Part shown: one piece after another, positions 1-64,000 of the stretch
How positions within the stretch are numbered: position 1 is the stretch's first letter
Layout of the letters: each line of letters begins with the position of its first letter
Assembly (NCBI RefSeq): GCF_023074835.1
Contig: NZ_JALLGW010000002.1
Coordinates: forward strand, 434,001-498,000
Direction of reading: 5' to 3'
DNA: 64,000 nt
Source of the DNA: Halomarina salina
GTDB lineage: Archaea > Halobacteriota > Halobacteria > Halobacteriales > Haloarculaceae
The notes under the pieces: generated by a model
Databases searched by the model: none
What the model was told of the DNA's origin: nothing
Seen by the model: the letters and a program-made list of their open reading frames with translations, nothing else
Position numbers and translations under genes: made by a program

Positions 1-54
1 GATACCCGGCGTCTCGCGGACCTGCGCGGCGACCCGGTCGCGCGTCTCGCTCAT
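1..54 (-). pseudogene. 5' fragment of a two-winged-helix regulator gene
   Basis: The first 18 codons (MSETRDRVAAQVRETPGI) of the 170-residue regulator at 39460-39972 lie here and run off the window edge. Its ATG overlaps the stop of the upstream membrane-protein gene (ATGA), as in the complete copy. Whether the rest of the gene exists to the left is unknown. Confidence 0.7.
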
Positions 55-362
55 CGGCGCTCACCCGTGGCTCGCGCGCGGTCCGACCGGACGGAGTAGA
101 CGGCGACCAGCAGGAACCCGACCAGCGCCACGTCGAGGACGTGTTCGAGCGTGTGGTGGACGCCGTCGGCGAGGAGTCCGTCGAGCATGAGCAGTCCGGC
201 GACGGTCCGAGCGAGCAGCGTCGCGAGCGCGAGGAGGACGAGCAGGTACGACCGGGAGCGCCGCTGGACGTACGCGACGCCAGCGAGACCGACGAGCAGC
301 AGCGACCCGCCGCCCGCGAGGACCAGCGAGAGCGCGAGTCCCGACCCGTGTCCTGCACCCAT
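51..362 (-). CDS. small three-helix membrane protein (left copy)
   Basis: A 103-residue protein with three hydrophobic segments (about residues 8-30, 38-60 and 76-92) and a short Arg-rich cytoplasmic tail. I do not recognise a named family. Its stop overlaps the start of the winged-helix regulator gene by four bases (ATGA), so the two are probably co-translated, which suggests a sensor or partner for that regulator. The same protein is encoded at 39969-40280. Confidence 0.75.
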   Translation of the reverse strand: MGAGHGSGLALSLVLAGGGSLLLVGLAGVAYVQRRSRSYLLVLLALATLLARTVAGLLMLDGLLADGVHHTLEHVLDVALVGFLLVAVYSVRSDRARATGERR

Positions 363-441
363 TGCTACCGACCGTAGCCGCTCGACCGGCTTTCGGGTTC
401 TGGTTCGCGCGTCGAAACGGTCGGCAGTCGGTGGTTCGCAG

Positions 442-1107
442 TCAGAGGTCGGCGACCATCTCGCTCACGACCTGTAGCTCCTCCTCGTTGACGCCGTGGC
501 CCATCGCCTCGTAGATGCGCTCGTCCACCTCGCCGCCCAGCCCCTCGAATATCTCGCGCGTCTCGTGGACCCGTTCGAGCGGGATGTGCGGGTCCCGGTC
601 CGAACAGCCGAGGAAGACCGGCGTGCCGTCGAGCGACCCGTCGTAGTCCCGCGGCGTGTCGTCCGGGCCGACGACGCCCCCCGACAGTGCGGCGTGCCCG
701 CCGCGACGCTGCGCGTTGCGCGCGAGGAACTCGCTGGAGATGCACGCCCCCTGCGAGAAGCCGACCGTCATCACCTTCTCGGGGGGGACGCCTGCGTCCG
801 TTGCGGTCGCGATGGCGTCGGCGATAGCCTGTAACCCGGAGTCGAGACCGGGCTGGTTCGACTCGGTGGGTTCGAGGAAGGAGTTCGGGTACCAGGTGTT
901 CCGCGCGGCCTGCGGCGCGAGCAGTGCCACGTCGTCTCGCCCCTGGCTCACCTGCCGAGCGAGGTCGAGGATGCTCCGCGCCGTCGCGCCGCGCCCGTGG
1001 ATGGCGACGACGGCGGCCTCGGCCTCCGCCGGGTCCGCGCCGCCCGTCACGAGCGGCTGGGACTGGTGTGGTCCGTCCACCGGGTCGTCGGGACCGAGCG
1101 AACTCAT
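442..1107 (-). CDS. phospholipase/carboxylesterase family alpha/beta hydrolase (left copy)
   Basis: A 221-residue alpha/beta hydrolase of the phospholipase/carboxylesterase (YpfH/acyl-protein thioesterase) family. The nucleophile elbow GFSQG puts the catalytic Ser at about residue 118, with Asp170 or Asp172 in the SDRDPHIP segment and His204 in MGHG. The family hydrolyses short carboxylic or thioester substrates; the natural substrate here is unknown. The ATG at 1107 is preferred to the upstream in-frame start at 1335 because the family fold begins after it, a GGGAGG ribosome-binding-like stretch precedes it, and the extension would run through the divergent HxlR gene. It is divergent from that regulator, a common pairing for regulator and target. 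Confidence 0.85.
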   Translation of the reverse strand: MSSLGPDDPVDGPHQSQPLVTGGADPAEAEAAVVAIHGRGATARSILDLARQVSQGRDDVALLAPQAARNTWYPNSFLEPTESNQPGLDSGLQAIADAIATATDAGVPPEKVMTVGFSQGACISSEFLARNAQRRGGHAALSGGVVGPDDTPRDYDGSLDGTPVFLGCSDRDPHIPLERVHETREIFEGLGGEVDERIYEAMGHGVNEEELQVVSEMVADL

Positions 1108-1216
1108 CGGGCGTCCCTCCCGTCGGTCGACCGGTTTCGTAGTTGCATCGATAAACCTGGTTACGAGGCGAACTACTTTAACCGTTCGCGGACGAACGGG
1201 ACACCAGGTGACATCG
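1108..1216. promoter_or_regulatory. divergent promoter region between hydrolase and HxlR regulator
   Basis: The region holds an AT-rich box ACTTTAA (1175-1181) reading towards the regulator and ATAAACC (about 1151-1157; GGTTTAT on the minus strand) reading towards the hydrolase. These are the only TATA-like stretches between the two divergent starts. Confidence 0.5.
1182..1199. promoter_or_regulatory. perfect inverted repeat, candidate HxlR operator (left copy)
   Basis: CCGTTCG (1182-1188) and CGAACGG (1193-1199) form a perfect 7-bp inverted repeat with a 4-base spacer. It lies directly downstream of the TATA-like box and 17 bases before the HxlR start codon. HxlR proteins bind DNA as dimers at such palindromes, so autoregulation by occlusion is a reasonable inference. 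It recurs at 41100-41117 as part of the large duplication. Confidence 0.5.
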
Positions 1217-1594
1217 ATGTCAGGGGAGCAGTACACCGAGGAGGCCTGTGTCGTCATCGACTCCATCGAGCAGATCGGCTCGCAGTGGCGACTGGTCGTC
1301 CTGCACGACCTGCAGGAGGGAGAGAAGCGGTTCAACGAACTGAAGCGCTCGACGGGAGCGTCCTCGCGGACGCTCTCGCGGGTGCTCAGCGACCTGCAGG
1401 AGACGGGCTTCGTCGACCGCAGACTGGAGGAGGACGCGCCGGTCGCGACGTACTACTCGCTGACGGAGAAGGGCTGTTCGCTCCGCCCCGTGTTCGAGGA
1501 GATAGAGTGCTGGGCGAACGACTGGCTCGACGAGAGCGTCGTGGACCCGGAGACGACGCCCGCCGAACCCGAGGCGGACGCGCCCGCCGAGTGA
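1217..1594 (+). CDS. HxlR-family winged-helix transcriptional regulator (left copy)
   Basis: A 125-residue protein with the HxlR/MarR-like winged-helix fold. The recognition-helix region reads KRFNELKRSTGASSRTLSRV (about residues 37-56), and the wing YYSLTEKG is near residue 79. An acidic Pro-rich tail closes the protein. The ATG at 1217 follows the promoter and operator and gives the usual family length; longer in-frame extensions would cross the divergent hydrolase gene. HxlR proteins commonly sense redox or electrophile stress, and the two Cys residues (Cys11 and Cys97) could serve, but that is inference. Confidence 0.85.
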   Translation: MSGEQYTEEACVVIDSIEQIGSQWRLVVLHDLQEGEKRFNELKRSTGASSRTLSRVLSDLQETGFVDRRLEEDAPVATYYSLTEKGCSLRPVFEEIECWANDWLDESVVDPETTPAEPEADAPAE

Positions 1595-1628
1595 CGTCGG
1601 GGGGCCCTACTGACGTACTGTTCGTCCC

Positions 1629-2213
1629 TCAGTCCGGGCGTTCGAGCCTGAACCGGTCCTCTGTCGTGCTGTAGTAGCTCCCCGCGAGGCGACCGACCGC
1701 GTCGAGTTTCCTGACGTCCGGTTTCCCGTCCGTGAGCAGGTCGTCGTCGACGTGGGCGTGGACCACCTCGCCGAACACGAGCGTCTGGCGGCCGATCTCC
1801 TGCGTGTCGTACAGTTCGCACTCCAGCACGACCGGCACGTCCGCGATTCGTGGTGCATCGACGCGCGTGGCGTCGACGCGTTCGAGGTGCGCGTGCTCGA
1901 ACTCGTCCTCGCCGGGCGCGAGCGTCGCACTCGTCGCGTTCATCGCTTCGGCGAAGTCACGGGTGACGACGTGGACGGTGAACGTCTCGCTCTCGATGGC
2001 GTTGTTCGCGCTGTCCTTGCGGTGTTCGCCGGTGCCGCCGGGGGCGAAGTAGACGACCGGCGGGTCGGGCGAGACGACGTTGAAGAACGAGTACGGCGCG
2101 AGGTTCGCCCGGCCCTCGGCGTCGTAGCTTCCGACCCACGCGATTGGTCGGGGGACGACGACACCGCCGAGCAGACGGTACGCCGACCCGAACTCCTCGG
2201 GTGCGCCCTCCAT
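1629..2213 (-). CDS. flavin reductase-like FMN-binding split-barrel protein (left copy)
   Basis: A 194-residue member of the flavin reductase/flavoredoxin (DIM6/NTAB) family. The family motif PRPIAWV (about residues 22-28) and the FMN-contact segment NLAPYSFFN (about residues 38-46) are clear. Such proteins bind FMN and reduce flavin or act in electron transfer. The gene starts directly at the stop of the VOC gene (TGA then ATG with no gap), so the two are one transcription unit. The partner may be an oxygenase-like VOC enzyme using the reduced flavin pool, but no substrate can be assigned. Confidence 0.85.
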   Translation of the reverse strand: MEGAPEEFGSAYRLLGGVVVPRPIAWVGSYDAEGRANLAPYSFFNVVSPDPPVVYFAPGGTGEHRKDSANNAIESETFTVHVVTRDFAEAMNATSATLAPGEDEFEHAHLERVDATRVDAPRIADVPVVLECELYDTQEIGRQTLVFGEVVHAHVDDDLLTDGKPDVRKLDAVGRLAGSYYSTTEDRFRLERPD

Positions 2214-2837
2214 TCAGGCCCGCCCCTCGGAGACGTCCGTCCCGGTCGGTGCGTCGGGCAGGTCGTGCTCCTCGACCGGGAGGTCCAGCGCCTCCAGCGC
2301 GGTCCGGAGGTCCTCGCCGCGGACGTACTCCGCTTCCGCTTCGACGCGCGCTGCGTGGGCGCGGGCGAGCACCTCGGCGCGGCGGTCGTCCGGAATGGCG
2401 AACTTGTCGGCGACGAGTTCGATGGTCAGGCCGTTGTGGTCCCTGGTGTAGAGGCTGTGGAACGCGCCGCGGTCGAACTCCGAGAAGCGCCGCCCCGTCT
2501 CCCGCAGGTTCTCGCGGGTCTCGCGGAACTGTTCGGGGTCGAGGCGGAACGCGAGGTGGTGGACCGCGCCGACGTCGGGGTCCTGCCGTTCGACGGAGTC
2601 GCGCTCCTCGTCGCAGAAGAACGTGACGAGGCGGCCGTCGCCCGCGTCGAAGAACAGGTGAGTCTCGTCGGTACTGTCGAGGTTCGGCTGGCGCATCACG
2701 AGGCGCATGCCGAGGGTGTCGCGGTAGAACGCGACGGTGTCCTCGACGGTCGACCCGACGAGCGTGACGTGGTCGGTCCCCTCGACGTGGAGGGTGCTGT
2801 CCGGGCGGTCGGCGGTGACTGGGGGGTCGCTGCTCAC
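2214..2837 (-). CDS. VOC-family (glyoxalase/extradiol dioxygenase-like) protein (left copy)
   Basis: A 207-residue vicinal-oxygen-chelate protein. The beta-alpha-beta-beta-beta modules show likely metal ligands: His in GTDHVTL (about residue 23), His in AVHHLAF (about residue 92) and Glu in GLTIELVAD (about residue 140). This is the His-His-Glu set of extradiol dioxygenases and related lyases. The C-terminal roughly 60 residues are a charged extension beyond the core fold. The stop codon abuts the ATG of the flavin reductase gene. Confidence 0.8.
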   Translation of the reverse strand: MSSDPPVTADRPDSTLHVEGTDHVTLVGSTVEDTVAFYRDTLGMRLVMRQPNLDSTDETHLFFDAGDGRLVTFFCDEERDSVERQDPDVGAVHHLAFRLDPEQFRETRENLRETGRRFSEFDRGAFHSLYTRDHNGLTIELVADKFAIPDDRRAEVLARAHAARVEAEAEYVRGEDLRTALEALDLPVEEHDLPDAPTGTDVSEGRA

Positions 2838-2947
2838 GGGGGCGCTACGAGCCGACGGCGTATAGCCTCCCGTGGACGCGGCGGTTAGCGGGTGGCACGA
2901 GCGTCACCTGGATGGTGACGAGCGGACGAGTTCACCGCAGCGAACCG

Positions 2948-3793
2948 CTACCCGAGGTTCAGTATCTCGCGGGTCTCGTCGGGGGTCGCCACGGGTCGAC
3001 CGAGCGTCTCGGCGACGGAGACCACTCGCTCGACGAGTTGCGCGTTGCTCTCGGCGAGTTCGCCGCGGCGGTAGTAGACGTTGTCCTCCAGGCCGACGCG
3101 GACGTGGCCGCCGAACAGCAGCCCCATCGTCGCGAACGGGAGCTGGTGGGGGCCGAACCCGAGCGTGTTGAACGACGCACCGTCGGGAAGGTCGTGGACG
3201 AGGGCGAGGAGGTTCTCGGGCGTCGGCCGCGTGAGCGTCCCCGACCCGAAGATGAGCGTCGCGTACACCGGGTCGTCGAGGTCGCGGCGCTCCAGCAGCT
3301 CGTAGGTCTCGGTCACCTGCCCGCCGTTGAACAGTTCGAGTTCGGGCTTGATTCCCCGCTCGCGCATCTCGTCGTACAGTCTGTCGATGGTGGCGCGCGT
3401 GTTCTCGCTCGTCAGGTGCTGGTAGCGGTTGAGCGGCCCCATGTCGAGGCTCGCCATCTCCGGGGCGGGGTCCGTGCGCAGGGGCTGGAGGCGCGCCTCG
3501 TCGGACGCGCCGGTCGCCCCCGTCGAGTGCTGGACGACGAGGTCCGGCGCGCGGGAGCGAATCTCGTCGTCGATGGCCTGGAAGCGCTCGGTCGAGAACG
3601 CTCGCTCGCCGTTGTCCGCGCGGGCGTGGACGTGGACGACGCTCGCGCCGGCCTCCCGGCAGGCGGCGGCCGCCTCGCCGATCTCCGCGGGCGTCTCGGG
3701 GAGGTTCGGGTTCGCCTCCTTGCCGTGGACGCCGCCGGTGAGCGCGGCGGTGACGATGGCCGGCTCGCCCGCGAGGTAGTCGTCGTAGCTCAC
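2948..3793 (-). CDS. BKACE (DUF849) beta-keto acid cleavage enzyme (left copy)
   Basis: A 281-residue TIM-barrel enzyme of the BKACE family. These enzymes condense a beta-keto acid with acetyl-CoA to give acetoacetate and a new CoA ester. Family signatures are ALTGGVHGKEAN near residue 17, VHVHAR near residue 53, and GGHVRVGLEDNVYYRRGELA near residue 228. Zn ligands are expected among the His and Glu residues of these motifs. It overlaps the upstream Cys-containing small gene by four bases (ATGA). With the VOC and flavin reductase genes it suggests a catabolic cluster for an organic acid, substrate unknown. Confidence 0.88.
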   Translation of the reverse strand: MSYDDYLAGEPAIVTAALTGGVHGKEANPNLPETPAEIGEAAAACREAGASVVHVHARADNGERAFSTERFQAIDDEIRSRAPDLVVQHSTGATGASDEARLQPLRTDPAPEMASLDMGPLNRYQHLTSENTRATIDRLYDEMRERGIKPELELFNGGQVTETYELLERRDLDDPVYATLIFGSGTLTRPTPENLLALVHDLPDGASFNTLGFGPHQLPFATMGLLFGGHVRVGLEDNVYYRRGELAESNAQLVERVVSVAETLGRPVATPDETREILNLG

Positions 3794-3975
3794 TCCTGGT
3801 CCTCCGCCGCACGGTAGAACTCGCAGTCCGTCTCGTGGTCGAGGCTCCAGCGGTCGTTACAGATGTCGGCGCGCATCGGCTGGACGAACGCGTCGACGGC
3901 GGTGCAGTACGCTCGGTCGGTGTCGAACGACCGCTCCTCGTCCGCGTCGCGGTACTCCAGATACGGGCAGGTCAT
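3790..3975 (-). CDS. small Cys-containing acidic protein (left copy)
   Basis: A 61-residue protein beginning MTCPYLEYRD, with four Cys residues (about 3, 24, 39 and 51) that could bind a metal or an Fe-S centre. The ATG at 3975 is preferred over an upstream in-frame start at 4002 because homology-like content begins at MTCPYL. It overlaps the BKACE start by four bases, so it is probably the first gene of that operon. No function is assigned. Confidence 0.65.
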   Translation of the reverse strand: MTCPYLEYRDADEERSFDTDRAYCTAVDAFVQPMRADICNDRWSLDHETDCEFYRAAEDQE

Positions 3976-4112
3976 GGAACGGGGGACGCGCGAGTTCGCC
4001 AAAAGCGTTCGCTGATTGCGAGGTCACCGGGGTGTCGGGGACTCGGACGTGAGTAGGGCACCGCAGCCGACCACAGCGCACTTGTCGACGCGTCGAATCG
4101 TCCGGGTATCAC

Positions 4113-5297
4113 GTGTCCCTCCGCTCGTGGCCCCACCGCCGGACGGTGCTCGCCTGCTGCGTCGTCGCCTACTTCGGCGTCCGGTTCGCGGAGTACGTCC
4201 TCACAATCGTCTACCCGGACGTTCGGGCGGGCGTCGGCGTCTCCGACCTCACGCTCGGCGTCGGCTTCACCGCGAGCACGGTCACCTACGCGCTCGCCCA
4301 GTTGCCCAGCGGCGCGCTCGGTGACCGGTTCGGCGCACGACGGGTCGTGCTGGCGGCGCTCCTCGGGACTGCCGTCGCCAGCCTCCTCCTCGCGGGAGCC
4401 ACCTCGGGGGCCGTGCTCGTCGGCGCGATGGCACTGCTCGGTGCGGTCGGCGGCGCGTACTACAGTCCGGCGACGGCGCTCCTCGCAGACCGGTTCGACG
4501 CCACCGGCCGCGCCATCGGCGTCCACCGACTCGGCGCGCAGGTGGTCGGCCTCACCGGCCCGCTGGTCGCGCTCGTCGGCGTGAGATACGGCTGGCGGGT
4601 CGCCCTCGCGTCGGGGGCGGCCGTCGCGCTCCCGGCGTTCGTCGGGTTCGCGCTGTTCGTCCGACCCCGTGGTCAGAGCGTGCCTCCGGAGTCGACGACC
4701 GCGCTCCGCGAACGACTCGACGCCGGGACGCTCCGGGAACTGCTCTCGCGACGACCCATCGCGGTGACGACGGCCGTCGCCGCCCTCGCGCAGTTCGCCG
4801 ACACGGCCGCGTTCTCCTACCTCCCCGCCGTCCTGCGTACGTATCACGGGCTCTCGCCGACGCTCGCCGGGACGCTGTTCGCCGGCTACTTCGCCGTCCA
4901 GGCGGCCATCCAGGTGCCGACGGGGTGGCTCTCGGACCGGGTCGGTCGCGACCCGGTCGTCGTCGGGACGCTGCTGTCGGGCGTCGCCGGGTTCTGTCTG
5001 CTCGTCGTGGGCGACCGGACGGCCGTCGTCACCCTCGGCGTGGGGCTCGTCGGCGTCGGGATGGGATGGAGCCCCGCGGTGCAGTCGCGGTTCCTCGACC
5101 ACCTCGACGCGGAGGAGTCTGGTCACGGGTTCGGCCTCGTCCGGACCGTCTACATCGGGTTCGCCGCGCTCTGTGGGCTGGTCGTCGGTGGGGCGGTGAC
5201 CGTCTCCGGGTGGGGACTCGCGCTCTCGACGCTCGCCGGAGCGATGGCGCTGGCGACGCTGGTGGTCGTCGTGAGTCGGGTCGAGAGGAAGTGGTGA
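4113..5297 (+). CDS. MFS transporter (left copy)
   Basis: A 394-residue major facilitator superfamily protein with about twelve hydrophobic helices and the loop-2/3 signature GALGDRFGARRVVL (about residues 67-80). A related loop, GWLSDRVGRDPVVV, lies in the second half. The start is the GTG at 4113, right before the first helix. The substrate cannot be told from sequence. It ends ten bases before the 3' end of the convergent PAP2 gene. Confidence 0.88.
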   Translation: MSLRSWPHRRTVLACCVVAYFGVRFAEYVLTIVYPDVRAGVGVSDLTLGVGFTASTVTYALAQLPSGALGDRFGARRVVLAALLGTAVASLLLAGATSGAVLVGAMALLGAVGGAYYSPATALLADRFDATGRAIGVHRLGAQVVGLTGPLVALVGVRYGWRVALASGAAVALPAFVGFALFVRPRGQSVPPESTTALRERLDAGTLRELLSRRPIAVTTAVAALAQFADTAAFSYLPAVLRTYHGLSPTLAGTLFAGYFAVQAAIQVPTGWLSDRVGRDPVVVGTLLSGVAGFCLLVVGDRTAVVTLGVGLVGVGMGWSPAVQSRFLDHLDAEESGHGFGLVRTVYIGFAALCGLVVGGAVTVSGWGLALSTLAGAMALATLVVVVSRVERKW

Positions 5298-5307
5298 GGC
5301 TGTCCAG

Positions 5308-6120
5308 TCAGTTCCCGCGCGCCACCGGGTTGAACCGGTCGGGGTCGACGCGCTGGGTGAACCAGTAGACGCCCGCCGCGAGCACGGCCGCGGCCAGCGC
5401 GTCGGTCAGCCAGTGGATACCGAGGTACAGCGTCGACAGCACGATGATGAACGCGAGTGCGCTCACCAGCCGCGAGTACTTCTCGCTCGCGTTCCGCGCG
5501 TACAGCGCCGCGAGCACCGAGAGCCCGGTGTGGAGGCTCGGGAACGCCTTGACCAGCGTGTCCGTCGCCATCACGCCGGCGCGGATGATGGGGTTGAAGT
5601 CCAGCATCAGCGGCCGCACCTCCAGCAGGTACAGCCCCGGAATGCCGACCGGGAACAGCAGGAAGAACGGCACGGCCAGCAACACGAGGACGATGTACGC
5701 CATCGCGTAGCGACGCGCCTGTCCCTCGTCGTGTGCCTTCAGCTTGAAGTACGTGAACAGCACGATGAACGGGAAGCCCACGAGGTACGCGACGGTGAAG
5801 AACGCCGTCAGCGCGTACGCCGCCCACTCGGGGACGATAGCAGTCACCGACTGGAACGTGGCGACCGCCGGGCCTTCGAGTTCGTAGACGTAGTTGGTGA
5901 ACGTTCGGTCGGCGTGGAACCGGTGTGCGAGTTCGTTGACGCAGAACGTCACGACCCACGCGAGACCGATGTACCGCCAGTCAGTTCGGAGGAACTCCCG
6001 GACGAACGCCACGGGGCGAAGGTCGGGGAGGAAGACGCGTGCGCCGACGAGGAAGGCGACCAGCGCGGCCGCTGTCATCCCCACGACGTACTGCGTCTCC
6101 GGTTGGAGGGGGACCATCAT
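5308..6120 (-). CDS. PAP2-superfamily membrane phosphatase, PAP2_3-like (left copy)
   Basis: An integral membrane protein of about 270 residues with six helices. The active-site motifs KAFPSLHTG and LYLGIHWLTD match the PSxH and SRxxxxxHxxxD blocks of lipid phosphatases of the AUR1/PAP2_3 type. It probably removes phosphate from, or transfers head groups on, isoprenoid lipids. Two adjacent ATGs (6120 and 6117) follow a TATA-like box on this strand, so I start at 6120. The GTG at 6132 is less likely. Confidence 0.82.
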   Translation of the reverse strand: MMVPLQPETQYVVGMTAAALVAFLVGARVFLPDLRPVAFVREFLRTDWRYIGLAWVVTFCVNELAHRFHADRTFTNYVYELEGPAVATFQSVTAIVPEWAAYALTAFFTVAYLVGFPFIVLFTYFKLKAHDEGQARRYAMAYIVLVLLAVPFFLLFPVGIPGLYLLEVRPLMLDFNPIIRAGVMATDTLVKAFPSLHTGLSVLAALYARNASEKYSRLVSALAFIIVLSTLYLGIHWLTDALAAAVLAAGVYWFTQRVDPDRFNPVARGN

Positions 6121-6148
6121 TGCAAGGTGCACGTATCGCTAATGAGGC

Positions 6149-6156
6149 TAAATATC
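6149..6156 (-). promoter_or_regulatory. TATA box for PAP2 gene (left copy)
   Basis: TAAATATC (GATATTTA on the coding strand) lies about 30 bases upstream of the paired ATGs in an AT-rich patch that stands out from its high-GC surroundings. The spacing fits a near-leaderless archaeal promoter. The equivalent site in the other copy is 46067-46074. Confidence 0.5.
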
Positions 6157-6287
6157 TTTTCTTCTAGAGTTACTGGCACGTTCGGTGTCACTCCACCGCA
6201 CGGTCCACGACCACCATCGCACGACCACCACCGGACGGTCACCGCCATCGAGACAGCGTTTTGCACCCCGGAACCGAACGTCGAGGC

Positions 6288-7013
6288 GTGCAAGTCGTGG
6301 GCTACGACCGCTCCGACCCCGCTCTCCGCCTCGCCAGCGACGGCGACCTCTCGCGGCAGGTGCTCGCGCCCGGTACGGACCTCGCGTACACGCTCGGCGA
6401 ACGACACTGTGCGGGCCGCATCGACTACGAAACCGAGCGCCACGAGTTCTGTGCGAACCCGGCGGCACCCTACTGTCCCACGCACACCGTCCCCTGGTCG
6501 GTCCAGTCGAACGCAGACTCGACGGAGGAACACGCCGTCTACCTCGCCGCGTTCGCCCCCGACGTGTTCAAGGTCGGCGTCACTCGCTCGTGGCGACTGG
6601 AGACGCGCCTCCGCGAGCAGGGGGCCGACCGCGCCGCGCACATCCACACCGTCAGCGACGGCCGCGTCGCCCGCGACCTGGAGGCCGAGATCGCCCGGGA
6701 CGTCGGCGACCAGGTCCGCGTGGCGACGAAGGTGGCCGGACTCCACGAACAGGTCGACGAGACGGCGTGGGAGGCACTGCTGGCCGACCACCGCGTCGTC
6801 GAGCGCTTCGACTTCGACTACGGCGTCGACCTCGACGCGCGACCGGTCGCCGAGACGCTGCTGACGGGGACGGTCCGCGCGACGAAGGGCCGAATCCTCC
6901 TGCTCGACCGCGGCGGCACGACGTACGCCGTCGACCTGCGGGACCTGCTCGGCTACGAGGTGCACGAGGAGGCGGACGGTCGCGCGCTCCAGTCGAGTCT
7001 CGGGAGTTTCTGA
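6288..7013 (+). CDS. DUF2797 family protein (left copy)
   Basis: A 241-residue protein matching haloarchaeal DUF2797 proteins. An N-terminal Cys/His cluster (CAGRIDYETERHEFC then YCPTH) could bind zinc. The central segment VFKVGVTRSWRLETRLREQG resembles the core of GIY-YIG nucleases, followed by a charged C-terminal half. I start at the GTG at 6288 because the preceding in-frame TTG at 6261 lies in the probable promoter region. Nuclease activity is inference; the family is uncharacterised. Confidence 0.75.
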   Translation: MQVVGYDRSDPALRLASDGDLSRQVLAPGTDLAYTLGERHCAGRIDYETERHEFCANPAAPYCPTHTVPWSVQSNADSTEEHAVYLAAFAPDVFKVGVTRSWRLETRLREQGADRAAHIHTVSDGRVARDLEAEIARDVGDQVRVATKVAGLHEQVDETAWEALLADHRVVERFDFDYGVDLDARPVAETLLTGTVRATKGRILLLDRGGTTYAVDLRDLLGYEVHEEADGRALQSSLGSF

Positions 7014-7077
7014 ACGAGGTCGCGAGCGCCGTCGCTCACGACGACTGGAGCGAAAACTGAAAGAACGCGACGACGCG

Positions 7078-7596
7078 TCAGTTACGCGATTCGAGCGCGT
7101 CGGCGATGCGTTCGAGTTCGCGGCGGACGTCGTGGACCTCGTCGCGGACCTTCCGGACCTCGCGGACGAGTTCCTCGTTGGCGCGGTCGTTCTCGCCGCG
7201 TTCGCGGGGGTCGGGGCCGCCGCCCATTCCGGGCGGACCGCCGCCCATGCCACCGGGGCCGCCGCCCATGCCGCCACCGCCCATCCCGCCGGGGCCGCCG
7301 CCGCCCATCATACCGCCCATCATCTGGGCGAACGGGTTGCCGCCACCGCCCATCCCACCGGGACCACCCTCCTCGCCGCCGAACGCCTCTTCGAGACGCT
7401 CCTCGGGCGAGCGGTCGTCGGGGCCGCCCTCGCCCTCGCGCTGTTCGGCGCGCTGCTGTCGGATCTCCTCGACGCGTTCGCGGAACGACTTCTCCTCGCC
7501 CGCGTCGTCGCCCGCCTCGTCGTCACCGCTCACGATTGGCTCTTCGTCGGCCGATTCGTCGGACGGCGTCTCCTCCGTCGGGTCGTCGTCACTCAT
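7078..7596 (-). CDS. low-complexity Gly/Met-rich acidic protein (left copy)
   Basis: A 172-residue protein in three parts: an acidic N-terminus (residues 1-70), a Gly-Met-rich tract of GPGGMGGG-type repeats (about residues 75-127), and a charged C-terminal helix with coiled-coil character (NEELVREVRKVRDEVHDVRR region). It has no membrane segment and no recognised domain. The Met/Gly tract could drive self-association or bind soft metals; both are inference. Confidence 0.7.
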   Translation of the reverse strand: MSDDDPTEETPSDESADEEPIVSGDDEAGDDAGEEKSFRERVEEIRQQRAEQREGEGGPDDRSPEERLEEAFGGEEGGPGGMGGGGNPFAQMMGGMMGGGGPGGMGGGGMGGGPGGMGGGPPGMGGGPDPRERGENDRANEELVREVRKVRDEVHDVRRELERIADALESRN

Positions 7597-7669
7597 GGGC
7601 CGCCCTTCTCGGCCACGTCACAAAAGGATGTGTGACTGGCGTCGGTCGCAAAGTGAGTCGTCAGCGTGG

Positions 7670-7972
7670 CTACAGTCGACGGACGACCAGCGAGATGCCG
7701 ACCGCCGCCAGGAGCAGGACGCCGAGGTTGAACGCCGCCTGGTACAGCGGCTGGTAGCGCTCGCTCACCCACACGTCGATGGCGTGGGAGGCGCTGCCGT
7801 AGAAGTTCACCGTCGCCACCAGCGCCAGCAGGACGCAGAGACCGAGCGCGCCATAGAGGAGGTACGTCCGCAACTGGTCGGCGTCGAGCGCGGTCCGGGT
7901 GCGTGCGCTCGGGCCGTAGTCGGCGTTGGGTCGGTCGACGGCGTCCTCGCCGTCGCGCGTCTCGGAGCTCAC
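7670..7972 (-). CDS. two-helix membrane protein (left copy)
   Basis: A 100-residue protein with an acidic N-terminal tail and two transmembrane helices (about residues 36-57 and 79-97). The first helix carries LLYGALGLCVLLALVATV. Its ATG overlaps the stop of the upstream PGF-CTERM surface-protein gene by four bases (ATGA at 7969-7972), so the two are co-translated. Function unknown. Confidence 0.72.
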   Translation of the reverse strand: MSSETRDGEDAVDRPNADYGPSARTRTALDADQLRTYLLYGALGLCVLLALVATVNFYGSASHAIDVWVSERYQPLYQAAFNLGVLLLAAVGISLVVRRL

Positions 7973-8976
7973 GCCGACCGCCTCCGGGCGAGCAGCGCCG
8001 TGCCGAGCACCGCGACCAGCGCTACGACGACGCCGAAGCCGGGACCCTGACCGTCGGATTCGTAGGATTGGGTGCGGGCGGGGCGGTCGTCGGTCGGTTC
8101 GTCGGAGTCGAAGTCGCTCACCTGGAGGCCGGTGTCGGTGGTGGTCTGGTTCATGGGAATCGTCTTCGTGGGGTCGAGTGCTGCGGGGGCGCGGACGGTG
8201 TCGACCACGACGCCGTCGCGCAGCAACACGGCGTCGAGGTAGTAGTTGTACTGCGTCGGGACCGTCAGGTCGAGCGACGCGGTGGCGGTGCGGCCGGGGC
8301 GGACCTCGCTGACGTCGACGGTCGACCGGTCGGCGACGATGCCGGAGTCGACCTGCCGGGCCTTGACCAGCAGTTCGACGTCGCCGACCACGTCGTCGCC
8401 GGTGTTCGTCAGGAGGGCGTCGACGGCGAGCGTCGTCCGGTCGTCGTCGCTGGCGGCGATTTCGAACTCGACGGCGGGCATCGGCCCGTCGAACCGGTGG
8501 AACTGGAGGTCGCTCTCGGCGAACGCGGGCTGGAGCGACCCGACGCCCGAGACCGACCGGCGGGTCTCGACGATTCGGCGCTCGTTCTGGTAGACGATGG
8601 ACTCGACGCGGTAGTCGCCCGAGCGCGGGACGGTGATGTTCGCGGTGACCGCCCGTTCGCGGTCGCCGTCGACCGTGCCGACCGCGACGGTGCGCTCGGT
8701 CTCGACGAGGCCGGACGCGGCGTCGACGGCGCGGACGCGGAGGGTGACGTTGTCGGCCGCGCCGCCGCGGTGTTTCAGTCGGGTCTCGACGCGGAGGGTC
8801 GCCGTCTCGCCGGTGACCGCGCCGGTGCCGATGGCGAGGTCGCTCACGGCGAGCCTGCTGGGTGGTTCGGGGTCCTGCTGGGGGGCCGCGAGGACGCCCG
8901 GGACGGCCACCATCCCGACGGCCGAGACGAGGACCACCAGCGCGACGCCGGCAGCGAGGACCAGATTCCTATCCAT
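7969..8976 (-). CDS. PGF-CTERM-anchored surface protein (left copy)
   Basis: A 335-residue exported protein. An N-terminal signal (residues 1-30) is followed by two beta-rich Ig-like regions (about 40-160 and 165-270), a Thr/Asp-rich stalk and the C-terminal tripartite signal: PGFG, a hydrophobic helix and RRRSA. PGF-CTERM proteins are processed by archaeosortase A and lipid-anchored outside the cell. The two repeated regions suggest a ligand-binding or adhesive role. It is coupled to a downstream two-helix membrane protein. Confidence 0.82.
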   Translation of the reverse strand: MDRNLVLAAGVALVVLVSAVGMVAVPGVLAAPQQDPEPPSRLAVSDLAIGTGAVTGETATLRVETRLKHRGGAADNVTLRVRAVDAASGLVETERTVAVGTVDGDRERAVTANITVPRSGDYRVESIVYQNERRIVETRRSVSGVGSLQPAFAESDLQFHRFDGPMPAVEFEIAASDDDRTTLAVDALLTNTGDDVVGDVELLVKARQVDSGIVADRSTVDVSEVRPGRTATASLDLTVPTQYNYYLDAVLLRDGVVVDTVRAPAALDPTKTIPMNQTTTDTGLQVSDFDSDEPTDDRPARTQSYESDGQGPGFGVVVALVAVLGTALLARRRSA

Positions 8977-9115
8977 GCACCGACACTCGGGAGGTAGATG
9001 ATATGCTTTGTGTTCAACAGGTCACGACGAGGAACCATCCGGACGAGCGGCGCGAGGTCTCGTAGCGACCGACTCGTCCGGAGACCGGTGGCGAGCGTCG
9101 CCCGAATCGGCGGGG

Positions 9116-9120
9116 TTTAT
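9116..9120 (+). promoter_or_regulatory. TATA-like box for 67-residue membrane protein (left copy)
   Basis: The TTTAT core of GGGGTTTATCC lies about 20 bases before the ATG at 9139, consistent with a leaderless transcript. It supports that ATG over the longer in-frame extension that begins at 8998. Confidence 0.45.
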
Positions 9121-9138
9121 CCGGTCGCTCCACGAGCG

Positions 9139-9342
9139 ATGCGTATGGAAGCGTCAGTCGGGTCCGATATGGGCCTCGGCCTCGGACTGCTGTTCGGTGC
9201 GCTCGGCGTCGGCGGCGCGCTCGTGATGCTCGTCGCCGCGTTCGACGAGATGCAGGTGCTCGCGGGGATGGGGTTCGCCGCCGCGATGGTCGCCGGGACC
9301 GTCCTCATCGCCGCGTTGCATCTCGCCGAGCAACCCCGGTGA
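9139..9342 (+). CDS. small two-helix membrane protein (left copy)
   Basis: A 67-residue protein with two Gly/Ala-rich transmembrane helices (about residues 11-33 and 38-60) and almost no soluble part. The ATG at 9139 sits just behind a TATA-like box; the upstream in-frame sequence is Arg-rich and unlike haloarchaeal protein. Small membrane proteins of this type are widespread in haloarchaea, function unknown. Confidence 0.7.
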   Translation: MRMEASVGSDMGLGLGLLFGALGVGGALVMLVAAFDEMQVLAGMGFAAAMVAGTVLIAALHLAEQPR

Positions 9343-9388
9343 CCAGCGACCGCAGGCCGTAACCGTTAATCCGCGCAATCGCCTAGCG

Positions 9389-9622
9389 ATGGCTATGGCA
9401 GAGTTGAGCGAGGAAGACCAGCAGATCCTCGAGTACCTTCGCGACAGCGTCGCGAACGGTAACCAGTACTTCCGCGCCAAACGCATCGCGAAGGGAGTCG
9501 GTCTCACCGCGAAGCAGGTCGGTGCCAGACTGCCCCGACTCGCCGACAGCGCCGACGACGTCGACATCGAGAAGTGGGGTCGCGCCAAGTCCACCACGTG
9601 GCGAGTAACCCCCGGTGCCTGA
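9389..9622 (+). CDS. DUF7123-like small winged-helix-type protein (left copy)
   Basis: A 77-residue protein with helix-turn-helix character: EEDQQILEYLRD, then AKRIAKGVGLTAKQVGARLP, then a WRVTP strand at the end. This is the layout of a small winged helix. It resembles haloarchaeal DUF7123 proteins, predicted DNA-binding. ATG 9389 and ATG 9395 are both possible. An AT-rich CCGTTAATCC element lies about 20 bases upstream. Confidence 0.72.
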   Translation: MAMAELSEEDQQILEYLRDSVANGNQYFRAKRIAKGVGLTAKQVGARLPRLADSADDVDIEKWGRAKSTTWRVTPGA

Positions 9623-9666
9623 CCGGAACCCCACGGTAATTTTCCGCTGCGGTTCGTAGTACCCCC

Positions 9667-10092
9667 ATGACCGTACGCGTCGAACGGACGTTCGACCTCG
9701 ACGCCTCCCCCGAGGAGGTCTGGGCGTTCATCTCCGACCCGCGCAAGCGCGCCGCACCCATCAGCGTCGTCGACGAGTTCGAAGAGACGGGGGAAGGGAC
9801 CGCCGTCTGGCACGTGAAACTCCCCATCCCGCTGCTCAAACGGACCGCGTCCATCGAGACGGAGGAGACCGACGTCCGACCGCCGGAGTACGTCCGGTTC
9901 GTCGGGCGCTCGAAGGTGATGCGCGTCGTCGGCGAACACGAACTCACGCCCCACGGCGACGGCACGCGACTCACGAACCGCTTCACCGTCGACGGGAAGC
10001 TCCCCGGCGTCGAGAAGTACTTCGAGCGCAACCTCGACGGCGAACTCGACAACCTGGAGGACGCGCTCCGCCGCGACCTGGCGACCGCCTGA
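9667..10092 (+). CDS. SRPBCC/CoxG-like ligand-binding protein (left copy)
   Basis: A 141-residue START-like protein. The first strand VERTFDLDASPEEVWAFISD and the C-terminal long helix (YFERNLDGELDNLEDALRRD region) define the SRPBCC helix-grip fold, which binds small hydrophobic ligands. It ends seven bases before the nitrilase start, so the two are probably co-transcribed. The ligand is unknown. Confidence 0.8.
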   Translation: MTVRVERTFDLDASPEEVWAFISDPRKRAAPISVVDEFEETGEGTAVWHVKLPIPLLKRTASIETEETDVRPPEYVRFVGRSKVMRVVGEHELTPHGDGTRLTNRFTVDGKLPGVEKYFERNLDGELDNLEDALRRDLATA

Positions 10093-10098
10093 GTATCC

Positions 10099-10607
10099 AT
10101 GCGACTCGCCCTCGCGCAACTCGACGTCGAACCGACCGACGTGACGGAGAACGTCGACCGCGCGGTGGCCGCCGTCGACCGGGCGAGCGACCGCGGCGCG
10201 GACCTCGTCGTCCTCCCGGAACTGTTCACCGTCGGCTACTTCGCGTTCGACAGCTACGCCCGCAGCGCCGAGTCCCTCGACGGACCGACGCTCACCCGCC
10301 TCGCGGAGGCCGCCCGCGACCACGAGGTGGGCATCGTCGCGGGGAGCATCGTCGAGGACCTCGCGACGACCGACGGCGGCCCCGCCGAGGAGGGCCTCGC
10401 CAACACCTCCGTCTTCCTCGACCGGGCGGGCGACCGCCGCGCCGTCTACCGCAAGCGCCACCTGTTCGGCTACGACTCCGCGGAGTCCGACCTGCTCGTC
10501 GCGGGCGAGTCGCTGCCCACCGTGGACTTCGACGGGTTCACCGTCGCCACGACGACCTGTTACGACCTGCGCTTCCCCGAACTGTACCGCCGCCTCGTCG
10601 ACGACGG
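10099..10607 (+). pseudogene. 3'-truncated carbon-nitrogen hydrolase (nitrilase) gene
   Basis: The first 169 codons of the 265-residue nitrilase at 50017-50814, cut at the right end of the duplication. The catalytic triad (Glu41 in LPELF, Lys119 in YRKRH, Cys154 in TTCYDLRFPE) is retained, but about 95 C-terminal residues of the fold and dimer interface are lost. The frame stays open to 11022 by reading the opposite strand of the adjoining acyltransferase fragment. That would add about 138 unrelated residues and is unlikely to give a working enzyme. Confidence 0.85.
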
Positions 10608-10995
10608 AGCCAGCTGCCACGACTGCATTCGGTCCGATTTCGACACCGGGAGCGATTACAGCGCCTGCACCGACGAACGCCCCGTCGTGGAGAATAATTC
10701 GCTCGAACACATCGTCGCGGAGTTCCATACCGTCTTCACCGAGATCGTGCGTGACCCCCACGATACTGCAGTTTGGACCGACCTGTACTTCGTCACCGAT
10801 CTCGGCGTTTTCGACGAAACAGCCTGCGTTGATGTCAACGCTATCGCCCACGTGGCACTTCTTGAGCGATGTCCGCTCGTAGATGCCACAGTCGTCTCCT
10901 ACCGTGGAGTCATGAACGGTCACGTATTCACGAACCATCGATTCACCGATTTCAGACTCTACGACCCGTGTCGAGTCGTCAACATCACGTGCCAT
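10608..10995 (-). pseudogene. 3'-truncated hexapeptide-repeat acyltransferase gene
   Basis: About 129 residues of a left-handed beta-helix (hexapeptide) transferase, starting at the ATG at 10995. Repeats such as VGDDCGIYERTSLKKCHVGD, IGDEVQVGPNC and IAPGVEIGPNAVVAAGS are clear, as in sugar O- or N-acyltransferases of surface-polysaccharide loci. The family normally continues as GSVVTKDVP; here the sequence passes GSVV and then enters the duplicated DNA, so the 3' end is lost. GC content is visibly lower (roughly 55 percent) than in its neighbours, suggesting origin in a genomic island. Confidence 0.75.
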
Positions 10996-11081
10996 ACACT
11001 TGACGCAAATTCCCTCCGCTAATCAGTACCGGTTACTCACTGCTGATAGCCGAGAACGCTGTTCACCCTCGACGCTGCCGT

Positions 11082-12038
11082 TCAGGCCTCGACGTACTCC
11101 AGGTCGTCCACGTCCTCGCCGCGGACCACGGCGACGAACTCGCCGGGGTGTTCGTAGTGAGGCAGGAGCAGAGCGTCGTCGAACACGACGAGTCGGGCGT
11201 CCGCGGCCTCGGCCAGGTCGTGCCCGCGTTCGACCGGGAGCATGTCGGTGGCGTTCCGTCCCCAGACGAGCGTGACGGGGATATCCAGGTCGGCGAGCGT
11301 CGCCTCCAGGTCGGCGTCCGAGTCGAGGAAGCCGCCGACGAACGACGCGGGCGCGAACCGCGCGCCGGGCTGGTGGGCCAACTGCCAGCGGTACTCCGTC
11401 CACTCCGGGTCGGCGTGGCTGGTGTCGTAGAAGCCGTGGTCGGCCTGGAAGTACTGTAACGAGCGCTTGCTCGCCAGCAGGTTGAACAGGCCCTCGCCGA
11501 CGAGCGGTGCGCGCAGCAGCGACCGGAGCCACGTGCGCCGCCCCGGTACCGTCGTCGTCGTGGGGCTGACGAGGACGAGTTCGCGCACGTCGAGGTCGCC
11601 CTCCGCCACCGAACGAGCGACGTACGCCGAGGAAAGCGACGACCCGACGACGGTGGCGTCCTCGCTGGTGTCTCGCAGGAAGTCGGCGACGAACGTCTCG
11701 TACAGCGACGCGGAGTACATCAGCGGTGGCCGGTCCGAGAGGCCGAACCCCGGCAGGTCGGGTGCGAGGACGTGGTACTCCTCGGCCAGCGCGTCGAACA
11801 CCGGGACGAACTCGGCCGACGAGGCGGCGGCGTTGACGCCGTGGAACAGGACGAGGTCCGGGTCGTCCGGGTCGCCCGCCTCGGTGTACGAGACGTCGAA
11901 CCCGCGCCAGCGGTACGTCTGGGTCGCTCGGCCCAGCGGCGTGTGCGGCGTCGACGCCCGGTCCGACAGCAGTCGGTTGGCGACGGCTGTCCCCCCGAGG
12001 CCGGCGACCGCACCGACGAGAAGCTTACGAATGCGCAT
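11082..12038 (-). CDS. alpha/beta hydrolase with N-terminal membrane anchor
   Basis: A 318-residue alpha/beta hydrolase of the epoxide-hydrolase/lipase-like group. A short hydrophobic N-terminus (residues 5-22) may anchor or export it. The oxyanion motif LFHGVNA is near residue 64. The nucleophile elbow is GSSLSS (Ser134), with a probable acid near DMLPVERGHD and the His in LPHYEHP near the C-terminus. The substrate is unknown. It precedes a 150-base gap before the MeaB gene on the same strand. Confidence 0.83.
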   Translation of the reverse strand: MRIRKLLVGAVAGLGGTAVANRLLSDRASTPHTPLGRATQTYRWRGFDVSYTEAGDPDDPDLVLFHGVNAAASSAEFVPVFDALAEEYHVLAPDLPGFGLSDRPPLMYSASLYETFVADFLRDTSEDATVVGSSLSSAYVARSVAEGDLDVRELVLVSPTTTTVPGRRTWLRSLLRAPLVGEGLFNLLASKRSLQYFQADHGFYDTSHADPEWTEYRWQLAHQPGARFAPASFVGGFLDSDADLEATLADLDIPVTLVWGRNATDMLPVERGHDLAEAADARLVVFDDALLLPHYEHPGEFVAVVRGEDVDDLEYVEA

Positions 12039-12189
12039 GGTCTCCGTAGGACGGTCGGGCGCTTAATCCCTGTCCACGCGGTGTCAGTTCCCTCGCCGCA
12101 CGTGACCGTCTCGCTCGCTCCGACGTCGCCTCGACCCAGGTCGCCTCGGCCGAGTCTTCTCAGTCGAAGCCACCTCGACCGTACTCGCC

Positions 12190-13230
12190 TCAGCCGTCGC
12201 GTTCGGCGTCGACGCACTCCTCGATGGGCGTGACGAGTTCGTCCGCGACGGCGTACGGGTCGGTCTCGCGGGCCAGCACGCGCTCGACGTACTCCTCGAT
12301 TCCGCCGCGGGCGGCGAGTTCGCCCGCGACGAGCTGGTTGACGTCCTCGCGGAGGAGCGTGCGTATCTCCTCGGCGTAGCGCTGGCGCGCCCGCTCCTCG
12401 CCGGTCCCCGACTCCTCCAGGTATCGGGCGTGGTCCGCGAGCGTCTCGACGAGTTCCTCGACGCCGGTTCCCTCCTCGGCGACCGTCTCCAGGACGACCG
12501 GCTCCCAGCCCTCCTCGTCCGCCTCGCTCTGGGTGACGCGCTCCATCGCGGCCGCCGCGTCGCCCCCGTGGTGCTCGGCGGTCTCGGTGTAGTCGTTCCG
12601 GGTGTCGATCATCTCCCGGAGTTCCATCACGGTGCGGTCCGAGCCGGGCAGGTCGGCCTTGTTGACGACGAACACGTCGCCGATTTCGAGGATGCCCGCT
12701 TTGAGCATCTGCACGTCGTCGCCGCTGCCGGGCGGGACGAGGACGGCGACCGTGTCGGCGGTCTTCACGATGTCTATCTCGTTCTGCCCCGCGCCGACCG
12801 TCTCGACGATGACCTTGTCCTTGCCGAACGCGTCGAGGGCCTTGACGGCGTCCGCGGTGGCCGTCGAGAGGCCGCCGAGGCTGCCGCGAGCGCTCATCGA
12901 CCGGAAGAACACGTCCATGTCGCCCGAGACGCTCGCCATCCGGATTCGGTCACCCAGGACGGAGCCGCCGGTGAACGGCGAGGAGGGGTCGATGGCGATG
13001 ACGCCGACGGTGAGACCCTCGTCGCGGTAGTGCTTCGCGAGTTTGTCGACGAGCGTCGACTTCCCCGCGCCCGGCGACCCGGTGACGCCGATGACGTCGG
13101 CGTCCCCCGTGTGCTGGTACAGTTCGCTGACGAGGTCGCGGTAGCCCGGCGTGCGGTTCTCTATACGTGTGATGGCGCGGGCGAGCGCTCGGTGCTTCCC
13201 CGCGAGCAGGTCGTCGATGAGGTCGCCCAT
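12190..13230 (-). CDS. meaB: methylmalonyl-CoA mutase-associated GTPase MeaB
   Basis: A 346-residue G3E-family GTPase (MeaB/ArgK). Walker A GSPGAGKS is at residues 51-58, the signature DPSSPFTGGSVLGDRIRM follows, then ETVGAGQNE (switch) and NKAD for guanine specificity. MeaB gates cofactor loading and protects adenosylcobalamin-dependent methylmalonyl-CoA mutase. Its ATG overlaps the stop of the B12-binding mutase subunit by one base (TGATG), so the two are translationally coupled. The pair serves propionyl-CoA/methylmalonyl-CoA interconversion. The large catalytic subunit is not in this window. Confidence 0.95.
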   Translation of the reverse strand: MGDLIDDLLAGKHRALARAITRIENRTPGYRDLVSELYQHTGDADVIGVTGSPGAGKSTLVDKLAKHYRDEGLTVGVIAIDPSSPFTGGSVLGDRIRMASVSGDMDVFFRSMSARGSLGGLSTATADAVKALDAFGKDKVIVETVGAGQNEIDIVKTADTVAVLVPPGSGDDVQMLKAGILEIGDVFVVNKADLPGSDRTVMELREMIDTRNDYTETAEHHGGDAAAAMERVTQSEADEEGWEPVVLETVAEEGTGVEELVETLADHARYLEESGTGEERARQRYAEEIRTLLREDVNQLVAGELAARGGIEEYVERVLARETDPYAVADELVTPIEECVDAERDG

Positions 13231-13649
13231 CAGTCGCGCTGGGGAGCGTTCTCGCGGACGAACTCGACCGCCTCCTCCATCGACGCGCCGGGGCCGAAGA
13301 TACCGCCGACGCCCGCCTCCTTCAGTTCGGGCCGGTCGTCTTCGGGGATGATGCCGCCGACGACGACGAGCGTGTCGTCCAGCGCGTCGTACTCCTCGAG
13401 CCCCTCGAGAATCTTCGGGACGAGCGTGTTGTGCGCCCCCGAGAGGATGGAGATGCCCAGCACGTCGACGTCCTCCTGGACGGCGGCCTGGACGACCTCG
13501 TCGGGCGACCGGTGGAGCCCCGAGTAGATGACTTCGAACCCGGCGTCGCGGAACGCCCGCGCGATGACGTGTGCCCCCCGGTCGTGACCGTCCAGCCCGA
13601 CTTTCGCTACCAGACAGCGGATGGTCCGCTGGTCCGTATCTGCGCTCAT
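13230..13649 (-). CDS. methylmalonyl-CoA mutase B12-binding (C-terminal) subunit
   Basis: A 139-residue stand-alone cobalamin-binding subunit. The motif DGHDRG (Asp20 to Gly25) is the DxHxxG signature whose His ligates cobalt. The partner loops SILSG and GGIIP are in place. ATG 13649 (MSADTDQ) gives the usual family length; the upstream start at 13673 adds eight unlikely residues. With the missing large subunit it would convert (R)-methylmalonyl-CoA to succinyl-CoA. It overlaps meaB by one base. Confidence 0.92.
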   Translation of the reverse strand: MSADTDQRTIRCLVAKVGLDGHDRGAHVIARAFRDAGFEVIYSGLHRSPDEVVQAAVQEDVDVLGISILSGAHNTLVPKILEGLEEYDALDDTLVVVGGIIPEDDRPELKEAGVGGIFGPGASMEEAVEFVRENAPQRD

Positions 13650-13793
13650 GACCCCCGCTTCACGGGGTGGCACATTGACTCTAACGAACTGTCTAAGGAG
13701 ACCGGAGCGGGGCGACCGGACCGACTAGGACCTACCGGTCGGACTGCGACTGCTCTGTACGGACGTCTCGGTCGTGTGACGTCGAGTCGGTCG

Positions 13794-13798
13794 AAAAA
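13794..13798 (-). terminator. T5 tract after cohesin gene A
   Basis: AAAAA on the plus strand reads as a T5 tract on the coding strand about 50 bases beyond the stop at 13849. It is the only such run in the gap. Archaeal termination uses U-tracts, so this is a candidate end of the cohesin-dockerin transcription unit. Confidence 0.4.
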
Positions 13799-13848
13799 GT
13801 GACGCCTGCGGGGCCGGTGGGACCGACCCGACCACGTGGTTCTGCGGA

Positions 13849-15147
13849 TTACGCGGGCGCGCTCGCGTCGACCTCGTCGCCGTCGGGCAACTCGACGGTG
13901 AGGGAGTACTCGCCGGGGCCGAACGTCCCGGTGGACGCGTCGACCATCTCCTGCGAGACGCCCCGGTCGAAGCCAGCGCCGGGCTTCTCGTAGCTCACGA
14001 GGCTCAGCGTGAGTTCACAGCCGTCGTCGACGGCGAACGATATCGTCGCCGTGCCGTCTTCGACCTGGACGTAGCCCGCGTCGAGGCAGGCCGCCGCGTC
14101 GTCGGCGAGCGTCGGTGTCGACCCGCTGCGGGTCGTCCGGTCGTCGACGCCGTGCGCGTACCGGACGAGGCGCTGCTCGTCGCTGTAGAACCCGTCGTCG
14201 GGTCCGACGTGCGATTTCGGTTCGCCGACGACGAAGTCGACCTGGAAGTAGGTCGACTCGCCGTCGTCACCATCGTCGCCGTCCGTACCGTCATCGGGTG
14301 TCTCCGTCGGCTGTTCGGTGGGCTGCTCGGTGGGTTCTTCCGTCGGCTCCTCGGTGGTCGACGGTGGCTCCTCAGTCGTCGCCGGCGGTTCGTCGGTCGT
14401 CGCCGGGGGTTCTTCCGTGGTCGTTGGCGGCTCCTCCGTGGTCGTTGGCGGTTGCTCCGTAGTGGTCGGCGGTTGCTCCGTGGTCGCCGGTGGCTGTTCG
14501 GTCGTCGCTGGCGGTTCTTCCGTGGTGGCCGGCGGTTCGTCGGTCGTCGCCGGTGGCTGTTCGGTCGGTTCGTCGGTGGTCACCGGCGGCTCGTCCGTGG
14601 TCGCTGGTGGCTCCTCCGTGGGCTGGTCCGTCGACGACCCGACGGTGAGCGACGAGTCGCTCACGCTGGTGACGGCGAGACTCGCGCCCGCGGCGTCGCC
14701 CGCGGCGACGTCGAAGAGGTCGATGCCGGTCTGGCCGTCGGCGGTGCCCACGACGGTCACCGTCGCGACGACGACGCTGCTCCCGGTGAGCGGGTCGTTG
14801 CCGTAGATGGCCTCGAACGCGGCCGAGTCACCGTCGGCCGCGACGCGGGCACTCTCCAGTGCCGGCGACCCGCCCAGCGAGACGGCGGTTATCTCGGCGA
14901 CCGAGGGGTTCGTCAGCGCGACGTCGCCCTCGATGGCTCCGACGGTGTCCGCGCCCTCGACGACGACGTCGAAGGTGACGCTCTCGCCGTTCGCTATCGT
15001 CGGGTTCGCGGGCGACGCGGCGACGGTCACTCCGTCCTCCTGAGCGAGGGCGATGGGGGTCATCGCCCCGACGAGGAGCAGGAGTACTCCCAGTATCGCC
15101 AGTGTCTGCGTGCGGTACGTCGGTCGGGTCCTGTGTTTCGGTGTCAT
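13849..15147 (-). CDS. secreted cohesin-like protein with Thr-Glu-Pro linker (protein A)
   Basis: A 432-residue exported protein. A signal peptide (1-35, ending ALAQ) is followed by a cohesin-like beta-sandwich (about 38-170; core VTFDVVVEG, ALTNPSVAEITAVS and ATVTVVG strands) and a long Thr/Glu/Pro linker of TTEEPP-type repeats (about 173-284). An Asp-rich spacer and a C-terminal beta-rich domain (about 298-432) complete it. It has no dockerin and no membrane or PGF-CTERM anchor. By analogy with cellulosome scaffoldins the cohesin would bind dockerins of the neighbouring proteins; the C-terminal domain could bind cell surface or substrate. It is the last of four same-strand genes. Confidence 0.8.
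   Translation of the reverse strand: MTPKHRTRPTYRTQTLAILGVLLLLVGAMTPIALAQEDGVTVAASPANPTIANGESVTFDVVVEGADTVGAIEGDVALTNPSVAEITAVSLGGSPALESARVAADGDSAAFEAIYGNDPLTGSSVVVATVTVVGTADGQTGIDLFDVAAGDAAGASLAVTSVSDSSLTVGSSTDQPTEEPPATTDEPPVTTDEPTEQPPATTDEPPATTEEPPATTEQPPATTEQPPTTTEQPPTTTEEPPTTTEEPPATTDEPPATTEEPPSTTEEPTEEPTEQPTEQPTETPDDGTDGDDGDDGESTYFQVDFVVGEPKSHVGPDDGFYSDEQRLVRYAHGVDDRTTRSGSTPTLADDAAACLDAGYVQVEDGTATISFAVDDGCELTLSLVSYEKPGAGFDRGVSQEMVDASTGTFGPGEYSLTVELPDGDEVDASAPA
14296..14631 (-). repeat. in-frame Thr-Glu-Pro linker repeats
   Basis: A degenerate tandem repeat coding for about 16 units of TTEEPPA/TTDEPPA/TTEQPP type. DNA units are about 18-21 bases and differ mainly at third codon positions. 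It is typical of the glycosylated linkers between modules in extracellular proteins. It is coding sequence, not a CRISPR or minisatellite. Confidence 0.8.
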
Positions 15148-15204
15148 CGGTTGGTGTGTCGTCTATCGCTGTGTGCTGGTCGTCGGCTGTGCTGTGGTGT
15201 GGTC

Positions 15205-16980
15205 TCAGTCACTGGTCTGGGCGAAGAGGTTCTGGACGTCGACGACGTTGAACTGGCCGTCGCCGTTGTAGTCGAACAGGAGCGGGTCGCCGGTGACGAC
15301 GCCGGAGTCGCGGTTGACGAACAGCGCCTGCACGTCGCTGGCGGTCAGTTCGCCGTCACCGTTGACGTCCTCGTAGACGCCGTCGCCGTCGAGGTCCTGT
15401 GGCGGTCCGGCGTAGCTGTCGTCGATGAGCGCGAGAGTGACCGCGACGGTCCCGGTCGCCTCGTCGTCGACGGTGAACACGCCGTAGTCGTACTCGCCTG
15501 GCGCGAGGGAGTCGGGAATCGCGGCGCTGAGCGGGACCGAGTCGGTCACGCCGGCACCGAGGGTGACGGGCGCGGACGCGACGGTCTCGCCGGGCGCGAG
15601 CGTCCCGTCGCCGTTCAGGTCGAAGCGGAGCGAGACGGTCTTGGTCGTCTCCAGGCTCCCGTCGTTCGTGACGTCGGCCGTCACGGTGAGCGACTCGCCG
15701 CGGACGACGCTGTCGGGGCCGTCGAGGTTCGAGACGAGGAACTCCGCCGGGACGACGGACAGCGTCGCGTCGGACGTGCCGGTCACGTCGTAGGTCTCGA
15801 CGCCGTCTTCGGTCCCGAGGACCGCCGAGGAGACGGAGAGCGTCGTCGAGTCGACGCTCGCCCCTTCGACGGTCACCGTCGCCACCGTCACCGCGCCGGT
15901 GTCGGCCGTGTCCATTCCGACGGCGGCGATGGACGCCGAGGAGCCGTCGCCGGCCACGCTCGCGTCCTCGAAGCCGGTCGCCGGCGAGTCGATGCCGACG
16001 ATCTCCGCCGTGGCGGTGTCGCCGATTGCCACGTCCAGGTCGATGGCACCGACGCCGCCGTCGGCGTTCTCGACGACCACGTCGAAGGTGGCCGTGCCGC
16101 CGACGCCGACGGTCTGCTCGGACGGCGAGAGGCTCACGGCCGTCGCCGGCCCGTCGCCGCCACCGCCGGAGGACGCGGCGACGCTCAGTGCGGCCGTCGC
16201 GCTGTCGTCGTCGCTGTACACGCCGTGGGTGTAGCTGCCCGCGCTGGCGCTGCCGGGGACGGTCACGTCGAACGTGACGGCCTGGGACTGCCCGGCGTCG
16301 AGCGTCACCTGCTCGGAGTCGAGCGTCTGCCCGTCGAACTGGTAGACGACGGTCTGGGTCCCGCTCTCGCCGCCGTCGTTCGTGACGGTCGCCGAGACGG
16401 AGATGGACTCGCCCGCGTCGGCGCTTCCCGGTGCCTGCAGGTTCGAGACCTGGAAGTCTGCCGGGTCCACCGCGACCGGTTCGACGGTCAGCGTCGCGCC
16501 GTTCGTGCCGGTCACGTCGTAGGAGTTGCCGGGCAGGTCACTGAGGTCGGCGTCGGTGATGCTGAGGCCGGTCGACCCCTCGGCGACACCCTCGACGGTG
16601 ACGGTCGCTATCGTCGGACTCGCCCCCGCGATGGGGTTGTTGCCGTAGACGGCCTGGAAGCCGGCCGACGACCCGTCGGCGGCGACGTCGGTGTTCACGA
16701 AGCCGGGGCTGCCGGCGACGCTGACGGCCGTGATCTCCGCCACTGACGGATCCGTCAGTTCGAGGTCGACGTCGGACGCCCCGACGTCGCCGTCGGTGGT
16801 CTCGACGACCACGTCGAACGTCGTCGTCTGGCCGACGGTGACGGTCTGGCTGTTCGGTGCGATGCTGACTTCGGTGCTCGTCGCGCCCATGGCGACGCCC
16901 GGGACGCCCGCCGCGGCGACGAGCATCGTCGCGAGTACGAGGGCCGCGACCGCCCTGAGTGTCGATGTATCGTGGTTCAT
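15205..16980 (-). CDS. secreted bi-cohesin protein with CARDB-like domains and dockerin (protein B)
   Basis: A 591-residue exported protein: signal peptide (1-32), cohesin-like domain 1 (about 33-168), CARDB-like adhesion domain (about 170-270), cohesin-like domain 2 (about 275-400), second CARDB-like domain (about 405-515) and C-terminal dockerin (about 525-591). The dockerin has two F-hand Ca loops: DGDGVYEDVNGDGELTASDV and a second starting DYNGDGQFNVVDV. Carrying both cohesins and a dockerin, it could act as an adaptor scaffold joining dockerin proteins to the cohesin of protein A or C. It lies 57 bases upstream of the protein A gene. Confidence 0.8.
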   Translation of the reverse strand: MNHDTSTLRAVAALVLATMLVAAAGVPGVAMGATSTEVSIAPNSQTVTVGQTTTFDVVVETTDGDVGASDVDLELTDPSVAEITAVSVAGSPGFVNTDVAADGSSAGFQAVYGNNPIAGASPTIATVTVEGVAEGSTGLSITDADLSDLPGNSYDVTGTNGATLTVEPVAVDPADFQVSNLQAPGSADAGESISVSATVTNDGGESGTQTVVYQFDGQTLDSEQVTLDAGQSQAVTFDVTVPGSASAGSYTHGVYSDDDSATAALSVAASSGGGGDGPATAVSLSPSEQTVGVGGTATFDVVVENADGGVGAIDLDVAIGDTATAEIVGIDSPATGFEDASVAGDGSSASIAAVGMDTADTGAVTVATVTVEGASVDSTTLSVSSAVLGTEDGVETYDVTGTSDATLSVVPAEFLVSNLDGPDSVVRGESLTVTADVTNDGSLETTKTVSLRFDLNGDGTLAPGETVASAPVTLGAGVTDSVPLSAAIPDSLAPGEYDYGVFTVDDEATGTVAVTLALIDDSYAGPPQDLDGDGVYEDVNGDGELTASDVQALFVNRDSGVVTGDPLLFDYNGDGQFNVVDVQNLFAQTSD

Positions 16981-17105
16981 TCGTCTTCTGTCGTGGTCGT
17001 TCGCGCTGCTGGTCGAGTCGTGTCCGTTCGGCGGCCGAACGGGGTCGATGGGGCGACGTGGCGGGGAGAGGTTGACCTCTGGAGTCCGGCCGCCGGTCGC
17101 GCATC

Positions 17106-17126
17106 GGAGCGGTGATCGGCCGCTCC
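17106..17126 (-). terminator. hairpin after protein C gene
   Basis: GGAGCGG (17106-17112) pairs with CCGCTCC (17120-17126), a perfect 7-bp stem with a 7-base loop. It lies 18 bases beyond the stop of the 1032-residue gene. The same hairpin core with the same TGATCGG loop recurs at 20382-20400 after the 1468-residue gene. It could be a processing site, an mRNA 3'-end stabiliser or a terminator. Confidence 0.5.
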
Positions 17127-17143
17127 GTGGCTGTGGCGCTGGC

Positions 17144-20100
17144 TCACGAGTTTCCTCCCTGGAGTGCGACGAACAGCGCCTGCACGTCCGAGATGGTCAC
17201 CGAGCCGTCGCCGTTGACGTCGAAGGCGTCCTCGTTGGCCTGGACGACGCCGTCCTCGAAGTTCTGGAAGAACGCTTGCACGTCGGAGACGGTGAACGAA
17301 CCGTCGCCGTTGACGTCCTCGTAGACGCCGTCACCGTCGGGGTCGGTCGGCGGCGAGGTGAACTCGCCCACCGGTCCGGGACCGTCGTCGCCCGTGCTGG
17401 ACGGGTCGTACCGGAGGACGACGTAGTTCGAGGCGAATCCGGGGTCGCCGTCGCCGTCCTCGACGGCCGCGACGAAGTAGTTCAGGCCGCCGTCGGCCGA
17501 GGAGTTGGTCAGGTCGACCGCGACGGTCGCCTGGCCGGTCGCGTCGGTCGTGGTCGAGTAGTACTCGACGACGACCGCCTTGTTGGCCTCGTAGTCCTCC
17601 ACGTCGTACGGCGTCGGGACGTCGCTCAGGTCGAGGACGCCCTCGACGCGCACGAGCGTGACCGGCGCGTTCGCCGGACCGCTGACCGTGACGGTCTGGG
17701 CCTGTTCGTTCACCGTCGCGCCGGCGTGGCGCGCGGAGAGTATCGAGTCGTCGAGGGAGACGCCGTCGACGCCGATGGTCGGCGCCGGGGCGACGTCACC
17801 GTCGAGGGACGCCTCGGCCCCGCCGGCGCTCCCGTCGCCGACGAGGTCGGCGGTAGTCGCGCCCGCCTCGTTGGCGACCGTGACGGTCGCCCCCGAGAGC
17901 TCCAGTCCGGAGACCGGACCGGCGGCCTGCGAGCCGAGCGGCGTGCTGCTGATGCTGGTCGGGTCGTTGTCGACCGAGAACGTCATCGTCTCGCCGGGGT
18001 CGAACCCGTCGAGCGTGACGACCAGCGAGTCGTAGCCCGCCGTGTCGTCGACGCCGTTGTGGAAGTCGGCGTACTCGACGTTCGTGACGGTGACCGCACC
18101 GCCGTCGAGGCTGAACTCCTTCCCGACGTTGTCGCCGGCGGTGTTGTACGGGTCGAACACCATGTCCGGCAGCATCGTCGGCGCGAGGTCGAGCGTGAGC
18201 GTCTCGATGGCCGACTCGCCGGTGTTGGTCACCTGGAACGACCCACCCGTGTACGTGGTCGCGTCGACGCCCGAGTCGGGGGTGACGGCCACCGACGCGT
18301 TGGGTGCGACGGGTCCGCCGCCGCTGCCGTCCTCGACGGAGCGTACGACGATGGCGCTGACCTTCGCGTTGTCCGCGCTGGCGCTGAACTCGACGTTCAG
18401 TTCGCCGTCGGTCACCTCGACGGTGTACGTCCGCTCGGTCGCGGAGAGCGGACCGACGTCCGCGTAGATGTCGTAGTCCACCAGTTCGACCGCACCGCCC
18501 TCGACGTTCGCGCTGAACACGCGGTCGCCGATCTGGTCCGTGTCGCCGTCGTTCGGCGAGACGCCCTGGTAGATCTCGGCGAACTGCAGGGTCACCTCGT
18601 AGACGCCGTTCTCGACGGGCACGTCGTAGCTGAACGGGTCGCCGTAGCGCTCGGTGTGGTAGAGCGCGTCGTCGTCCGTGTTCGCGACGTCCGGCGCGCC
18701 GGAGACGCTGTACGTGCTCCCGCCGCCGAAGTTCGTGTCCGCCGCGTACTCCGTGCCGTCGGTGGCCGTGTACTGGTTCCCGCCGGCGTTCACCGCGAAC
18801 ACCACCTCACCGTCGGACGGTCCCGACGGAGCGTCCGAGTCGTACTCCAGAATCACCGTCTGGGAGGTGCGACCGGAGTTCTCGCCCGCGACCGCCGCGA
18901 GGAAGTAGTCGTAGTCGCCCTCCGAGAGGGAGACCGCGACCGTCGCGCTCCCGTCGGAGCCGAGCGCGACCGTCTGCGTGGAGACGCTCGCGGCCATGTT
19001 CGCCTCGTAGTCGTCGACGTCGTAGCCGGCGGCGGGTGCCGGCGTCCCGACGACGTGGAGCAGGGTGACGCTCTCGCCGGCCGGTCCGTCGACGGTGAGC
19101 GTCTGGCTCTGGTCGCCGACCGTCGCGGCCGCGTGGGCCGGGAAGTCGGTCCCGCCCAGCGTGACGCCCTGAACGCCGAGCGTGGGCGCTGCGGCGACGT
19201 CGCCGTTCGCGGTCGCCTGGGCGCCGCCGGCGCTTCCGTCGGTGAACAGGTCGTTCGTGACGCTCCCGTCGGCCGAGGTGACGGTGACGGTGCTGCCCGC
19301 GAGTTCGAGGCCGGAGACCGACCCGGCCCCGCCCGAACTGTCGACGTCCTTGATGCTCGTCGGGTCGATGTCGACCGAGAACGTCAGCGTCTCGCCGGGC
19401 TGGAAGTCGTCGAACGCGATGGTCAGCACGTCGTAGCCGTCCTCGCCGTCCACGCCGTTGTGGGGGGCCGAGAACGTGCCGTCGACGAGACCGGTCGCGC
19501 TCGCGCCGCCGTCGGGGCTGAACCCCTTGGCGACCGCGTCGCCGGCGGTCCCGTCGGGGTCGAACACGACGTCGGGCACGACGCTCTCCGAGAGGTCGAT
19601 GGTGACCGACTCGACGTCGGTCTCGCCGTCGTTGGTGATGGCGAACGAGCCGCCGCCGTAGGTGCTCGCCGCGATGCCCTCGCCGTCGTTGGCGGTGACG
19701 GTCGCGCTGGTGGCATCGTCGCTGCCCTCGACGGTCAGCGTCGCGCCGTTGGTCGCCGTGACGTCGTAGCCCGACCCCGCGTCGTCGAAGACGAGGAACT
19801 CGGCGAGGTCGACGCCGGTCTGCCCGGCGGCGGTCCCCTCGACGGTCACGGTCAGGACCGTGACGCTCGGGCCGTCACCCGCGAGGGAGTTCGACCCGTA
19901 GAACGCCGCGAAGGTGGCCGAGCCACCGTCCGAGGCGACGTCCACGTTCGTGCTCGCCGGACTACCGGCGTAGCTCACGTCGGTTATCTGGGCGACCGAG
20001 GAGTCGGTGAGCGTCACCTCCCCTTCCGCCGCCCCGACGTCGCCGTCGGTGTTCTCGACGACGACCTCGAACGTGGCCGTCTGGCCGACGTCGACCGTCT

Positions 20101-20242
20101 GGCTGGTCGCGAGGACGCTGACCTCGGTGCTGGTCGCCGCGAAGGCGACCCCGGCCGCGCCCGCGGAGACGACGAGCATCGCCGCGAAGACGATGGCCGC
20201 GAGTGGTCTGAGGGCCGTTCCGGCCCCTCTGTTTCTTGTCAT
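17144..20242 (-). CDS. secreted cohesin-malectin-dockerin protein with duplicated modules (protein C)
   Basis: A 1032-residue exported protein: signal peptide (1-35), cohesin-like domain (about 36-165), a roughly 300-residue beta-rich module (about 170-470), a malectin-like carbohydrate-binding domain (about 475-640; YTATDGTEYAADTNFGGGS start, EIYQG core), a second copy of the 300-residue module (about 645-955) and a dockerin (about 960-1032; DGDGVYEDVNGDGSFTVSDV, then a second FDVNGDGSVTISDV loop). The malectin domain suggests a glycan ligand. With a cohesin at one end and a dockerin at the other, the protein could form chains. No catalytic domain is recognised. Confidence 0.8.
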   Translation of the reverse strand: MTRNRGAGTALRPLAAIVFAAMLVVSAGAAGVAFAATSTEVSVLATSQTVDVGQTATFEVVVENTDGDVGAAEGEVTLTDSSVAQITDVSYAGSPASTNVDVASDGGSATFAAFYGSNSLAGDGPSVTVLTVTVEGTAAGQTGVDLAEFLVFDDAGSGYDVTATNGATLTVEGSDDATSATVTANDGEGIAASTYGGGSFAITNDGETDVESVTIDLSESVVPDVVFDPDGTAGDAVAKGFSPDGGASATGLVDGTFSAPHNGVDGEDGYDVLTIAFDDFQPGETLTFSVDIDPTSIKDVDSSGGAGSVSGLELAGSTVTVTSADGSVTNDLFTDGSAGGAQATANGDVAAAPTLGVQGVTLGGTDFPAHAAATVGDQSQTLTVDGPAGESVTLLHVVGTPAPAAGYDVDDYEANMAASVSTQTVALGSDGSATVAVSLSEGDYDYFLAAVAGENSGRTSQTVILEYDSDAPSGPSDGEVVFAVNAGGNQYTATDGTEYAADTNFGGGSTYSVSGAPDVANTDDDALYHTERYGDPFSYDVPVENGVYEVTLQFAEIYQGVSPNDGDTDQIGDRVFSANVEGGAVELVDYDIYADVGPLSATERTYTVEVTDGELNVEFSASADNAKVSAIVVRSVEDGSGGGPVAPNASVAVTPDSGVDATTYTGGSFQVTNTGESAIETLTLDLAPTMLPDMVFDPYNTAGDNVGKEFSLDGGAVTVTNVEYADFHNGVDDTAGYDSLVVTLDGFDPGETMTFSVDNDPTSISSTPLGSQAAGPVSGLELSGATVTVANEAGATTADLVGDGSAGGAEASLDGDVAPAPTIGVDGVSLDDSILSARHAGATVNEQAQTVTVSGPANAPVTLVRVEGVLDLSDVPTPYDVEDYEANKAVVVEYYSTTTDATGQATVAVDLTNSSADGGLNYFVAAVEDGDGDPGFASNYVVLRYDPSSTGDDGPGPVGEFTSPPTDPDGDGVYEDVNGDGSFTVSDVQAFFQNFEDGVVQANEDAFDVNGDGSVTISDVQALFVALQGGNS

Positions 20243-20381
20243 TTTTGTGTTGTGTCTGTGTTGGCTGTCACGCCGACCCGAGTCGGCGAACCGTTCTCCT
20301 GCAGGTGGCCGCCGCGAGCGACGGGTGATGGCGGACCTCTGGAGTCCGTCCGTCGCCGCCGACGACCCGCGAGAACTGCGA

Positions 20382-20400
20382 GAGCGGTGATCGGCCGCTC
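20382..20400 (-). terminator. hairpin after protein D gene
   Basis: GAGCGG (20382-20387) pairs with CCGCTC (20395-20400) around the loop TGATCGG, 14 bases beyond the stop of the large dockerin gene. Loop and stem match the hairpin at 17106-17126. Both are followed further on by a shared ACCTCTGGAGTCCG block, so the two intergenic regions are related. Confidence 0.5.
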
Positions 20401-20414
20401 CCGGTTGCGGTCGC

Positions 20415-23400
20415 TCAGCTACTGGTCGCCTCCTGGAACAGGGCCTGGACGTCGCCGACGTTGACCGAGCCGTCGCCGTTGACGTCGAACGCGTCGACGT
20501 TGTCCTGGACCGTGCTACCCTCGTAGTTCTGGAAGAACGCCTGGACGTCGCCGACGTCGAACGAGCCGTCGCCGTTGACGTCCTCGTAGACGCCGTCGCC
20601 GTCGGTGTCGGTCGGCGGCGAGGTGAACTCGCCCACCGGTCCGGGGCCGTCGTCGCCGACGGCCACTATCTCGATGGCGTTGATCTGCGGGTTCTCGGCG
20701 AGACCGTGGAGCAGCTCCACGTCGACGCTGTCGTCGGTCGGCGTGACGGTGAACGACTCCATGCCGCCGGTGTTGTCGCCGTAGGCGACGATGGGGTCGA
20801 AGTCGGTCAGGACCTGCTGGCCCTCTACCGAGACGTCGAACACCCGGTCGCCGGGGTCGCTCGTCCCGCTGTAGCCGTCGTGGAAGTACAGCCTGGCCTC
20901 GTAGGTCGTCCCGGACTGCGCCGAGAAGCTCCAGAGCATCTCGTCGCCGCTGTCGGGGTCGTACCGTTCGGTCCCGAACACCGCGGTCGGCGTATCCGAG
21001 GACACCGACGCGTCGACACCGCCGACCGCGTACGGGAGGCCGCCGGGTATCGACCCGCCGGCGACGAGGTACGGCGACGGACTGCCGCTGGTGTCCGCAC
21101 TCCAGACCGGCCCGTCGTCGGTCGCGGCCAGTTCGGGACCGCCCACGTTCACGCGGTGGACGACCGTGCCGTCGGCGGGTTCGCCGTCGGCGTCCTCGAC
21201 GGTCACGGTCACCGTGTCGGTGTCCGAGAACTCGCCGTCGGAGACGCTGACCTGGAAGGTGAGCGTCTGGTCGCCGTCGACGTCGGGAGCGGTGAACGAC
21301 ACCGACTCCGAGTCGAAGAAGTCGAGGCCCGCGTCGGGGCCGTCGAGCTGTGACCAGGTGAACCCGAGCGTGTCCGCGTTCGGGTCGCTGGAGCCGGACG
21401 CGTCGAGGGTGACCTGCTGGCCCTCCTCGACGGTGACGTCCGCGCCGGCGTCGGCCACCGGCGGCTGGTTGGCGGGCGGCGTGACGTACTCGACGACGAG
21501 GTCGGTCCACGTCGCGTCGAACGTCGACCCCGCGTTGTAGGACGTCGCGACGACGCCCACCGCGAGACCGCTGCCGTCGGCGCTGTCGAGCCAGGACGAC
21601 GGCACCGTCGTCTCGCCGACGTACGTCTTCTCGCCGCCGGGCGGCGTGTAGTACGCCTTCACCGTCTCGTTGCTCGGGAAGACGGTCAGCGAGAGGTCCG
21701 TGTTGCTGCTCGGCCCCGTGACGCTCCCGTCGGTGACGTGCTGGTCGTACTCGCCGAACGAGCCGTCGACCTCCTTGGCGAACTGGATACCACCGTCGCC
21801 GCCCTCCGCGGAGAGGATGAGCTTCAGGTAGTTGTCCTGGTCGCCGTTCCCGACGTAGATACCGAGCCCCTGGTAGTTCTGGGGGTCGGCCGGGAAGCCG
21901 TTGACCGTCGTCGAGACGGTGAACGGCTGGTCGGGGGCGTCGACACCGCGCTGGAACGCGAACTGCTGGGCGTTCTGGTCGTTGACCGCGTCGCCCGAGG
22001 GGACGTTCTCGACCGTCAGGACCTGCGCCGCGCCGCCGACCGTCATCTGGTCGGGGTCGTAGAGGTCCAGGTAGTCGTCCTGCCCGTTGGTCATCAGGCC
22101 CGTCCAGCCCTGGCCGTTCGGACCGAACAGCTGGGTCTCGGAGAGGTCCATGGTGACCGGCAGGGACGTCGAGGTGCCGTCGTCGGCGTCGAGCGCGAAC
22201 GGGTCGGCCGTGTCGGGCGTGCCGTCGTCGTCGTCGTCCGCGTCGTTGACGTTCGAGGTGCCGTCACCGTCGAAGTCCGCGGGCGTCGAGGCCGCCGAAC
22301 ACGGGTCGGTGCCCGCGTCGAGTTCGTCGGCGTTGTCGTAGCCGTCCTCGTCCTCGTCGAGGGCCACGTCGTCGGCCGCGGTACACTGGTTGCCACCGCC
22401 GCCGCTACCCTCGTAGTCGGTCGGCTCGAACACCGTGATGCCGCCGCGGGCGGTCCAGACGGTCCCCGGGAAGGGGCCGTCGTCGCCCTGCGCGGCGATG
22501 CCGAGCGCGCTGAGGTCGCTGAAGAAGTTGCCGCTCTGTTCGGTGACGCCGGTGCCGTCGGCGGTCAGTTCGACGCGGGTGACGGAGCTGGAGCCCACGA
22601 CGACCAGCAGGTCGCCCTGCATCTGGCCGCCGAAGTTCGAGGCGGTGTACTCCTCGATACCGCCCGTCCAGCCGAACTCGTCGCCGAGGGAGTTGTCCTC
22701 GTTCGCGCCCTGGTAGTCGCACTCGATGGGGTTCACCTTCGAGGCGGGAACGGGGCTGTTCGACTCGGTGATGTCGTAGACGAGGTTCCCCGCCGCGTCG
22801 TAGATGTCCGCGCCGGTCGGGTTGCCCCGGATGGGAGCGGGGTGACCGCCGTAGCTCCCCTCGCTGGCGAGGTGGAGCTGGTCACCGTCCCCGGAGCCGG
22901 GGTCGTTCGGTTCGTTCGTACAGACCCCGCCCGAACCCTCGCCGATGGGCTGGCCGCCCCAGCCACCGTTCGGGCCGTTGTCGATAGTGTAGAGTCGGTC
23001 GTCCTCGGTCAGGACCAGGTCGTACGGGTTCCGGTAGCCCGAGGAGTGGACCTGAACGGGACCGTCCTCGACCCACTTCGCCTGGTTGACGCCGTCGTCG
23101 CCGCCGAACGGCAGGTCGTCGCCGTCGGTGGCGTCGTCGGTCTGGATGGTCGGAATCGCGTACAGGAACTCGACGTCCGGGTAGGCGCTGTCGTAGTCCT
23201 GCAGGTTCTTCGGCTGGTAGTTCTGGTCGATCTGCTGGAGGTCGACCGAGAGCACCGCGGCCGAGAGCGCGTACTCGGACGTGTGGCCGAAGTTGTTGCT
23301 GGGCGCACCCTGGTTCGTGTGGCCGCCCTGCGCGACGAACAGCGTCGTGCCGTCGTCGCTGAGGTCCATCCCGTTCGTGGCGTGGTTCTCCTCGGAGCGG

Positions 23401-24821
23401 GGGAGGCCGAGGACGAGCACCTCGTGGTCGACCCCGTTCAGGCTCCCGTCGCCGTTCCAGTCGAACGTGAGCCGGGAGATGGCCCCCGAGTTCGTGTCCG
23501 TGTCGTCGTCGTCCGTCCCGACGTCGATGGTCGGGTCGGACGAGGAGACGTAGACGACGGGCGTCTCGGCGGTGCCGCCGACCGTCAGGCCGGTGACCTG
23601 CCGCGTGTTCTCGCCGGAGACGTAGTTCCCGTTGTCGTCGTGGTTCGGGATGTCCTTGATGGCGTCGACGCTCTCCTGAGAGACCACGTCGTACGAGTTC
23701 TCGCCGTCGCGGGTCACCTCCAGCGCGTAGACGTCGCCGTCCTGTTGGGCGACGTAGAGGCGACCGTCGGGGCCGAACTCCAGCGCCGTGAGCGACCCCT
23801 GGCCGAAGCCCTGGAGGCCGCTCTTCCCGAAGCCGACCTGCGCCGAACTCGCGCCCTCACCCGAGAGGGCGACGGTCAGCGGCGAGTTGCTCCCGGAGTG
23901 GCTCACTTCGAGCGTCGCGCTCTTGGCCTGTGCGTCGGCCGGAATGAACGTCACCGGGATGGTCGCGGACTCGCCGGGGGCCAGCGACCCCTGCGAGGGA
24001 CCGCCGGCCGCGAACTCGTCGGCGTCGGGTCCCGTGACCGAGACGCCCGAGACGTCGATGCTCGGGTCGCCGCTGCCACCGAGGTTGGTGACGGTCACGG
24101 TCTTCGCCTCGCTGTCGCCGGTGAGCACCGACCCGAAGTCGACGGCCGAGGGGCCGCCGAGCGTGTCGGGCTCCGGCTCGGCCGGGACGATCTCGATGGC
24201 CGAGACCTTCGCGTTGTCCGTGACGGTCGTGAGTCCGACGGCTATCGTCCCGTCGGTCGGCGTCACGGTGAACGACTTCATCACGGCGGTCTCCGCACCG
24301 ATGTCGGCGTAGATGTCGTAGCCGTCGAGGACCGTCTCGCCCTGGACGCTCACGTCGAAGACGCGGTCGCCGACCTGACCGTCGCCGCCGTCGTCGTTGT
24401 CGGCGTGGCCGTCGACGTGGTATATCTCGGCGAAGTAGAGGCGCACCTCGTACGGCGTCCCGCTCTGGATGCCGTCGTCGAACGTCCACTGCTGGTCGCC
24501 GTATATCTCGCTGGTGAACAGGTCGGTCGGTGTCCCCGCCGGAACGGAGCTACCGAGAGAGACCGACGCGCTCGCCGAGTAGGTCGTCCCCCCGCTGAGA
24601 CTCACCCCTGTCGTACTTCCCGGGGGTGTCCAGTCGGTGCCGCCGTCGGTGGCGGCGACGGTCCCGGACCCGGCGTTCACTCGATAGAGCGCCGGCGTCT
24701 CCTCCTGAGCGAACACGCCCGCGACGCCGAACGCGAGTCCGGCCGTCGCGGTGGAGAGCACCATGAGGAACGTGAAAGTTACTGCAATCGTCCGTCGTCG
24801 CACGTCGTCAGGTGGTTGCAT
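20415..24821 (-). CDS. giant secreted malectin/sugar-dehydrogenase-propeller/PKD protein with dockerin (protein D)
   Basis: A 1468-residue exported protein. After the signal (about 1-40) come a malectin-like domain (41-215), a choice-of-anchor-D/ASPM-like domain (216-323), a glucose/sorbosone-dehydrogenase-type beta-propeller (about 330-805; SSGYRNPYDLVLTEDDRLYT), Asp-rich thrombospondin-3-like Ca repeats (815-880), a concanavalin-like domain (885-1095), PKD (1100-1200), a second malectin (1205-1385) and a dockerin (1395-1468). The propeller family includes PQQ-dependent sugar oxidoreductases, so it may oxidise sugars outside the cell while docked to a scaffold. The ATG at 24821 is preferred to the TTG at 24866 because it directly precedes the signal peptide. 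First gene of the four-gene run. Confidence 0.82.
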   Translation of the reverse strand: MQPPDDVRRRTIAVTFTFLMVLSTATAGLAFGVAGVFAQEETPALYRVNAGSGTVAATDGGTDWTPPGSTTGVSLSGGTTYSASASVSLGSSVPAGTPTDLFTSEIYGDQQWTFDDGIQSGTPYEVRLYFAEIYHVDGHADNDDGGDGQVGDRVFDVSVQGETVLDGYDIYADIGAETAVMKSFTVTPTDGTIAVGLTTVTDNAKVSAIEIVPAEPEPDTLGGPSAVDFGSVLTGDSEAKTVTVTNLGGSGDPSIDVSGVSVTGPDADEFAAGGPSQGSLAPGESATIPVTFIPADAQAKSATLEVSHSGSNSPLTVALSGEGASSAQVGFGKSGLQGFGQGSLTALEFGPDGRLYVAQQDGDVYALEVTRDGENSYDVVSQESVDAIKDIPNHDDNGNYVSGENTRQVTGLTVGGTAETPVVYVSSSDPTIDVGTDDDDTDTNSGAISRLTFDWNGDGSLNGVDHEVLVLGLPRSEENHATNGMDLSDDGTTLFVAQGGHTNQGAPSNNFGHTSEYALSAAVLSVDLQQIDQNYQPKNLQDYDSAYPDVEFLYAIPTIQTDDATDGDDLPFGGDDGVNQAKWVEDGPVQVHSSGYRNPYDLVLTEDDRLYTIDNGPNGGWGGQPIGEGSGGVCTNEPNDPGSGDGDQLHLASEGSYGGHPAPIRGNPTGADIYDAAGNLVYDITESNSPVPASKVNPIECDYQGANEDNSLGDEFGWTGGIEEYTASNFGGQMQGDLLVVVGSSSVTRVELTADGTGVTEQSGNFFSDLSALGIAAQGDDGPFPGTVWTARGGITVFEPTDYEGSGGGGNQCTAADDVALDEDEDGYDNADELDAGTDPCSAASTPADFDGDGTSNVNDADDDDDGTPDTADPFALDADDGTSTSLPVTMDLSETQLFGPNGQGWTGLMTNGQDDYLDLYDPDQMTVGGAAQVLTVENVPSGDAVNDQNAQQFAFQRGVDAPDQPFTVSTTVNGFPADPQNYQGLGIYVGNGDQDNYLKLILSAEGGDGGIQFAKEVDGSFGEYDQHVTDGSVTGPSSNTDLSLTVFPSNETVKAYYTPPGGEKTYVGETTVPSSWLDSADGSGLAVGVVATSYNAGSTFDATWTDLVVEYVTPPANQPPVADAGADVTVEEGQQVTLDASGSSDPNADTLGFTWSQLDGPDAGLDFFDSESVSFTAPDVDGDQTLTFQVSVSDGEFSDTDTVTVTVEDADGEPADGTVVHRVNVGGPELAATDDGPVWSADTSGSPSPYLVAGGSIPGGLPYAVGGVDASVSSDTPTAVFGTERYDPDSGDEMLWSFSAQSGTTYEARLYFHDGYSGTSDPGDRVFDVSVEGQQVLTDFDPIVAYGDNTGGMESFTVTPTDDSVDVELLHGLAENPQINAIEIVAVGDDGPGPVGEFTSPPTDTDGDGVYEDVNGDGSFDVGDVQAFFQNYEGSTVQDNVDAFDVNGDGSVNVGDVQALFQEATSS

Positions 24822-25395
24822 GCGACGAGACGGTTCGAATTTCGGCGGATAGTTATTCTGAACCAACAGGAACTCCCGCCGCCACGATTGACAGATTCGT
24901 TACAGTACCCTGTGGATAGTTGACAACCACCAAAACCGGCAACCGTCGGTTCTGCAATCACGGACTAACTGTCGTAAGAGAGAGTCGACTCGCTTTATTA
25001 CTCTAGTAATGACTATCTAGATATTATGGTCAGTTGATTGTCTATTCCGGGATGCAGACCAGATAGTATTTCGACTCGTTCGCTCTGACGCAACGACACG
25101 AGGGGTGGATGTTTCTCATCTCACGTCGAATCGCTAGCCGGGGTCAGGACGTACACCGATTCGCCGTATTATACTCGAATGTCCAGTTCGCGCGCGGGGA
25201 CTGTCCGATAGTACGCTGTCTGGTCGAGAACCCGAGTCAACGTTCGACACGGTGGCGATTCAGTGCGTCAGACGCGCGGTTATCGCGGTCGGGCGCACGG
25301 TTGTCGCCGTCGAGCGCGCTGCGTCCACGATTCCTCGACGCCCTGCACTCGGTCGGAAGCGAAGCGGCCATACTCCTCGCCTCCCGACTGCGAGT
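24822..25395. other. AT-rich intergenic gap upstream of protein D
   Basis: I see no convincing gene in these 574 bases. Immediately upstream of protein D, AGAATAACTATCC on the coding strand (about 24846-24860) could serve as its TATA region. The stretch 24980-25080 is markedly AT-rich compared with the rest of the window (TTTATTACTCTAGTAATGAC and following). The remainder returns to high GC before the DUF420 gene. It may be a control region for the secreted-protein locus or an insertion scar. Confidence 0.6.
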
Positions 25396-26070
25396 ATGGC
25401 AACTGCCTCCTCCGGGAGCGTCGTCAAGGAGCACCCGCGTGCGGTGACCGCGGCGCTCTCCGTCGTCGGCTACGCGCTCGTCCTCGGCGCGTTCGCCGGG
25501 GTTATCCCGCTGTTCCCCGACCTCTCGCGGGACACGGTCGTCCTGTTCTCGGACCTCATCGCCGTCGTCAACACGCTCGCGTTCACCACCCTCCTCGTCG
25601 GCTGGCGGTTCATCCGCCGCGGCGACGTCCGCAAGCACCGCGCGGCGATGCTGACCGCGTTCGGGCTCATCTGCCTGTTCCTCGTCCTCTACCTCTGGAA
25701 GGTCGGCGGCGGGTTCGAGAAGTCGTTCGTCGTCCAGGACGGGCAGTTCCTCTCGCAGTACGCGGGCATCGTCGAACCGCTCTACCTCGCCATGCTCGCC
25801 ATCCACATCCTGCTCTCGGTGCTCGCGGTGCCCGTGGTGCTGTACGCCATCGTCCTCGGACTGACCCACACACCCGCCGAACTCCGGGACACCGCCCACG
25901 CGCGCGTCGGCCGCATCGCCGTCGTCTCGTGGTCGCTGAGCCTCTTCCTCGGCGTCGTCACCTACGTCATGCTCAACCACGTCTACTCGTGGGTGCCGCG
26001 GGGCCACGAGGCGATGCTCCTCCTGCTGGCCGTCCCGGCGTTCGCCGCGAACCGTGGCGACGACGAGTAG
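25396..26070 (+). CDS. DUF420 family membrane protein
   Basis: A 224-residue integral membrane protein with five to six helices, matching DUF420 (COG2322). Conserved His residues sit at the helix ends: DVRKHRAAML near residue 73, and LAIHILLS and LNHVYSWVPRGHE later. These are typical of the family and may bind haem or copper; DUF420 genes often accompany haem-copper oxidase genes, but none is nearby here. The ATG at 25396 starts just before the first helix. The in-frame extension to 25252 is not protein-like. Confidence 0.82.
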   Translation: MATASSGSVVKEHPRAVTAALSVVGYALVLGAFAGVIPLFPDLSRDTVVLFSDLIAVVNTLAFTTLLVGWRFIRRGDVRKHRAAMLTAFGLICLFLVLYLWKVGGGFEKSFVVQDGQFLSQYAGIVEPLYLAMLAIHILLSVLAVPVVLYAIVLGLTHTPAELRDTAHARVGRIAVVSWSLSLFLGVVTYVMLNHVYSWVPRGHEAMLLLLAVPAFAANRGDDE

Positions 26071-26213
26071 CGTCTCGGCACTCGAACTGTCGCCTCCCAC
26101 GTCAGTGCGTGCGTGACACCAACTCGCACGCCAGTTATCACTCGCTCTCGCTTACCTCCGGTTAGTCCGCCGAGGGCGGTCGATTCTCGTCGAAGCGTCG
26201 CGGCGGCCACACC

Positions 26214-27248
26214 ATGAGCGAGGAGACACGCTATCAGGAGCTGTACCGGACGACCATCCCCTCGGTCGTCTCCATCTACATCGCGGGCAACGGGCGCAGA
26301 CCGGGCGGTGCGGGGTCCGGGTTCGTCCACGAGACGGCCGACGGCGACCCGGTAGTCGTGACGAACCAGCACGTCGTCGGCCGAGAGACGGCGGTCGACG
26401 TGCGATTCGCGGACGGGCAGTGGCGGGTCGGCGAGGTGGTCGGCAGCGACGCGTACACCGACCTCGCCGTCGTCCGCGTCCCGGACCTCCCCGACGACGC
26501 CGAACCGCTCGCGTTCGCGCCGGAGAACCCCGTTTCGGGGACGCGCGTCGCCGCCCTCGGCAACCCGATGGGTCTGGAAGGGTCGCTGTCGGTCGGCGTC
26601 GTCAGCGGCGCGTCGCGGTCGATGGTCACGCGGTCGGGGTTCGTCATCCCCGATACGGTCCAGACGGACGCCCCCATCAACCCCGGTAACTCGGGTGGGC
26701 CGCTGGTCGACCTCGACGGACGAGTCGTCGGCGTCAACCGCGCCCGCGGCGGCGACAACATCGGGTTCGCCGTGAGCGCGGAGGTGGCCGCCCGCGTCGT
26801 GCCGTCGCTCGTCCGCGACGGTGAGTACCGCCACCCGTACCTCAAGGTGCGGACGCTCGACGTCTCGCCGAGCGTCGCGCAGGCCAACCGCCTCGACCGG
26901 CCGCGGGGCGTCCTCGTCGTCGACGTGGACGACGGGCCGGCCCGAGGCGTCCTCCGGGGCAGTCGGGGAACGCGCCGCGTGCGTGGCCACGACGTGCCGG
27001 CGGGCGGCGACGTCGTCGTGAGCATCGACGGCGAACCCGTCGACGCCCACGAGGAACTGATGCGCCACCTGCTCATCGAGACCCGCCCCGGCGACGAGGT
27101 GACGCTCGAACTGATTCGGAACGGCGAGCGCGTCGAGGAGCGAGTCCGACTGGACGAACGGCCGATGCCGGAGGCCCGTAGCGGGCGGCGTCCCCGACAG
27201 CGAGGGCGAGGGCGACGGCCGAGCGGGCAGGACGTCCCGGTTCGCTGA
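26214..27248 (+). CDS. HtrA/DegP-type serine protease with PDZ-like domain
   Basis: A 344-residue trypsin-like protease with the triad His53 (NQHVV), Asp83 (YTDLAVV) and Ser160 (GNSGGP). A PDZ-like domain (about 215-315) should bind C-termini or exposed peptides of damaged proteins. There is no signal peptide or membrane helix, so it appears cytosolic, unlike most HtrA proteins. The last 26 residues are Arg-rich (RSGRRPRQRGRGRRPSGQ), unusual in an acidic proteome. ATG 26214 (MSEETRYQELYRTT) matches the usual haloarchaeal start. Confidence 0.88.
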   Translation: MSEETRYQELYRTTIPSVVSIYIAGNGRRPGGAGSGFVHETADGDPVVVTNQHVVGRETAVDVRFADGQWRVGEVVGSDAYTDLAVVRVPDLPDDAEPLAFAPENPVSGTRVAALGNPMGLEGSLSVGVVSGASRSMVTRSGFVIPDTVQTDAPINPGNSGGPLVDLDGRVVGVNRARGGDNIGFAVSAEVAARVVPSLVRDGEYRHPYLKVRTLDVSPSVAQANRLDRPRGVLVVDVDDGPARGVLRGSRGTRRVRGHDVPAGGDVVVSIDGEPVDAHEELMRHLLIETRPGDEVTLELIRNGERVEERVRLDERPMPEARSGRRPRQRGRGRRPSGQDVPVR

Positions 27249-27318
27249 GGGTGTCCGTGGCGTCGGTCGGTGACGAGCAGTAACACAGAGTTCTCTGGGC
27301 CGTCTCCGGGAACGCGAG

Positions 27319-28125
27319 CTAGTCCGTTCGCGGGAGCGCGAACGCGCCGACGGCGAAGAAGGCGACGGCGAGCACCGTCAGCACGACGAGGTTCAACAGC
27401 CACGGGGCGACGGCGGGACCGTGCTGGACGAGGATGCCGCCGTCGGCGTACGCCGCCATCTGCGGCGTCGTGACCTCGCGAACCCCCCGCGAGAAGTACG
27501 TCAGCGGCGAGAGGTCGAGGACGGGGACGAACCAGTCTGGCAGTTGCTCGGGCGTCACGAACGTCTCCGAGAGGAACAGCAGCGGGATGGCGATGCCGTT
27601 GGCCGCCGCGATGACCCCGTCCTGCGACCCCGCGACGCTGCCGAGGATGGCCCCCACGCCGCAGAACAGCGTGACCGCGAGCGCCACGAACGGGACGAGC
27701 GCCAGCAGTTCCGGCCCGACGGCCACTTGCGCGCCCGAGACGAACACGACCAGCGCGAAGATGACGAGCGCCGCCGCGCCGATGATGGCCACGTTGACGG
27801 CCGTCTGGGCGAGCAGCCACTCCCAGCGACGCAGCGGCGTCGTCGCCAGCTTCTCGAAGCGGTTGTCGTCGCGGTGACGGGCCACCTCGCTGCCCACGCG
27901 AGAGAGCGGCGTGAACAGCACCACGACGCCGATGTAGGCCGGCAGGTAGTAGACGGGCGGTTCGGAGAACAGCCCGCCGCCGGTCGGGTTCGTCTGGACG
28001 AGCGCCCCGAAGATGAGGATGATGATGACCGGGAAGAAGAACGTGAAGAAGACGGCCGTCCGACGGCGGAGGAACCCCAGCGCGGCCGCCGTCGTCTCGG
28101 CGCGGACGCGACTGACGAACGTCAC
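27319..28125 (-). CDS. ABC-2 type transporter permease
   Basis: A 268-residue permease with six helices in the ABC-2 pattern. The first helix is TAVFFTFFFPVIIILIFGAL, and a central polar segment RVGSEVARHRDDNRFEKLAT precedes the second group of helices. It pairs with the ATPase encoded just upstream, whose stop overlaps this start by four bases. Such exporters move drugs, lipids or peptides; the substrate is unknown. Confidence 0.9.
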   Translation of the reverse strand: MTFVSRVRAETTAAALGFLRRRTAVFFTFFFPVIIILIFGALVQTNPTGGGLFSEPPVYYLPAYIGVVVLFTPLSRVGSEVARHRDDNRFEKLATTPLRRWEWLLAQTAVNVAIIGAAALVIFALVVFVSGAQVAVGPELLALVPFVALAVTLFCGVGAILGSVAGSQDGVIAAANGIAIPLLFLSETFVTPEQLPDWFVPVLDLSPLTYFSRGVREVTTPQMAAYADGGILVQHGPAVAPWLLNLVVLTVLAVAFFAVGAFALPRTD

Positions 28126-29057
28126 GCCGCGGCCTCCTCGCGTTCGACCGCTTCACCCGTCTCCGTCACGCCCGTCCCGGTGAGCGCGAGGTAGACCGAT
28201 TCGAGGTCCGGACGCTCCCAGCGCAGGGCGTGGTACGACACGTCGGCCGCTCCGAGGGCGTCGACGATGGGCGCGATGTCCTCGGGCATCGCGTCCCGGA
28301 CGACGATACCCCGACCCGTCGTGGCGACGCGGTAGCCCGCTCCCTCGACGGCGCTCGCGGCCGCGTCGGCGACCGCCCCCTCGGTGTCGACGGTCAGCCG
28401 CGACTGGCCGCCGTACGCTTCGACGAGTTCGCGGGGCGTCCCCTCGGCGACGAGGTCGCCGTCGGCGAGCAGGCCGACCCGGTCGGCGAGGCGTTCGGCC
28501 TCGGCCATCGAGTGGGTCGTCAGGAGCACCGTCGTCCCGCCCGCGACGAGCGAGTCGAGCAGGTCCCAGAGCGACCGGCGACCCGCCGGGTCGATGGCCG
28601 TCGTCGGTTCGTCGAGGACCAGCAGGTCCGGGTCGTTGACCAGCGCGACGGCGACGCAGGTGCGACGCTGCTGGCCCCCCGAGAGCTTCTCGTACCACGT
28701 GTCGGCGTGCTCGGCCATCCCGACGTCGGCGAGCACCTCGTCGGTCGGCCGGGCGTGGTCGTAGAGGCCGCCGTAGTAGTCGACCAGTTCGCGGGCGGTG
28801 AGTCGCTCCGGCGGCGAGAACGACTGCGGGAGCAGGCCGAGGCGCTCGGCGTCGGCCGTCTGCGGGTCGGTCCCGAACAGTTCGACGCGCCCCTCGTAGT
28901 CGGTGGTGCCCGTCAGCGCGCGGATGAGCGTCGTCTTCCCCGCGCCGTTCGGCCCGATGAGCGCGTACACCTCGCCGTCGTCGATGGAGAGCGAGACGCC
29001 GTCGAGCGCGACGGTGTCGCCGTACTCCCTGCGGACGTCCTCGGCGACGATGACCAT
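28122..29057 (-). CDS. ABC transporter ATP-binding protein
   Basis: A 311-residue ATPase with Walker A GPNGAGKTT (about residues 34-42), signature LSGGQQRR and Walker B LLVLDEPTTAIDP, plus the H-loop LLTTHS. The C-terminal about 90 residues form the extra domain common in ABC-2 drug-exporter ATPases (CcmA type). It is the upstream partner of the ABC-2 permease, with a four-base overlap. Confidence 0.93.
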   Translation of the reverse strand: MVIVAEDVRREYGDTVALDGVSLSIDDGEVYALIGPNGAGKTTLIRALTGTTDYEGRVELFGTDPQTADAERLGLLPQSFSPPERLTARELVDYYGGLYDHARPTDEVLADVGMAEHADTWYEKLSGGQQRRTCVAVALVNDPDLLVLDEPTTAIDPAGRRSLWDLLDSLVAGGTTVLLTTHSMAEAERLADRVGLLADGDLVAEGTPRELVEAYGGQSRLTVDTEGAVADAAASAVEGAGYRVATTGRGIVVRDAMPEDIAPIVDALGAADVSYHALRWERPDLESVYLALTGTGVTETGEAVEREEAAA

Positions 29058-29132
29058 GTGGCCGGTCCGGCCGTCCAGCGCCTAAGAGTTCCGGGTTGGA
29101 CAGGTGTCAGCCGTCGTGTGCGAGACGGCTCG

Positions 29133-29873
29133 TCACTCCTCGCGGTTCACGTCGAGCGCGACGTCCTCGCGCCGACGTTCGAGTTCGCGGATCTGTCGGA
29201 GGTAGTACAGCGCGCCGGCGATGCCCGCGACGGTGAGGATGCCCGCCAGCGCCCCGAAGATGAGCAGGTCCCGGTCGAGGTAGTAGCGCACCGAGACGTC
29301 GCGGGAGACGGAGTCCCAGTAGATGTGGATGCGCCCGTCCTCGTCGGTCGTCCTCGTGGGACTCGGGTCGACGCTGGAGAGCAGTGGCACCGCCACGTCC
29401 GTCTTCGGCGGCAGCGCCGCCTCGTAGGAGACGCCCTCGATGAACGCCGGGACGCCGAACGACTTGCCGCTCTTCGGCGCGGTGAACGCGAGCGTGCCGT
29501 TCGCCTCGGGGACGGTGATGCGCAACTGCTCGCGCCCCTGGTCGACCGTGAAGTTGGCGTGCTGGTCGGTGCTGACGACGGTACCGTTGTCGAAGCGATA
29601 CCGGAGGCCGCTGATGTCGAGCGGCCGTTCGAGGCCGAACGCGTTGCGGCCGAACACCTGTAACGTCGTGCGGTTCTCGCCCAGGTCGTAGACGGCGCGG
29701 TAGTCGTTCGACCGCACGTCGATGTAGACCTGGGCGTCCTGCTGCCAGACGTCGTCGTAGGTGGCGTTCTCGTTCAACTGGTCGTCGCTCACCTCGCCGG
29801 GGCCGAAGAGGCTGGTACAGCCCGCGCTCACCGTCAACAGGACGAGCAGACAGAGCGCGAGCGCACGCCTCAT
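29133..29873 (-). CDS. DUF5803-like lipoprotein with C-terminal membrane helix
   Basis: A 246-residue protein with a lipobox (LLTVSAGC, Cys about residue 19), a beta-rich extracellular part (about 30-195) and a C-terminal transmembrane helix (about 202-224) followed by a charged tail. It resembles haloarchaeal DUF5803. ATG 29873 lies at the four-base overlap with the DUF2110 gene, which fixes the start; the longer open frame upstream is antisense-like. Third gene of the tfe operon; role unknown. Confidence 0.78.
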   Translation of the reverse strand: MRRALALCLLVLLTVSAGCTSLFGPGEVSDDQLNENATYDDVWQQDAQVYIDVRSNDYRAVYDLGENRTTLQVFGRNAFGLERPLDISGLRYRFDNGTVVSTDQHANFTVDQGREQLRITVPEANGTLAFTAPKSGKSFGVPAFIEGVSYEAALPPKTDVAVPLLSSVDPSPTRTTDEDGRIHIYWDSVSRDVSVRYYLDRDLLIFGALAGILTVAGIAGALYYLRQIRELERRREDVALDVNREE

Positions 29874-30541
29874 GGGACCACGCAGAGCAGTTCGGCTGGG
29901 AGGTACTCCCCGACGCTGGCGAGCAGTCCGGGCGGGTCCGTCCCCTCCGTGCAGACGACCGACTGTTCGAGCAACCCGAGACGCTCGACGGTGACGACGT
30001 CCCGTGCGTGACCGGCGCGGTTCATCGTCGCCCGCACCTCCGCGCGGGTCGCGCTGTTGACGTTGAGCCGACCGGTGTCGGCGCGGGTCCAGTCGTACAG
30101 TCGGTCCCGCTCGCTGTCGGCGAGTCGCGGCGCGTCGTCGTCGTAGACGAACCGGAGCGGGACGTGCTGGACGAGGCCGAACCGTTTGCGAATCTGGGCG
30201 GGCGACCCCTGCCCGAGGCCGAGTTCGCTCGCGGGGATACGGACGCGTTCGCCCGCGTCGAGTACGAACCCCTCGTCGTCCCACGACTCCAGGGTGCCGA
30301 CGTACTCCTCGCCGGCCTCGAAGGTCGGCGTGATGGCACCCCACTCCTCGCGGAGCAGGTTCCGGGCGACCACCTCGTCGTCACCCTCGACGGTCACCGA
30401 GGGGAAGCCGTCCTCCCGGACGCCGAGCGTCCACTCGACGTCCAGGTCCGCCAGGTCGTTGGCGACGAGCGAGCGCAGCGAGTCGACCGCACGCTCGCGC
30501 GCGTCGCCTTCGACGTAGAGTTTCGTCGCGAGGACGACCAT
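29870..30541 (-). CDS. DUF2110 family protein
   Basis: A 223-residue protein matching DUF2110. An N-terminal alpha/beta part is followed by a small beta-barrel-like segment EEYVGTLESWDDEGFVLDAG (about residues 78-97), reminiscent of RNA-binding S1-like folds, and a C-terminal domain. It starts at the base after the tfe stop codon (TAG then ATG) and overlaps the next gene by four bases. The tight linkage to tfe suggests a role near transcription, but function is unknown. Confidence 0.85.
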   Translation of the reverse strand: MVVLATKLYVEGDARERAVDSLRSLVANDLADLDVEWTLGVREDGFPSVTVEGDDEVVARNLLREEWGAITPTFEAGEEYVGTLESWDDEGFVLDAGERVRIPASELGLGQGSPAQIRKRFGLVQHVPLRFVYDDDAPRLADSERDRLYDWTRADTGRLNVNSATRAEVRATMNRAGHARDVVTVERLGLLEQSVVCTEGTDPPGLLASVGEYLPAELLCVVP

Positions 30542-31078
30542 CTACGCCTGGGCCTCGTCGGCCGACTCGACGTTGAGTTCCTCGCGGAGCGCCGCGATGC
30601 GCTCGTCCATCGCCCGGATCAACTGGTCGTTGCTCATCGACTCCAGGTCGGCACCGCAGGAGGGACACTCGAAGGTGAACTCCATCGCCTCACCGAACTC
30701 GAAGCGGATGGACTCCTCCGGACAGAGGTAGAACTCGTTGTCCGCCTCGTAGTCCTTGCGGGTCTCCAGCGCCTCCAGGAGGTGGTACATCTCCTCTTCG
30801 AGAATCTCGGGGACCTGGTCGTACTCGAACGTCCAGAGGTACGTCAGCCACCCGGAGTCCTCGTCGCGGACGCGGCGGTACGACGCGAGGTCGTTCTCGT
30901 AGAGGATGAACAGCGCGCGCCGGACGTCGTTGAGTTCCAGTCCGAGGTCCTCGGCGAGTTCCTCGTCTGTCACCTCGCCGTCGGGAGGGGCGGCGGCGAC
31001 GGGCATCCCCGTCGGTCCAACCAGCTCGTGTAGATACTTCTGGATGACGGGGTCGTTCAGTAGCTCCTCGAAAGCCAT
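30542..31078 (-). CDS. tfe: transcription initiation factor TFE (TFIIE alpha homologue)
   Basis: A 178-residue archaeal TFE. The extended winged helix (about 1-95; EVTDEELAEDLGLELNDVRR) and a C-terminal zinc-ribbon region (about 115-145) are in order. TFE helps TBP and TFB open promoters and binds the RNA polymerase clamp. The ribbon retains Cys119, Cys138 and Cys141, but the position expected for the second Cys holds Glu122, so zinc binding may be altered. First gene of the tfe-DUF2110-DUF5803 operon. Confidence 0.93.
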   Translation of the reverse strand: MAFEELLNDPVIQKYLHELVGPTGMPVAAAPPDGEVTDEELAEDLGLELNDVRRALFILYENDLASYRRVRDEDSGWLTYLWTFEYDQVPEILEEEMYHLLEALETRKDYEADNEFYLCPEESIRFEFGEAMEFTFECPSCGADLESMSNDQLIRAMDERIAALREELNVESADEAQA

Positions 31079-31252
31079 TACGGAGTTGTGCGCTAGACTC
31101 GTGCCTAAAGGTTGCGCTCTCGCGGCAGAACCCGCCCGGAACAGCGCGTAGCGTCACACCCGGACGGAGTCACTCACCACCCGTCGACGACCCGGCTCGA
31201 CACCCGTGACGACCAGCCGACGGTTTAGGGTCGTCCATCGTCAACACCTTGC

Positions 31253-31576
31253 ATGGACGACCCGACACCGCCCGACGACCTCCCCGAAGCGGTCGCCAGC
31301 ACGCTCCAGAGCCTCGACGGGCACGACCTGCGCGGGGCCGTGGTCTACGCCCAGGAACTGCTCCGTGCCCGCCACGAGCCGCTCCCGACCGTCGAGCCGC
31401 GGACGGACGAGGAGGTCGTCCGCGTCGAGGAGCGCGACGGCTACCTCGTGGTCCACAAGCGCCAGCGTGACGCGGCCGGCGACTTCGGCGACGTGTACGT
31501 CTACCACGTCTCGACGGAACGCCACCCCGACGGCAGCGTCCACCACCACTGGTCGCTCATCGGGCGCGAGGAGTAG
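31253..31576 (+). CDS. uncharacterised small acidic haloarchaeal protein
   Basis: A 107-residue soluble protein: an N-terminal helical part (LPEAVASTLQSLDGHDLRGA) and then a beta-rich half with an ERDGYLVVHKRQ strand and a His-rich end (STERHPDGSVHHHWSLIG). No known domain is recognised. GTTTAGGG about 30 bases upstream could be its TATA region. It is divergent from tfe. Confidence 0.7.
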   Translation: MDDPTPPDDLPEAVASTLQSLDGHDLRGAVVYAQELLRARHEPLPTVEPRTDEEVVRVEERDGYLVVHKRQRDAAGDFGDVYVYHVSTERHPDGSVHHHWSLIGREE

Positions 31577-32203
31577 CGAGGCCGACTACCGGAGGCCTCG
31601 GGAGTCGAACGGTGAGCGCCAGCGAGCGGTGAAAGGGGGATTTCGGAGTTCCCCCGAGCGCTACGGGAGCACGGAAGACGAACCGCGCGGACCGAAGGTC
31701 CCGCCGGAATCCGGCGACGCTGTCGTTCACGAGACGAAGCGAATCTTCAGGAGTGAGGGAGTGAACCGACGACCGTCAGGTTTGTAGTCGGTGGCCGACT
31801 CCCCAAAGACGTTGAACAACGGCTTCGAGTCGACCCCGTCGTTCGTCGCGTGACGCTCGTGGCGAGTGGGTTCGGCTGGCTCGCCGACTGTGGGCGTTCC
31901 GATTCCCGACCGTGAGCGCGGTCGGTGACGGTTCACGTCGGAGCGTCGCGCTGTTCGGTACACGGTTCGCACGCGCCGCGTAGCGTCGCGTCGACCGATG
32001 TCCTCGGTGGTTCTCGACGGTCGCGGAGCGTGCTGGCTGTCTCGTTTCCGACCGACCTGAGCCACCGACCCATCGTCGATGCACGAACCACGTCCGACAC
32101 GACCCGCGGACGACACCCGTCGTCCACAGAACAGCGACAGCTCCACCGACCACGATACCCCCGACCACGAACACCTCGGCCGCGACCACGCAGGAGGGGG
32201 CCG
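31577..32203. other. 627-base gap without a recognisable gene
   Basis: No open frame here has haloarchaeal codon use or a recognisable domain. The long minus-strand frame across it is a shadow of the downstream methyltransferase gene. The gap holds one perfect hairpin (31635-31655) and GAGCG-rich spacer sequence near its left end. A GGAGGGGG stretch directly precedes the methyltransferase ATG. Confidence 0.55.
31635..31655 (+). terminator. hairpin 3' of the 107-residue gene
   Basis: GGGGGA (31635-31640) pairs with TCCCCC (31650-31655) around a 9-base loop. It lies about 60 bases after the stop of the small plus-strand gene and may end or stabilise its transcript. No T-run follows. Confidence 0.35.
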
Positions 32204-33331
32204 ATGAACCGCGCGCCCTACAGCCTCGCACTGAAGTCGCGCGTCGCCGACGGTCCGGCGACCTATCGGTTCCAGACGGCCGACGGCGTCCCGTCGAAGG
32301 AGTCCTTCCGACCCACCGAACTCCTCCTGCTCGACCACCTCTGGGGGACGGACCCAGGCGTCGTCCTCTGTCCCGAGGCGAACTACGGGGTCGTCGGCAC
32401 CGTCCTGTCCGGGCGGGCCGACGCCGTCCACCTCACCGAGACGAGCGCCCGCGCCGCTCGCCTCTCCGAGACGAACCTGCGACGGAACGACGCGGAGGCG
32501 ACGGTCGAGGTTCGCGCCGACCTCGCAGGCCTCGACCGTCGGTTCGACGCCGTCGCACACGCGCCGATGCCGTCCACACCGATACCGGTCGCGAAGCAGC
32601 GACTCCGCGACGCCCTGTCGAGACTCCACCCCCACGGCGTCTACTATCTGTCGGCGACGGACCAGTCCGGCCTGCCGAGGTACGCCGACTGCCTCAGGGA
32701 CCTCGGAGCACGCGTCGAACGCGTTCGAACGGACGGCGCGTGTGCACTGCTCCGCGCGGAGCGCCCCGACACCGTCCCGCCGCGGTCCTACGTGACTCCC
32801 CGACGACTCCGCCCGGCCGTGAGCGGGGTCGAACTCCCGCTGGTGTCGGTGCCCGGCACGTTCTCCGTGGGGTCGCTCGACGACGGAACTCGACTGCTCG
32901 TCGAGGCGGCGAGCGTCGAGGACGGGGACCGGGTGCTCGACCTCTGCTGTGGGTACGGGGCGATCGGTCTCTACGCTGGGCGGACCGCGGACTGCGACCT
33001 CTGGCTCACCGACGACGACCGGGTCGCGACGACCTGTGCCGCCGGTAACCTCCGTGCAGCGGGGGTCGACGGCACCGTCGTCACCGCCGACTGTCTCGAC
33101 GGTGTCGCCGACCGGGCGTTCGACCGTGTCCTCTGTAACCCGCCGACGCACGCCGGCGACGGCGTTCTCGCAGAGTTGTTCGCCGACGCACACGACGTAC
33201 TCGCGCCAGAAGGTCTACTGAGCGTCGTCCACCACCGCGCACTCGACCTCCACGAGCACCTGCGCCACTACAGTTCGGTCGAGAAGCGCCGCACGAGAGC
33301 CGAGCACGTCGTTCTGGAGGCGAGACTGTAG
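32204..33331 (+). CDS. RsmC-like class I methyltransferase
   Basis: A 375-residue SAM-dependent methyltransferase with two alpha/beta halves, the layout of RsmC/RlmG rRNA guanine-N2 methyltransferases. The C-terminal active half has motif I LDLCCGYGAIGL (about residue 246) and motif IV NPPTH; the N-terminal half (about 1-170) is the degenerate duplicate that helps bind RNA. The start is the ATG at 32204 behind a GGAGGGGG ribosome-binding stretch. The exact target nucleotide is not predictable. Confidence 0.85.
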   Translation: MNRAPYSLALKSRVADGPATYRFQTADGVPSKESFRPTELLLLDHLWGTDPGVVLCPEANYGVVGTVLSGRADAVHLTETSARAARLSETNLRRNDAEATVEVRADLAGLDRRFDAVAHAPMPSTPIPVAKQRLRDALSRLHPHGVYYLSATDQSGLPRYADCLRDLGARVERVRTDGACALLRAERPDTVPPRSYVTPRRLRPAVSGVELPLVSVPGTFSVGSLDDGTRLLVEAASVEDGDRVLDLCCGYGAIGLYAGRTADCDLWLTDDDRVATTCAAGNLRAAGVDGTVVTADCLDGVADRAFDRVLCNPPTHAGDGVLAELFADAHDVLAPEGLLSVVHHRALDLHEHLRHYSSVEKRRTRAEHVVLEARL

Positions 33332-33454
33332 CGCAGCGGCGTACTCGTCGGTGAGGACGGTCGCCGCACACCGACGAATCGGTATAGCAGATGGCAGTGT
33401 ATCACGAGGACGAGAGACCGCTGCTCGAAGCCACAGAACCACCGGTAGAAAGCG

Positions 33455-33997
33455 TTACTCCTCCGAATCGGCCGGGACGACCTTCTTCCCGGTCGCCATC
33501 GGGACGACGTGCCGGTCGGCACCCTCCCAGGAGCGGTCGAGCTCCCGCCCCTCGAACAGTCTGTCGAGGAGGACGGCGAGCCCCGCTACCTCCGAGTGCG
33601 GCTGGTTCGTCACGCCCACGTTCCAGTCGGCGGCCTCGTAGACGTCGAACGACACCTTCTCCGCGCCGACGACCACCAGCAGCGGTTCGTTCGCGTGCGC
33701 GTCTCGGAGTTCTCCCGCTACCTCCTGGACGGGAAGCCCGTACATCGTCAGGTGGACGACGCGGCCGGGGAACTCCCGGACGACGCGCTTCGGTTCGTCG
33801 GTCTGTTCGACGGCGAACGGCCCGCCGAAGCGGTCGGTGATGTCCTCGATGGTCGCTCGCGACTGGGTGGCGTCGCCCGCCAGCACCACGCGGTCGGCTC
33901 CCAGCGCCCGGGCGGTGAGACCGACGTGGGTCGTCATCCGGTTGTCTCGCCCCGGCCGGTGGCCCAGTCGGAGCACCGCGACCTCGTGTTCGTCCAT
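33455..33997 (-). CDS. tRNA (cytidine-2'-O-)-methyltransferase Trm56
   Basis: A 180-residue SPOUT-class enzyme matching archaeal Trm56, which 2'-O-methylates C56 in the T-loop of tRNA. The N-terminus VAVLRLGHRPGRDNRMTTHV is distinctive of the family, with the knot region LLVVVGAEKVSFDVYE (about 105-120) and NQPHSEVA (about 130-137). The ATG at 33997 is preferred over the upstream start at 34045. It is convergent with the RsmC-like gene. Confidence 0.92.
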   Translation of the reverse strand: MDEHEVAVLRLGHRPGRDNRMTTHVGLTARALGADRVVLAGDATQSRATIEDITDRFGGPFAVEQTDEPKRVVREFPGRVVHLTMYGLPVQEVAGELRDAHANEPLLVVVGAEKVSFDVYEAADWNVGVTNQPHSEVAGLAVLLDRLFEGRELDRSWEGADRHVVPMATGKKVVPADSEE

Positions 33998-34183
33998 GAC
34001 GAACCTTCGCGCCGCGCAGTGAAGGGGTTTCGAATCGGCGGCCACTGCGCTCCAGCGGCGAGACGCCGGGCACTGACTGGTCGAGACGAGAGAGGAGTGC
34101 CACCCGTCGAACCGTGACCTACCAGCGACGTGGAGGAAGGGGGAGTGTGATCTGGTGGAACCCAGCTCCGTCGGCGCGGCCGC

Positions 34184-34510
34184 TCACTCGACCGAGAACG
34201 TCGTCTCGGCCGTGCAGTCGCCCTCCGGTCGCAACTCGGCGCGGGCGGTGTACTCACCCGGCTCCGGTGGCTCCCACTCGAACCCGTAGCGGAGCGTCTC
34301 GCCGGGTTCGACCGTCTCGTGTTCGATGGCCTGCGTGAACATCTGACCGACGGACCACCGCCACACCTCGTCGTCGCCGTCGTAGACAGCGCAGTCCGCG
34401 TGGCCACCGTTGCGGAACGTCACCTCTTCCGGGTCCTCACCTGTGTTCTCGACCTCGAAGACGAATCGGACCGTGCCGTCCGTCTCGACCGCCAACTCGC
34501 CTGTGAGCAT
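34184..34510 (-). CDS. BsuPI-like protein
   Basis: A 108-residue single-domain beta-sandwich protein of the BsuPI (intracellular proteinase inhibitor) type. Recognisable strands are VRFVFEVENTGEDPEEVTF, GHADCAVYD, the tail ETLRYGFEWEPPEPGEYTAR and a closing TTFSVE. No signal peptide is present with the ATG at 34510. It may inhibit a protease; no partner is evident. Confidence 0.78.
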   Translation of the reverse strand: MLTGELAVETDGTVRFVFEVENTGEDPEEVTFRNGGHADCAVYDGDDEVWRWSVGQMFTQAIEHETVEPGETLRYGFEWEPPEPGEYTARAELRPEGDCTAETTFSVE

Positions 34511-34887
34511 GGGCGGTCGTTGGGTGCGGAGGGGGATAGCGTTACGGCCGGTGAATCGTATGTCGCGATAGCAAATCAGTGGTCGTGCGTCAGAAGACTC
34601 GGGGACAAGACGCTCGAGAACGGCCACTCTCGGGGAAACTCCGAGGTTGACCGTCGACGAGCGACTCTCCAGTTCCAGCACCGGAGGCGGAGAAGGCAGA
34701 CTCGATACCCGATGCCGAGTGAGCGCCGACCGTCGTCGGAATGCGACCGACGAACCGGTGTCAGTCGGAAGCCGAGAGAATGCCGACGTTCTAGCACTCG
34801 TATCGGAATGCATTTACATCCAACCAATTAAATACGGAAAAATTTTAGTATCTTTTTCGAGTTCGCTCTGGCGACACTCTCCGAACA
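34511..34887. promoter_or_regulatory. 377-base gap with GntP promoter region
   Basis: No gene is seen. The right end (34810-34860) is AT-rich, with AATTAAATA (34826-34834) and TTTTAGTA (34843-34850). Either could be the TATA box for the permease at 34888, leaving a leader of about 10-30 bases. The rest has no recognisable element. Confidence 0.5.
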
Positions 34888-36345
34888 ATGTTTACAGTTC
34901 TTCAATTGACGGAGCTGTCGTACAGTCCGCTGATCACGTTCGTGGTCGGGTTGCTCGCAGTCATCGCGCTGCTCGTGTGGCTCGACCTCCCGGCGTTCAT
35001 AGGGCTCATCATCGCGGCGTTCTTCGTCGGCGTCGTCAACTCGGTGTTCCTGCCGGAGTTCACGACGGCCGACGCGGCGACCCAGGTCGCCACGGCGTTC
35101 GGGAACGGGATGGCGGGAATCGGTATCCCGATCCTCATGGCGGCCGTCATCGGCAAGTCGATGCTCGAGAGCGGGTCCGCCCAGCGGATCGTCAGGGGGT
35201 TCCAGAGCCTCCTGGGCAGGGACAACTCCGACATCGCGCTGCTGAGCAGTAGCACCGTGCTGGCGGTGCCGGTGTTCTTCGACAGCGTGTTCTACCTGAT
35301 GGCGCCGCTGGCGCGCTCGACGCGGGCGCGACTCGGCCGGGACTACACGCTGTTCATCGTCGTCGTCGGGGCGGGTGCTGCGGCCGCGCACGTCTTCGTC
35401 CCGCCGACGCCGGGGCCGCTCGCCGTCGCCGACGAGATCGGCAGCAACCTCGGTATCACTATCCTGATCGGACTCATCGTGGCGATTCCGGCCGCGCTCG
35501 TCTCCGGTCTCCTCTACGGTCGGTGGATCAACGCCCGACTCGACATCCCGCTCCGGGACACGATGTCGACGACGACGGAGGAACTGGAGTCGGTCGCCCA
35601 GAAACCGACGAGCGCGCTGCCGGGCATGGGCGAGTCGCTGCTGCCCATCCTCCTCGCGGTCGTCCTCATCGCGTCGTCGACGTTCGTCAACACGTTCGTC
35701 GACGCTCCGTCGGCGCTCGGATTCATCGCCGACATCCTCGGGGAAGCGACCGTCGAGCAGATACTGACGACCGCCCAACCGTACACCGACTTCGTCGGCG
35801 ACAAGAACGTGGCGCTGACCATCGCGGCGCTCGCGGCCGCGTACACGTTCTACCGGTACACCGGGCTGACCAGTAGCGAGTGGAACGACGAGTTGACCGA
35901 GGCGCTGAAGAGCGGTGGCAACATCGCCGCCATCACCGCGGCCGGTGGTGCGTTCGGTGCGCTGCTCGCGGCGTCGGGCATCGGCGACTATATCGCCGGC
36001 GGGTTACAGGAGCTCGGTATCCCGCTCATCGTCACGGCGTGGCTCATCGCCGCCATCGTCCGCATCGCCCAGGGGTCGGCGACCGCCGCGATGCTGACCG
36101 CCGCGGGCATCATGGCCCCGCTGACGGGTCAGCTCGCTGTCCACCCGGCGTACCTCGTGATGGCCATCGGAGCGGGCGGGAACATCTGCTCGTGGTACAA
36201 CGACTCCGGGTTCTGGCTCGTGAAGGAGATCGGCGGGCTGACCCTGGGAGAGACGCTGAAGACCTGGACCGCGCTCACGACGCTCATCTCCGTGGCGGGG
36301 CTCCTCACGGTGCTGGCCGTCTCGACGGTCATGCCACTCGCGTGA
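34888..36345 (+). CDS. GntP-family permease
   Basis: A 485-residue permease with about twelve to fourteen helices, of the GntP (gluconate:H+ symporter) family. Family-type segments are AFGNGMAGIGIPILMAAVIG (about residue 71), VPPTPGPLAVADEIG (about 171-185) and, near the end, GSATAAMLTAAGIMAPL and NDSGFWLVKEIGGLT. Members import gluconate, glycerate or related hydroxy acids. No catabolic gene lies beside it. Confidence 0.92.
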   Translation: MFTVLQLTELSYSPLITFVVGLLAVIALLVWLDLPAFIGLIIAAFFVGVVNSVFLPEFTTADAATQVATAFGNGMAGIGIPILMAAVIGKSMLESGSAQRIVRGFQSLLGRDNSDIALLSSSTVLAVPVFFDSVFYLMAPLARSTRARLGRDYTLFIVVVGAGAAAAHVFVPPTPGPLAVADEIGSNLGITILIGLIVAIPAALVSGLLYGRWINARLDIPLRDTMSTTTEELESVAQKPTSALPGMGESLLPILLAVVLIASSTFVNTFVDAPSALGFIADILGEATVEQILTTAQPYTDFVGDKNVALTIAALAAAYTFYRYTGLTSSEWNDELTEALKSGGNIAAITAAGGAFGALLAASGIGDYIAGGLQELGIPLIVTAWLIAAIVRIAQGSATAAMLTAAGIMAPLTGQLAVHPAYLVMAIGAGGNICSWYNDSGFWLVKEIGGLTLGETLKTWTALTTLISVAGLLTVLAVSTVMPLA

Positions 36346-36512
36346 GGGTACGCGCGACCGCTCGGTGAGCGAACCGCGCCGACGCCCGCAGAACCGCTCG
36401 GCGTACCGAGCGTTCGACGTCGTTCGTCACCCACCGACTCGCCGAGGGCGAAGGGACGTCCCTCTTCGGCAGGCGACGTACCTTTGAGGCCCCGTCCGGT
36501 TAGGAGGGGTAC

Positions 36513-37478
36513 ATGCAGCAGCAGGGGTTTTCTATCGAGGACGAACCGGTCGCCGGGGCGATGCCCCAGGCCGACGGCGAGCGGTGGCTCGTCCTCAACC
36601 CGACGAGCGGGACGGCAGACCACACGGAGGTGGTGCGAGAGCTGGCGACCGAACGCGGCTACCGAATCGAGGAGACGACGGGTGAGGGCCACGCGACCGA
36701 ACTCGCCCGCGACGCGGCCGCGAACGACGTGCACCTGCTCGCCGTCGCCGGCGGTGACGGGACGCTCCACGAGGTCGTCGTCGGCCTCGCGGAGGCGGAG
36801 GCGCTCGACACGACGACGGTCGCCGTCGTGCCGGTCGGAACCGAGAACATCTTCGCGACGAACATCGGCATCCGCGACGCAGAGCACGCCTTCGAGGTGG
36901 TCGAGACGGGCGCACGCCGTCGGGTGGACATCGGCGTCGCGGACGGCGAACCGTTCGTGATGTCCTGTATCGCGGGGTTGCTGGCCGACGCCAGCGTCGC
37001 GACGAGCAGCGAGCAGAAAGAGCGGTTCGGGTCGCTCGCGTTCGTCGCGAGCGGGCTGAAGCAGGCCGCCTCCTTCGACGGCCTCCACATCGACCTCACC
37101 GCCATCTCCGACGGCGAGACGGTGTCGTGGTCGGGCGACGCGCTCGCGGCGCTCGTCGGAAACTCGCGGCGGTTCGTCGAGGAGGGCGGACAGGCGGAAC
37201 TGGAAGACGGCCTGCTCGAAGTCGTCGTCATCGAGCGGATGCCCGCCGGTGACATCGTCGCGGAGGCGTTCGCCCAGCGGGTACTCGGCCGGACGACGGA
37301 CCACGTGTTCCACACACAGGCGAGTCAGCTCAGCATCCGGGGGGCCGACGGCGACCCCATCGACTTCAGCCTCGACGGCGAGCCACGGCGACACGACGAA
37401 CTCCGCCTCCACACCAGACCGTTCGCGCTCCGGGTCTGCGTCGGCCCGGCGTACGACGTCGAACCGACGAGGTCGTGA
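36513..37478 (+). CDS. diacylglycerol-kinase-family lipid kinase
   Basis: A 321-residue protein of the diacylglycerol kinase/YegS family. The phosphate-binding loop LNPTSGTAD (about residue 27), the GGDGT motif (about 79-83) and VPVGTENIFA replace the usual GTGNDFA; the C-terminal beta-sandwich follows. It probably phosphorylates a lipid alcohol using ATP. The ATG at 36513 follows an AGGAGGGG ribosome-binding stretch. The N-terminal about 20 residues are extra. Confidence 0.87.
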   Translation: MQQQGFSIEDEPVAGAMPQADGERWLVLNPTSGTADHTEVVRELATERGYRIEETTGEGHATELARDAAANDVHLLAVAGGDGTLHEVVVGLAEAEALDTTTVAVVPVGTENIFATNIGIRDAEHAFEVVETGARRRVDIGVADGEPFVMSCIAGLLADASVATSSEQKERFGSLAFVASGLKQAASFDGLHIDLTAISDGETVSWSGDALAALVGNSRRFVEEGGQAELEDGLLEVVVIERMPAGDIVAEAFAQRVLGRTTDHVFHTQASQLSIRGADGDPIDFSLDGEPRRHDELRLHTRPFALRVCVGPAYDVEPTRS

Positions 37479-37545
37479 GATCGAGTCGGGCGAGACGACG
37501 ACGAGAACCGGACCACGTATCGTCCCTGCGGAAGTTCCCTCACGG

Positions 37546-38124
37546 ATGACGACCCTCCTGTTCGTCCGTCACGCGCACTCGCCGTGGGTTCCGAACCGCG
37601 AAGCCGAGCGGCCACTCTCCACGGCAGGTCGGGTCGCCGCCCAGCGAGTCGCCGACCAGTTGGACGACCGGCGTATCGACGCCGTCGTCTCCAGTCCGTA
37701 CGAGCGCGCTCGGCAGACGGTCGAACCGCTCGCCGTGCGTCGTGACCTCGACGTGCGAACGGACGACGGGTTCCGCGAACGGGCGCTGGCCGACGGCCCC
37801 GTCGAGACGGTCGGCGAGACGTTCGAGAGCGCCGTCGACGCCGTGTGGAGCGACTGGTCGTTCGCGTGGCCGGGTGGCGAGTCCAGCGACGAGGCGCAGG
37901 CCCGTGGCGTCGCCGCCGTCGAGCGGATACTGGACCGACACGAGGGAGAGACGGTCGCCGTCGGCACGCACGGCCAACTGCTGACGGCGACGCTGCACCA
38001 CTACGACGACCGGTTCGACCGCACGTTCTGGCGCGAGGCGTTGACGACGCCGGATGTCTACGAGGCGCGCTTCGAGGGGGCAGAGATGGCGGCGATTCGA
38101 CGGCTGTACGAACCGGCCGAGTAG
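37546..38124 (+). CDS. histidine phosphatase family protein
   Basis: A 192-residue phosphoglycerate-mutase-like phosphatase. The phosphohistidine motif is LFVRHAHSPW (RHA in place of RHG), with partner residues in SSPYERARQT and the second His in VAVGTHGQLL. It hydrolyses phosphate esters of unknown identity. The start is the ATG at 37546, immediately before the first strand. Confidence 0.88.
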   Translation: MTTLLFVRHAHSPWVPNREAERPLSTAGRVAAQRVADQLDDRRIDAVVSSPYERARQTVEPLAVRRDLDVRTDDGFRERALADGPVETVGETFESAVDAVWSDWSFAWPGGESSDEAQARGVAAVERILDRHEGETVAVGTHGQLLTATLHHYDDRFDRTFWREALTTPDVYEARFEGAEMAAIRRLYEPAE

Positions 38125-38193
38125 CGCGTCAGCCCGCGAACGACTGTAGGTCGAACTCGTGACCCCACTCGTTTCGGACCGTGGCCACCGGCC

Positions 38194-39282
38194 TCACTTA
38201 GCGGTGAACGTCACGTCGGGCATCCCGTCGCCCAGCAGGCCGCCGAACGCCGTCTCGTAGCCCTCGTGGCGGGCGGTCTGTGGCCACGTCGTCACCGAGA
38301 GCGTCACGTCGTCGCCCGACTGGAGGCTCTCGACGGGTGCGCCGTAGTGGTAGCCGAGGTCCGGGTCGAACGTTCGGACGAGTTCGCCCTCGAACACCGA
38401 CTGGCCGTCGCGTGTGACCGCTCCGTCGAGGCCCATCGCGGGGACGACCATCCGGTTGTACGGCGTCCGCGCAGAGACGGCGAGGTACTGGCCGTCACCG
38501 TCGACGCCCTCCGGCGGCGCGTCGAGGACGGTGGTGACGAGCACCGCGTCGTTGCTCGTCCCCTGCCCGACCACTCGACCCGGCAGGTCCTCGACGGCGG
38601 GGGCGGTGGAGTCGGCGTCCATCATCGAGTTCGGTTCGAGCGCCCCCTTCTCCCCCGCGTCGTCGCGGGTCTCGAACGAGAGGCCGTCCTTGCGCTGGCT
38701 GCTGTACTCGAACTCGATGGTCGTGCTCGCGGGGTCGGCGAACCTCTCGGCGAACGACCCCGTCCGGCGCGTCGACATCCCGCCGACGCTGACGTTCACG
38801 TCGTACGTGCCGTCGCCCTCCAGCGTGAAGTTCGCGCCGTAGTGGAAGCCCATCACCTGGCTGAGCATCGGGTAGATGGTCTCCTGGGAGACGAACTCCC
38901 CGTCCCTGCTGATGTCGACGTCCATCCCGGTCTCCGGCAGTGCGAGCTTCGTCTCCGGGTCCCAGACGACCGCCATCAGGTGGACGGCGTCGTCGCCGCT
39001 CGACTCGACGCCGGTCTTCTCCACGTCCCGACCGTTGACGTTCCAGAACCGGTGGGCGAAGCTGTACATCAGCCCGAACTCGTAGTCGCCCGCCGTCCCC
39101 ATACCGACCGACGCCATCCCCTCCTCGTGGCTGGGGACGTAGACGGCGTCGGGACGGTTCTCGGGGACCGGCGGTATCCCGGCGGGCTGCGTCTCGAACA
39201 CGCCGAGACACCCGGCCGAAGCGGTCGTCGCGCCGGCAGCCGCGAGACCCAGCCCCGCCCGGAGGAACCTCCGTCGTCGCAT
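38194..39282 (-). CDS. Tat-exported lipoprotein related to iron-transport P19/DUF7350
   Basis: A 362-residue lipoprotein. The twin-arginine signal RRRRFLRAGLGLAAAGATT is followed by a lipobox Cys (SAGC, about residue 24). The mature part contains MYSFAHRFWNVNGRD and YPMLSQVMGFHYGANF blocks and a second related half with GYHYGAP. The His/Met-rich segments resemble P19/Tp34-type Fe(II)-binding proteins and haloarchaeal DUF7350. A role in iron or copper uptake is inference. ATG 39282 fits the Tat signal. Confidence 0.78.
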   Translation of the reverse strand: MRRRRFLRAGLGLAAAGATTASAGCLGVFETQPAGIPPVPENRPDAVYVPSHEEGMASVGMGTAGDYEFGLMYSFAHRFWNVNGRDVEKTGVESSGDDAVHLMAVVWDPETKLALPETGMDVDISRDGEFVSQETIYPMLSQVMGFHYGANFTLEGDGTYDVNVSVGGMSTRRTGSFAERFADPASTTIEFEYSSQRKDGLSFETRDDAGEKGALEPNSMMDADSTAPAVEDLPGRVVGQGTSNDAVLVTTVLDAPPEGVDGDGQYLAVSARTPYNRMVVPAMGLDGAVTRDGQSVFEGELVRTFDPDLGYHYGAPVESLQSGDDVTLSVTTWPQTARHEGYETAFGGLLGDGMPDVTFTAK

Positions 39283-39459
39283 ACACGTACTCGGGGAGTC
39301 CGACGAAAGGGCGTTCTGGTCCGACCGTCGAACGCTCGTGTCCGCACCGGAGAACGTGTGTCGCGGCCACACACGGCTTCGTGAACGATGGGGGGGTCGG
39401 ATGGTCCGGGACGGATGGGTGGTCGGAAGGCGAGCGGACGGGGGGTCCCGGACAGCGAC

Positions 39460-39972
39460 TCACTCCTCCAGCAGGTGGTCGATGAGTCGGGTGAACCGGT
39501 CGACGAGTCTGCCCGGGAGCGACGGCGTCGCCCGGCGGAGCAGTCGGGCGGTCTCCTCGGGGCGGGCGAGTGCCAGCGTGACGCGGTTGCGCGCGTCGCG
39601 CTCCTTCCGGACGAGGTCCTGCTCGACGAGTCGGTCGAGGTGCCACTCCAGCGTGCTCCGGGCGATGCCGACTCGCTCGGCGACGGCGCTCGGGCGGGCG
39701 GTACCCTCGTCCAGCAGGGCGGCGACGACGTCCGACGCCGTCTCGCGGGAGAGCAGCGCCAGCGCCCGGCGCTCCCACTCGTCGTACGACGGCGGGTAGT
39801 AGTGCGTCCGGCCGTAGAGGCGCTGTTCGGCGATGGAGTCGGCCGACCGCAGACGGCCGAGGTGGTACTGGACCTGCCCCGGCGCGAGGTCCAGCGCCCG
39901 GACGAGTCCGTTGAAGTGGATACCCGGCGTCTCGCGGACCTGCGCGGCGACCCGGTCGCGCGTCTCGCTCAT
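39460..39972 (-). CDS. two-domain winged-helix transcriptional regulator
   Basis: A 170-residue protein with two winged helices: HFNGLVRALDLAPGQVQYHL (about 19-38) and ARPSAVAERVGIARSTLEWH (about 91-110). This tandem wHTH layout is common in haloarchaeal regulators. Its ATG overlaps the upstream membrane-protein stop (ATGA), forming a two-gene unit. The left edge of the 39.9-kb duplication copy lies inside this gene, which is intact here but cut by the window edge in the other copy. Confidence 0.85.
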   Translation of the reverse strand: MSETRDRVAAQVRETPGIHFNGLVRALDLAPGQVQYHLGRLRSADSIAEQRLYGRTHYYPPSYDEWERRALALLSRETASDVVAALLDEGTARPSAVAERVGIARSTLEWHLDRLVEQDLVRKERDARNRVTLALARPEETARLLRRATPSLPGRLVDRFTRLIDHLLEE

Positions 39973-40280
39973 CGGCGCTCACCCGTGGCTCGCGCGCGGT
40001 CCGACCGGACGGAGTAGACGGCGACCAGCAGGAACCCGACCAGCGCCACGTCGAGGACGTGTTCGAGCGTGTGGTGGACGCCGTCGGCGAGGAGTCCGTC
40101 GAGCATGAGCAGTCCGGCGACGGTCCGAGCGAGCAGCGTCGCGAGCGCGAGGAGGACGAGCAGGTACGACCGGGAGCGCCGCTGGACGTACGCGACGCCA
40201 GCGAGACCGACGAGCAGCAGCGACCCGCCGCCCGCGAGGACCAGCGAGAGCGCGAGTCCCGACCCGTGTCCTGCACCCAT
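39969..40280 (-). CDS. small three-helix membrane protein (right copy)
   Basis: Same 103-residue protein as at 51-362, here with its complete downstream partner, the winged-helix regulator, attached by the ATGA overlap at 39969-39972. This copy shows the full two-gene unit. Confidence 0.75.
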   Translation of the reverse strand: MGAGHGSGLALSLVLAGGGSLLLVGLAGVAYVQRRSRSYLLVLLALATLLARTVAGLLMLDGLLADGVHHTLEHVLDVALVGFLLVAVYSVRSDRARATGERR

Positions 40281-40359
40281 TGCTACCGACCGTAGCCGCT
40301 CGACCGGCTTTCGGGTTCTGGTTCGCGCGTCGAAACGGTCGGCAGTCGGTGGTTCGCAG

Positions 40360-41025
40360 TCAGAGGTCGGCGACCATCTCGCTCACGACCTGTAGCTCCT
40401 CCTCGTTGACGCCGTGGCCCATCGCCTCGTAGATGCGCTCGTCCACCTCGCCGCCCAGCCCCTCGAATATCTCGCGCGTCTCGTGGACCCGTTCGAGCGG
40501 GATGTGCGGGTCCCGGTCCGAACAGCCGAGGAAGACCGGCGTGCCGTCGAGCGACCCGTCGTAGTCCCGCGGCGTGTCGTCCGGGCCGACGACGCCCCCC
40601 GACAGTGCGGCGTGCCCGCCGCGACGCTGCGCGTTGCGCGCGAGGAACTCGCTGGAGATGCACGCCCCCTGCGAGAAGCCGACCGTCATCACCTTCTCGG
40701 GGGGGACGCCTGCGTCCGTTGCGGTCGCGATGGCGTCGGCGATAGCCTGTAACCCGGAGTCGAGACCGGGCTGGTTCGACTCGGTGGGTTCGAGGAAGGA
40801 GTTCGGGTACCAGGTGTTCCGCGCGGCCTGCGGCGCGAGCAGTGCCACGTCGTCTCGCCCCTGGCTCACCTGCCGAGCGAGGTCGAGGATGCTCCGCGCC
40901 GTCGCGCCGCGCCCGTGGATGGCGACGACGGCGGCCTCGGCCTCCGCCGGGTCCGCGCCGCCCGTCACGAGCGGCTGGGACTGGTGTGGTCCGTCCACCG
41001 GGTCGTCGGGACCGAGCGAACTCAT
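40360..41025 (-). CDS. phospholipase/carboxylesterase family hydrolase (right copy)
   Basis: Same 221-residue enzyme as at 442-1107, with Ser118 in GFSQG, Asp170 or Asp172 and His204 as the likely triad. It is divergent from the HxlR regulator gene here too. Confidence 0.85.
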   Translation of the reverse strand: MSSLGPDDPVDGPHQSQPLVTGGADPAEAEAAVVAIHGRGATARSILDLARQVSQGRDDVALLAPQAARNTWYPNSFLEPTESNQPGLDSGLQAIADAIATATDAGVPPEKVMTVGFSQGACISSEFLARNAQRRGGHAALSGGVVGPDDTPRDYDGSLDGTPVFLGCSDRDPHIPLERVHETREIFEGLGGEVDERIYEAMGHGVNEEELQVVSEMVADL

Positions 41026-41099
41026 CGGGCGTCCCTCCCGTCGGTCGACCGGTTTCGTAGTTGCATCGATAAACCTGGTTACGAGGCGAACTACTTTAA

Positions 41100-41117
41100 C
41101 CGTTCGCGGACGAACGG
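41100..41117. promoter_or_regulatory. perfect inverted repeat, candidate HxlR operator (right copy)
   Basis: CCGTTCG and CGAACGG separated by four bases, directly after the TATA-like ACTTTAA and 17 bases before the HxlR ATG at 41135. It is the counterpart of 1182-1199. Confidence 0.5.
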
Positions 41118-41134
41118 GACACCAGGTGACATCG

Positions 41135-41512
41135 ATGTCAGGGGAGCAGTACACCGAGGAGGCCTGTGTCGTCATCGACTCCATCGAGCAGATCGGCTCG
41201 CAGTGGCGACTGGTCGTCCTGCACGACCTGCAGGAGGGAGAGAAGCGGTTCAACGAACTGAAGCGCTCGACGGGAGCGTCCTCGCGGACGCTCTCGCGGG
41301 TGCTCAGCGACCTGCAGGAGACGGGCTTCGTCGACCGCAGACTGGAGGAGGACGCGCCGGTCGCGACGTACTACTCGCTGACGGAGAAGGGCTGTTCGCT
41401 CCGCCCCGTGTTCGAGGAGATAGAGTGCTGGGCGAACGACTGGCTCGACGAGAGCGTCGTGGACCCGGAGACGACGCCCGCCGAACCCGAGGCGGACGCG
41501 CCCGCCGAGTGA
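41135..41512 (+). CDS. HxlR-family winged-helix regulator (right copy)
   Basis: Same 125-residue regulator as at 1217-1594. If both copies are real, the cell has two identical genes for one regulator and two identical operators, so dosage rather than specificity would change. Confidence 0.85.
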   Translation: MSGEQYTEEACVVIDSIEQIGSQWRLVVLHDLQEGEKRFNELKRSTGASSRTLSRVLSDLQETGFVDRRLEEDAPVATYYSLTEKGCSLRPVFEEIECWANDWLDESVVDPETTPAEPEADAPAE

Positions 41513-41546
41513 CGTCGGGGGGCCCTACTGACGTACTGTTCGTCCC

Positions 41547-42131
41547 TCAGTCCGGGCGTTCGAGCCTGAACCGGTCCTCTGTCGTGCTGTAGTAGCTCCC
41601 CGCGAGGCGACCGACCGCGTCGAGTTTCCTGACGTCCGGTTTCCCGTCCGTGAGCAGGTCGTCGTCGACGTGGGCGTGGACCACCTCGCCGAACACGAGC
41701 GTCTGGCGGCCGATCTCCTGCGTGTCGTACAGTTCGCACTCCAGCACGACCGGCACGTCCGCGATTCGTGGTGCATCGACGCGCGTGGCGTCGACGCGTT
41801 CGAGGTGCGCGTGCTCGAACTCGTCCTCGCCGGGCGCGAGCGTCGCACTCGTCGCGTTCATCGCTTCGGCGAAGTCACGGGTGACGACGTGGACGGTGAA
41901 CGTCTCGCTCTCGATGGCGTTGTTCGCGCTGTCCTTGCGGTGTTCGCCGGTGCCGCCGGGGGCGAAGTAGACGACCGGCGGGTCGGGCGAGACGACGTTG
42001 AAGAACGAGTACGGCGCGAGGTTCGCCCGGCCCTCGGCGTCGTAGCTTCCGACCCACGCGATTGGTCGGGGGACGACGACACCGCCGAGCAGACGGTACG
42101 CCGACCCGAACTCCTCGGGTGCGCCCTCCAT
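41547..42131 (-). CDS. flavin reductase-like split-barrel protein (right copy)
   Basis: Same 194-residue FMN-binding protein as at 1629-2213, with PRPIAW and NLAPYSFFN motifs, abutting the VOC gene without a gap. Confidence 0.85.
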   Translation of the reverse strand: MEGAPEEFGSAYRLLGGVVVPRPIAWVGSYDAEGRANLAPYSFFNVVSPDPPVVYFAPGGTGEHRKDSANNAIESETFTVHVVTRDFAEAMNATSATLAPGEDEFEHAHLERVDATRVDAPRIADVPVVLECELYDTQEIGRQTLVFGEVVHAHVDDDLLTDGKPDVRKLDAVGRLAGSYYSTTEDRFRLERPD

Positions 42132-42755
42132 TCAGGCCCGCCCCTCGGAGACGTCCGTCCCGGTCGGTGCGTCGGGCAGGTCGTGCTCCTCGACCGGGAG
42201 GTCCAGCGCCTCCAGCGCGGTCCGGAGGTCCTCGCCGCGGACGTACTCCGCTTCCGCTTCGACGCGCGCTGCGTGGGCGCGGGCGAGCACCTCGGCGCGG
42301 CGGTCGTCCGGAATGGCGAACTTGTCGGCGACGAGTTCGATGGTCAGGCCGTTGTGGTCCCTGGTGTAGAGGCTGTGGAACGCGCCGCGGTCGAACTCCG
42401 AGAAGCGCCGCCCCGTCTCCCGCAGGTTCTCGCGGGTCTCGCGGAACTGTTCGGGGTCGAGGCGGAACGCGAGGTGGTGGACCGCGCCGACGTCGGGGTC
42501 CTGCCGTTCGACGGAGTCGCGCTCCTCGTCGCAGAAGAACGTGACGAGGCGGCCGTCGCCCGCGTCGAAGAACAGGTGAGTCTCGTCGGTACTGTCGAGG
42601 TTCGGCTGGCGCATCACGAGGCGCATGCCGAGGGTGTCGCGGTAGAACGCGACGGTGTCCTCGACGGTCGACCCGACGAGCGTGACGTGGTCGGTCCCCT
42701 CGACGTGGAGGGTGCTGTCCGGGCGGTCGGCGGTGACTGGGGGGTCGCTGCTCAC
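42132..42755 (-). CDS. VOC-family protein (right copy)
   Basis: Same 207-residue protein as at 2214-2837, with His-His-Glu metal ligands and the charged C-terminal extension. Confidence 0.8.
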   Translation of the reverse strand: MSSDPPVTADRPDSTLHVEGTDHVTLVGSTVEDTVAFYRDTLGMRLVMRQPNLDSTDETHLFFDAGDGRLVTFFCDEERDSVERQDPDVGAVHHLAFRLDPEQFRETRENLRETGRRFSEFDRGAFHSLYTRDHNGLTIELVADKFAIPDDRRAEVLARAHAARVEAEAEYVRGEDLRTALEALDLPVEEHDLPDAPTGTDVSEGRA

Positions 42756-42865
42756 GGGGGCGCTACGAGCCGACGGCGTATAGCCTCCCGTGGACGCGGC
42801 GGTTAGCGGGTGGCACGAGCGTCACCTGGATGGTGACGAGCGGACGAGTTCACCGCAGCGAACCG

Positions 42866-43711
42866 CTACCCGAGGTTCAGTATCTCGCGGGTCTCGTCGG
42901 GGGTCGCCACGGGTCGACCGAGCGTCTCGGCGACGGAGACCACTCGCTCGACGAGTTGCGCGTTGCTCTCGGCGAGTTCGCCGCGGCGGTAGTAGACGTT
43001 GTCCTCCAGGCCGACGCGGACGTGGCCGCCGAACAGCAGCCCCATCGTCGCGAACGGGAGCTGGTGGGGGCCGAACCCGAGCGTGTTGAACGACGCACCG
43101 TCGGGAAGGTCGTGGACGAGGGCGAGGAGGTTCTCGGGCGTCGGCCGCGTGAGCGTCCCCGACCCGAAGATGAGCGTCGCGTACACCGGGTCGTCGAGGT
43201 CGCGGCGCTCCAGCAGCTCGTAGGTCTCGGTCACCTGCCCGCCGTTGAACAGTTCGAGTTCGGGCTTGATTCCCCGCTCGCGCATCTCGTCGTACAGTCT
43301 GTCGATGGTGGCGCGCGTGTTCTCGCTCGTCAGGTGCTGGTAGCGGTTGAGCGGCCCCATGTCGAGGCTCGCCATCTCCGGGGCGGGGTCCGTGCGCAGG
43401 GGCTGGAGGCGCGCCTCGTCGGACGCGCCGGTCGCCCCCGTCGAGTGCTGGACGACGAGGTCCGGCGCGCGGGAGCGAATCTCGTCGTCGATGGCCTGGA
43501 AGCGCTCGGTCGAGAACGCTCGCTCGCCGTTGTCCGCGCGGGCGTGGACGTGGACGACGCTCGCGCCGGCCTCCCGGCAGGCGGCGGCCGCCTCGCCGAT
43601 CTCCGCGGGCGTCTCGGGGAGGTTCGGGTTCGCCTCCTTGCCGTGGACGCCGCCGGTGAGCGCGGCGGTGACGATGGCCGGCTCGCCCGCGAGGTAGTCG
43701 TCGTAGCTCAC
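42866..43711 (-). CDS. BKACE (DUF849) enzyme (right copy)
   Basis: Same 281-residue beta-keto acid cleavage enzyme as at 2948-3793. It overlaps the small Cys-containing gene by four bases. Confidence 0.88.
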   Translation of the reverse strand: MSYDDYLAGEPAIVTAALTGGVHGKEANPNLPETPAEIGEAAAACREAGASVVHVHARADNGERAFSTERFQAIDDEIRSRAPDLVVQHSTGATGASDEARLQPLRTDPAPEMASLDMGPLNRYQHLTSENTRATIDRLYDEMRERGIKPELELFNGGQVTETYELLERRDLDDPVYATLIFGSGTLTRPTPENLLALVHDLPDGASFNTLGFGPHQLPFATMGLLFGGHVRVGLEDNVYYRRGELAESNAQLVERVVSVAETLGRPVATPDETREILNLG

Positions 43712-43893
43712 TCCTGGTCCTCCGCCGCACGGTAGAACTCGCAGTCCGTCTCGTGGTCGAGGCTCCAGCGGTCGTTACAGATGTCGGCGCGCATCGGCTG
43801 GACGAACGCGTCGACGGCGGTGCAGTACGCTCGGTCGGTGTCGAACGACCGCTCCTCGTCCGCGTCGCGGTACTCCAGATACGGGCAGGTCAT
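43708..43893 (-). CDS. small Cys-containing acidic protein (right copy)
   Basis: Same 61-residue, four-Cys protein as at 3790-3975; probable first gene of the BKACE operon. Confidence 0.65.
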   Translation of the reverse strand: MTCPYLEYRDADEERSFDTDRAYCTAVDAFVQPMRADICNDRWSLDHETDCEFYRAAEDQE

Positions 43894-44030
43894 GGAACGG
43901 GGGACGCGCGAGTTCGCCAAAAGCGTTCGCTGATTGCGAGGTCACCGGGGTGTCGGGGACTCGGACGTGAGTAGGGCACCGCAGCCGACCACAGCGCACT
44001 TGTCGACGCGTCGAATCGTCCGGGTATCAC

Positions 44031-45215
44031 GTGTCCCTCCGCTCGTGGCCCCACCGCCGGACGGTGCTCGCCTGCTGCGTCGTCGCCTACTTCGGCGTCC
44101 GGTTCGCGGAGTACGTCCTCACAATCGTCTACCCGGACGTTCGGGCGGGCGTCGGCGTCTCCGACCTCACGCTCGGCGTCGGCTTCACCGCGAGCACGGT
44201 CACCTACGCGCTCGCCCAGTTGCCCAGCGGCGCGCTCGGTGACCGGTTCGGCGCACGACGGGTCGTGCTGGCGGCGCTCCTCGGGACTGCCGTCGCCAGC
44301 CTCCTCCTCGCGGGAGCCACCTCGGGGGCCGTGCTCGTCGGCGCGATGGCACTGCTCGGTGCGGTCGGCGGCGCGTACTACAGTCCGGCGACGGCGCTCC
44401 TCGCAGACCGGTTCGACGCCACCGGCCGCGCCATCGGCGTCCACCGACTCGGCGCGCAGGTGGTCGGCCTCACCGGCCCGCTGGTCGCGCTCGTCGGCGT
44501 GAGATACGGCTGGCGGGTCGCCCTCGCGTCGGGGGCGGCCGTCGCGCTCCCGGCGTTCGTCGGGTTCGCGCTGTTCGTCCGACCCCGTGGTCAGAGCGTG
44601 CCTCCGGAGTCGACGACCGCGCTCCGCGAACGACTCGACGCCGGGACGCTCCGGGAACTGCTCTCGCGACGACCCATCGCGGTGACGACGGCCGTCGCCG
44701 CCCTCGCGCAGTTCGCCGACACGGCCGCGTTCTCCTACCTCCCCGCCGTCCTGCGTACGTATCACGGGCTCTCGCCGACGCTCGCCGGGACGCTGTTCGC
44801 CGGCTACTTCGCCGTCCAGGCGGCCATCCAGGTGCCGACGGGGTGGCTCTCGGACCGGGTCGGTCGCGACCCGGTCGTCGTCGGGACGCTGCTGTCGGGC
44901 GTCGCCGGGTTCTGTCTGCTCGTCGTGGGCGACCGGACGGCCGTCGTCACCCTCGGCGTGGGGCTCGTCGGCGTCGGGATGGGATGGAGCCCCGCGGTGC
45001 AGTCGCGGTTCCTCGACCACCTCGACGCGGAGGAGTCTGGTCACGGGTTCGGCCTCGTCCGGACCGTCTACATCGGGTTCGCCGCGCTCTGTGGGCTGGT
45101 CGTCGGTGGGGCGGTGACCGTCTCCGGGTGGGGACTCGCGCTCTCGACGCTCGCCGGAGCGATGGCGCTGGCGACGCTGGTGGTCGTCGTGAGTCGGGTC
45201 GAGAGGAAGTGGTGA
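44031..45215 (+). CDS. MFS transporter (right copy)
   Basis: Same 394-residue transporter as at 4113-5297, GTG start. It lies between the BKACE operon (divergent) and the PAP2 gene (convergent); it could export or import a substrate of the BKACE pathway, but this rests on position only. Confidence 0.88.
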   Translation: MSLRSWPHRRTVLACCVVAYFGVRFAEYVLTIVYPDVRAGVGVSDLTLGVGFTASTVTYALAQLPSGALGDRFGARRVVLAALLGTAVASLLLAGATSGAVLVGAMALLGAVGGAYYSPATALLADRFDATGRAIGVHRLGAQVVGLTGPLVALVGVRYGWRVALASGAAVALPAFVGFALFVRPRGQSVPPESTTALRERLDAGTLRELLSRRPIAVTTAVAALAQFADTAAFSYLPAVLRTYHGLSPTLAGTLFAGYFAVQAAIQVPTGWLSDRVGRDPVVVGTLLSGVAGFCLLVVGDRTAVVTLGVGLVGVGMGWSPAVQSRFLDHLDAEESGHGFGLVRTVYIGFAALCGLVVGGAVTVSGWGLALSTLAGAMALATLVVVVSRVERKW

Positions 45216-45225
45216 GGCTGTCCAG

Positions 45226-46038
45226 TCAGTTCCCGCGCGCCACCGGGTTGAACCGGTCGGGGTCGACGCGCTGGGTGAACCAGTAGACGCCCGCCGCGAG
45301 CACGGCCGCGGCCAGCGCGTCGGTCAGCCAGTGGATACCGAGGTACAGCGTCGACAGCACGATGATGAACGCGAGTGCGCTCACCAGCCGCGAGTACTTC
45401 TCGCTCGCGTTCCGCGCGTACAGCGCCGCGAGCACCGAGAGCCCGGTGTGGAGGCTCGGGAACGCCTTGACCAGCGTGTCCGTCGCCATCACGCCGGCGC
45501 GGATGATGGGGTTGAAGTCCAGCATCAGCGGCCGCACCTCCAGCAGGTACAGCCCCGGAATGCCGACCGGGAACAGCAGGAAGAACGGCACGGCCAGCAA
45601 CACGAGGACGATGTACGCCATCGCGTAGCGACGCGCCTGTCCCTCGTCGTGTGCCTTCAGCTTGAAGTACGTGAACAGCACGATGAACGGGAAGCCCACG
45701 AGGTACGCGACGGTGAAGAACGCCGTCAGCGCGTACGCCGCCCACTCGGGGACGATAGCAGTCACCGACTGGAACGTGGCGACCGCCGGGCCTTCGAGTT
45801 CGTAGACGTAGTTGGTGAACGTTCGGTCGGCGTGGAACCGGTGTGCGAGTTCGTTGACGCAGAACGTCACGACCCACGCGAGACCGATGTACCGCCAGTC
45901 AGTTCGGAGGAACTCCCGGACGAACGCCACGGGGCGAAGGTCGGGGAGGAAGACGCGTGCGCCGACGAGGAAGGCGACCAGCGCGGCCGCTGTCATCCCC
46001 ACGACGTACTGCGTCTCCGGTTGGAGGGGGACCATCAT
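45226..46038 (-). CDS. PAP2-superfamily phosphatase (right copy)
   Basis: Same membrane phosphatase as at 5308-6120, with the double ATG and the upstream TATA-like box at 46067-46074. Confidence 0.82.
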   Translation of the reverse strand: MMVPLQPETQYVVGMTAAALVAFLVGARVFLPDLRPVAFVREFLRTDWRYIGLAWVVTFCVNELAHRFHADRTFTNYVYELEGPAVATFQSVTAIVPEWAAYALTAFFTVAYLVGFPFIVLFTYFKLKAHDEGQARRYAMAYIVLVLLAVPFFLLFPVGIPGLYLLEVRPLMLDFNPIIRAGVMATDTLVKAFPSLHTGLSVLAALYARNASEKYSRLVSALAFIIVLSTLYLGIHWLTDALAAAVLAAGVYWFTQRVDPDRFNPVARGN

Positions 46039-46205
46039 TGCAAGGTGCACGTATCGCTAATGAGGCTAAATATCTTTTCTTCTAGAGTTACTGGCACGTT
46101 CGGTGTCACTCCACCGCACGGTCCACGACCACCATCGCACGACCACCACCGGACGGTCACCGCCATCGAGACAGCGTTTTGCACCCCGGAACCGAACGTC
46201 GAGGC

Positions 46206-46931
46206 GTGCAAGTCGTGGGCTACGACCGCTCCGACCCCGCTCTCCGCCTCGCCAGCGACGGCGACCTCTCGCGGCAGGTGCTCGCGCCCGGTACGGACCT
46301 CGCGTACACGCTCGGCGAACGACACTGTGCGGGCCGCATCGACTACGAAACCGAGCGCCACGAGTTCTGTGCGAACCCGGCGGCACCCTACTGTCCCACG
46401 CACACCGTCCCCTGGTCGGTCCAGTCGAACGCAGACTCGACGGAGGAACACGCCGTCTACCTCGCCGCGTTCGCCCCCGACGTGTTCAAGGTCGGCGTCA
46501 CTCGCTCGTGGCGACTGGAGACGCGCCTCCGCGAGCAGGGGGCCGACCGCGCCGCGCACATCCACACCGTCAGCGACGGCCGCGTCGCCCGCGACCTGGA
46601 GGCCGAGATCGCCCGGGACGTCGGCGACCAGGTCCGCGTGGCGACGAAGGTGGCCGGACTCCACGAACAGGTCGACGAGACGGCGTGGGAGGCACTGCTG
46701 GCCGACCACCGCGTCGTCGAGCGCTTCGACTTCGACTACGGCGTCGACCTCGACGCGCGACCGGTCGCCGAGACGCTGCTGACGGGGACGGTCCGCGCGA
46801 CGAAGGGCCGAATCCTCCTGCTCGACCGCGGCGGCACGACGTACGCCGTCGACCTGCGGGACCTGCTCGGCTACGAGGTGCACGAGGAGGCGGACGGTCG
46901 CGCGCTCCAGTCGAGTCTCGGGAGTTTCTGA
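46206..46931 (+). CDS. DUF2797 family protein (right copy)
   Basis: Same 241-residue protein as at 6288-7013, with the Cys/His cluster and the VGVTR segment; GTG start. Confidence 0.75.
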   Translation: MQVVGYDRSDPALRLASDGDLSRQVLAPGTDLAYTLGERHCAGRIDYETERHEFCANPAAPYCPTHTVPWSVQSNADSTEEHAVYLAAFAPDVFKVGVTRSWRLETRLREQGADRAAHIHTVSDGRVARDLEAEIARDVGDQVRVATKVAGLHEQVDETAWEALLADHRVVERFDFDYGVDLDARPVAETLLTGTVRATKGRILLLDRGGTTYAVDLRDLLGYEVHEEADGRALQSSLGSF

Positions 46932-46995
46932 ACGAGGTCGCGAGCGCCGTCGCTCACGACGACTGGAGCGAAAACTGAAAGAACGCGACGACGCG

Positions 46996-47514
46996 TCAGT
47001 TACGCGATTCGAGCGCGTCGGCGATGCGTTCGAGTTCGCGGCGGACGTCGTGGACCTCGTCGCGGACCTTCCGGACCTCGCGGACGAGTTCCTCGTTGGC
47101 GCGGTCGTTCTCGCCGCGTTCGCGGGGGTCGGGGCCGCCGCCCATTCCGGGCGGACCGCCGCCCATGCCACCGGGGCCGCCGCCCATGCCGCCACCGCCC
47201 ATCCCGCCGGGGCCGCCGCCGCCCATCATACCGCCCATCATCTGGGCGAACGGGTTGCCGCCACCGCCCATCCCACCGGGACCACCCTCCTCGCCGCCGA
47301 ACGCCTCTTCGAGACGCTCCTCGGGCGAGCGGTCGTCGGGGCCGCCCTCGCCCTCGCGCTGTTCGGCGCGCTGCTGTCGGATCTCCTCGACGCGTTCGCG
47401 GAACGACTTCTCCTCGCCCGCGTCGTCGCCCGCCTCGTCGTCACCGCTCACGATTGGCTCTTCGTCGGCCGATTCGTCGGACGGCGTCTCCTCCGTCGGG
47501 TCGTCGTCACTCAT
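46996..47514 (-). CDS. Gly/Met-rich low-complexity protein (right copy)
   Basis: Same 172-residue protein as at 7078-7596. The long Gly-Met tract is the same length in both copies, which argues that the two copies are very recent or one sequence placed twice. Confidence 0.7.
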   Translation of the reverse strand: MSDDDPTEETPSDESADEEPIVSGDDEAGDDAGEEKSFRERVEEIRQQRAEQREGEGGPDDRSPEERLEEAFGGEEGGPGGMGGGGNPFAQMMGGMMGGGGPGGMGGGGMGGGPGGMGGGPPGMGGGPDPRERGENDRANEELVREVRKVRDEVHDVRRELERIADALESRN

Positions 47515-47587
47515 GGGCCGCCCTTCTCGGCCACGTCACAAAAGGATGTGTGACTGGCGTCGGTCGCAAAGTGAGTCGTCAGCGTGG

Positions 47588-47890
47588 CTACAGTCGACGG
47601 ACGACCAGCGAGATGCCGACCGCCGCCAGGAGCAGGACGCCGAGGTTGAACGCCGCCTGGTACAGCGGCTGGTAGCGCTCGCTCACCCACACGTCGATGG
47701 CGTGGGAGGCGCTGCCGTAGAAGTTCACCGTCGCCACCAGCGCCAGCAGGACGCAGAGACCGAGCGCGCCATAGAGGAGGTACGTCCGCAACTGGTCGGC
47801 GTCGAGCGCGGTCCGGGTGCGTGCGCTCGGGCCGTAGTCGGCGTTGGGTCGGTCGACGGCGTCCTCGCCGTCGCGCGTCTCGGAGCTCAC
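47588..47890 (-). CDS. two-helix membrane protein (right copy)
   Basis: Same 100-residue protein as at 7670-7972, coupled by the ATGA overlap to the PGF-CTERM protein gene. Confidence 0.72.
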   Translation of the reverse strand: MSSETRDGEDAVDRPNADYGPSARTRTALDADQLRTYLLYGALGLCVLLALVATVNFYGSASHAIDVWVSERYQPLYQAAFNLGVLLLAAVGISLVVRRL

Positions 47891-48894
47891 GCCGACCGCC
47901 TCCGGGCGAGCAGCGCCGTGCCGAGCACCGCGACCAGCGCTACGACGACGCCGAAGCCGGGACCCTGACCGTCGGATTCGTAGGATTGGGTGCGGGCGGG
48001 GCGGTCGTCGGTCGGTTCGTCGGAGTCGAAGTCGCTCACCTGGAGGCCGGTGTCGGTGGTGGTCTGGTTCATGGGAATCGTCTTCGTGGGGTCGAGTGCT
48101 GCGGGGGCGCGGACGGTGTCGACCACGACGCCGTCGCGCAGCAACACGGCGTCGAGGTAGTAGTTGTACTGCGTCGGGACCGTCAGGTCGAGCGACGCGG
48201 TGGCGGTGCGGCCGGGGCGGACCTCGCTGACGTCGACGGTCGACCGGTCGGCGACGATGCCGGAGTCGACCTGCCGGGCCTTGACCAGCAGTTCGACGTC
48301 GCCGACCACGTCGTCGCCGGTGTTCGTCAGGAGGGCGTCGACGGCGAGCGTCGTCCGGTCGTCGTCGCTGGCGGCGATTTCGAACTCGACGGCGGGCATC
48401 GGCCCGTCGAACCGGTGGAACTGGAGGTCGCTCTCGGCGAACGCGGGCTGGAGCGACCCGACGCCCGAGACCGACCGGCGGGTCTCGACGATTCGGCGCT
48501 CGTTCTGGTAGACGATGGACTCGACGCGGTAGTCGCCCGAGCGCGGGACGGTGATGTTCGCGGTGACCGCCCGTTCGCGGTCGCCGTCGACCGTGCCGAC
48601 CGCGACGGTGCGCTCGGTCTCGACGAGGCCGGACGCGGCGTCGACGGCGCGGACGCGGAGGGTGACGTTGTCGGCCGCGCCGCCGCGGTGTTTCAGTCGG
48701 GTCTCGACGCGGAGGGTCGCCGTCTCGCCGGTGACCGCGCCGGTGCCGATGGCGAGGTCGCTCACGGCGAGCCTGCTGGGTGGTTCGGGGTCCTGCTGGG
48801 GGGCCGCGAGGACGCCCGGGACGGCCACCATCCCGACGGCCGAGACGAGGACCACCAGCGCGACGCCGGCAGCGAGGACCAGATTCCTATCCAT
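47887..48894 (-). CDS. PGF-CTERM surface protein (right copy)
   Basis: Same 335-residue surface protein as at 7969-8976, with signal peptide and PGFG plus hydrophobic helix plus Arg C-terminal sorting signal. Confidence 0.82.
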   Translation of the reverse strand: MDRNLVLAAGVALVVLVSAVGMVAVPGVLAAPQQDPEPPSRLAVSDLAIGTGAVTGETATLRVETRLKHRGGAADNVTLRVRAVDAASGLVETERTVAVGTVDGDRERAVTANITVPRSGDYRVESIVYQNERRIVETRRSVSGVGSLQPAFAESDLQFHRFDGPMPAVEFEIAASDDDRTTLAVDALLTNTGDDVVGDVELLVKARQVDSGIVADRSTVDVSEVRPGRTATASLDLTVPTQYNYYLDAVLLRDGVVVDTVRAPAALDPTKTIPMNQTTTDTGLQVSDFDSDEPTDDRPARTQSYESDGQGPGFGVVVALVAVLGTALLARRRSA

Positions 48895-49056
48895 GCACCG
48901 ACACTCGGGAGGTAGATGATATGCTTTGTGTTCAACAGGTCACGACGAGGAACCATCCGGACGAGCGGCGCGAGGTCTCGTAGCGACCGACTCGTCCGGA
49001 GACCGGTGGCGAGCGTCGCCCGAATCGGCGGGGTTTATCCGGTCGCTCCACGAGCG

Positions 49057-49260
49057 ATGCGTATGGAAGCGTCAGTCGGGTCCGATATGGGCCTCGGCCT
49101 CGGACTGCTGTTCGGTGCGCTCGGCGTCGGCGGCGCGCTCGTGATGCTCGTCGCCGCGTTCGACGAGATGCAGGTGCTCGCGGGGATGGGGTTCGCCGCC
49201 GCGATGGTCGCCGGGACCGTCCTCATCGCCGCGTTGCATCTCGCCGAGCAACCCCGGTGA
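49057..49260 (+). CDS. small two-helix membrane protein (right copy)
   Basis: Same 67-residue protein as at 9139-9342, behind the same TTTAT box (49034-49038). Confidence 0.7.
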   Translation: MRMEASVGSDMGLGLGLLFGALGVGGALVMLVAAFDEMQVLAGMGFAAAMVAGTVLIAALHLAEQPR

Positions 49261-49306
49261 CCAGCGACCGCAGGCCGTAACCGTTAATCCGCGCAATCGC
49301 CTAGCG

Positions 49307-49540
49307 ATGGCTATGGCAGAGTTGAGCGAGGAAGACCAGCAGATCCTCGAGTACCTTCGCGACAGCGTCGCGAACGGTAACCAGTACTTCCGCGCCAAAC
49401 GCATCGCGAAGGGAGTCGGTCTCACCGCGAAGCAGGTCGGTGCCAGACTGCCCCGACTCGCCGACAGCGCCGACGACGTCGACATCGAGAAGTGGGGTCG
49501 CGCCAAGTCCACCACGTGGCGAGTAACCCCCGGTGCCTGA
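49307..49540 (+). CDS. DUF7123-like small winged-helix-type protein (right copy)
   Basis: Same 77-residue predicted DNA-binding protein as at 9389-9622. Confidence 0.72.
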   Translation: MAMAELSEEDQQILEYLRDSVANGNQYFRAKRIAKGVGLTAKQVGARLPRLADSADDVDIEKWGRAKSTTWRVTPGA

Positions 49541-49584
49541 CCGGAACCCCACGGTAATTTTCCGCTGCGGTTCGTAGTACCCCC

Positions 49585-50010
49585 ATGACCGTACGCGTCG
49601 AACGGACGTTCGACCTCGACGCCTCCCCCGAGGAGGTCTGGGCGTTCATCTCCGACCCGCGCAAGCGCGCCGCACCCATCAGCGTCGTCGACGAGTTCGA
49701 AGAGACGGGGGAAGGGACCGCCGTCTGGCACGTGAAACTCCCCATCCCGCTGCTCAAACGGACCGCGTCCATCGAGACGGAGGAGACCGACGTCCGACCG
49801 CCGGAGTACGTCCGGTTCGTCGGGCGCTCGAAGGTGATGCGCGTCGTCGGCGAACACGAACTCACGCCCCACGGCGACGGCACGCGACTCACGAACCGCT
49901 TCACCGTCGACGGGAAGCTCCCCGGCGTCGAGAAGTACTTCGAGCGCAACCTCGACGGCGAACTCGACAACCTGGAGGACGCGCTCCGCCGCGACCTGGC
50001 GACCGCCTGA
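49585..50010 (+). CDS. SRPBCC/CoxG-like protein (right copy)
   Basis: Same 141-residue protein as at 9667-10092. Here it is followed seven bases later by the complete nitrilase, so the intended operon is visible. Confidence 0.8.
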   Translation: MTVRVERTFDLDASPEEVWAFISDPRKRAAPISVVDEFEETGEGTAVWHVKLPIPLLKRTASIETEETDVRPPEYVRFVGRSKVMRVVGEHELTPHGDGTRLTNRFTVDGKLPGVEKYFERNLDGELDNLEDALRRDLATA

Positions 50011-50016
50011 GTATCC

Positions 50017-50814
50017 ATGCGACTCGCCCTCGCGCAACTCGACGTCGAACCGACCGACGTGACGGAGAACGTCGACCGCGCGGTGGCCGCCGTCGACCGG
50101 GCGAGCGACCGCGGCGCGGACCTCGTCGTCCTCCCGGAACTGTTCACCGTCGGCTACTTCGCGTTCGACAGCTACGCCCGCAGCGCCGAGTCCCTCGACG
50201 GACCGACGCTCACCCGCCTCGCGGAGGCCGCCCGCGACCACGAGGTGGGCATCGTCGCGGGGAGCATCGTCGAGGACCTCGCGACGACCGACGGCGGCCC
50301 CGCCGAGGAGGGCCTCGCCAACACCTCCGTCTTCCTCGACCGGGCGGGCGACCGCCGCGCCGTCTACCGCAAGCGCCACCTGTTCGGCTACGACTCCGCG
50401 GAGTCCGACCTGCTCGTCGCGGGCGAGTCGCTGCCCACCGTGGACTTCGACGGGTTCACCGTCGCCACGACGACCTGTTACGACCTGCGCTTCCCCGAAC
50501 TGTACCGCCGCCTCGTCGACGACGGCACCACCCTGGTCTGCGTCCCGAGCGCGTGGCCCTACCCGCGCGTCGAGCACTGGCGACTGCTCCCGCGAGTGCG
50601 GGCCGTCGAGAACCTGCTGTACGTCGGCGCGGCCAACGGCGTCGGGACGTTCGAGGACGCCAGCCTCTGCGGTCGCTCGACGGTGTACGACCCGTGGGGG
50701 ACGACGCTCGCCTCCTCCGACGACGACCCGACGCTCGTCGTCACGGACTGCGACCCCGCAGAGATAGCGCGAGTTCGCGAGGAGTTTCCCGCGCTCAGGG
50801 ACCGCGAGTTGTAG
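50017..50814 (+). CDS. carbon-nitrogen hydrolase (nitrilase superfamily), complete
   Basis: A 265-residue nitrilase-superfamily amidase. The triad is Glu41 (LPELF), Lys119 (YRKRH) and Cys154 (TTCYDLRFPE). The C-terminal part (CVPSAWPYPRVEHW, GAANGVGTFEDASLCGRST, PWG) is typical of omega-amidase/carbamoylase-like members. It hydrolyses a non-peptide C-N bond of a small amide; the substrate is unknown. The right edge of the duplication falls at codon 170, so only this copy is whole. Confidence 0.9.
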   Translation: MRLALAQLDVEPTDVTENVDRAVAAVDRASDRGADLVVLPELFTVGYFAFDSYARSAESLDGPTLTRLAEAARDHEVGIVAGSIVEDLATTDGGPAEEGLANTSVFLDRAGDRRAVYRKRHLFGYDSAESDLLVAGESLPTVDFDGFTVATTTCYDLRFPELYRRLVDDGTTLVCVPSAWPYPRVEHWRLLPRVRAVENLLYVGAANGVGTFEDASLCGRSTVYDPWGTTLASSDDDPTLVVTDCDPAEIARVREEFPALRDREL

Positions 50815-50855
50815 AGCGAGGTCTGGGACGCTGTCGGAGTTCTCTCGGCTACCGA

Positions 50856-51272
50856 CTAGTCACGAGCGTCTCGTGCCCACCACCCCTCAACCTCGCGCTC
50901 GATGATGAGGAAGGCGAGGAAGTAGACCAGACAGGCGGCCAGCCCGCCGAGTCCCAGACTCTTCAGCGTAGCAGCCGAGACGCTCTCGGTCAGACTCACC
51001 GTCCACAGGACCACGGCGAACGCGACGATGAGCGCCACTCGCCCGCCGACACCGATGGTCCGGAACCACGCCCCGAACCGCTCGCCCGCGGTGGTGGCGC
51101 TCGCCGGCCCCATCGCCAGGATGAAGACGGCGAACCCGACCCCGAACCACCTCCAGACGAGCGTCCCGGTGTACGCAGTGATGGCGACCTGACCGATAGC
51201 ACCCAGGCCGAGGAGCACCTCCAGCCAGGTCGGCGACCGGTCGGGGAACCAGCGCGTCGCTCGTCGCTGCAT
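50856..51272 (-). CDS. uncharacterised four-helix membrane protein
   Basis: A 138-residue protein with four hydrophobic segments (about residues 17-36, 40-60, 75-98 and 106-126) and short charged ends. I do not recognise the family. It is convergent with the nitrilase gene and lies directly downstream of the Gfo/Idh/MocA gene on the same strand. Confidence 0.7.
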   Translation of the reverse strand: MQRRATRWFPDRSPTWLEVLLGLGAIGQVAITAYTGTLVWRWFGVGFAVFILAMGPASATTAGERFGAWFRTIGVGGRVALIVAFAVVLWTVSLTESVSAATLKSLGLGGLAACLVYFLAFLIIEREVEGWWARDARD

Positions 51273-51317
51273 CGTTCGCCCCGAGAGACATGTTCGAGCG
51301 ACAAGTAGGTTCGGTGA

Positions 51318-52445
51318 CTACAGTTCGACGCGCTCGCCGGTCGCCGCCGATTCGAGGACGCCTGCGAGCGCCCGCACGTCGGTCAGTCCGTCCTGTCCGT
51401 CCGGTTCTATCTCCCCGTCGGTGGCGACCTGGTGGGCGAAGTAGTCGAACTCCTCGCGCATCTCGTCGGTCGCCTCCGGGGTCAGTTCGACCGTCCCCTC
51501 GTCGCGTTCGACCGTGACGTGGCGCGCCTCCTTCGGCAGGAAGGCGTTCTCGACGTGGATACGGCCCTCGGAGCCGACGACGGTGAGCGTCGCGCCGGCC
51601 TGGCCGCTGAAGTTCGCCGTGAACGACCCGGTGCAGTCGGGCCAGTCGACGCGGAACGCGACGTGCCGGTCGGCCGCGCGGTACGCGCCGTCGTCGTCGC
51701 GCCGCGGGGTGCCGTCGTAGGGGTCGTCGCCGCGCGTCCGACCGGAGACGGCGACGGGGTCCTCGCCGAGCAGGAACCGGGCGGTGTTGAGCGGGTAGAC
51801 GCCGACGTCGTACAGCGCGCCGCCGCCCGCCAGGTCGGGGTCGATGCGCCACTGGTCCGGGCCGCGCGACCCGCTCATGACCTCGAACGTGAAGTCGCTG
51901 TGGACGGCGTTTACGTCCCCGACGAGGTCCGGGAGGGAGTCGCGGAGCCGGCGCATCACGGGGTCGAGCTGCATCCGGTAGGCCGTCATCAGCGGGACGC
52001 CCGCCCGCTCGCAGGTCTCGACCGCAGCCTCGGCGTTCGCCACGGTGTCGGCGATGGGCTTCTCCGAGACGACGCCCTTCCCGAGGTCGGCGGCCGCCTC
52101 GACGTGCTCGCGGTGGAGCGCGTTCGGCGTCGCGACGTACACCGCGTCGTACGCGTCGCTCGCCTCGCCCGCCGCGTACGCCTCGTAGTCGACGACGCGC
52201 TCGATATCGTGCTCGGCCGCGAGGTCCTGTACCTCGTCGGCCGACCCGGTCACGAACACCGTCGGGTCGCAGTAGTCGGCGTCGGCCAGCGACGGGAGGG
52301 CGGCACCGCGCGCGAATCCGCCGAGACCGACGAGTGCGACGCGGAGCGTCGTGTCGACGTCGGTGTCCCAGTCTCGCTCGCCCAGCGTCCGGAGGTCGTC
52401 TACGAACTGCATACCGGCACCACGACCACCAGCGGGATAGGTCAT
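51318..52445 (-). CDS. Gfo/Idh/MocA-family oxidoreductase
   Basis: A 375-residue NAD(P)-dependent sugar or polyol dehydrogenase of the Gfo/Idh/MocA family. The Rossmann motif GLGGFARGAALPSL (about residue 41), the EKPIADT motif with the conserved Lys, and the C-terminal beta-sheet domain with DVGVYPLN are in place. It resembles archaeal xylose dehydrogenase-type enzymes; the substrate is inference. I start at the ATG at 52445 because a TATA box is centred 27 bases upstream, ideal for a leaderless start. The internal ATG at 52412 is the alternative. Confidence 0.88.
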   Translation of the reverse strand: MTYPAGGRGAGMQFVDDLRTLGERDWDTDVDTTLRVALVGLGGFARGAALPSLADADYCDPTVFVTGSADEVQDLAAEHDIERVVDYEAYAAGEASDAYDAVYVATPNALHREHVEAAADLGKGVVSEKPIADTVANAEAAVETCERAGVPLMTAYRMQLDPVMRRLRDSLPDLVGDVNAVHSDFTFEVMSGSRGPDQWRIDPDLAGGGALYDVGVYPLNTARFLLGEDPVAVSGRTRGDDPYDGTPRRDDDGAYRAADRHVAFRVDWPDCTGSFTANFSGQAGATLTVVGSEGRIHVENAFLPKEARHVTVERDEGTVELTPEATDEMREEFDYFAHQVATDGEIEPDGQDGLTDVRALAGVLESAATGERVEL

Positions 52446-52468
52446 CGGGCGAGCCGAACCCCACTACA

Positions 52469-52475
52469 TTTATAT
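52469..52475 (-). promoter_or_regulatory. TATA box of Gfo/Idh/MocA gene
   Basis: TTTATAT (ATATAAA on the coding strand) is centred 27 bases upstream of the ATG at 52445. The spacing predicts a leaderless transcript and settles the start codon. Confidence 0.65.
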
Positions 52476-52759
52476 GGACGAGAACGAAGTACCGTCTGCC
52501 GGCACGACGCTTTTCTCGTCAACACCGGCAAGCAAATTCGGCCGCCACCGCGACGCCGTCGGGTTTGGCCCGGAACCCGACGGCAATCCGCGTGCGGACC
52601 GTCGCGCCACACTACTTCCGTCCGTCCCCACCTCAGACAGCGGCGCGACCGCCTCCCACTTCAGTTGCCGCTCCAGTCGGTCGGAGGTCTGGGGGGACTC
52701 GCGGTCACCGTCTGGTCGTCGACCGGCGACACGACTCCGCGGTCGGATACGATACCGTG

Positions 52760-52764
52760 AAAAA
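52760..52764 (-). terminator. T5 tract downstream of aCPSF1
   Basis: Reads CGTTTTTCAC on the coding strand about 80 bases past the stop. It is the longest T-run in the gap on that strand. aCPSF1/FttA itself cleaves at or terminates near U-rich sites, so its own gene may end here. Confidence 0.35.
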
Positions 52765-52840
52765 CGCGTACCCGTCTCGACCCGCGTCCCGACCGGGAGT
52801 CGGAACCGGACCGTCGAGGACGACGCTCCGGCCGTCTCGA

Positions 52841-54760
52841 CTACCGGAACCGGAACGTCTCGAGGTTCTTCGGCGCGAACGTCCGCATGTTGAACTCGTG
52901 GTACAGCGCGCTGGAGAGGTCCTGCACCGACGACTCGTCGCCGTGGACGCAGAGCACCTTCTCCGGGCGCGGGTTCATCGTCCGGACGAAGTTCATCAGC
53001 CCCTGCCGGTCGGCGTGACCGGAGAAGCCGTCGACCGTCTCGACGTCCATCTTCAGCTTCAGCGTGTTCGAGCGGCCGCCGCGGCCGTTGATGGGGATCT
53101 CGTCCCAGCCGTTCTGGATGCGACGGCCGAGCGTCCCCTGGGCCTGGTAGCCGACGAACACCATCCGCGACTGCTCGTCGGGGCCGAGGTGTTCGAGCCA
53201 GGACATGATGGGGCCGCCGGTGACCATCCCGGACGTCGAGAGGATGATGCAGGGGTCGCCGTCGGCGACCTCCTGTCGCTCCTCCTCGCCGCCGTCGATA
53301 TGGTTGAACTGCGGCGCGAGGAACGGGTTGGCGTCCTCGTGGAAGATGCGGTCGCGCAGTTCGTCGCGGAGGTACTCGGGGTAGGTGGTGTGGATGGCCG
53401 TCGCCTCCCAGATCATCCCGTCGAGGTGGACGGGCATCTCCGGTATCTTCCCCTCGCGCATCGCCTCTTCGAGGACGAGCATGATCTCCTGCGACCGACC
53501 GACGGCGAACGCCGGGATGACGACCTTCCCGCCCTTGTCGTAGGTCTCGTTGATGACCTCGACGAGGTTGCGCTCGGAGTCCTCCTGGTCGGTCTGGTAG
53601 TCGTTGCGCCCGCCGTAGGTCGACTCCATGACGAGCGTCTCGACGCGCGGGAACTCGTTGACCGCGCCGTTGAACAGGCGCGTGTCGTCGTAGTGGATGT
53701 CGCCCGAGAACGCGACGTTGTAGAGGCCGTCGCCGATGTGGAAGTGCGAGACGGCGCTCCCGAGGATGTGCCCCGCGTTGTGGAAGGTGAGCTTGATGTC
53801 CGGCGCGATGTCCGTGACGTCGCCGTACTCCAGCGGGATGGTGTGCTTGATGGCCTCGCGGACCATCTCGGACTCGTAGGGCGGTGCGCGCCCCTCCTTC
53901 GCGGCCACGTCGAGGTAGTCGAGCGTCAGCAGACCCATCAGGTCGCGCGTCGGTTCGGTGCAGTAGATGGGGCCGTCGTAGCCGTACTTGAACAGCAGCG
54001 GGATGAGCGCCGAGTGGTCGAGGTGGGCGTGCGTGAGGACGACGGCGTCGATGTTCTGCGCGCCAGCGCCGAGCGCTTCGGGCACCTGCAGGTACGGCAC
54101 CTCGCCGTCCGCGCCGGGCTTGTCGCCGCAGTCGATGAGGATGCGCGTCTCGGGCGTGTTGAGGACGAACGAGGCGCGTCCGACCTCCCGGCAGCAGCCG
54201 AGGGTGGAGATGCGGACCCACTCGTCGTCGGACATCTCCTTGCGGTGGATCTGTCGCCCGACGCGTTCGAGGATGTCGCGGCGGTCCTCGCGTTCCTGCT
54301 TGAGGAAGTTCCGGACGTTCGAGACCGTCGAGGACTCGATGGGCGGCGTGCGGACGACTTCGGGCGTCCAGCCGACCTTCTGGGTTATCTCGCGCAGCGT
54401 CGACCCGTGGCGGCCGATGACCATACCAGGTTTCTGGGCCTCGATGACCACCTCGCCGGTGTCGGCGTGGAAGTCGAGGTCCGTGACGCCGGCCTCCTCG
54501 GGGATGACGCTTCGAATCTGCTTCTCGGCGTCGGTCGGGCGGGAGAGGACGTCCGGGTCGGGGCGGACGGTGATGCGCTTTCGGAGGCGGCCCGCGAGGG
54601 TGCGGATGAGGTCGCCGTTCTGCGCGAACTTCTTCGGGTCGCGCGTGTAGATGACCAGTTCCGGCCCCTCGTAACTCACGTCGGAGATGGAGATGTCGTC
54701 GGGAACCTCTTCTGTGATCTGTGCTTTCAGGTCGTCGAGTTGCTTCTCTACCGTGCTCAT
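52841..54760 (-). CDS. fttA: aCPSF1/FttA, beta-CASP ribonuclease and transcription termination factor
   Basis: A 639-residue archaeal CPSF1. N-terminal KH-type RNA-binding domains (about 1-170, with VIGRHG at 114-119) precede the metallo-beta-lactamase domain (HAHLDH at 244-249) and the beta-CASP domain (FAVGRSQE, STSGMVTGGP, then GFSGHADRQG and CVHGD). It cleaves RNA at U-rich sites and drives general transcription termination in archaea. Length and motif order are as expected. Its leader contains a perfect hairpin. Confidence 0.96.
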   Translation of the reverse strand: MSTVEKQLDDLKAQITEEVPDDISISDVSYEGPELVIYTRDPKKFAQNGDLIRTLAGRLRKRITVRPDPDVLSRPTDAEKQIRSVIPEEAGVTDLDFHADTGEVVIEAQKPGMVIGRHGSTLREITQKVGWTPEVVRTPPIESSTVSNVRNFLKQEREDRRDILERVGRQIHRKEMSDDEWVRISTLGCCREVGRASFVLNTPETRILIDCGDKPGADGEVPYLQVPEALGAGAQNIDAVVLTHAHLDHSALIPLLFKYGYDGPIYCTEPTRDLMGLLTLDYLDVAAKEGRAPPYESEMVREAIKHTIPLEYGDVTDIAPDIKLTFHNAGHILGSAVSHFHIGDGLYNVAFSGDIHYDDTRLFNGAVNEFPRVETLVMESTYGGRNDYQTDQEDSERNLVEVINETYDKGGKVVIPAFAVGRSQEIMLVLEEAMREGKIPEMPVHLDGMIWEATAIHTTYPEYLRDELRDRIFHEDANPFLAPQFNHIDGGEEERQEVADGDPCIILSTSGMVTGGPIMSWLEHLGPDEQSRMVFVGYQAQGTLGRRIQNGWDEIPINGRGGRSNTLKLKMDVETVDGFSGHADRQGLMNFVRTMNPRPEKVLCVHGDESSVQDLSSALYHEFNMRTFAPKNLETFRFR

Positions 54761-54804
54761 AGCTAGCGGAAACGGGCGGGGTTCCGTGACGCGAGCGCGC
54801 CGGA

Positions 54805-54822
54805 CGGACCTCCTGAGGTCCG
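54805..54822 (-). promoter_or_regulatory. perfect hairpin in the aCPSF1 leader region
   Basis: CGGACCTC and GAGGTCCG form a perfect 8-bp palindrome around a two-base centre, 45-62 bases upstream of the aCPSF1 ATG. If transcription begins further upstream, this is an mRNA leader hairpin; if not, it may be an operator for a dimeric regulator. Confidence 0.4.
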
Positions 54823-54924
54823 GGGCGTCGCCCGCGTCGGGATGAAGCAGTACGTCATGCTAGGGAGTCGTGACCGTTGGAACGGCCCGGAAAACCCGCG
54901 TTATCTGAGGGTATACCTGCACGA

Positions 54925-54932
54925 TTATAAAA
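54925..54932 (+). promoter_or_regulatory. TATA box of 163-residue gene
   Basis: TATAAAAG is the strongest TATA element in this gap and lies about 45 bases before the ATG at 54974, giving a predicted leader of about 20 bases. It is AT-rich on both strands and may also serve the divergent aCPSF1 gene. Confidence 0.55.
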
Positions 54933-54973
54933 GCCTTCGCAAAGCCGACGTAGGTCGGTCGCCAGTGAGGGGT

Positions 54974-55465
54974 ATGGACATTACCCCCGTCCGGGTCCGT
55001 TCGGAGTACAAGTTCGTCCGCGAGCGCCCGATAGCGCCGCTCATCACCGAGGTCCGCGACGCGCTCGGCGACCTGTTCGACACCGACGTGGCGGCCGTCA
55101 CGACCGAACAGTACCGCGGCGAGGTCGACGCCGTCTTCGCCGACGGCGACCGCGCGGTCAACGTCGCGGCGCTCGTCGCTATCCTCCGCGAACTCGACGT
55201 AGAGGGCGACTATCCGGGGTTCGTCGTCGACGAGCGACTCGGGCGCACGCTCGCCGCGACGCTCGCGGGCGGCGAACCGCTGACGACGCTCGCGGAGGCG
55301 ACGTTCCACTACGCCGACGTGCACGTCCACGGCGACGAGGACGAACGCGCGGGGCTCGACGACCTCGACGCGGCGCTCGCGGCGGGGTTCCAGACGCGAC
55401 TGCCGGGGTGGGAGTGGCAGGAGCGCGAGAGCCCCTTCGCCGTCTCCGCGCCGGCGGACGAGTAG
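54974..55465 (+). CDS. uncharacterised acidic haloarchaeal protein
   Basis: A 163-residue soluble protein starting MDITPVRVRSEYKFVRERPI. Predicted alpha/beta, with a conserved-looking RxxRxxPIAPLI segment and a His-containing FHYADVHVHGDEDERAG stretch near residue 115. No named family is recognised. The ATG at 54974 fits the TATA box; an upstream in-frame start at 54842 would lie beyond it. Confidence 0.72.
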   Translation: MDITPVRVRSEYKFVRERPIAPLITEVRDALGDLFDTDVAAVTTEQYRGEVDAVFADGDRAVNVAALVAILRELDVEGDYPGFVVDERLGRTLAATLAGGEPLTTLAEATFHYADVHVHGDEDERAGLDDLDAALAAGFQTRLPGWEWQERESPFAVSAPADE

Positions 55466-55712
55466 CACCGACGAACCGACGCGCGCTCGACGAGTTCGAC
55501 CGAGCGGCGCTCGACGCACCCGAGGGCACCGCGGGACGTTCCGCGGTCGGTCCGTCTACGGTGGTGGCGACCCGGCGGACGTGACGGTGGAGACTGGCGT
55601 CCCGCCCCACCCGGACGAGACGCTCGGGTGATGGGGCCCGACGACAGACTGGGACCGACAGGTCGAACCGCGAAACCGAACCGGGTTTCCGTGGACCCGT
55701 CACCTCTCCGGT

Positions 55713-56426
55713 ATGGACCGTCGCCGTTCCGTGCTCGCTGGCGTCCGCGACGTGGCCCCGTTCCTGCTCGGCATCGTCCCGTTCGGGTTGATCGCCGGGG
55801 CGGCGGTCGTCGCCGCCGACCTCCCGCCGGAACTCGCGGTCGGACTGTCGGTGCTGGTGTTCGCGGGGGCGTCGCAACTCGCCGCCATCGACCTGCTGGG
55901 TGCGGACGCGAACGCGGCCGTCGTCGTCCTCACCGTCCTCGTCATCAACCTCCGGATGATGATGTACTCGGCGTCGCTCGCGCCGTACCTCGACCGCCTG
56001 TCGCTCCGCGAGCGCGTCCCCGTCGCGTACCTGCTGACCGACCAGGCGTTCGCGCTCTCGGTGACGCGCTTCGAGGAGTCCGCCGACGTGACCCGCACGT
56101 GGTACTACCTCGGCGTCGCGCTCTCCCTGTGGACCGTCTGGCAGGTGTGCACCGTCGTCGGCGTCGCCGTCGGGACGAGCGTCCCCGAGGACGTCCCGCT
56201 GACGTTCGCGGTCCCGCTGACGTTCCTCGCGTTGCTCGTCCCCGCGGTGAAGAACCGCGCTTCGGCGGGCGCCGCGCTCGTCGGCGGTGGCGTGGCGCTG
56301 GCCCTCGTCACCGCACCGTTCAACCTCGGTCTCCTCGCGGGCGCTCTGGCCGGCGTCGTCGCCGGACTGGTCGCCGAACGATTCGTCGGGGTCACACCCA
56401 CGGAGGCGGAAGACGGCCGTGCGTGA
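55713..56426 (+). CDS. azlC: AzlC family branched-chain amino acid exporter subunit
   Basis: A 237-residue membrane protein with seven to eight helices. The N-terminal FLLGIVPFGLIAGAAVV and the FAGASQLAAIDLLG block (about residues 50-63) are family marks. With the small AzlD partner it exports branched-chain amino acids or analogues. The downstream azlD start overlaps the stop by eight bases. Confidence 0.92.
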   Translation: MDRRRSVLAGVRDVAPFLLGIVPFGLIAGAAVVAADLPPELAVGLSVLVFAGASQLAAIDLLGADANAAVVVLTVLVINLRMMMYSASLAPYLDRLSLRERVPVAYLLTDQAFALSVTRFEESADVTRTWYYLGVALSLWTVWQVCTVVGVAVGTSVPEDVPLTFAVPLTFLALLVPAVKNRASAGAALVGGGVALALVTAPFNLGLLAGALAGVVAGLVAERFVGVTPTEAEDGRA

Positions 56427-56763
56427 GTCGACCGTCTGGCTCGTCGTCCTCGCGGCGGGCCTCGGGACGTTCGCCATCCGGTTCTCGTTCCTCGCGGTGT
56501 TCGAGCGCACCGGGACCGTCCCGCCGCGACTCAGGCGGCCGCTCCGCTACGTCCCACCGGCCGTCTTCGCGGCGCTGGTGGTCCCGGCGCTCGTCTTCGG
56601 CGGCGAGGGCTCCGGCGCGGCGGCGTTCACGCCGCTCCGACTGGTCGCGGGGAGCGTCGCGGCGGTGGTCGCCTGGCGCACGGAGTCCGTGCTCTGGACC
56701 ATCGTCTCGGGCGTGCTGGCGCTCGTCGCACTGGAGGCGCTGGTGCACAGCGGCGTCGTCTAA
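56419..56763 (+). CDS. azlD: AzlD family branched-chain amino acid exporter subunit
   Basis: A 114-residue protein with four helices; FAIRFSFLAVFERTG and LRYVPPAVFAALVVPALVF are typical AzlD segments. The start is the GTG at 56419, eight bases inside azlC; a longer in-frame start would overlap azlC heavily. Partner of AzlC. Confidence 0.9.
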   Translation: MRESTVWLVVLAAGLGTFAIRFSFLAVFERTGTVPPRLRRPLRYVPPAVFAALVVPALVFGGEGSGAAAFTPLRLVAGSVAAVVAWRTESVLWTIVSGVLALVALEALVHSGVV

Positions 56764-56900
56764 CCCGAGTAGCCGCGGGGGGACACCGACCGGCGTCAGA
56801 GATAGCGTCCGAGGTGGTCGTTCGTGTCCCGTCCGTCGACTCGACGACGCCGCAACCCGCTTTCCGAACCTCTTTGCCGTGGTCCGCCCTCACACACGCC

Positions 56901-58718
56901 GTGCACGACATCGAGCGCTATCTCAACATCCGCAGCGCCTACGGCGCGTCGCTCTCCGAGGGGGGACAGCTCGCCTTCCTGATGAACACGACCGGCACCG
57001 CGCAGGTCTGGACGCTGGACGAACCGCGCGGCTGGCCCGAACAGCGCACGTTCTACGACGAGTCGGTCGGCTTCTGCACGTTCTCGCCCGAGCGGGAGGA
57101 ACTCGTCTTCGGGATGGACGAGGGCGGCGACGAGCGGACGCAGTTCTACCGGCTCGACCTGGCGGGCGACACGGAGGGCGAGATAACCGCCCTCACCGGG
57201 ATGCCCGACGCGAAGCACCTCTGGGGCGGGTGGAGCCACGACGGCGAGCGGTTCGCGTTCGCGTCGAACCGCCGCGACGAGGGCGTCTTCGACGTCTACG
57301 TGCAGGGCCGCGACGAGACGGGCGACGACGCCGAACTCGTCTACGAGTCCGACGGCTGGTACTCGCCCGGCGGGTTCTCGCCGGACGACTCGCGACTGCT
57401 CGTCACGCAGGCCACCTCGCTGCTCGACCAGGACGTCTACGTGCTGGACCTCGAATCGGGCGACCTGGAGCACCTGACGCCCCACGACGGGTTCGTGCGC
57501 CACCAGAGCGCGACCTGGGGACCGGACGGTGAGTACCTCTACGTCTCGACGGACCACGACTCGGACACGCTCGACCCGTACCGCCTGTCGCTCGACGGCG
57601 AGCGAGAGCGGGTAGCGCTGCCCGACGACGAGGAGAACGGCGACTGGAACGTCGGCGGGTTCGGCATCGACGACGAGACCGGTCGCGTCGTCTACTCGCG
57701 GAACGTCGACGGCTACACCGAACTCCGGGTCGGCGACCTCTCGGCGGACGGACTGGGAGTCGAGAACGTGACCGAGGTCGACCTGCCGAAGGGCGTCGCG
57801 GGCGGCGTCTCGTTCGACGAGGACGCCGAGCAGTTCGCGGTCACCATCACCGGGAGCACCCAGAACACGAACGTCCACGTCGGTGACGTCGCGTCGGGCG
57901 ACACCGAGCGCTGGACGCTCGCCTCGACGGCTGGCATCCCCGACTCGACGTTCGTCGAACCCGACCTCGTCCGGTTCGAGTCGTTCGATACCCGTGAGAT
58001 TCCGGCGTACTTCTCGCTCCCCCAGGAGGTGCCCGAGGGCGGCGCGCCGGTCGTCGTCGACATCCACGGCGGCCCCGAGAGCCAGCGTCGGCCGTCGTTC
58101 AACCCGCTGAAGCAGTACTTCCTGCGCTCGGGCTACGCCGTCTTCGAACCGAACGTCCGCGGGTCGACGGGCTACGGGAAGGCGTACTCACACCTCGACG
58201 ACGTGGAGAAGCGCATGGACTCGGTGAAGGACATCGAGGCCGCTGCGGGGTGGCTGAAGAGCCACGAGGCCGTCGACGGCGACCGCCTCGTCGCCTACGG
58301 TGGCTCCTACGGCGGATTCATGGTGCTCGCCGCGATGACGGAGTACCCGGACCTGTGGGCCGCCGGCGTCGACGTCGTCGGCATCGCCAACTTCGTCACG
58401 TTCCTGGAGAACACCGGCGAGTGGCGGCGCGAACTGCGCGAGGCCGAGTACGGCAGTCTCGCCGACGACCGCGAGTTCCTCGAGTCCATCTCGCCCATCA
58501 ACAACATCGACGCCATCCGCGCACCGCTGTTCGTCATCCACGGCGCGAACGACCCGCGCGTCCCCCTCGGCGAGGCGGAACAGGTCGCCGAGCAGGCCGC
58601 CGAGCACGTCCCCGTCGAGACCCTGATATTCGACGACGAGGGCCACGGCCTCTCGAAACTGGAGAACCGCATCGAGGCGTACTCGGCCGTGGTCGAGTTC
58701 CTCGACGACCACGTCTGA
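56901..58718 (+). CDS. S9 family peptidase (acylaminoacyl/prolyl oligopeptidase type)
   Basis: A 605-residue serine peptidase: an N-terminal seven-bladed propeller (about 20-370) with repeated FSPDDSRL/WSHDGERF-like blade motifs, then an alpha/beta hydrolase domain. The triad is Ser469 (GGSYGGF), Asp551 (GANDPRVP) and His582 (DEGHGL). It trims acylated or short peptides in the cytoplasm. The GTG at 56901 (VHDIERYLNIRSA) is preferred to the ATG at 56814, whose extra 29 residues are not family-like. Confidence 0.92.
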   Translation: MHDIERYLNIRSAYGASLSEGGQLAFLMNTTGTAQVWTLDEPRGWPEQRTFYDESVGFCTFSPEREELVFGMDEGGDERTQFYRLDLAGDTEGEITALTGMPDAKHLWGGWSHDGERFAFASNRRDEGVFDVYVQGRDETGDDAELVYESDGWYSPGGFSPDDSRLLVTQATSLLDQDVYVLDLESGDLEHLTPHDGFVRHQSATWGPDGEYLYVSTDHDSDTLDPYRLSLDGERERVALPDDEENGDWNVGGFGIDDETGRVVYSRNVDGYTELRVGDLSADGLGVENVTEVDLPKGVAGGVSFDEDAEQFAVTITGSTQNTNVHVGDVASGDTERWTLASTAGIPDSTFVEPDLVRFESFDTREIPAYFSLPQEVPEGGAPVVVDIHGGPESQRRPSFNPLKQYFLRSGYAVFEPNVRGSTGYGKAYSHLDDVEKRMDSVKDIEAAAGWLKSHEAVDGDRLVAYGGSYGGFMVLAAMTEYPDLWAAGVDVVGIANFVTFLENTGEWRRELREAEYGSLADDREFLESISPINNIDAIRAPLFVIHGANDPRVPLGEAEQVAEQAAEHVPVETLIFDDEGHGLSKLENRIEAYSAVVEFLDDHV

Positions 58719-58957
58719 GGCGTCGGGACGCGACGCTCGACCCACCTTCACCACTGATGGTTCGGAGGTAGTCACGGCAGAGTAAGCACAGATTGCACGC
58801 GGCGTATCCTCTGCTTACCTGCTACGGTCGGTGATTCTTTTCTTCGGTTCAGTCACCCCTGAAGACACTCCGTTCGGGGTGTACTCACGACGTACCGACA
58901 CTCTTCGCCGAGGAACGGTCACAGGGGTTTATACGCGATGCTGGTAACGGTCGGGGT
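58719..58957. other. intergenic gap with Nudix promoter
   Basis: It holds a pyrimidine-rich tract GATTCTTTTCTTCGG (about 58831-58845) downstream of the peptidase gene, a possible termination region, and a TTTATA box (58928-58933) centred about 27 bases before the next ATG, fitting a leaderless start. Confidence 0.5.
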
Positions 58958-59437
58958 ATGTCTCGGGGGGAGACCTACGACCGTGTTCGCTCCATCCTCT
59001 CGTCGCTGCGCGGGACGTACGGCCACTGCCCGGTCCGGCAGACGACCATATCGGTTCCGACGACGACCTACGACCGACTCCGGGGGCTCGCCGAGCGGAG
59101 CGTCGTCGACGTCGGCGTCCGCGTCAACAACGCCCGCGGCGAGTCGCTGGTCGTCCGCAACGAGGGCGGCTGGACCGACCCATGCGGTCACGTCGAGGAC
59201 GGCGAGTCCATCGAGGCGGGGGCCTGTCGCGTGTTCCACGAGACGGCCGACTTCACCTGCGACATCGAGGGACTGCTCGGCATCACCATCCTCTGTCTCA
59301 CGGACGCGAGCGACGCCGCCCGTGCCCCCATCTACCGCCTCGGCGCGCTGTTCGACGGCGGCCGGACCGAGGGCACAGGCTGCGAGGAGTGTCAGTGGCG
59401 GCCGGTGAAATCGGGGCCGTTCGTCGGGGCCTACTAG
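58958..59437 (+). CDS. Nudix-like hydrolase with degenerate Nudix box
   Basis: A 159-residue Nudix-fold protein. The box region reads GHVEDGESIEAGACRVFHET (about residues 77-96). Gly, the first Glu and Arg are kept, but the REUxEE core has become RVFHET, losing one metal-binding Glu. A CEEC pair sits near the C-terminus. Activity may be reduced or changed. The start is supported by the TATA box 27 bases upstream. Confidence 0.75.
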   Translation: MSRGETYDRVRSILSSLRGTYGHCPVRQTTISVPTTTYDRLRGLAERSVVDVGVRVNNARGESLVVRNEGGWTDPCGHVEDGESIEAGACRVFHETADFTCDIEGLLGITILCLTDASDAARAPIYRLGALFDGGRTEGTGCEECQWRPVKSGPFVGAY

Positions 59438-59662
59438 CCCACCTTTTATCCACGACTGGGGGCTCGCTCGCTACCGCTCGCTCACCCCCAGAGGGTAAAA
59501 GCTGGACCGAAAGGACTCCTTCACCCCCTCAGTCGCTCGTTTCACTCGCTTCTTCGGAGGTTCAGTCGCCCCGCTCGCTCACTTCGTTCGCTCGCGGTAC
59601 AGTGCGTGAGCGTTCCGCACAGCTACCGAACGCCTTTGTCGGGGTACTGACTTCATCGAGCT
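59438..59662. other. non-coding gap with CGCTCGCTCA-like repeats
   Basis: No gene. The segment 59460-59620 contains repeated CTCGCTCACTTCGTTCGCTC-type words, degenerate and partly self-complementary. It is a kind of spacer sequence often seen between haloarchaeal genes. A CTTTTATCC box just after the Nudix stop precedes it. Confidence 0.45.
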
Positions 59663-60217
59663 ATGCCCGGCGCACGAGTCGCACGTGGTGAGCGTGTGAC
59701 GCTCCGAACGACCGAGAAAGAGGACCTCCCACTGCTCCAGCGGATGCGGACCAACCCCGAACTCCGATACCCGCTCGCGACCAGACTGACGAGCCGCGAC
59801 GAGATGGCGGCTGAGTGGCCACACGACGATGACACCGACCGATTCACCGTCTGTCTCGACGGGGAGGGCGCGGGCCCGGGGACGCCCGGCGAGGACGACA
59901 CGCGGGCCATCGGGTTCGTCAACGTCGAGGACGCGTCGTGGCGACGCCCCGAACTCGGCTACGGTCTCGTCGGGGAGGTCCACGGCGAGGGCTACGGGAA
60001 GGAGGCCGTCGCGCTGGCCGTCGACTACACCTTCCGGACGTACGAGCACCCGGCGGTCGGTGCTGGCGCGTTCGCGTTCAACGACGCCTCTCGTGGCCTG
60101 CTCGAATCGCTCGGGTTCACCGAGGAAGGCCGTACTCGACGGGACATGTTCGTCGACGGCGAGTACCGCGACATGGTGCAGTACAGCCTGCTCCGTGAGG
60201 AGTGGGAGGAGCGGTGA
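59663..60217 (+). CDS. GNAT family N-acetyltransferase (RimJ/RimL type)
   Basis: A 184-residue acetyltransferase. VTLRTTEKEDLPLLQRM opens the fold; the acetyl-CoA binding loop is VGEVHGEGYGKEA (about 108-120), followed by NDASRGLLESLGFTEEG. Such enzymes acetylate protein N-termini or small amines. The ATG at 59663 gives normal length. It is convergent with egsA, 12 bases apart. Confidence 0.9.
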   Translation: MPGARVARGERVTLRTTEKEDLPLLQRMRTNPELRYPLATRLTSRDEMAAEWPHDDDTDRFTVCLDGEGAGPGTPGEDDTRAIGFVNVEDASWRRPELGYGLVGEVHGEGYGKEAVALAVDYTFRTYEHPAVGAGAFAFNDASRGLLESLGFTEEGRTRRDMFVDGEYRDMVQYSLLREEWEER

Positions 60218-60229
60218 GCGCGGTCGTAT

Positions 60230-61276
60230 CTATATGACGCCCGTTACAGTCGCCGCCTCGATGGCGGCCTCCTCGCTGACGCCGTTCCCGAGGATGGTGT
60301 AGCGGTCGCGAATCTCGTGGGCGGTCGTCATCGCCTCGACGAAGTCCTCCGCGGAGTGGCCGAGTTCCTCCGCGTTCGTGGGGGCGCCGATGGCCGCGAG
60401 TGCGTCGTGGACGTTCTGCCAGCGGCCCATGTCCCCCGAGTGGAGGTACTCCGTGACGACGCTGGCGACGCCGACCTGGTGGCCGTGGAGCGCCGTTCCG
60501 GGCGCGATGCGGTCTAACTGGTGGCTGATGAGGTGTTCGGCACCGCTGGCGGGGCGAGAGGACCCGGCGATGGACATGGCGACGCCGGAGGAGACGAGGG
60601 CCTTGACGACGAGCCACGCCGACTCCTCCAGACCGGGGCGGATGGAGTCGGCGTTGTCGACGAGCATCTCGGCGGTCATCCGGGAGAGCGCGCCGGCGTA
60701 CTCGCTGTACTCGACGTTCTTCAGGCGGTGGGCGAGCTCCCAGTCCTTGACCGCGGTGTAGTTCGAGATGATGTCCGCACAGCCGGCGGTCGTCAGTCGC
60801 CACGGCGCGTCGGCGATGATGCCCGTGTCCGCGACGACGACCAGCGGCGGTTCGGCGGCGACGGAGTGACGCGTGTCGCCCTCCGGGACGGAGCCGCGAC
60901 CCGAGACGATGCCGTCGTGGCTCGCGGCCGTCGGGACGCTCACGAACCCCATGTCGAGTTCGTCGCTCGCCATCTTCGCGATGTCGATGACCTTCCCGCC
61001 GCCGACGCCGACGAGGAAGCTCGCCTCGCTGTCCTCCACTTCGTCCATGACGCGCTCTACCTCGGAGAAACTGGCCTCGTCGACCGTGACCACGGGTGCG
61101 CCGTCGAACTGCTCGGCGACGGACTCGGCGGCGAGCTCCTTCGGCGTCGGACTCGTGACGACGAGCGGCGTCCCTCCGAGGTGGAGTTCGCCGACCGCCG
61201 CCGCAGTCTCCGAGAGCACGCCGTGACCGACGACGACGTTGCGCGGGAGCCGAATCCACGCGCGTTTGTCGAACAT
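60230..61276 (-). CDS. egsA: glycerol-1-phosphate dehydrogenase [NAD(P)+]
   Basis: A 348-residue EgsA/AraM-type enzyme that reduces dihydroxyacetone phosphate to sn-glycerol-1-phosphate, the step that fixes archaeal lipid stereochemistry. The NAD-binding motif FLVGVGGGKVIDIAKM (about 90-105) and Zn-ligand segments (AASHDGIVS, SGAEHLISHQLD, GHQVGVAS) are present. Normal length. Expected to be essential and single-copy. Confidence 0.96.
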   Translation of the reverse strand: MFDKRAWIRLPRNVVVGHGVLSETAAAVGELHLGGTPLVVTSPTPKELAAESVAEQFDGAPVVTVDEASFSEVERVMDEVEDSEASFLVGVGGGKVIDIAKMASDELDMGFVSVPTAASHDGIVSGRGSVPEGDTRHSVAAEPPLVVVADTGIIADAPWRLTTAGCADIISNYTAVKDWELAHRLKNVEYSEYAGALSRMTAEMLVDNADSIRPGLEESAWLVVKALVSSGVAMSIAGSSRPASGAEHLISHQLDRIAPGTALHGHQVGVASVVTEYLHSGDMGRWQNVHDALAAIGAPTNAEELGHSAEDFVEAMTTAHEIRDRYTILGNGVSEEAAIEAATVTGVI

Positions 61277-61460
61277 ACCTCAACTGGCCCGTCGCGCCGT
61301 ATAACGGTTCGTACTGCCCAGCGGGCGACCCGGAGTCGTGCCGGTTGGCCACCCCGAAGACGAGGGTCACGCCTCGCGACGCTCGACCGAACCAGCCCCT
61401 CCATCGTCGGCACCGTCTCGCCGTCGCCGGTCGTCGTCGTCACGCCGGTGCGAGTCTGAC

Positions 61461-61811
61461 TCATCGACGGGTCGGAGTCGTGGTGGCCTGCGTCGGCACC
61501 TCGACGCGGACCGAGAGCGTGTCGCCGGGTCTGACGGGGGCGTGCCAGCGCAGGTCGTCCATTCCGCGACCGCTGAGACTGGCGGTCTCGTTCATGTACC
61601 CCTCGACGAGCAGGCGCGCCGAGAGCGCTGCGGTGTGCCACCCGCTGGCGATGAGCCCGCCGTACATCGACTCGGCGGCCGCCTCCGGGTCGGTGTGGAT
61701 GGGCTGCGGGTCGAACTGCTCAGCGAACGACAGCAGTTCCTCGCAACTCACGGTGACGCTGCCGCAGTCGCGGCTGTGCCCGACCTCGATGTCCTCGAAG
61801 TACAGTGTCAC
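61461..61811 (-). CDS. MaoC-like dehydratase, C-terminus lost through apparent frameshift
   Basis: A 116-residue hot-dog-fold protein of the MaoC family. The hydratase motif FDPQPIHTDPEAAAES (Asp and His about residues 34-39) and FGG-type YGGLIASGWHT are clear. The frame stops after EVPTQATTTPTRR, but the expected MaoC ending (DGETVPTMEGLV) is found about 60 bases on in another frame, so a 1-base deletion or sequencing error is likely. A further shift may follow, as SVERREA and a stop lie in the third frame. GTG 61811 (MTLYFEDIEVG) is preferred to GTG 61823. Confidence 0.7.
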   Translation of the reverse strand: MTLYFEDIEVGHSRDCGSVTVSCEELLSFAEQFDPQPIHTDPEAAAESMYGGLIASGWHTAALSARLLVEGYMNETASLSGRGMDDLRWHAPVRPGDTLSVRVEVPTQATTTPTRR

Positions 61812-61853
61812 GGTAGACCACACCGGCCAGCGGCTGAAGACGCTTTCCCGACC

Positions 61854-62831
61854 TCAGAACGTGTCCAGTACGCCAAGCATCCGCTCTTCGGTCTCGCGGT
61901 CCGGACCGTTCTCGCGGCCCTCGCCGTCGGGGTGGGCGGCGACCGTCTCCGCGACGGACTCGGCGACGGCCGTCGGCTCCCAGCCCAGCGCTTCGAGTTT
62001 GTCGGTCGGGAGGACGTGCGGGTAGTCGAGGTACAGCGGGAACTCGTCGGGCGCGAGGTCGACGGCGTCGAGTTCCCGGTCGCCGACGCGGACGGTCTCC
62101 ACGTCGCGGCCGACCGCCTCGGCGATGGCGTCTATCCACTCGGTCAACAGCGGGAGCGTGTGCGTCCCGACGTTGTACGCCTCGCCCGCCTCGCCCGCCT
62201 CGGCGATAACCCGCAGCGCGCTCGCGACGTCCTCGACGTAGACGAGGTGGCGCAGTTCGGAGTACGGGACGAGCAGCCGGTCGTGGTTCTTCACGCGGTC
62301 GATCCAGTAGTCGAAGCGGCGCGTGTAGTCGTGCGGACCGAACACGATGGGTGGGCGGATGGACATCGCCCGGACGCCCCGGTCGGCGGCGGCGAAGACG
62401 GCGCGGTCGCCCTCGGCCTTCCGCGGGCCGTAGGTCTCGTCCTCGTCGCTGGTCGCCTGGTCGGGCGTGCAGTCGTGGAGCGGCGTGTCGTCCTCGCGTT
62501 TCGGCGCTTCGTCGACGCCGTACGCCGCGCCCGAGGAGATGTAGACGTAGGCGTCGCAGTCGGCGAAGATCTGGGTCGCGGCGCGGACGTCCTTCGGGTA
62601 GTAGGCGACGCAGTCGACCACCACGTCGGGGTCGACCTCCATTTTGGCGCGTTCGAGCGCCGAGTCGGTCGTGCGGTCGCCCTCGACGTGGCGCACGTCG
62701 TCGTTCTCGGCGAACGGGTTCTCGTGGCTCCCCCGATTGAAGATGGTCACGTCGTAGCCGTGGTCGAGGAACTCCTCGACGGTGGGGCGGCCGATGAAGC
62801 GCGTGCCGCCGATGATGAGCACCGAGTCCAT
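61854..62831 (-). CDS. NAD-dependent epimerase/dehydratase family protein (atypical SDR)
   Basis: A 325-residue extended/atypical short-chain dehydrogenase. The nucleotide-binding motif GGTRFIG (about residues 8-14) and active-site YGPRKAEGD (Tyr-x3-Lys) are present. The C-terminal sugar-binding part (VDLAPDEFPLYLDYPHVLPTDKLEALGWEP) is also intact. It probably acts on an NDP-sugar or is a CSP41-like RNA-associated relative. It is the intact paralogue of the broken gene next upstream. The MaoC-like gene follows on the same strand. Confidence 0.87.
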   Translation of the reverse strand: MDSVLIIGGTRFIGRPTVEEFLDHGYDVTIFNRGSHENPFAENDDVRHVEGDRTTDSALERAKMEVDPDVVVDCVAYYPKDVRAATQIFADCDAYVYISSGAAYGVDEAPKREDDTPLHDCTPDQATSDEDETYGPRKAEGDRAVFAAADRGVRAMSIRPPIVFGPHDYTRRFDYWIDRVKNHDRLLVPYSELRHLVYVEDVASALRVIAEAGEAGEAYNVGTHTLPLLTEWIDAIAEAVGRDVETVRVGDRELDAVDLAPDEFPLYLDYPHVLPTDKLEALGWEPTAVAESVAETVAAHPDGEGRENGPDRETEERMLGVLDTF

Positions 62832-62902
62832 GCGTGGCGGTGCACCGGACGCGGGAAACGTGTAGCGATTCCGGGGGTCCAGACCGGCGGGAGACTCCCC
62901 AC

Positions 62903-63944
62903 CTAGTCCGTCAGCGCGGCGATGACCTGCTCCTCGCGGTCGCGGCCGGGGTCGTACTCCTCGCCGGTCAGGCCACGCTCGCGGTGAGACCGTGCGGTCT
63001 CGCGGACCGCCGCCTCGGGCGGCGTCGAGTCCCAGCCTAACGCGTGGAGCTTCCCGGTCGCGGCGAGCGCCGGCGACGGCGTGTAGAGCGGGAAGTCGTC
63101 GGGTGCGAGGTCGCTGCGCGCGAGGTCGTGTTCGCTGGCGTGGACCACCTCGACGTCCGCGTCGAGCGCCTCGGCCGCCAGGTCGAGCGAGCGTTCGAGC
63201 GTCATCGCGTCGCGGTCGGCGACGTTCGTGAGAGCGAAGCTCTCACGAGCCAACCGGAACGCGGAGCGTTCCGGTGACGTTGTACGCCTCGCCCGGCTCC
63301 CCCTCCTCGGCGACGATGCGGAGCGCACGGGCCACGTCGCCGACGTACGCTCGGTGGAACAGGCCCCCGCCGTCCCCGGGCACGAGCACGCGGTCGTACT
63401 CCGCGACGCGGTCCACCCAGTAGGCGTAGCGCTCGGTGTAGTCGTGGGGGCCGTAGACGAGCATCGGCCGGACGGCCATCGCGTTCACGCCGTCGGCCGC
63501 GGCCTCGAAGACGGCGCGGTCGCCCTCGGCCTTCCGCGGGCCGTACGTCTCCATCGACTCGTCGTCTGCCTGCTCGTCGGTGCAGTCGTGCAGGGGCGTC
63601 TCGTCCTCGCGGAGCGGGACGTCCCCCGCTGCGTAGGCGCTGCCGCTGGAGACGTAGACGTAGGCGTCGCAGTCGGCGAACGCCTCGGTCGCCGCGCGGA
63701 CCTGTCGCGGGTGGTACGCACAGAGGTCAATGACGACGTCCGGGTCGGCCGTCTCGCGGGCACGGTCGAGCGTCTCGCGGTCGTTCCGGTCGCCCTGGAC
63801 GTTCGAGACGCGCTCCTCCTCGGCGAACGGGTCGTCGCTCTCGCCACGGGTGACGGTCGTCACGTCGTAGCCGCTGGCGAGCAGTTGCGCGACGGTGTGG
63901 CGGCCGATGAACCGCGTCCCGCCGACGGTGAGTGCGGTGGGCAT
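62903..63944 (-). pseudogene. epimerase/dehydratase paralogue interrupted by a hairpin insertion
   Basis: A second atypical SDR with GGTRFIG at the start (63944) and the ending LAPDDFPLYTPSPALAATGKL, paralogous to 61854-62831. The first part (63243-63944) runs to EAYNV, then reads through foreign hairpin sequence to a stop. The second part (to 62903) resumes as NVADRDAMTLERS in another frame. Deleting 55 bases (element plus one copy of the flanking 6-base repeat) joins EAYNV to ADRDAMTLE in frame. The interruption falls between the catalytic and substrate-binding parts, so the protein is probably inactive. Confidence 0.85.
63221..63281. mobile_element. 49-base twin-hairpin element with 6-base target duplication
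   Basis: Direct repeats GACGTT at 63221-63226 and 63276-63281 flank 49 bases holding two perfect hairpins. TCGTGAGAGC/GCTCTCACGA has loop GAA (63226-63248, its first base shared with the repeat). ACCGGAACGC/GCGTTCCGGT has loop GGA (63253-63275). Four bases (GCCA) separate them. Excising 55 bases restores the host reading frame exactly. It codes for nothing and carries no transposase, so it would be mobilised in trans, like REPIN or MITE elements. Confidence 0.8.
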
Positions 63945-64000
63945 GGACGGAGCGTGGCGGGGCGCGGAGAAAAGTGTGCGAGTCGTCGCGTCCGCGTCCC

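Follow-up and report, generated by a model that had tools for sequence, protein, structure and literature searches.

A 39.9-kb head-to-tail repeat with an 8-bp microhomology at its junction in a haloarchaeal draft genome

Does a perfect repeat in a draft genome record a recent duplication, or was one sequence placed twice during assembly? The locus that raises this question lies in a genome of 10 contigs and 4.46 Mb. The window analysed here, meaning the whole stretch of 64,000 nucleotides, corresponds to positions 434001-498000 of contig C2, which is 684,479 bp long.

Extent and layout of the repeat

Direct comparison of the sequence with itself at an offset of 39918 showed that window bases 1-10607 equal 39919-50525 letter for letter, with 0 mismatches, and that divergence begins at 10608 and 50526. 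The identical run includes a Gly/Met repeat tract on the minus strand at about 7.26-7.33 kb, as the first-pass annotation had reported. That annotation had described a 10.6-kb duplication with a 29-kb spacer between its copies and had raised base 1 as a possible contig end, and none of these three points held. The window edge is an arbitrary cut at C2:434001, and the identity continues 29.3 kb leftward past it, to C2:404682. The match covers exactly C2:404682-444607 as one unbroken run of 39,926 bp, of which the 10.6 kb is only the visible end, and its twin is C2:444600-484525. Because the window edge cuts the repeat, the supposed spacer was misread: copy 2 has the segment 10608-39918 as its first part, the beginning of that segment (window 10608-13700) is identical to C2:404690-407782 to the left of the window, and a layout of two separate loci was dropped.

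The layout is left flank, unit, unit, right flank, with the two units head to tail, no spacer between them, and a period of 39,918 bp. The window contains copy 2 in full and the final quarter of copy 1, as follows.

Window 1..10607, plus strand: right-hand end of copy 1, which occupies C2:404682-444607 (window coordinates about -29318 to 10607)
Window 10600..50525, plus strand: complete copy 2 (C2:444600-484525), which directly follows copy 1 and overlaps its end by 8 bp
Window 10600..10607, plus strand: inner tandem junction, the 8-bp microhomology GACGACGG, where the end of copy 1 is the start of copy 2
Window 50518..50525, plus strand: right outer boundary, GACGACGG, within the intact CN hydrolase gene

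A whole-genome search with the window repeat found only two copies. No other repeat of like size was found in a self-comparison of C2 or in the 1.24 Mb of C1 that was covered by sampling, except for an overlap between the ends of C1 and C2; contig C10 was masked. On a smaller scale, two neighbouring related genes of the window (62169-62819 and 63276-63932), whose DNA is 74% identical and whose proteins start with MDSVLIIGGTRFIGRPTV and MPTALTVGGTRFIGRHTV, represent an older local duplication.

The inner junction and the genes at the boundaries

Both outer ends of the repeat lie within intact conserved genes, and the inner junction breaks both of these genes. The reading frames listed next lie in the window.

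Window 10099..11022, plus strand: chimeric CN hydrolase frame of 307 aa, cut at 10607, with its first 169 codons native
Window 10600..10995, minus strand: hexapeptide (left-handed beta-helix) acyltransferase, its C-terminal end lost at the junction
Window 50017..50814, plus strand: intact CN hydrolase (nitrilase-family) of 265 aa, across the right outer boundary 50525/50526, with a full-length Pfam CN_hydrolase match

At position 10607, where a broken gene had already been noticed, translations give residues 1-170 of the CN hydrolase and then unrelated sequence. The chimeric frame keeps the catalytic-Cys region and matches Pfam CN_hydrolase at residues 2-173 only, and its remainder reads antisense through the acyltransferase fragment. 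The truncated acyltransferase, in turn, reads on antisense into the hydrolase to give a frame of 613 aa. At the right outer boundary, the intact hydrolase is 88-89% identical to the Halomarina rubra and H. oriensis genes over residues 1-265, and gene order across the boundary is kept in two relatives. At the left outer boundary, C2:404682, an intact hexapeptide acyltransferase of 158 aa (C2:404604-405077, minus strand) spans the end of the repeat, and its ortholog in a related genome (G004) is intact and 87% identical. The G004 gene has other neighbours, and H. rubra (G006) shows a rearranged left flank; the left boundary is read as ancestral from gene integrity, not gene order. The left flank also carries, in a lower-GC stretch by the boundary and outside the unit, a short repeat around TCGATAGACCTGTGCC at C2:402745 and C2:404530, whose 16-bp core has just these two occurrences in the whole genome.

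The join at 10607/10608 is the sole novel junction, as the first-pass annotation had singled out. A 200-bp probe across it matches whole in this genome only. Its halves (query 1-96 and 93-200), where they are found in relatives, map to separate places, and they never occur together in the seven other genomes of the same genus. Since the outer boundaries are intact and the inner junction is unique to this genome, the outer boundaries look ancestral and the inner junction new, as a tandem duplication predicts. We then asked how often joins at random positions share as much homology. In one million joins drawn at random from this region after removal of the second copy, homology of at least 8 bp arose with a probability of about 6.5e-4 (~0.065%). 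Beyond the octamer the breakpoints are unlike each other, with 5/20 and 7/20 bases matching. Because homology of this length is rare at a random join, an arbitrary seam is unlikely and a short-homology join is the natural reading. The octamer itself is frequent, with 45 occurrences in 104 kb, and this counts against a duplication. Taken together, the intact outer genes, the absence of the junction from relatives and homology beyond chance suggest that the junction probably exists in the DNA and arose by microhomology-mediated recombination.

The draft assembly and the competing readings

Our preferred account, which we hold to be probable though well short of certain from the sequence itself, is that a 39.9-kb stretch of the native chromosome of a Halomarina-like haloarchaeon is truly duplicated in tandem, with its copies joined at an 8-bp microhomology. 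The event would have started from two distant GACGACGG octamers, one in the acyltransferase gene and one in the CN hydrolase gene. Illegitimate recombination or end joining at these octamers, between two sister or homologous chromosome copies, may have joined them unequally, which would leave each gene intact once, at an outer boundary, and create a single new junction truncating both. A short-read assembler would then meet a loop in its graph and write the looped 39,918-bp segment twice.

The assembly bears marks of its making. The two ends of contig C4 share exactly 127 bp, C5 and C7 have exactly 127 bp in common at both ends, and a 24-bp repeat array that lies at the end of C1 also supplies the first 127 bp of C2. 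The largest k used by SPAdes is 127. From the exact 127-bp overlaps at contig ends we infer a de Bruijn short-read assembly with k=127, presumably of the SPAdes type. An assembler of this kind necessarily gives identical copies when it writes them from a single graph path, and it merges any small differences that the real copies may have. The first-pass annotation had set a recent duplication against an assembly artefact; this was the right pair of alternatives, to go with the right novel junction, whereas its size, spacer and contig end were wrong. Its argument that perfect identity implies a recent event is weak, because real copies would share one collapsed graph path. Both copies were possibly written from a single path, and perfect identity therefore does not date the event. 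For copy number, the value of two is likewise soft, as it is read from a draft assembly.

Several contig ends describe the replicons. C2:672320-684479 equals C1:1-12160 in an exact overlap of 12,160 bp, the start of which falls within a sequence that has relatives in C1 at 88-91% identity. With this overlap and the shared 24-bp array, C1 and C2 appear to form a single circular chromosome of about 3.77 Mb, and the one 16S gene of the genome is on C1. C3 and C6, whose ends overlap exactly by 18,080 bp and 8,664 bp, are probably circular replicons with untrimmed ends, and C4 (127 bp) and C8 (207 bp) also look circular by their end overlaps. Once C7 is reverse-complemented, its first and last 127 bases equal those of C5, as though the two were paths connecting the same graph nodes, for example with a collapsed repeat separating them. 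The array of the 24-bp unit CGAGGACGGAGTCAGAGAGGAGAG (C1:3099711-3099874 and C2:1-127) is long enough to break the assembly; the unit preserves the reading frame, and the array may lie inside a gene.

These overlaps bear on the strongest rival explanation, an assembly artefact, in which the segment is single-copy and the assembler or scaffolder connected two paths, one that ends in the segment and one that begins with it, through a chance 8-bp overlap. Exact contig-end overlaps of 127 bp and of 8.7-18 kb mean that the same sequence enters two paths in this assembly, and the 12,160-bp dovetail that links the end of C2 to the start of C1 is the kind of path pair that such a join needs. However, every other long overlap occurs at a contig end. 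A join in a k=127 graph requires real junction reads unless a scaffolder bridged it, and because contig C2 has no N, a scaffold gap does not explain the join. With just 8 bp in common between the two ends, a de Bruijn assembler would need sequence across the inner junction, which favours a real junction. Finally, the probability that both path ends match over 8 bp by chance is below about 1e-3. A real event, rather than misplacement, is favoured by the microhomology and by the two genes broken at the inner junction, and we consider the artefact unlikely. A related candidate, the closure overlap of a circular contig rotated to mid-contig, is possible in principle, but such a seam is expected without microhomology and C2 joins C1 at both ends; it was set aside.

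The principal genes of the unit, in the coordinates of the complete copy, are listed below.

Window 11082..13649, minus strand: alpha/beta hydrolase, MeaB GTPase and B12-binding methylmalonyl-CoA mutase subunit
Window 13849..24764, minus strand: four large proteins, two ending in dockerin type I with malectin (one of them with PKD), one with CARDB and one without a Pfam match
Window 26214..29057: HtrA-like trypsin/PDZ protease (plus strand), ABC-2 permease and ABC ATPase (minus strand)
Window 30542..31078, minus strand: transcription factor E alpha (TFE)
Window 33455..33997, minus strand: tRNA (cytidine56-2'-O)-methyltransferase aTrm56
Window 34906..36345, plus strand: GntP-family permease
Window 42866..45215: beta-keto acid cleavage enzyme (minus strand), MFS transporter (plus strand)

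The unit also encodes DUF2110 and DUF5803 proteins, among others. TFE is normally a single-copy gene in archaea. Much of the cargo is collinear with H. rubra, and GC content is 69% in the unit and 67% in the contig. No integrase, transposase or replication gene was found among the scanned cargo genes, with a few short frames having no match, and a plasmid search returned a single 380-bp match, under a B12-binding-domain gene. No insertion sequence was found at the junction or flanks: the boundaries are inside two coding genes, and the scanned cargo is free of transposases. We conclude that the cargo consists of ordinary native haloarchaeal genes with no evident reason for selection. Within it, the cluster of large proteins at window 15205-24764 (minus strand) combines malectin, CARDB, PKD and dockerin type I domains, and stretches of DNA among its genes are 73-87% alike. 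No cohesin (PF00963) was found in the genome, although two proteins of the cluster end in dockerin.

A second rival accepts the junction as real and places it on a circular extrachromosomal form or on a minority of genome copies, with a single-copy chromosome and an assembler that merged both. Excision at the same octamers would produce an identical junction sequence and graph loop, and the polyploidy of the haloarchaea that have been studied makes mixed states possible (Haloferax volcanii has about 20 genome copies; PMC7776575). However, no replication or integration gene was recognised in the scanned cargo, so persistence of a circle is not expected, and an unequal tandem event is simpler. 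We regard this reading as improbable. A bolder one, which we rate as having a slim chance of being right, is a selected and possibly multi-copy 40-kb amplification carrying TFE, the HtrA-like protease, the ABC, MFS and GntP transporters and the dockerin proteins, which would have arisen by microhomology joining rather than IS recombination and would be heterozygous among the genome copies of a polyploid haloarchaeon.

The weakest explanations can be dealt with briefly. An amplified array of more than two copies, of which the assembler wrote two, is hardly credible: SPAdes scaffolds did report 2 copies or none for simulated tandem arrays of 3 to 5 (PMC6052550, Table 5; motifs of 100-500 bp only), but the cargo offers no obvious selective driver. 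Two insertions of a mobile or integrative element, with GACGACGG serving as attachment or target repeat, would account for the short direct repeats that flank each unit, but this reading is largely refuted and equally hard to credit, because the cargo is native, largely collinear with H. rubra and inclusive of TFE and aTrm56, integrase and transposase are absent among the scanned genes, the GC content of the unit is close to that of the contig, and the right boundary lies inside a gene that is continuous in relatives, so that nothing there implies an empty site.

Implications and comparison with known systems

A tandem duplication joined at 8 bp is an event of a known kind, and we conclude that it is most likely real and fairly ordinary, with a copy number that the draft assembly leaves unproven. 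If true, it would provide a clean natural case of a large archaeal tandem duplication joined at a short homology, and the fate of duplications in polyploid archaea would become testable. In a limited search of the archaeal literature, we found end-joining deletions and no comparable duplication. If it is not true, the locus is a caution that single-copy genes such as TFE can falsely appear duplicated in a draft genome. An amplification or a stable mixed state would be of greater interest.

Bacterial chromosomes undergo spontaneous large tandem duplications without long flanking repeats, through illegitimate or short-homology joins. The locus resembles such duplications, with exact head-to-tail copies, a few bp of homology at the new junction, intact outer genes and broken inner ones; large tandem duplications are reported, for example, in Pseudomonas fluorescens (PMC7661048). 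It differs from them in that the host is a haloarchaeon, the assembly is a draft, and neither a parent nor selection was observed here. IS-flanked or IS-mediated amplifications (PMC13423834) also produce tandem copies of a chromosomal segment, whereas no insertion sequence lies at the junction or at either outer boundary of our repeat. As in the tandem loops unrolled by de Bruijn assemblers (PMC6052550), two exact copies would come from one looped path and copy number may be understated; the motifs there were short (up to 500 bp), in contrast to 40 kb here, and the assembler in our case is deduced from the 127-bp end overlaps only. In Haloferax volcanii, microhomology-mediated end joining has been described and Ku is lacking (PMC7776575), and such joining produces deletions (PMC7521656). 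The products documented in that species are deletions after breaks, in contrast to the tandem duplication here, and the two systems share a short homology at the joint and a haloarchaeal host.

What the first reader, a model, noticed from the sequence alone, without database searches (positions are those of the whole stretch)
13849..24821. Four-gene haloarchaeal cohesin-dockerin locus
Four adjacent secreted proteins carry, in order of transcription: D (malectin, propeller, PKD, malectin, dockerin), C (cohesin, malectin, dockerin), B (two cohesins, two CARDB-like, dockerin) and A (cohesin, long Thr-Glu-Pro linker, novel C-terminal domain). The dockerins show paired DxNxDGxxxxxDV calcium loops. 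This combination allows enzyme D to dock on C, B or A, and B and C to link into chains, a cellulosome-like extracellular assembly in a salt-loving archaeon. Cohesin and dockerin modules are known singly in archaea; a compact locus built around a sugar-oxidoreductase propeller and malectin domains would be new to me.
Basis: partly seen in the sequence, partly recalled or inferred. Interest (0 to 1): 0.78.

Follow-up and report, generated by a model that had tools for sequence, protein, structure and literature searches.

The report
Haloarchaeal cohesin-dockerin surface-assembly gene cassette
Four neighbouring genes of a salt-loving archaeon encode secreted proteins that carry matching 'plug' (dockerin) and 'socket' (cohesin) modules, part of a widespread and largely overlooked haloarchaeal kit that probably clips a sugar-dehydrogenase-like protein and its companions together outside the cell.

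Summary
D, C and B end in dockerins; A, B (twice) and C carry cohesins that Pfam PF00963 misses completely. An AlphaFold2 model of A's module (pLDDT about 95) matches cohesins, best the Archaeoglobus fulgidus one (Foldseek E 4e-8; Z up to 16). The locus is one of many. In 194 haloarchaeal genomes this cohesin type co-occurs with dockerins in 75 of 77 carriers, against 13 of 117 non-carriers. 13 of 20 haloarchaeal loci found by dockerin alone have such a cohesin within 10 kb. The strongest evidence that D docks on C: in 11 relatives D and C are parts of ONE chain, and D's dockerin and C's cohesin sit exactly at the seam. D's propeller is PQQ-sugar-dehydrogenase-like (low-confidence model, activity unproven). 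A is probably the surface-proximal end: cassette relatives have transmembrane/PGF-CTERM tails where A has a haloarchaeal C-terminal domain of unknown fold. It works like a small scaffoldin system but is not a cellulosome: no cellulase or typical CBM in the locus. Binding was not tested. New variant of a known kind.

The parts
20415..24821 (-). Gene D (1468 aa): malectin, Ig-like, sGDH-like propeller, TSP3-like, PKD, malectin, dockerin
24195..24689 (-). D malectin 1 (residues 45-209)
   Evidence: PF11721
23859..24173 (-). D Ig-like choice-of-anchor D / ASH domain (217-321)
   Evidence: NF012200 54.1 bits (cut-off 45), PF22544
22272..23825 (-). D propeller region used in searches (333-850, with TSP3-like Ca repeats at its end)
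   Evidence: homologues in 12 other sampled genomes; AF2 model matches sGDH/AA12
21198..21449 (-). D PKD (1125-1208)
   Evidence: PF22352
20658..21152 (-). D malectin 2 (about 1224-1388)
   Evidence: PF11721 second stretch and PF12819
20424..20639 (-). D dockerin (about 1395-1466)
   Evidence: PF00404 E 2.5e-7; sits at the seam of single-chain relatives
17144..20242 (-). Gene C (1032 aa): cohesin, unknown repeat, malectin, unknown repeat, dockerin
19727..20134 (-). C cohesin (about 37-172)
   Evidence: family profile; C's homology to single-chain relatives mostly starts just after it
18818..19714 (-). C repeat domain copy 1 (about 177-475), no Pfam family
   Evidence: homologous to the C-terminal half of propeller proteins in relatives
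18350..18805 (-). C malectin (480-631)
   Evidence: PF11721 E 7e-30
17402..18307 (-). C repeat domain copy 2 (about 646-947)
17153..17380 (-). C dockerin (about 955-1030)
   Evidence: PF00404 E 7.9e-8; 77% identical to D's dockerin
15205..16980 (-). Gene B (591 aa): cohesin, CARDB, cohesin, CARDB, dockerin
16480..16884 (-). B cohesin 1
16201..16461 (-). B CARDB 1
   Evidence: PF07705
15745..16155 (-). B cohesin 2
15436..15744 (-). B CARDB 2 (approximate)
   Evidence: PF07705 second stretch
15208..15426 (-). B dockerin, divergent from those of C and D
   Evidence: 19.0 bits, 23.5 bits; 51% identical to C's
13849..15147 (-). Gene A (432 aa): cohesin, Thr/Glu/Pro linker, C-terminal YQVDF domain; probable surface-proximal end
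14638..15036 (-). A cohesin
   Evidence: AF2 pLDDT about 95; PDB matches are cohesins
14263..14637 (-). A disordered linker
   Evidence: pLDDT mostly below 55
13879..14262 (-). A C-terminal 'YQVDF' domain
   Evidence: family in 18 of 194 haloarchaeal genomes, usually C-terminal; no Pfam or clear PDB sequence match

Best explanation
The locus encodes a secreted, self-assembling cohesin-dockerin complex. D (sGDH-like propeller with two malectin domains) plugs its dockerin into a cohesin, most likely C's. C and B are adaptors: each has cohesins plus its own dockerin, so they pass the load on. A is the terminal socket, with one cohesin on a long Thr-rich linker and a C-terminal domain in the place where cassette relatives carry a membrane or archaeosortase tail; it probably holds the assembly at the cell surface. 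Shown: cohesin and dockerin identity, co-occurrence, synteny, and that the D/C junction stands where relatives have a covalent link. Inferred: secretion, the order D-C-B-A, surface attachment by A, and sugar binding or oxidation by D. Not tested: binding, Ca dependence, catalysis.
For: (1) Fold: AF2 model of A, cohesin part pLDDT about 95; 37 of the best 38 Foldseek hits are cohesins, best 2xdh from the archaeon Archaeoglobus fulgidus (E 4.3e-8); VIA Z 16.1, rmsd 1.9 over 129 residues to 1g1k. (2) Sequence: of 177,635 PDB sequences the seven best matches to the 49-member profile are cohesins. (3) Co-occurrence: 75 of 77 genomes with this cohesin have A3-type dockerins, against 13 of 117 without; Fisher p 3e-37, not corrected for relatedness. 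From the genus codes printed, all 32 cohesin-bearing genera also have the dockerin, 5 have dockerin only and 28 neither. (4) Linkage: of 20 haloarchaeal loci found by dockerin alone, 13 have such a cohesin within 10 kb. (5) Split versus fused: in 11 relatives one 2,000-2,700-aa chain aligns to D up to about residue 1390 (or 1156-1242 where malectin 2 is missing) and then to C, mostly from about residue 172-189. D's dockerin starts at about 1392 and C's cohesin ends at about 174. The same split is found in G081, in another family. (6) Synteny: propeller protein, coh-doc protein, terminal cohesin protein, in 10 of 12 other sampled genomes with the propeller, plus H. rubra (L105) and Halorubrum salsamenti (L106, with dockerin and cohesin on separate genes). 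(7) In cassettes where A's domain is absent, the terminal cohesin protein often ends in a PGF-CTERM-like or transmembrane tail.
Against: No binding data; cohesin-dockerin specificity cannot be read from sequence. Single-chain relatives mostly lack a canonical dockerin on the propeller protein, so how it joins its adjacent coh-doc proteins is unexplained (they carry an internal two-helix module instead). A itself has no membrane or PGF-CTERM tail, and the fold and role of its C-terminal domain are unknown. 7 of the 20 dockerin loci show no nearby cohesin, two of them on very short or cut stretches. Trees that split adaptor from terminal modules are poorly resolved.
Confidence: 0.75

Rival explanations
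1. The sandwich modules have a cohesin-like fold but no longer bind dockerins; the dockerins serve as Ca-stabilised substrate-binding or spacer modules, as the haloarchaeal literature has read them.
For: Dockerins of haloarchaeal enzymes are described as substrate-binding (PMC10963439, PMC13260240). PF00963-type haloarchaeal cohesins show no clear association with A3-type dockerins (p 0.06), so some cohesin folds in this class may have other jobs.
Against: Near-complete co-occurrence and adjacency of this cohesin type with dockerins, and placement of dockerin and cohesin exactly at the seam where relatives have one chain, fit partners, not independent modules. Archaeal cohesin-dockerin binding has been verified elsewhere (statement in PMC9012536 citing earlier work).
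Confidence: 0.13
2. The locus builds a structural matrix or filament (B and C polymerise head to tail through their own cohesins and dockerins); the propeller is a non-catalytic carbohydrate-binding head, so the product is an adhesin or biofilm fibre rather than an enzyme display.
For: B, C and many relatives carry both modules on one chain; malectin, CARDB and PKD are binding or spacer domains. The same propeller superfamily includes non-enzymatic HHIP, which also matches the model.
Against: In the window C's and D's dockerins are near twins (77%) while B's differs, and A's cohesin differs from those of B1 and C, which suits tiers better than one repeating link. Other haloarchaeal dockerins sit on GH10, GH5, GH43 and, with a cohesin, PhoX. 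An invariant His and an invariant Arg-Asn pair fit the dehydrogenase motif in the propeller alignment.
Confidence: 0.2
3. The compact arrangement is a by-product of assembly error or chance shuffling of common surface modules.
For: The window lies in an exact 39,918-bp tandem duplication that could be an assembly artefact.
Against: The duplication junction is outside the locus; the cassette recurs in many other genomes, including the same D/C split in G081.
Confidence: 0.02

Closest known systems
Bacterial cellulosome (type I/II cohesin-dockerin scaffoldin systems, e.g. Clostridium thermocellum)
   Same: Cohesin fold (Z 14-16 to type I cohesins), paired-loop dockerins, adaptor proteins with both modules, terminal cohesin protein with a long linker.
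   Different: No cellulase or typical cellulose-binding module in the locus; effector is a sugar-dehydrogenase-like propeller with malectins; no SLH or sortase anchor; adaptors carry one or two cohesins.
Archaeoglobus fulgidus non-cellulosomal cohesin (PDB 2xdh) and its dockerin
   Same: Best Foldseek match of A's cohesin; archaeal, non-cellulosomal.
   Different: Here four cohesins and three dockerins in one multi-gene cassette with adaptors, with relatives across haloarchaeal genera.
ANME scaffoldin-like proteins (PMC9012536)
   Same: Archaeal proteins with several cohesins plus a dockerin.
   Different: Other lineages and cargo (e.g. ABC-transporter binding proteins); no propeller cassette described there.
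PQQ-dependent sugar dehydrogenases (sGDH, aldose sugar dehydrogenase, AA12)
   Same: Best structural matches of D's propeller (1qbi, 3a9g, 2ism, 6i1t).
   Different: Sequence match below Pfam and NCBIfam cut-offs; model confidence low (pLDDT 62.5); activity unknown.

Membership tests
Cohesin | Pfam PF00963 match above its cut-off | tested here: not met
   No match in the genome at E<=10; 1 of 49 family members at E 0.045. The Pfam model misses this branch; the fold and profile tests are met.
Cohesin | Nine-stranded cohesin jelly-roll sandwich | tested here: met
   AF2 pLDDT about 95; 37 of the best 38 Foldseek hits are cohesins; VIA Z 16.1
Cohesin | Profile similarity to solved cohesins | tested here: met
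   Seven best of 177,635 PDB sequences are cohesins, but E values only 0.01-0.4
Cohesin | Binds a dockerin | not testable with these tools
   Indirect support only:
Dockerin type I | PF00404 match above cut-off | tested here: met
   D 31.2, C 32.8 bits; B 23.5 bits in the genome search but 19.0; cut-off 22.9
Dockerin type I | Two Ca-binding F-hand loops | tested here: met
   Paired DxNxDGxxxxxD loops in D, C and B
Cellulosome | Non-catalytic scaffoldin with several cohesins | tested here: met
   B has two cohesins; the terminal protein of L105 has three
Cellulosome | Dockerin-bearing polysaccharide-degrading enzymes | tested here: not met
   None in the locus; one GH10-dockerin protein elsewhere in the genome
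Cellulosome | Cell-surface anchor on the terminal scaffoldin | tested here: inconclusive
   A has no membrane or PGF-CTERM tail; several relatives do
PQQ sugar dehydrogenase (GSDH, PF07995) | Pfam or NCBIfam match above cut-off | tested here: not met
   No GSDH match for D; paralogue 16.5 bits against 25; TIGR03606 far below cut-off
PQQ sugar dehydrogenase (GSDH, PF07995) | Six-bladed sGDH-type propeller fold | tested here: inconclusive
   Best ten VIA rows are sugar dehydrogenases (Z 18.3-20) but other propellers follow at 17-18, and the model is low confidence
PQQ sugar dehydrogenase (GSDH, PF07995) | PQQ/Ca binding and sugar oxidation | not testable with these tools
   Invariant G-x-R-N motif aligns with 2ism; no assay

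The most novel reading that the evidence does not exclude
Haloarchaea possess a general, Pfam-invisible cohesin-dockerin display system used to assemble different secreted enzymes (sugar-dehydrogenase-like propellers, PhoX phosphatases, glycoside hydrolases), including genuine cellulosomes in cellulose-degrading species. In this locus a joint that is covalent in one giant protein of relatives is made by a cohesin-dockerin pair instead.
Probability: 0.4. Interest if true: 0.85.

Novelty: new variant of a known kind. Interest (0 to 1): 0.66.

Why it matters
Dockerins on haloarchaeal enzymes have been read as substrate-binding modules (PMC10963439, PMC13260240) and a comparative study of cellulose metabolism in haloarchaea mentions neither module (PMC10267330). 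If these cohesins are their partners, a large group of archaea builds modular surface complexes at very high salt, where the Ca-dependent, partly hydrophobic interface known from bacteria must work under unusual conditions. That is directly testable and useful for salt-stable protein linking. The split/fused comparison gives a ready-made pair (D dockerin with C cohesin) to test first.

Tried and rejected
Pfam/NCBIfam and single-sequence PDB search for the cohesins: nothing useful, so profiles and structure were used. PF00963 cohesins as proxy for dockerin partners: no clear association with A3-type dockerins, although G043 shows a separate PF00963-type array with its own Pfam dockerins. Trees to show two specificity tiers: labels cluster more than shuffles (12 versus 28, 16 versus 26 changes) but few supported branches; kept only as a hint. 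Internal two-helix 'WW' module as a degenerate dockerin: hhalign gave no support (probability 0.6%). A's C-terminal domain: no Pfam family or clear PDB sequence match; its fold was not searched alone because the two structure jobs went to A and the propeller; in the search with all of A the cohesin filled the list. Peer et al. 2009, the survey of archaeal cohesins and dockerins, is not in the held library, so priority for single haloarchaeal modules could not be checked.
Full report
WHAT IS THERE. Four co-directional genes on the minus strand (transcribed D, C, B, A) encode proteins that start with Sec-type signal peptides by eye. Pfam confirms malectins, PKD, CARDB and dockerins, and adds an Ig-like (choice-of-anchor D) domain in D; D also has a TSP3-like Ca-repeat region and a domain of about 240 aa without a Pfam hit. 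C has two roughly 300-aa repeats with no Pfam family.

ARE THE SANDWICHES COHESINS? A profile of the four modules finds hits in 77 of 194 haloarchaeal genomes, and some of these places are also hit by PF00963 (G046:C1:2318502-2318891; G083:C3:242884-243276). A 49-member profile ranks cohesins as the seven best of 177,635 PDB sequences, with modest E values. The AlphaFold2 model of A (cohesin pLDDT about 95, linker disordered, most of the C-terminal domain about 85-98) settles the fold: 37 of the first 38 Foldseek hits are cohesins, best 2xdh from Archaeoglobus fulgidus, and VIA gives Z 16.1 over 129 residues. Only A's module was modelled; B1, B2 and C follow by 42-61% sequence identity.

IS THE PAIRING MORE THAN COINCIDENCE? 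(a) Genome level: 75 of 77 genomes with this cohesin type have an A3-type dockerin, versus 13 of 117 without (Fisher p 3e-37, uncorrected for relatedness). By the genus codes printed genera have both, 5 dockerin only, none cohesin only, 28 neither. PF00963-type cohesins show no clear association with this dockerin type (p 0.06). (b) Locus level: a scan for dockerins alone returned 20 haloarchaeal loci; 13 have an A1-type cohesin within 10 kb, where roughly 1 in 200 would be expected from the cohesin density (my estimate). Halomicroarcula rubra (L105) has four genes in the same logic: dockerin protein, coh-coh-doc, coh-coh-doc, coh x3 with the same C-terminal domain as A. The window's own genome has a paralogous cassette on C1 (L085: propeller-dockerin, coh-coh-doc, coh-linker-domain).

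THE SEAM. The propeller of D has homologues in 12 other sampled genomes; in 10 of them it lies beside a coh-doc gene and a terminal cohesin gene. In 11 relatives the propeller protein is a single 2,000-2,700-aa chain whose first part aligns to D (50-75% identity) and whose second part aligns to C (about 43-57%). D's homology stops at about residue 1390 (1156-1242 where the second malectin is absent) and C's mostly starts at about 172-189. D's dockerin begins at about 1392; C's cohesin ends at about 174. So dockerin and cohesin occupy exactly the joint that is covalent in relatives. G081, in another family, shows the same split (D-like with dockerin, C-like with N-terminal cohesin). In the single chains the joint holds a two-helix module rich in NWWQTG/VPNTGG motifs, which G081's C-like protein keeps after its cohesin. 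The direction of the change is not known. This is the best available evidence that D binds C.

HOW IT PROBABLY WORKS. D docks on C; C, whose dockerin is nearly D's twin (77%), and possibly D, dock on B; B, whose dockerin is divergent, docks on A. Tiers are suggested by these identities and by label clustering on trees, but the trees are weakly resolved. A carries a disordered Thr-rich linker and a C-terminal domain shared with many secreted haloarchaeal proteins, sometimes followed by a transmembrane helix; cassette relatives without it often have PGF-CTERM-like or transmembrane tails. I infer that A holds the assembly at the surface. D's propeller matches PQQ sugar dehydrogenases best (Foldseek first eight hits; VIA Z 18-20 against 17-18 for other propellers) but from a model with pLDDT 62.5, and sequence scores are below family cut-offs. 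Sugar oxidation is therefore plausible, not shown.

CONTEXT. The same genome has a GH10 xylanase-like protein with a dockerin on C3, and a YCF48-like propeller with a dockerin beside a cohesin-YQVDF protein. In many relatives a protein of about 895 aa with cohesin and dockerin (PhoX-like in the one scanned) sits next to a second cohesin gene. G002, whose contig length 2,723,120 equals that of Halococcoides cellulosivorans HArcel1 in PMC10267330, has 56 PF00404 hits and 16 cohesin-like hits, with GH5, GH43 and GH10 dockerin proteins in one cluster of about 14 kb. No held paper found here describes haloarchaeal cohesin-dockerin assemblies; Peer et al. 2009 could not be read.

VERDICT. Real, correctly described, and part of a wider haloarchaeal system whose cohesins current annotation misses. 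It works like a scaffoldin system; it is not a cellulosome by content. Binding and catalysis remain to be tested.

Noticed in passing
window 1-10607 and 39919-50525; junction 10600-10607: Exact tandem duplication of 39,918 bp (100% identity over the 10.6 kb inside the window; the first copy starts at C2:404682) with an 8-bp overlap GACGACGG at the junction, which truncates a nitrilase-like ORF (10099-11022). The cassette is therefore present twice in the assembly. Real duplication or assembly artefact not decided.
   Followed up: partly
L195, L197 (G002, contig 2,723,120 bp): Probable Halococcoides cellulosivorans: 56 dockerin hits, 16 cohesin-like hits, clustered GH5/GH43/GH10 dockerin proteins: candidate haloarchaeal cellulosome.
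   Followed up: partly
L198 (G104:C23:1-20000): Protein with five tandem cohesins running off the contig end, surrounded by dockerin-bearing GH5/GH9 and other genes; at least 30 dockerin hits in the genome.
   Followed up: partly
G043:C1:470-492 kb (L201, L202): About 22-kb array with some 14 PF00963 cohesins and six Pfam dockerins, several on the same reading frames; not matched by the window's cohesin or dockerin profiles: a second haloarchaeal cohesin-dockerin type.
   Followed up: no
L207 (G055:C1:1325001-1345000) and relatives: Widespread two-gene pair: protein of about 895 aa with cohesin and dockerin (PhoX-like in L207) next to a cohesin protein of about 270 aa.
   Followed up: partly
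L209 residues 1212-1273 of the propeller protein and equivalents: Two-helix module (NWWQTG...VPNTGGQTI...IQQIVNLWQTG) at the D/C joint of single-chain relatives; looks like a Ca-less dockerin by eye, but hhalign gave no support.
   Followed up: partly
window 13879-14262 and loci L149-L178: YQVDF domain: C-terminal module of many secreted haloarchaeal proteins (22 listed copies in G121, 10 in this assembly), some followed by a transmembrane helix; role and fold unknown.
   Followed up: partly
window 62169-62819 and 63276-63932: Two direct repeats of about 650 bp with 74% identity.
   Followed up: no

Follow-up and report, generated by a model that had tools for sequence, protein, structure and literature searches.

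The hairpin pair that interrupts an epimerase gene of Halomarina salina is a 55-bp transposase-free mobile element composed of two adjacent hairpins, and is one member of a family that is found across the haloarchaea. Both the reality of this insertion, which lies in the 64,000-nucleotide stretch of DNA analysed here (the window), and the existence of the family are near certain. Our best reading, which draws on the anatomy of the copies, is that they represent a pan-haloarchaeal transposase-free hairpin element that inserts 3' of CGRCG and is probably moved as single-stranded DNA.

The insertion in the epimerase gene

The two perfect 10-bp stems with 3-nt loops (GAA and GGA) reported in the preliminary description are present on the forward strand at 63226-63248 (hairpin A, stem TCGTGAGAGC/GCTCTCACGA, loop GAA) and at 63253-63275 (hairpin B, stem ACCGGAACGC/GCGTTCCGGT, loop GGA), the assignments being based on stem search, DNA folding and covariation. 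The 10-bp stems are separated by the spacer GCCA (63249-63252, forward strand), which comparison of copies places within a 6-nt spacer, AGCCAA, between conserved 9-bp stems. Folded as DNA, the 55-nt strand has a value of -23.4 kcal/mol (z = -6.5). In a 400-kb sample of the host genome, hairpins with 10-bp stems and 3-nt loops numbered 8, compared with 0 in shuffles, and those with 9-10-bp stems and 3-nt loops numbered 23, compared with 4 in a shuffled copy of the 400 kb; the latter hairpin class is therefore enriched genome-wide in the host.

The disrupted gene lies on the minus strand and encodes a NAD-dependent epimerase/dehydratase (Pfam Epimerase, PF01370, E = 2.8e-29). From its 5' part (63280-63944) the open reading frame runs into the insertion and terminates in EAYNVTGTLRVPVGS and a stop, the frame being broken exactly at the hairpins, as had been claimed, and the 3' part (62903-63224) is out of frame past the insertion. 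The EAYNV site is uninterrupted in the intact adjoining paralogue (61854-62831, minus strand). Orthologues in relatives carry an empty site, e.g. GAGGCGTACAACGTC-GCCGACCGC, as seen in Halomarina oriensis (L042, with a difference at a third codon position), H. rubra (L043) and genome G001 (L068), and AACGTC is single and uninterrupted at the orthologous site in these and in congeneric genomes. Since relatives have AACGTC once, the inserted length is 55 bp, which is exactly the frameshift in the gene. The 55-bp insertion that breaks the epimerase frame is genuine, in agreement with the earlier proposal of a mini-element inserted in this gene.

The mobile unit spans 63225-63279 on the forward strand and consists of TT, hairpin A, the 6-nt spacer, hairpin B and GACG, as defined by the empty sites, by 34 independent copies and by other pairs of filled and empty sites. 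It follows a GACG target at 63221-63224 (forward strand; family consensus CGRCG, with the constraint lying 5' of the element only, as judged from the flanks of the 34 copies), and its own right end, GACG at 63276-63279 (forward strand), is target-like. Thus, with respect to the extent of the element, the insertion of 55 bp that had been described holds, but the GACGTT repeats are not its boundaries. Elsewhere in the window, positions 1-10607 and 39919-50525 are 100% identical direct repeats of at least 10,607 bp, 39.9 kb apart, the left one of which extends beyond the start of the window.

Copies, folded form and effects on genes

Searches of the host genome with each hairpin and with the spacer revealed several further copies, the layout of which is shared despite different stems, i.e. 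CGTT-[9-3-9]-6 nt-[9-3-9]-(T/G)GACG. A covariance model built from ten copies, the E-values of which are rough, detected some 20 good copies in the host genome, where counts derive from searches and sampled stretches, and matched 57 of 60 related genomes. Thus the search for further copies, which the preliminary description had called for, was answered with many, both in the host genome and in other haloarchaea. In a phylum-wide sample, 31 of the 33 Halobacteriales matched at E <= 1e-8; outside the Halobacteriales one of about 164 genomes did so, i.e. G536, with a poor look-alike (L347, G536:C42:10125-10179) that is of low GC content, has two or three adjacent hairpins and differs at its ends. 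All 60 plasmid records matching the type-B consensus are haloarchaeal, as are all three plasmid records matched by the window element. No match to the type-B consensus was found among phage records, no copies in the Haloquadratum plasmid pL47, and no match to the Rfam 15 covariance models over the element at four loci.

Counting against the mobile-element reading, some genomes owe part of their copy number to larger repeats in which the element travels as a passenger, and counts in those genomes are inflated accordingly. The Haloquadratum C23 genome (G091) has about 20-25 twin-hairpin copies, most of which occupy a single site close to the 3' end of elements of the tnpB type. Many copies in G137 and G076 (L348-L364), together with L116 and L118, lie within a longer, dispersed repeat of intergenic DNA (GGACTSAAAGGGGC ... 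GCAAGCACCGCAGCGA ...), an empty-like version of which is present at L016. This repeat may spread by itself and is possibly the cause of the strand bias observed for the best copies, which are on the plus strand in 9 of 10 cases in G137:C1 and on the minus strand in 9 of 9 cases in G076:C7-C9. A composite, TTTTTCATS-(G/A)ACG[twin hairpin]TTTTT-CGAG, recurs in several genera (L120, L121, L123, L148, L160, L163, L166, L324 and L330), and may be an intergenic repeat in which the element has become fixed. Divergent relatives in Haloquadratum (L260-L262) and in G132 (L365-L366) end in GAACG, not GACG, an example being GACG followed by TTGTCAGACTGCGTCTGACAGCCCACCAGACGGAGTCTGGTGAACG.

Among 93 distinct copies, the alignment of which was fitted to the covariance model and is thus biased towards it, 98.9% of stem cells are paired, and for 15 of the 18 pairs both partners have changed in at least one copy. 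Two-sided changes occupy 256 cells, compared with 59 in shuffles (0 of 500 as high) and 9-22 in slid controls, and a ten-seed MAFFT alignment gave a similar covariation picture. G-U pairs are rare in the stems, which would fit palindromic DNA better than RNA under selection. The loops are of 3 nt in 91 of 98 copies for hairpin A and in 94 of 98 for hairpin B, with GNA or its complement TNC accounting for 67 of the 91 and 54 of the 94 triloops, respectively, against a chance expectation of one in eight. DNA mini-hairpins of the GCGAAGC type are extraordinarily stable, and this stability extends to GNA loops. The compensatory changes, the near absence of G-U pairs and the GNA/TNC triloops, all read from the sequences, point to DNA as the form that folds. 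Between near-identical hairpins the loop triplet can be inverted (GAA vs TTC), as in L120 compared with L121, and beside L125 compared with L126.

Copies of 55 bp break the reading frame in the window epimerase, in an ABC-transporter gene of G002 and in one stress-protein gene of G001. In a second G001 stress-protein gene, a copy of 54 bp keeps the frame and occupies the codon at which the frameshifting one lies, L146 and L306 being different twin-hairpin copies at one codon (TDG/S) of two stress-protein genes. In the glycyl-tRNA synthetase gene of the host, the product of which matches TIGR00389 (E = 4e-194), a 57-bp copy leaves the frame open and adds 19 residues (...VTVDVRETRSDSRANQNAERSGDDETYAV...). 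This in-frame copy shows that such elements can lengthen essential proteins by peptides. Rickettsia palindromic elements likewise add peptides to proteins.

Ends and insertion site

Insertion occurs 3' of CGRCG with nothing being duplicated, and the inserted unit, TT...GACG, is usually of 55-57 bp. In the set of 34 copies, chosen for the unrelatedness of their flanks, the sequence to the left has C at -5 in 22, G at -4 in 27, A or G at -3 in 32, C at -2 in all 34 and G at -1 in 32, whereas on the right there is little constraint (at most 0.39 bit per site); the element begins with TT in 30 of the 34 and ends with GACG in 32. The GACGTT hexamers that flank the window copy had been interpreted as a 6-bp target duplication. 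The flanking 6-mers of the family give no sign of one: identity between left and right hexamers is 3.68 of 6, compared with 3.61 in shuffled pairs (245 of 2000 shuffles as high), and the two hexamers are fully identical in 2 of 34 independent copies. The presence of GACGTT on both sides is a coincidence of the window site.

Empty sites are available at further loci as well as at the epimerase gene. With a slash marking the point of insertion, they read GACG/TT for the window epimerase, GACG/AC for the glycyl-tRNA synthetase and AACG/AC for the G002 ABC-transporter copy, the orthologues of which are intact in G007 and in the host genome; that of the G001 universal-stress-protein copy, GACG/GG, was reconstructed from the restored TDGS motif and canonical frame. 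Copies at L156, L159, L164 and L174 split the end hairpin of an ISNph5-like IS (CCCGCC...GGCG/GG), and comparison of L179 with L174 gives the IS empty site GGCG/CT. Because these IS targets read GGCG and the right junctions GACG (GATG in L179), RCG on the left belongs to the target and GACG on the right to the element. The element end GACG is itself a target and so able to receive another copy; arrays with a 55-57-bp period are thus expected, and tandem arrays of this period, joined at the element right end, occur at L317, L333 and other loci. A preference for foldable targets found no support, since empty targets fold no more than control sites (p = 0.48).

The two junctions have between 2 and 6 nt in common, and CG is nearly always among these letters. 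This shared CG is what would be expected if a serine or tyrosine site-specific recombinase were to insert a double-stranded circle via a CG crossover core, with the hairpins as its binding sites. A core with arms should, however, constrain both sides, whereas the target constraint extends to -5 on the left only, and covariation between the arms preserves Watson-Crick pairing, as in folded strands; we consider recombinase action to be distinctly unlikely. The junction homology, along with the inversion of loops between otherwise similar copies, is also consistent with spread through template switching at hairpins, or through microhomology-mediated repair there, no dedicated enzyme being required, but the near constancy of the TT and GACG ends is as enzymatic cleavage would give, and makes such an origin highly unlikely.

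Mobilisation and relationship to known elements

The one-sided target, the lack of duplication, the near-terminal hairpins and the target-like right end together give the element its likeness to the IS200/IS605 family (e.g. IS608 and ISDra2), members of which have hairpins near both ends, insert 3' of a short target and have target-like letters at the right end; in these elements the hairpins bound by TnpA are subterminal, and insertion leaves the flanking target tetranucleotide unduplicated (PMC6006769). By the logic of IS200/IS605 HUH (Y1) transposition, an enzyme acting in trans would recognise the folded top strand as single-stranded DNA, would cleave on the 3' side of GACG at the right end and of RCG at the left end, and would join the excised strand behind RCG elsewhere. 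On balance, the anatomy favours a single-strand transposition mechanism of this type. The element differs from the IS200/IS605 family in its lack of tnpA, in its length of only 55 bp and in the position of hairpin A, 1-2 nt from the left end, and no IS608-like guide tetranucleotide was recognised by eye. Neither an encoded Y1 TnpA nor a related longer coding element with TT-hairpin...hairpin-GACG ends was found in the 1.82 Mb of DNA examined; two cases of apparently separated ends, considered as a long element, are instead neighbouring copies.

The distribution of candidate enzymes does not follow that of the copies. A PF01797 gene is present in 28 of 60 relatives and shows no relation to copy number (Mann-Whitney p = 0.46), being absent from the copy-rich genomes G001, G002, G007, G076 and G132, and a Y1 gene is absent from 5 of 10 copy-rich genomes tested. 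Given that G001, G002, G076 and G132 are copy-rich without PF01797, and given the p value, the enzyme is either supplied only occasionally or of another type. That it is of a wholly unknown type is a possibility to which we give limited credence. The fuller proposal, that this is an archaea-specific, haloarchaeal-order-wide paired-hairpin class, which an enzyme unrelated to known Y1 TnpA/RAYT transposases mobilises in single-stranded form and which can be domesticated in frame in essential genes, is likewise put forward tentatively.

By descriptive criteria, the closest known kind of element is the PATE, and the family may be called loosely PATE-like, without a demonstrated IS605 parent. The PATEs of Haloquadratum walsbyi were defined in 2011 as IS605-related elements with palindromes near their ends, no inverted terminal repeats and no target duplication (PMC3119063). 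The element studied here is likewise haloarchaeal and non-coding, with near-terminal palindromes and neither inverted terminal repeats nor duplication (Table 4 of PMC3119063), and its 55 bp compare with 52 bp for terminal-only PATEs (PMC3119063). These similarities, together with copies located 100-140 bp upstream of tnpA, are what might be displayed by a minimal IS605-type derivative (a terminal-only PATE) that depends for its movement on an ordinary haloarchaeal IS200/IS605 TnpA. However, IS copies without the hairpins exist, so that the tnpA-adjacent copies are insertions into IS end hairpins; the IS elements concerned end in TCAC-type sequences, not GACG; deletion of an IS core via repeats would leave one hairpin, not two different ones; and there is no correlation with Y1 genes. 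Derivation from an IS605-type element thus appears unlikely. In PATEs, the palindromes show a relationship to IS605 ends and are positioned 20-50 bp inside the termini, whereas here the hairpins are 1-5 nt from the TT and GACG ends; the DNA examined contained no related IS605 ends, and the IS ends at the five tnpA loci inspected are unrelated to the element. The SMRs, which have inverted terminal repeats and no duplication, and the mobilisation of which has been called enigmatic, were described in the same study (PMC3119063). SMR-A resembles the element in being transposase-free, without target duplication, often within IS605-type elements and unexplained in its mobilisation (PMC3119063). Identity with SMR-A was rejected by comparison with 108-116-bp repeats recovered from 400 kb of Haloquadratum C23 and taken as SMR-A by description, i.e. 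by size and end repeats, since these have inverted terminal repeats, not twin hairpins, whereas the element is of 55 bp with TT/GACG ends.

With REP sequences, REPINs and their RAYT enzymes, the element shares two neighbouring hairpins, short length, dispersal and, probably, movement as a single strand (PMC3116915, PMC6006769); the high copy number and the disruption of genes also fit a bacterial-type REPIN mobilised by a RAYT. A REPIN, however, is an inverted pair of one REP, tagged GTAG and accompanied by a RAYT in its genome. Here the stems of hairpins A and B differ and the spacer is asymmetric (AGCCAR / GCACA / GCCCA), there are no inverted copies and no inverted symmetry, the ends are (RCG)TT/GACG without a GTAG or GTGG tag, and copy number is unrelated to Y1/RAYT-type transposase genes, which half of the copy-rich genomes tested lack. 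In addition, RAYT-type subclasses are reported from Bacteria only, with typical IS200 TnpA being the only form reported from Archaea (PMC6006769). REPIN/RAYT identity was rejected on these grounds, as extremely improbable. Of the archaeal paired-hairpin element that had been envisaged, the insertion, the absence of a transposase and the many copies are thus retained; the 6-bp duplication and REPIN membership are not. That the element works like a REPIN is kept as a possibility; that it is one has been dropped. CGTC-tagged REPs are similar in having CGTC by the hairpin (here on the bottom strand), in being paired, in having no known dedicated transposase and in their intragenic copies, but their loops are of 4-5 nt, their dimers head-to-head and their first stem positions A-T, in contrast to the 3-nt loops and asymmetric pair seen here (PMC3733652); the survey found them in Bacteria only, with none reported from Archaea (PMC3733652). 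The open-access literature searched yielded no published description of the twin-hairpin family or of archaeal REPs.

The results bear on how small hairpin elements are mobilised in the haloarchaea. Paired-hairpin mini-elements (REPINs) with RAYT enzymes have been described as bacterial; the family reported here is an order-wide haloarchaeal counterpart, which is open to test because its ends, its target and its clean empty sites are defined. It also sharpens an existing puzzle, in that many haloarchaeal mobile hairpin elements are without an explained source of transposase, the mobilisation of SMRs having been called enigmatic (PMC3119063).
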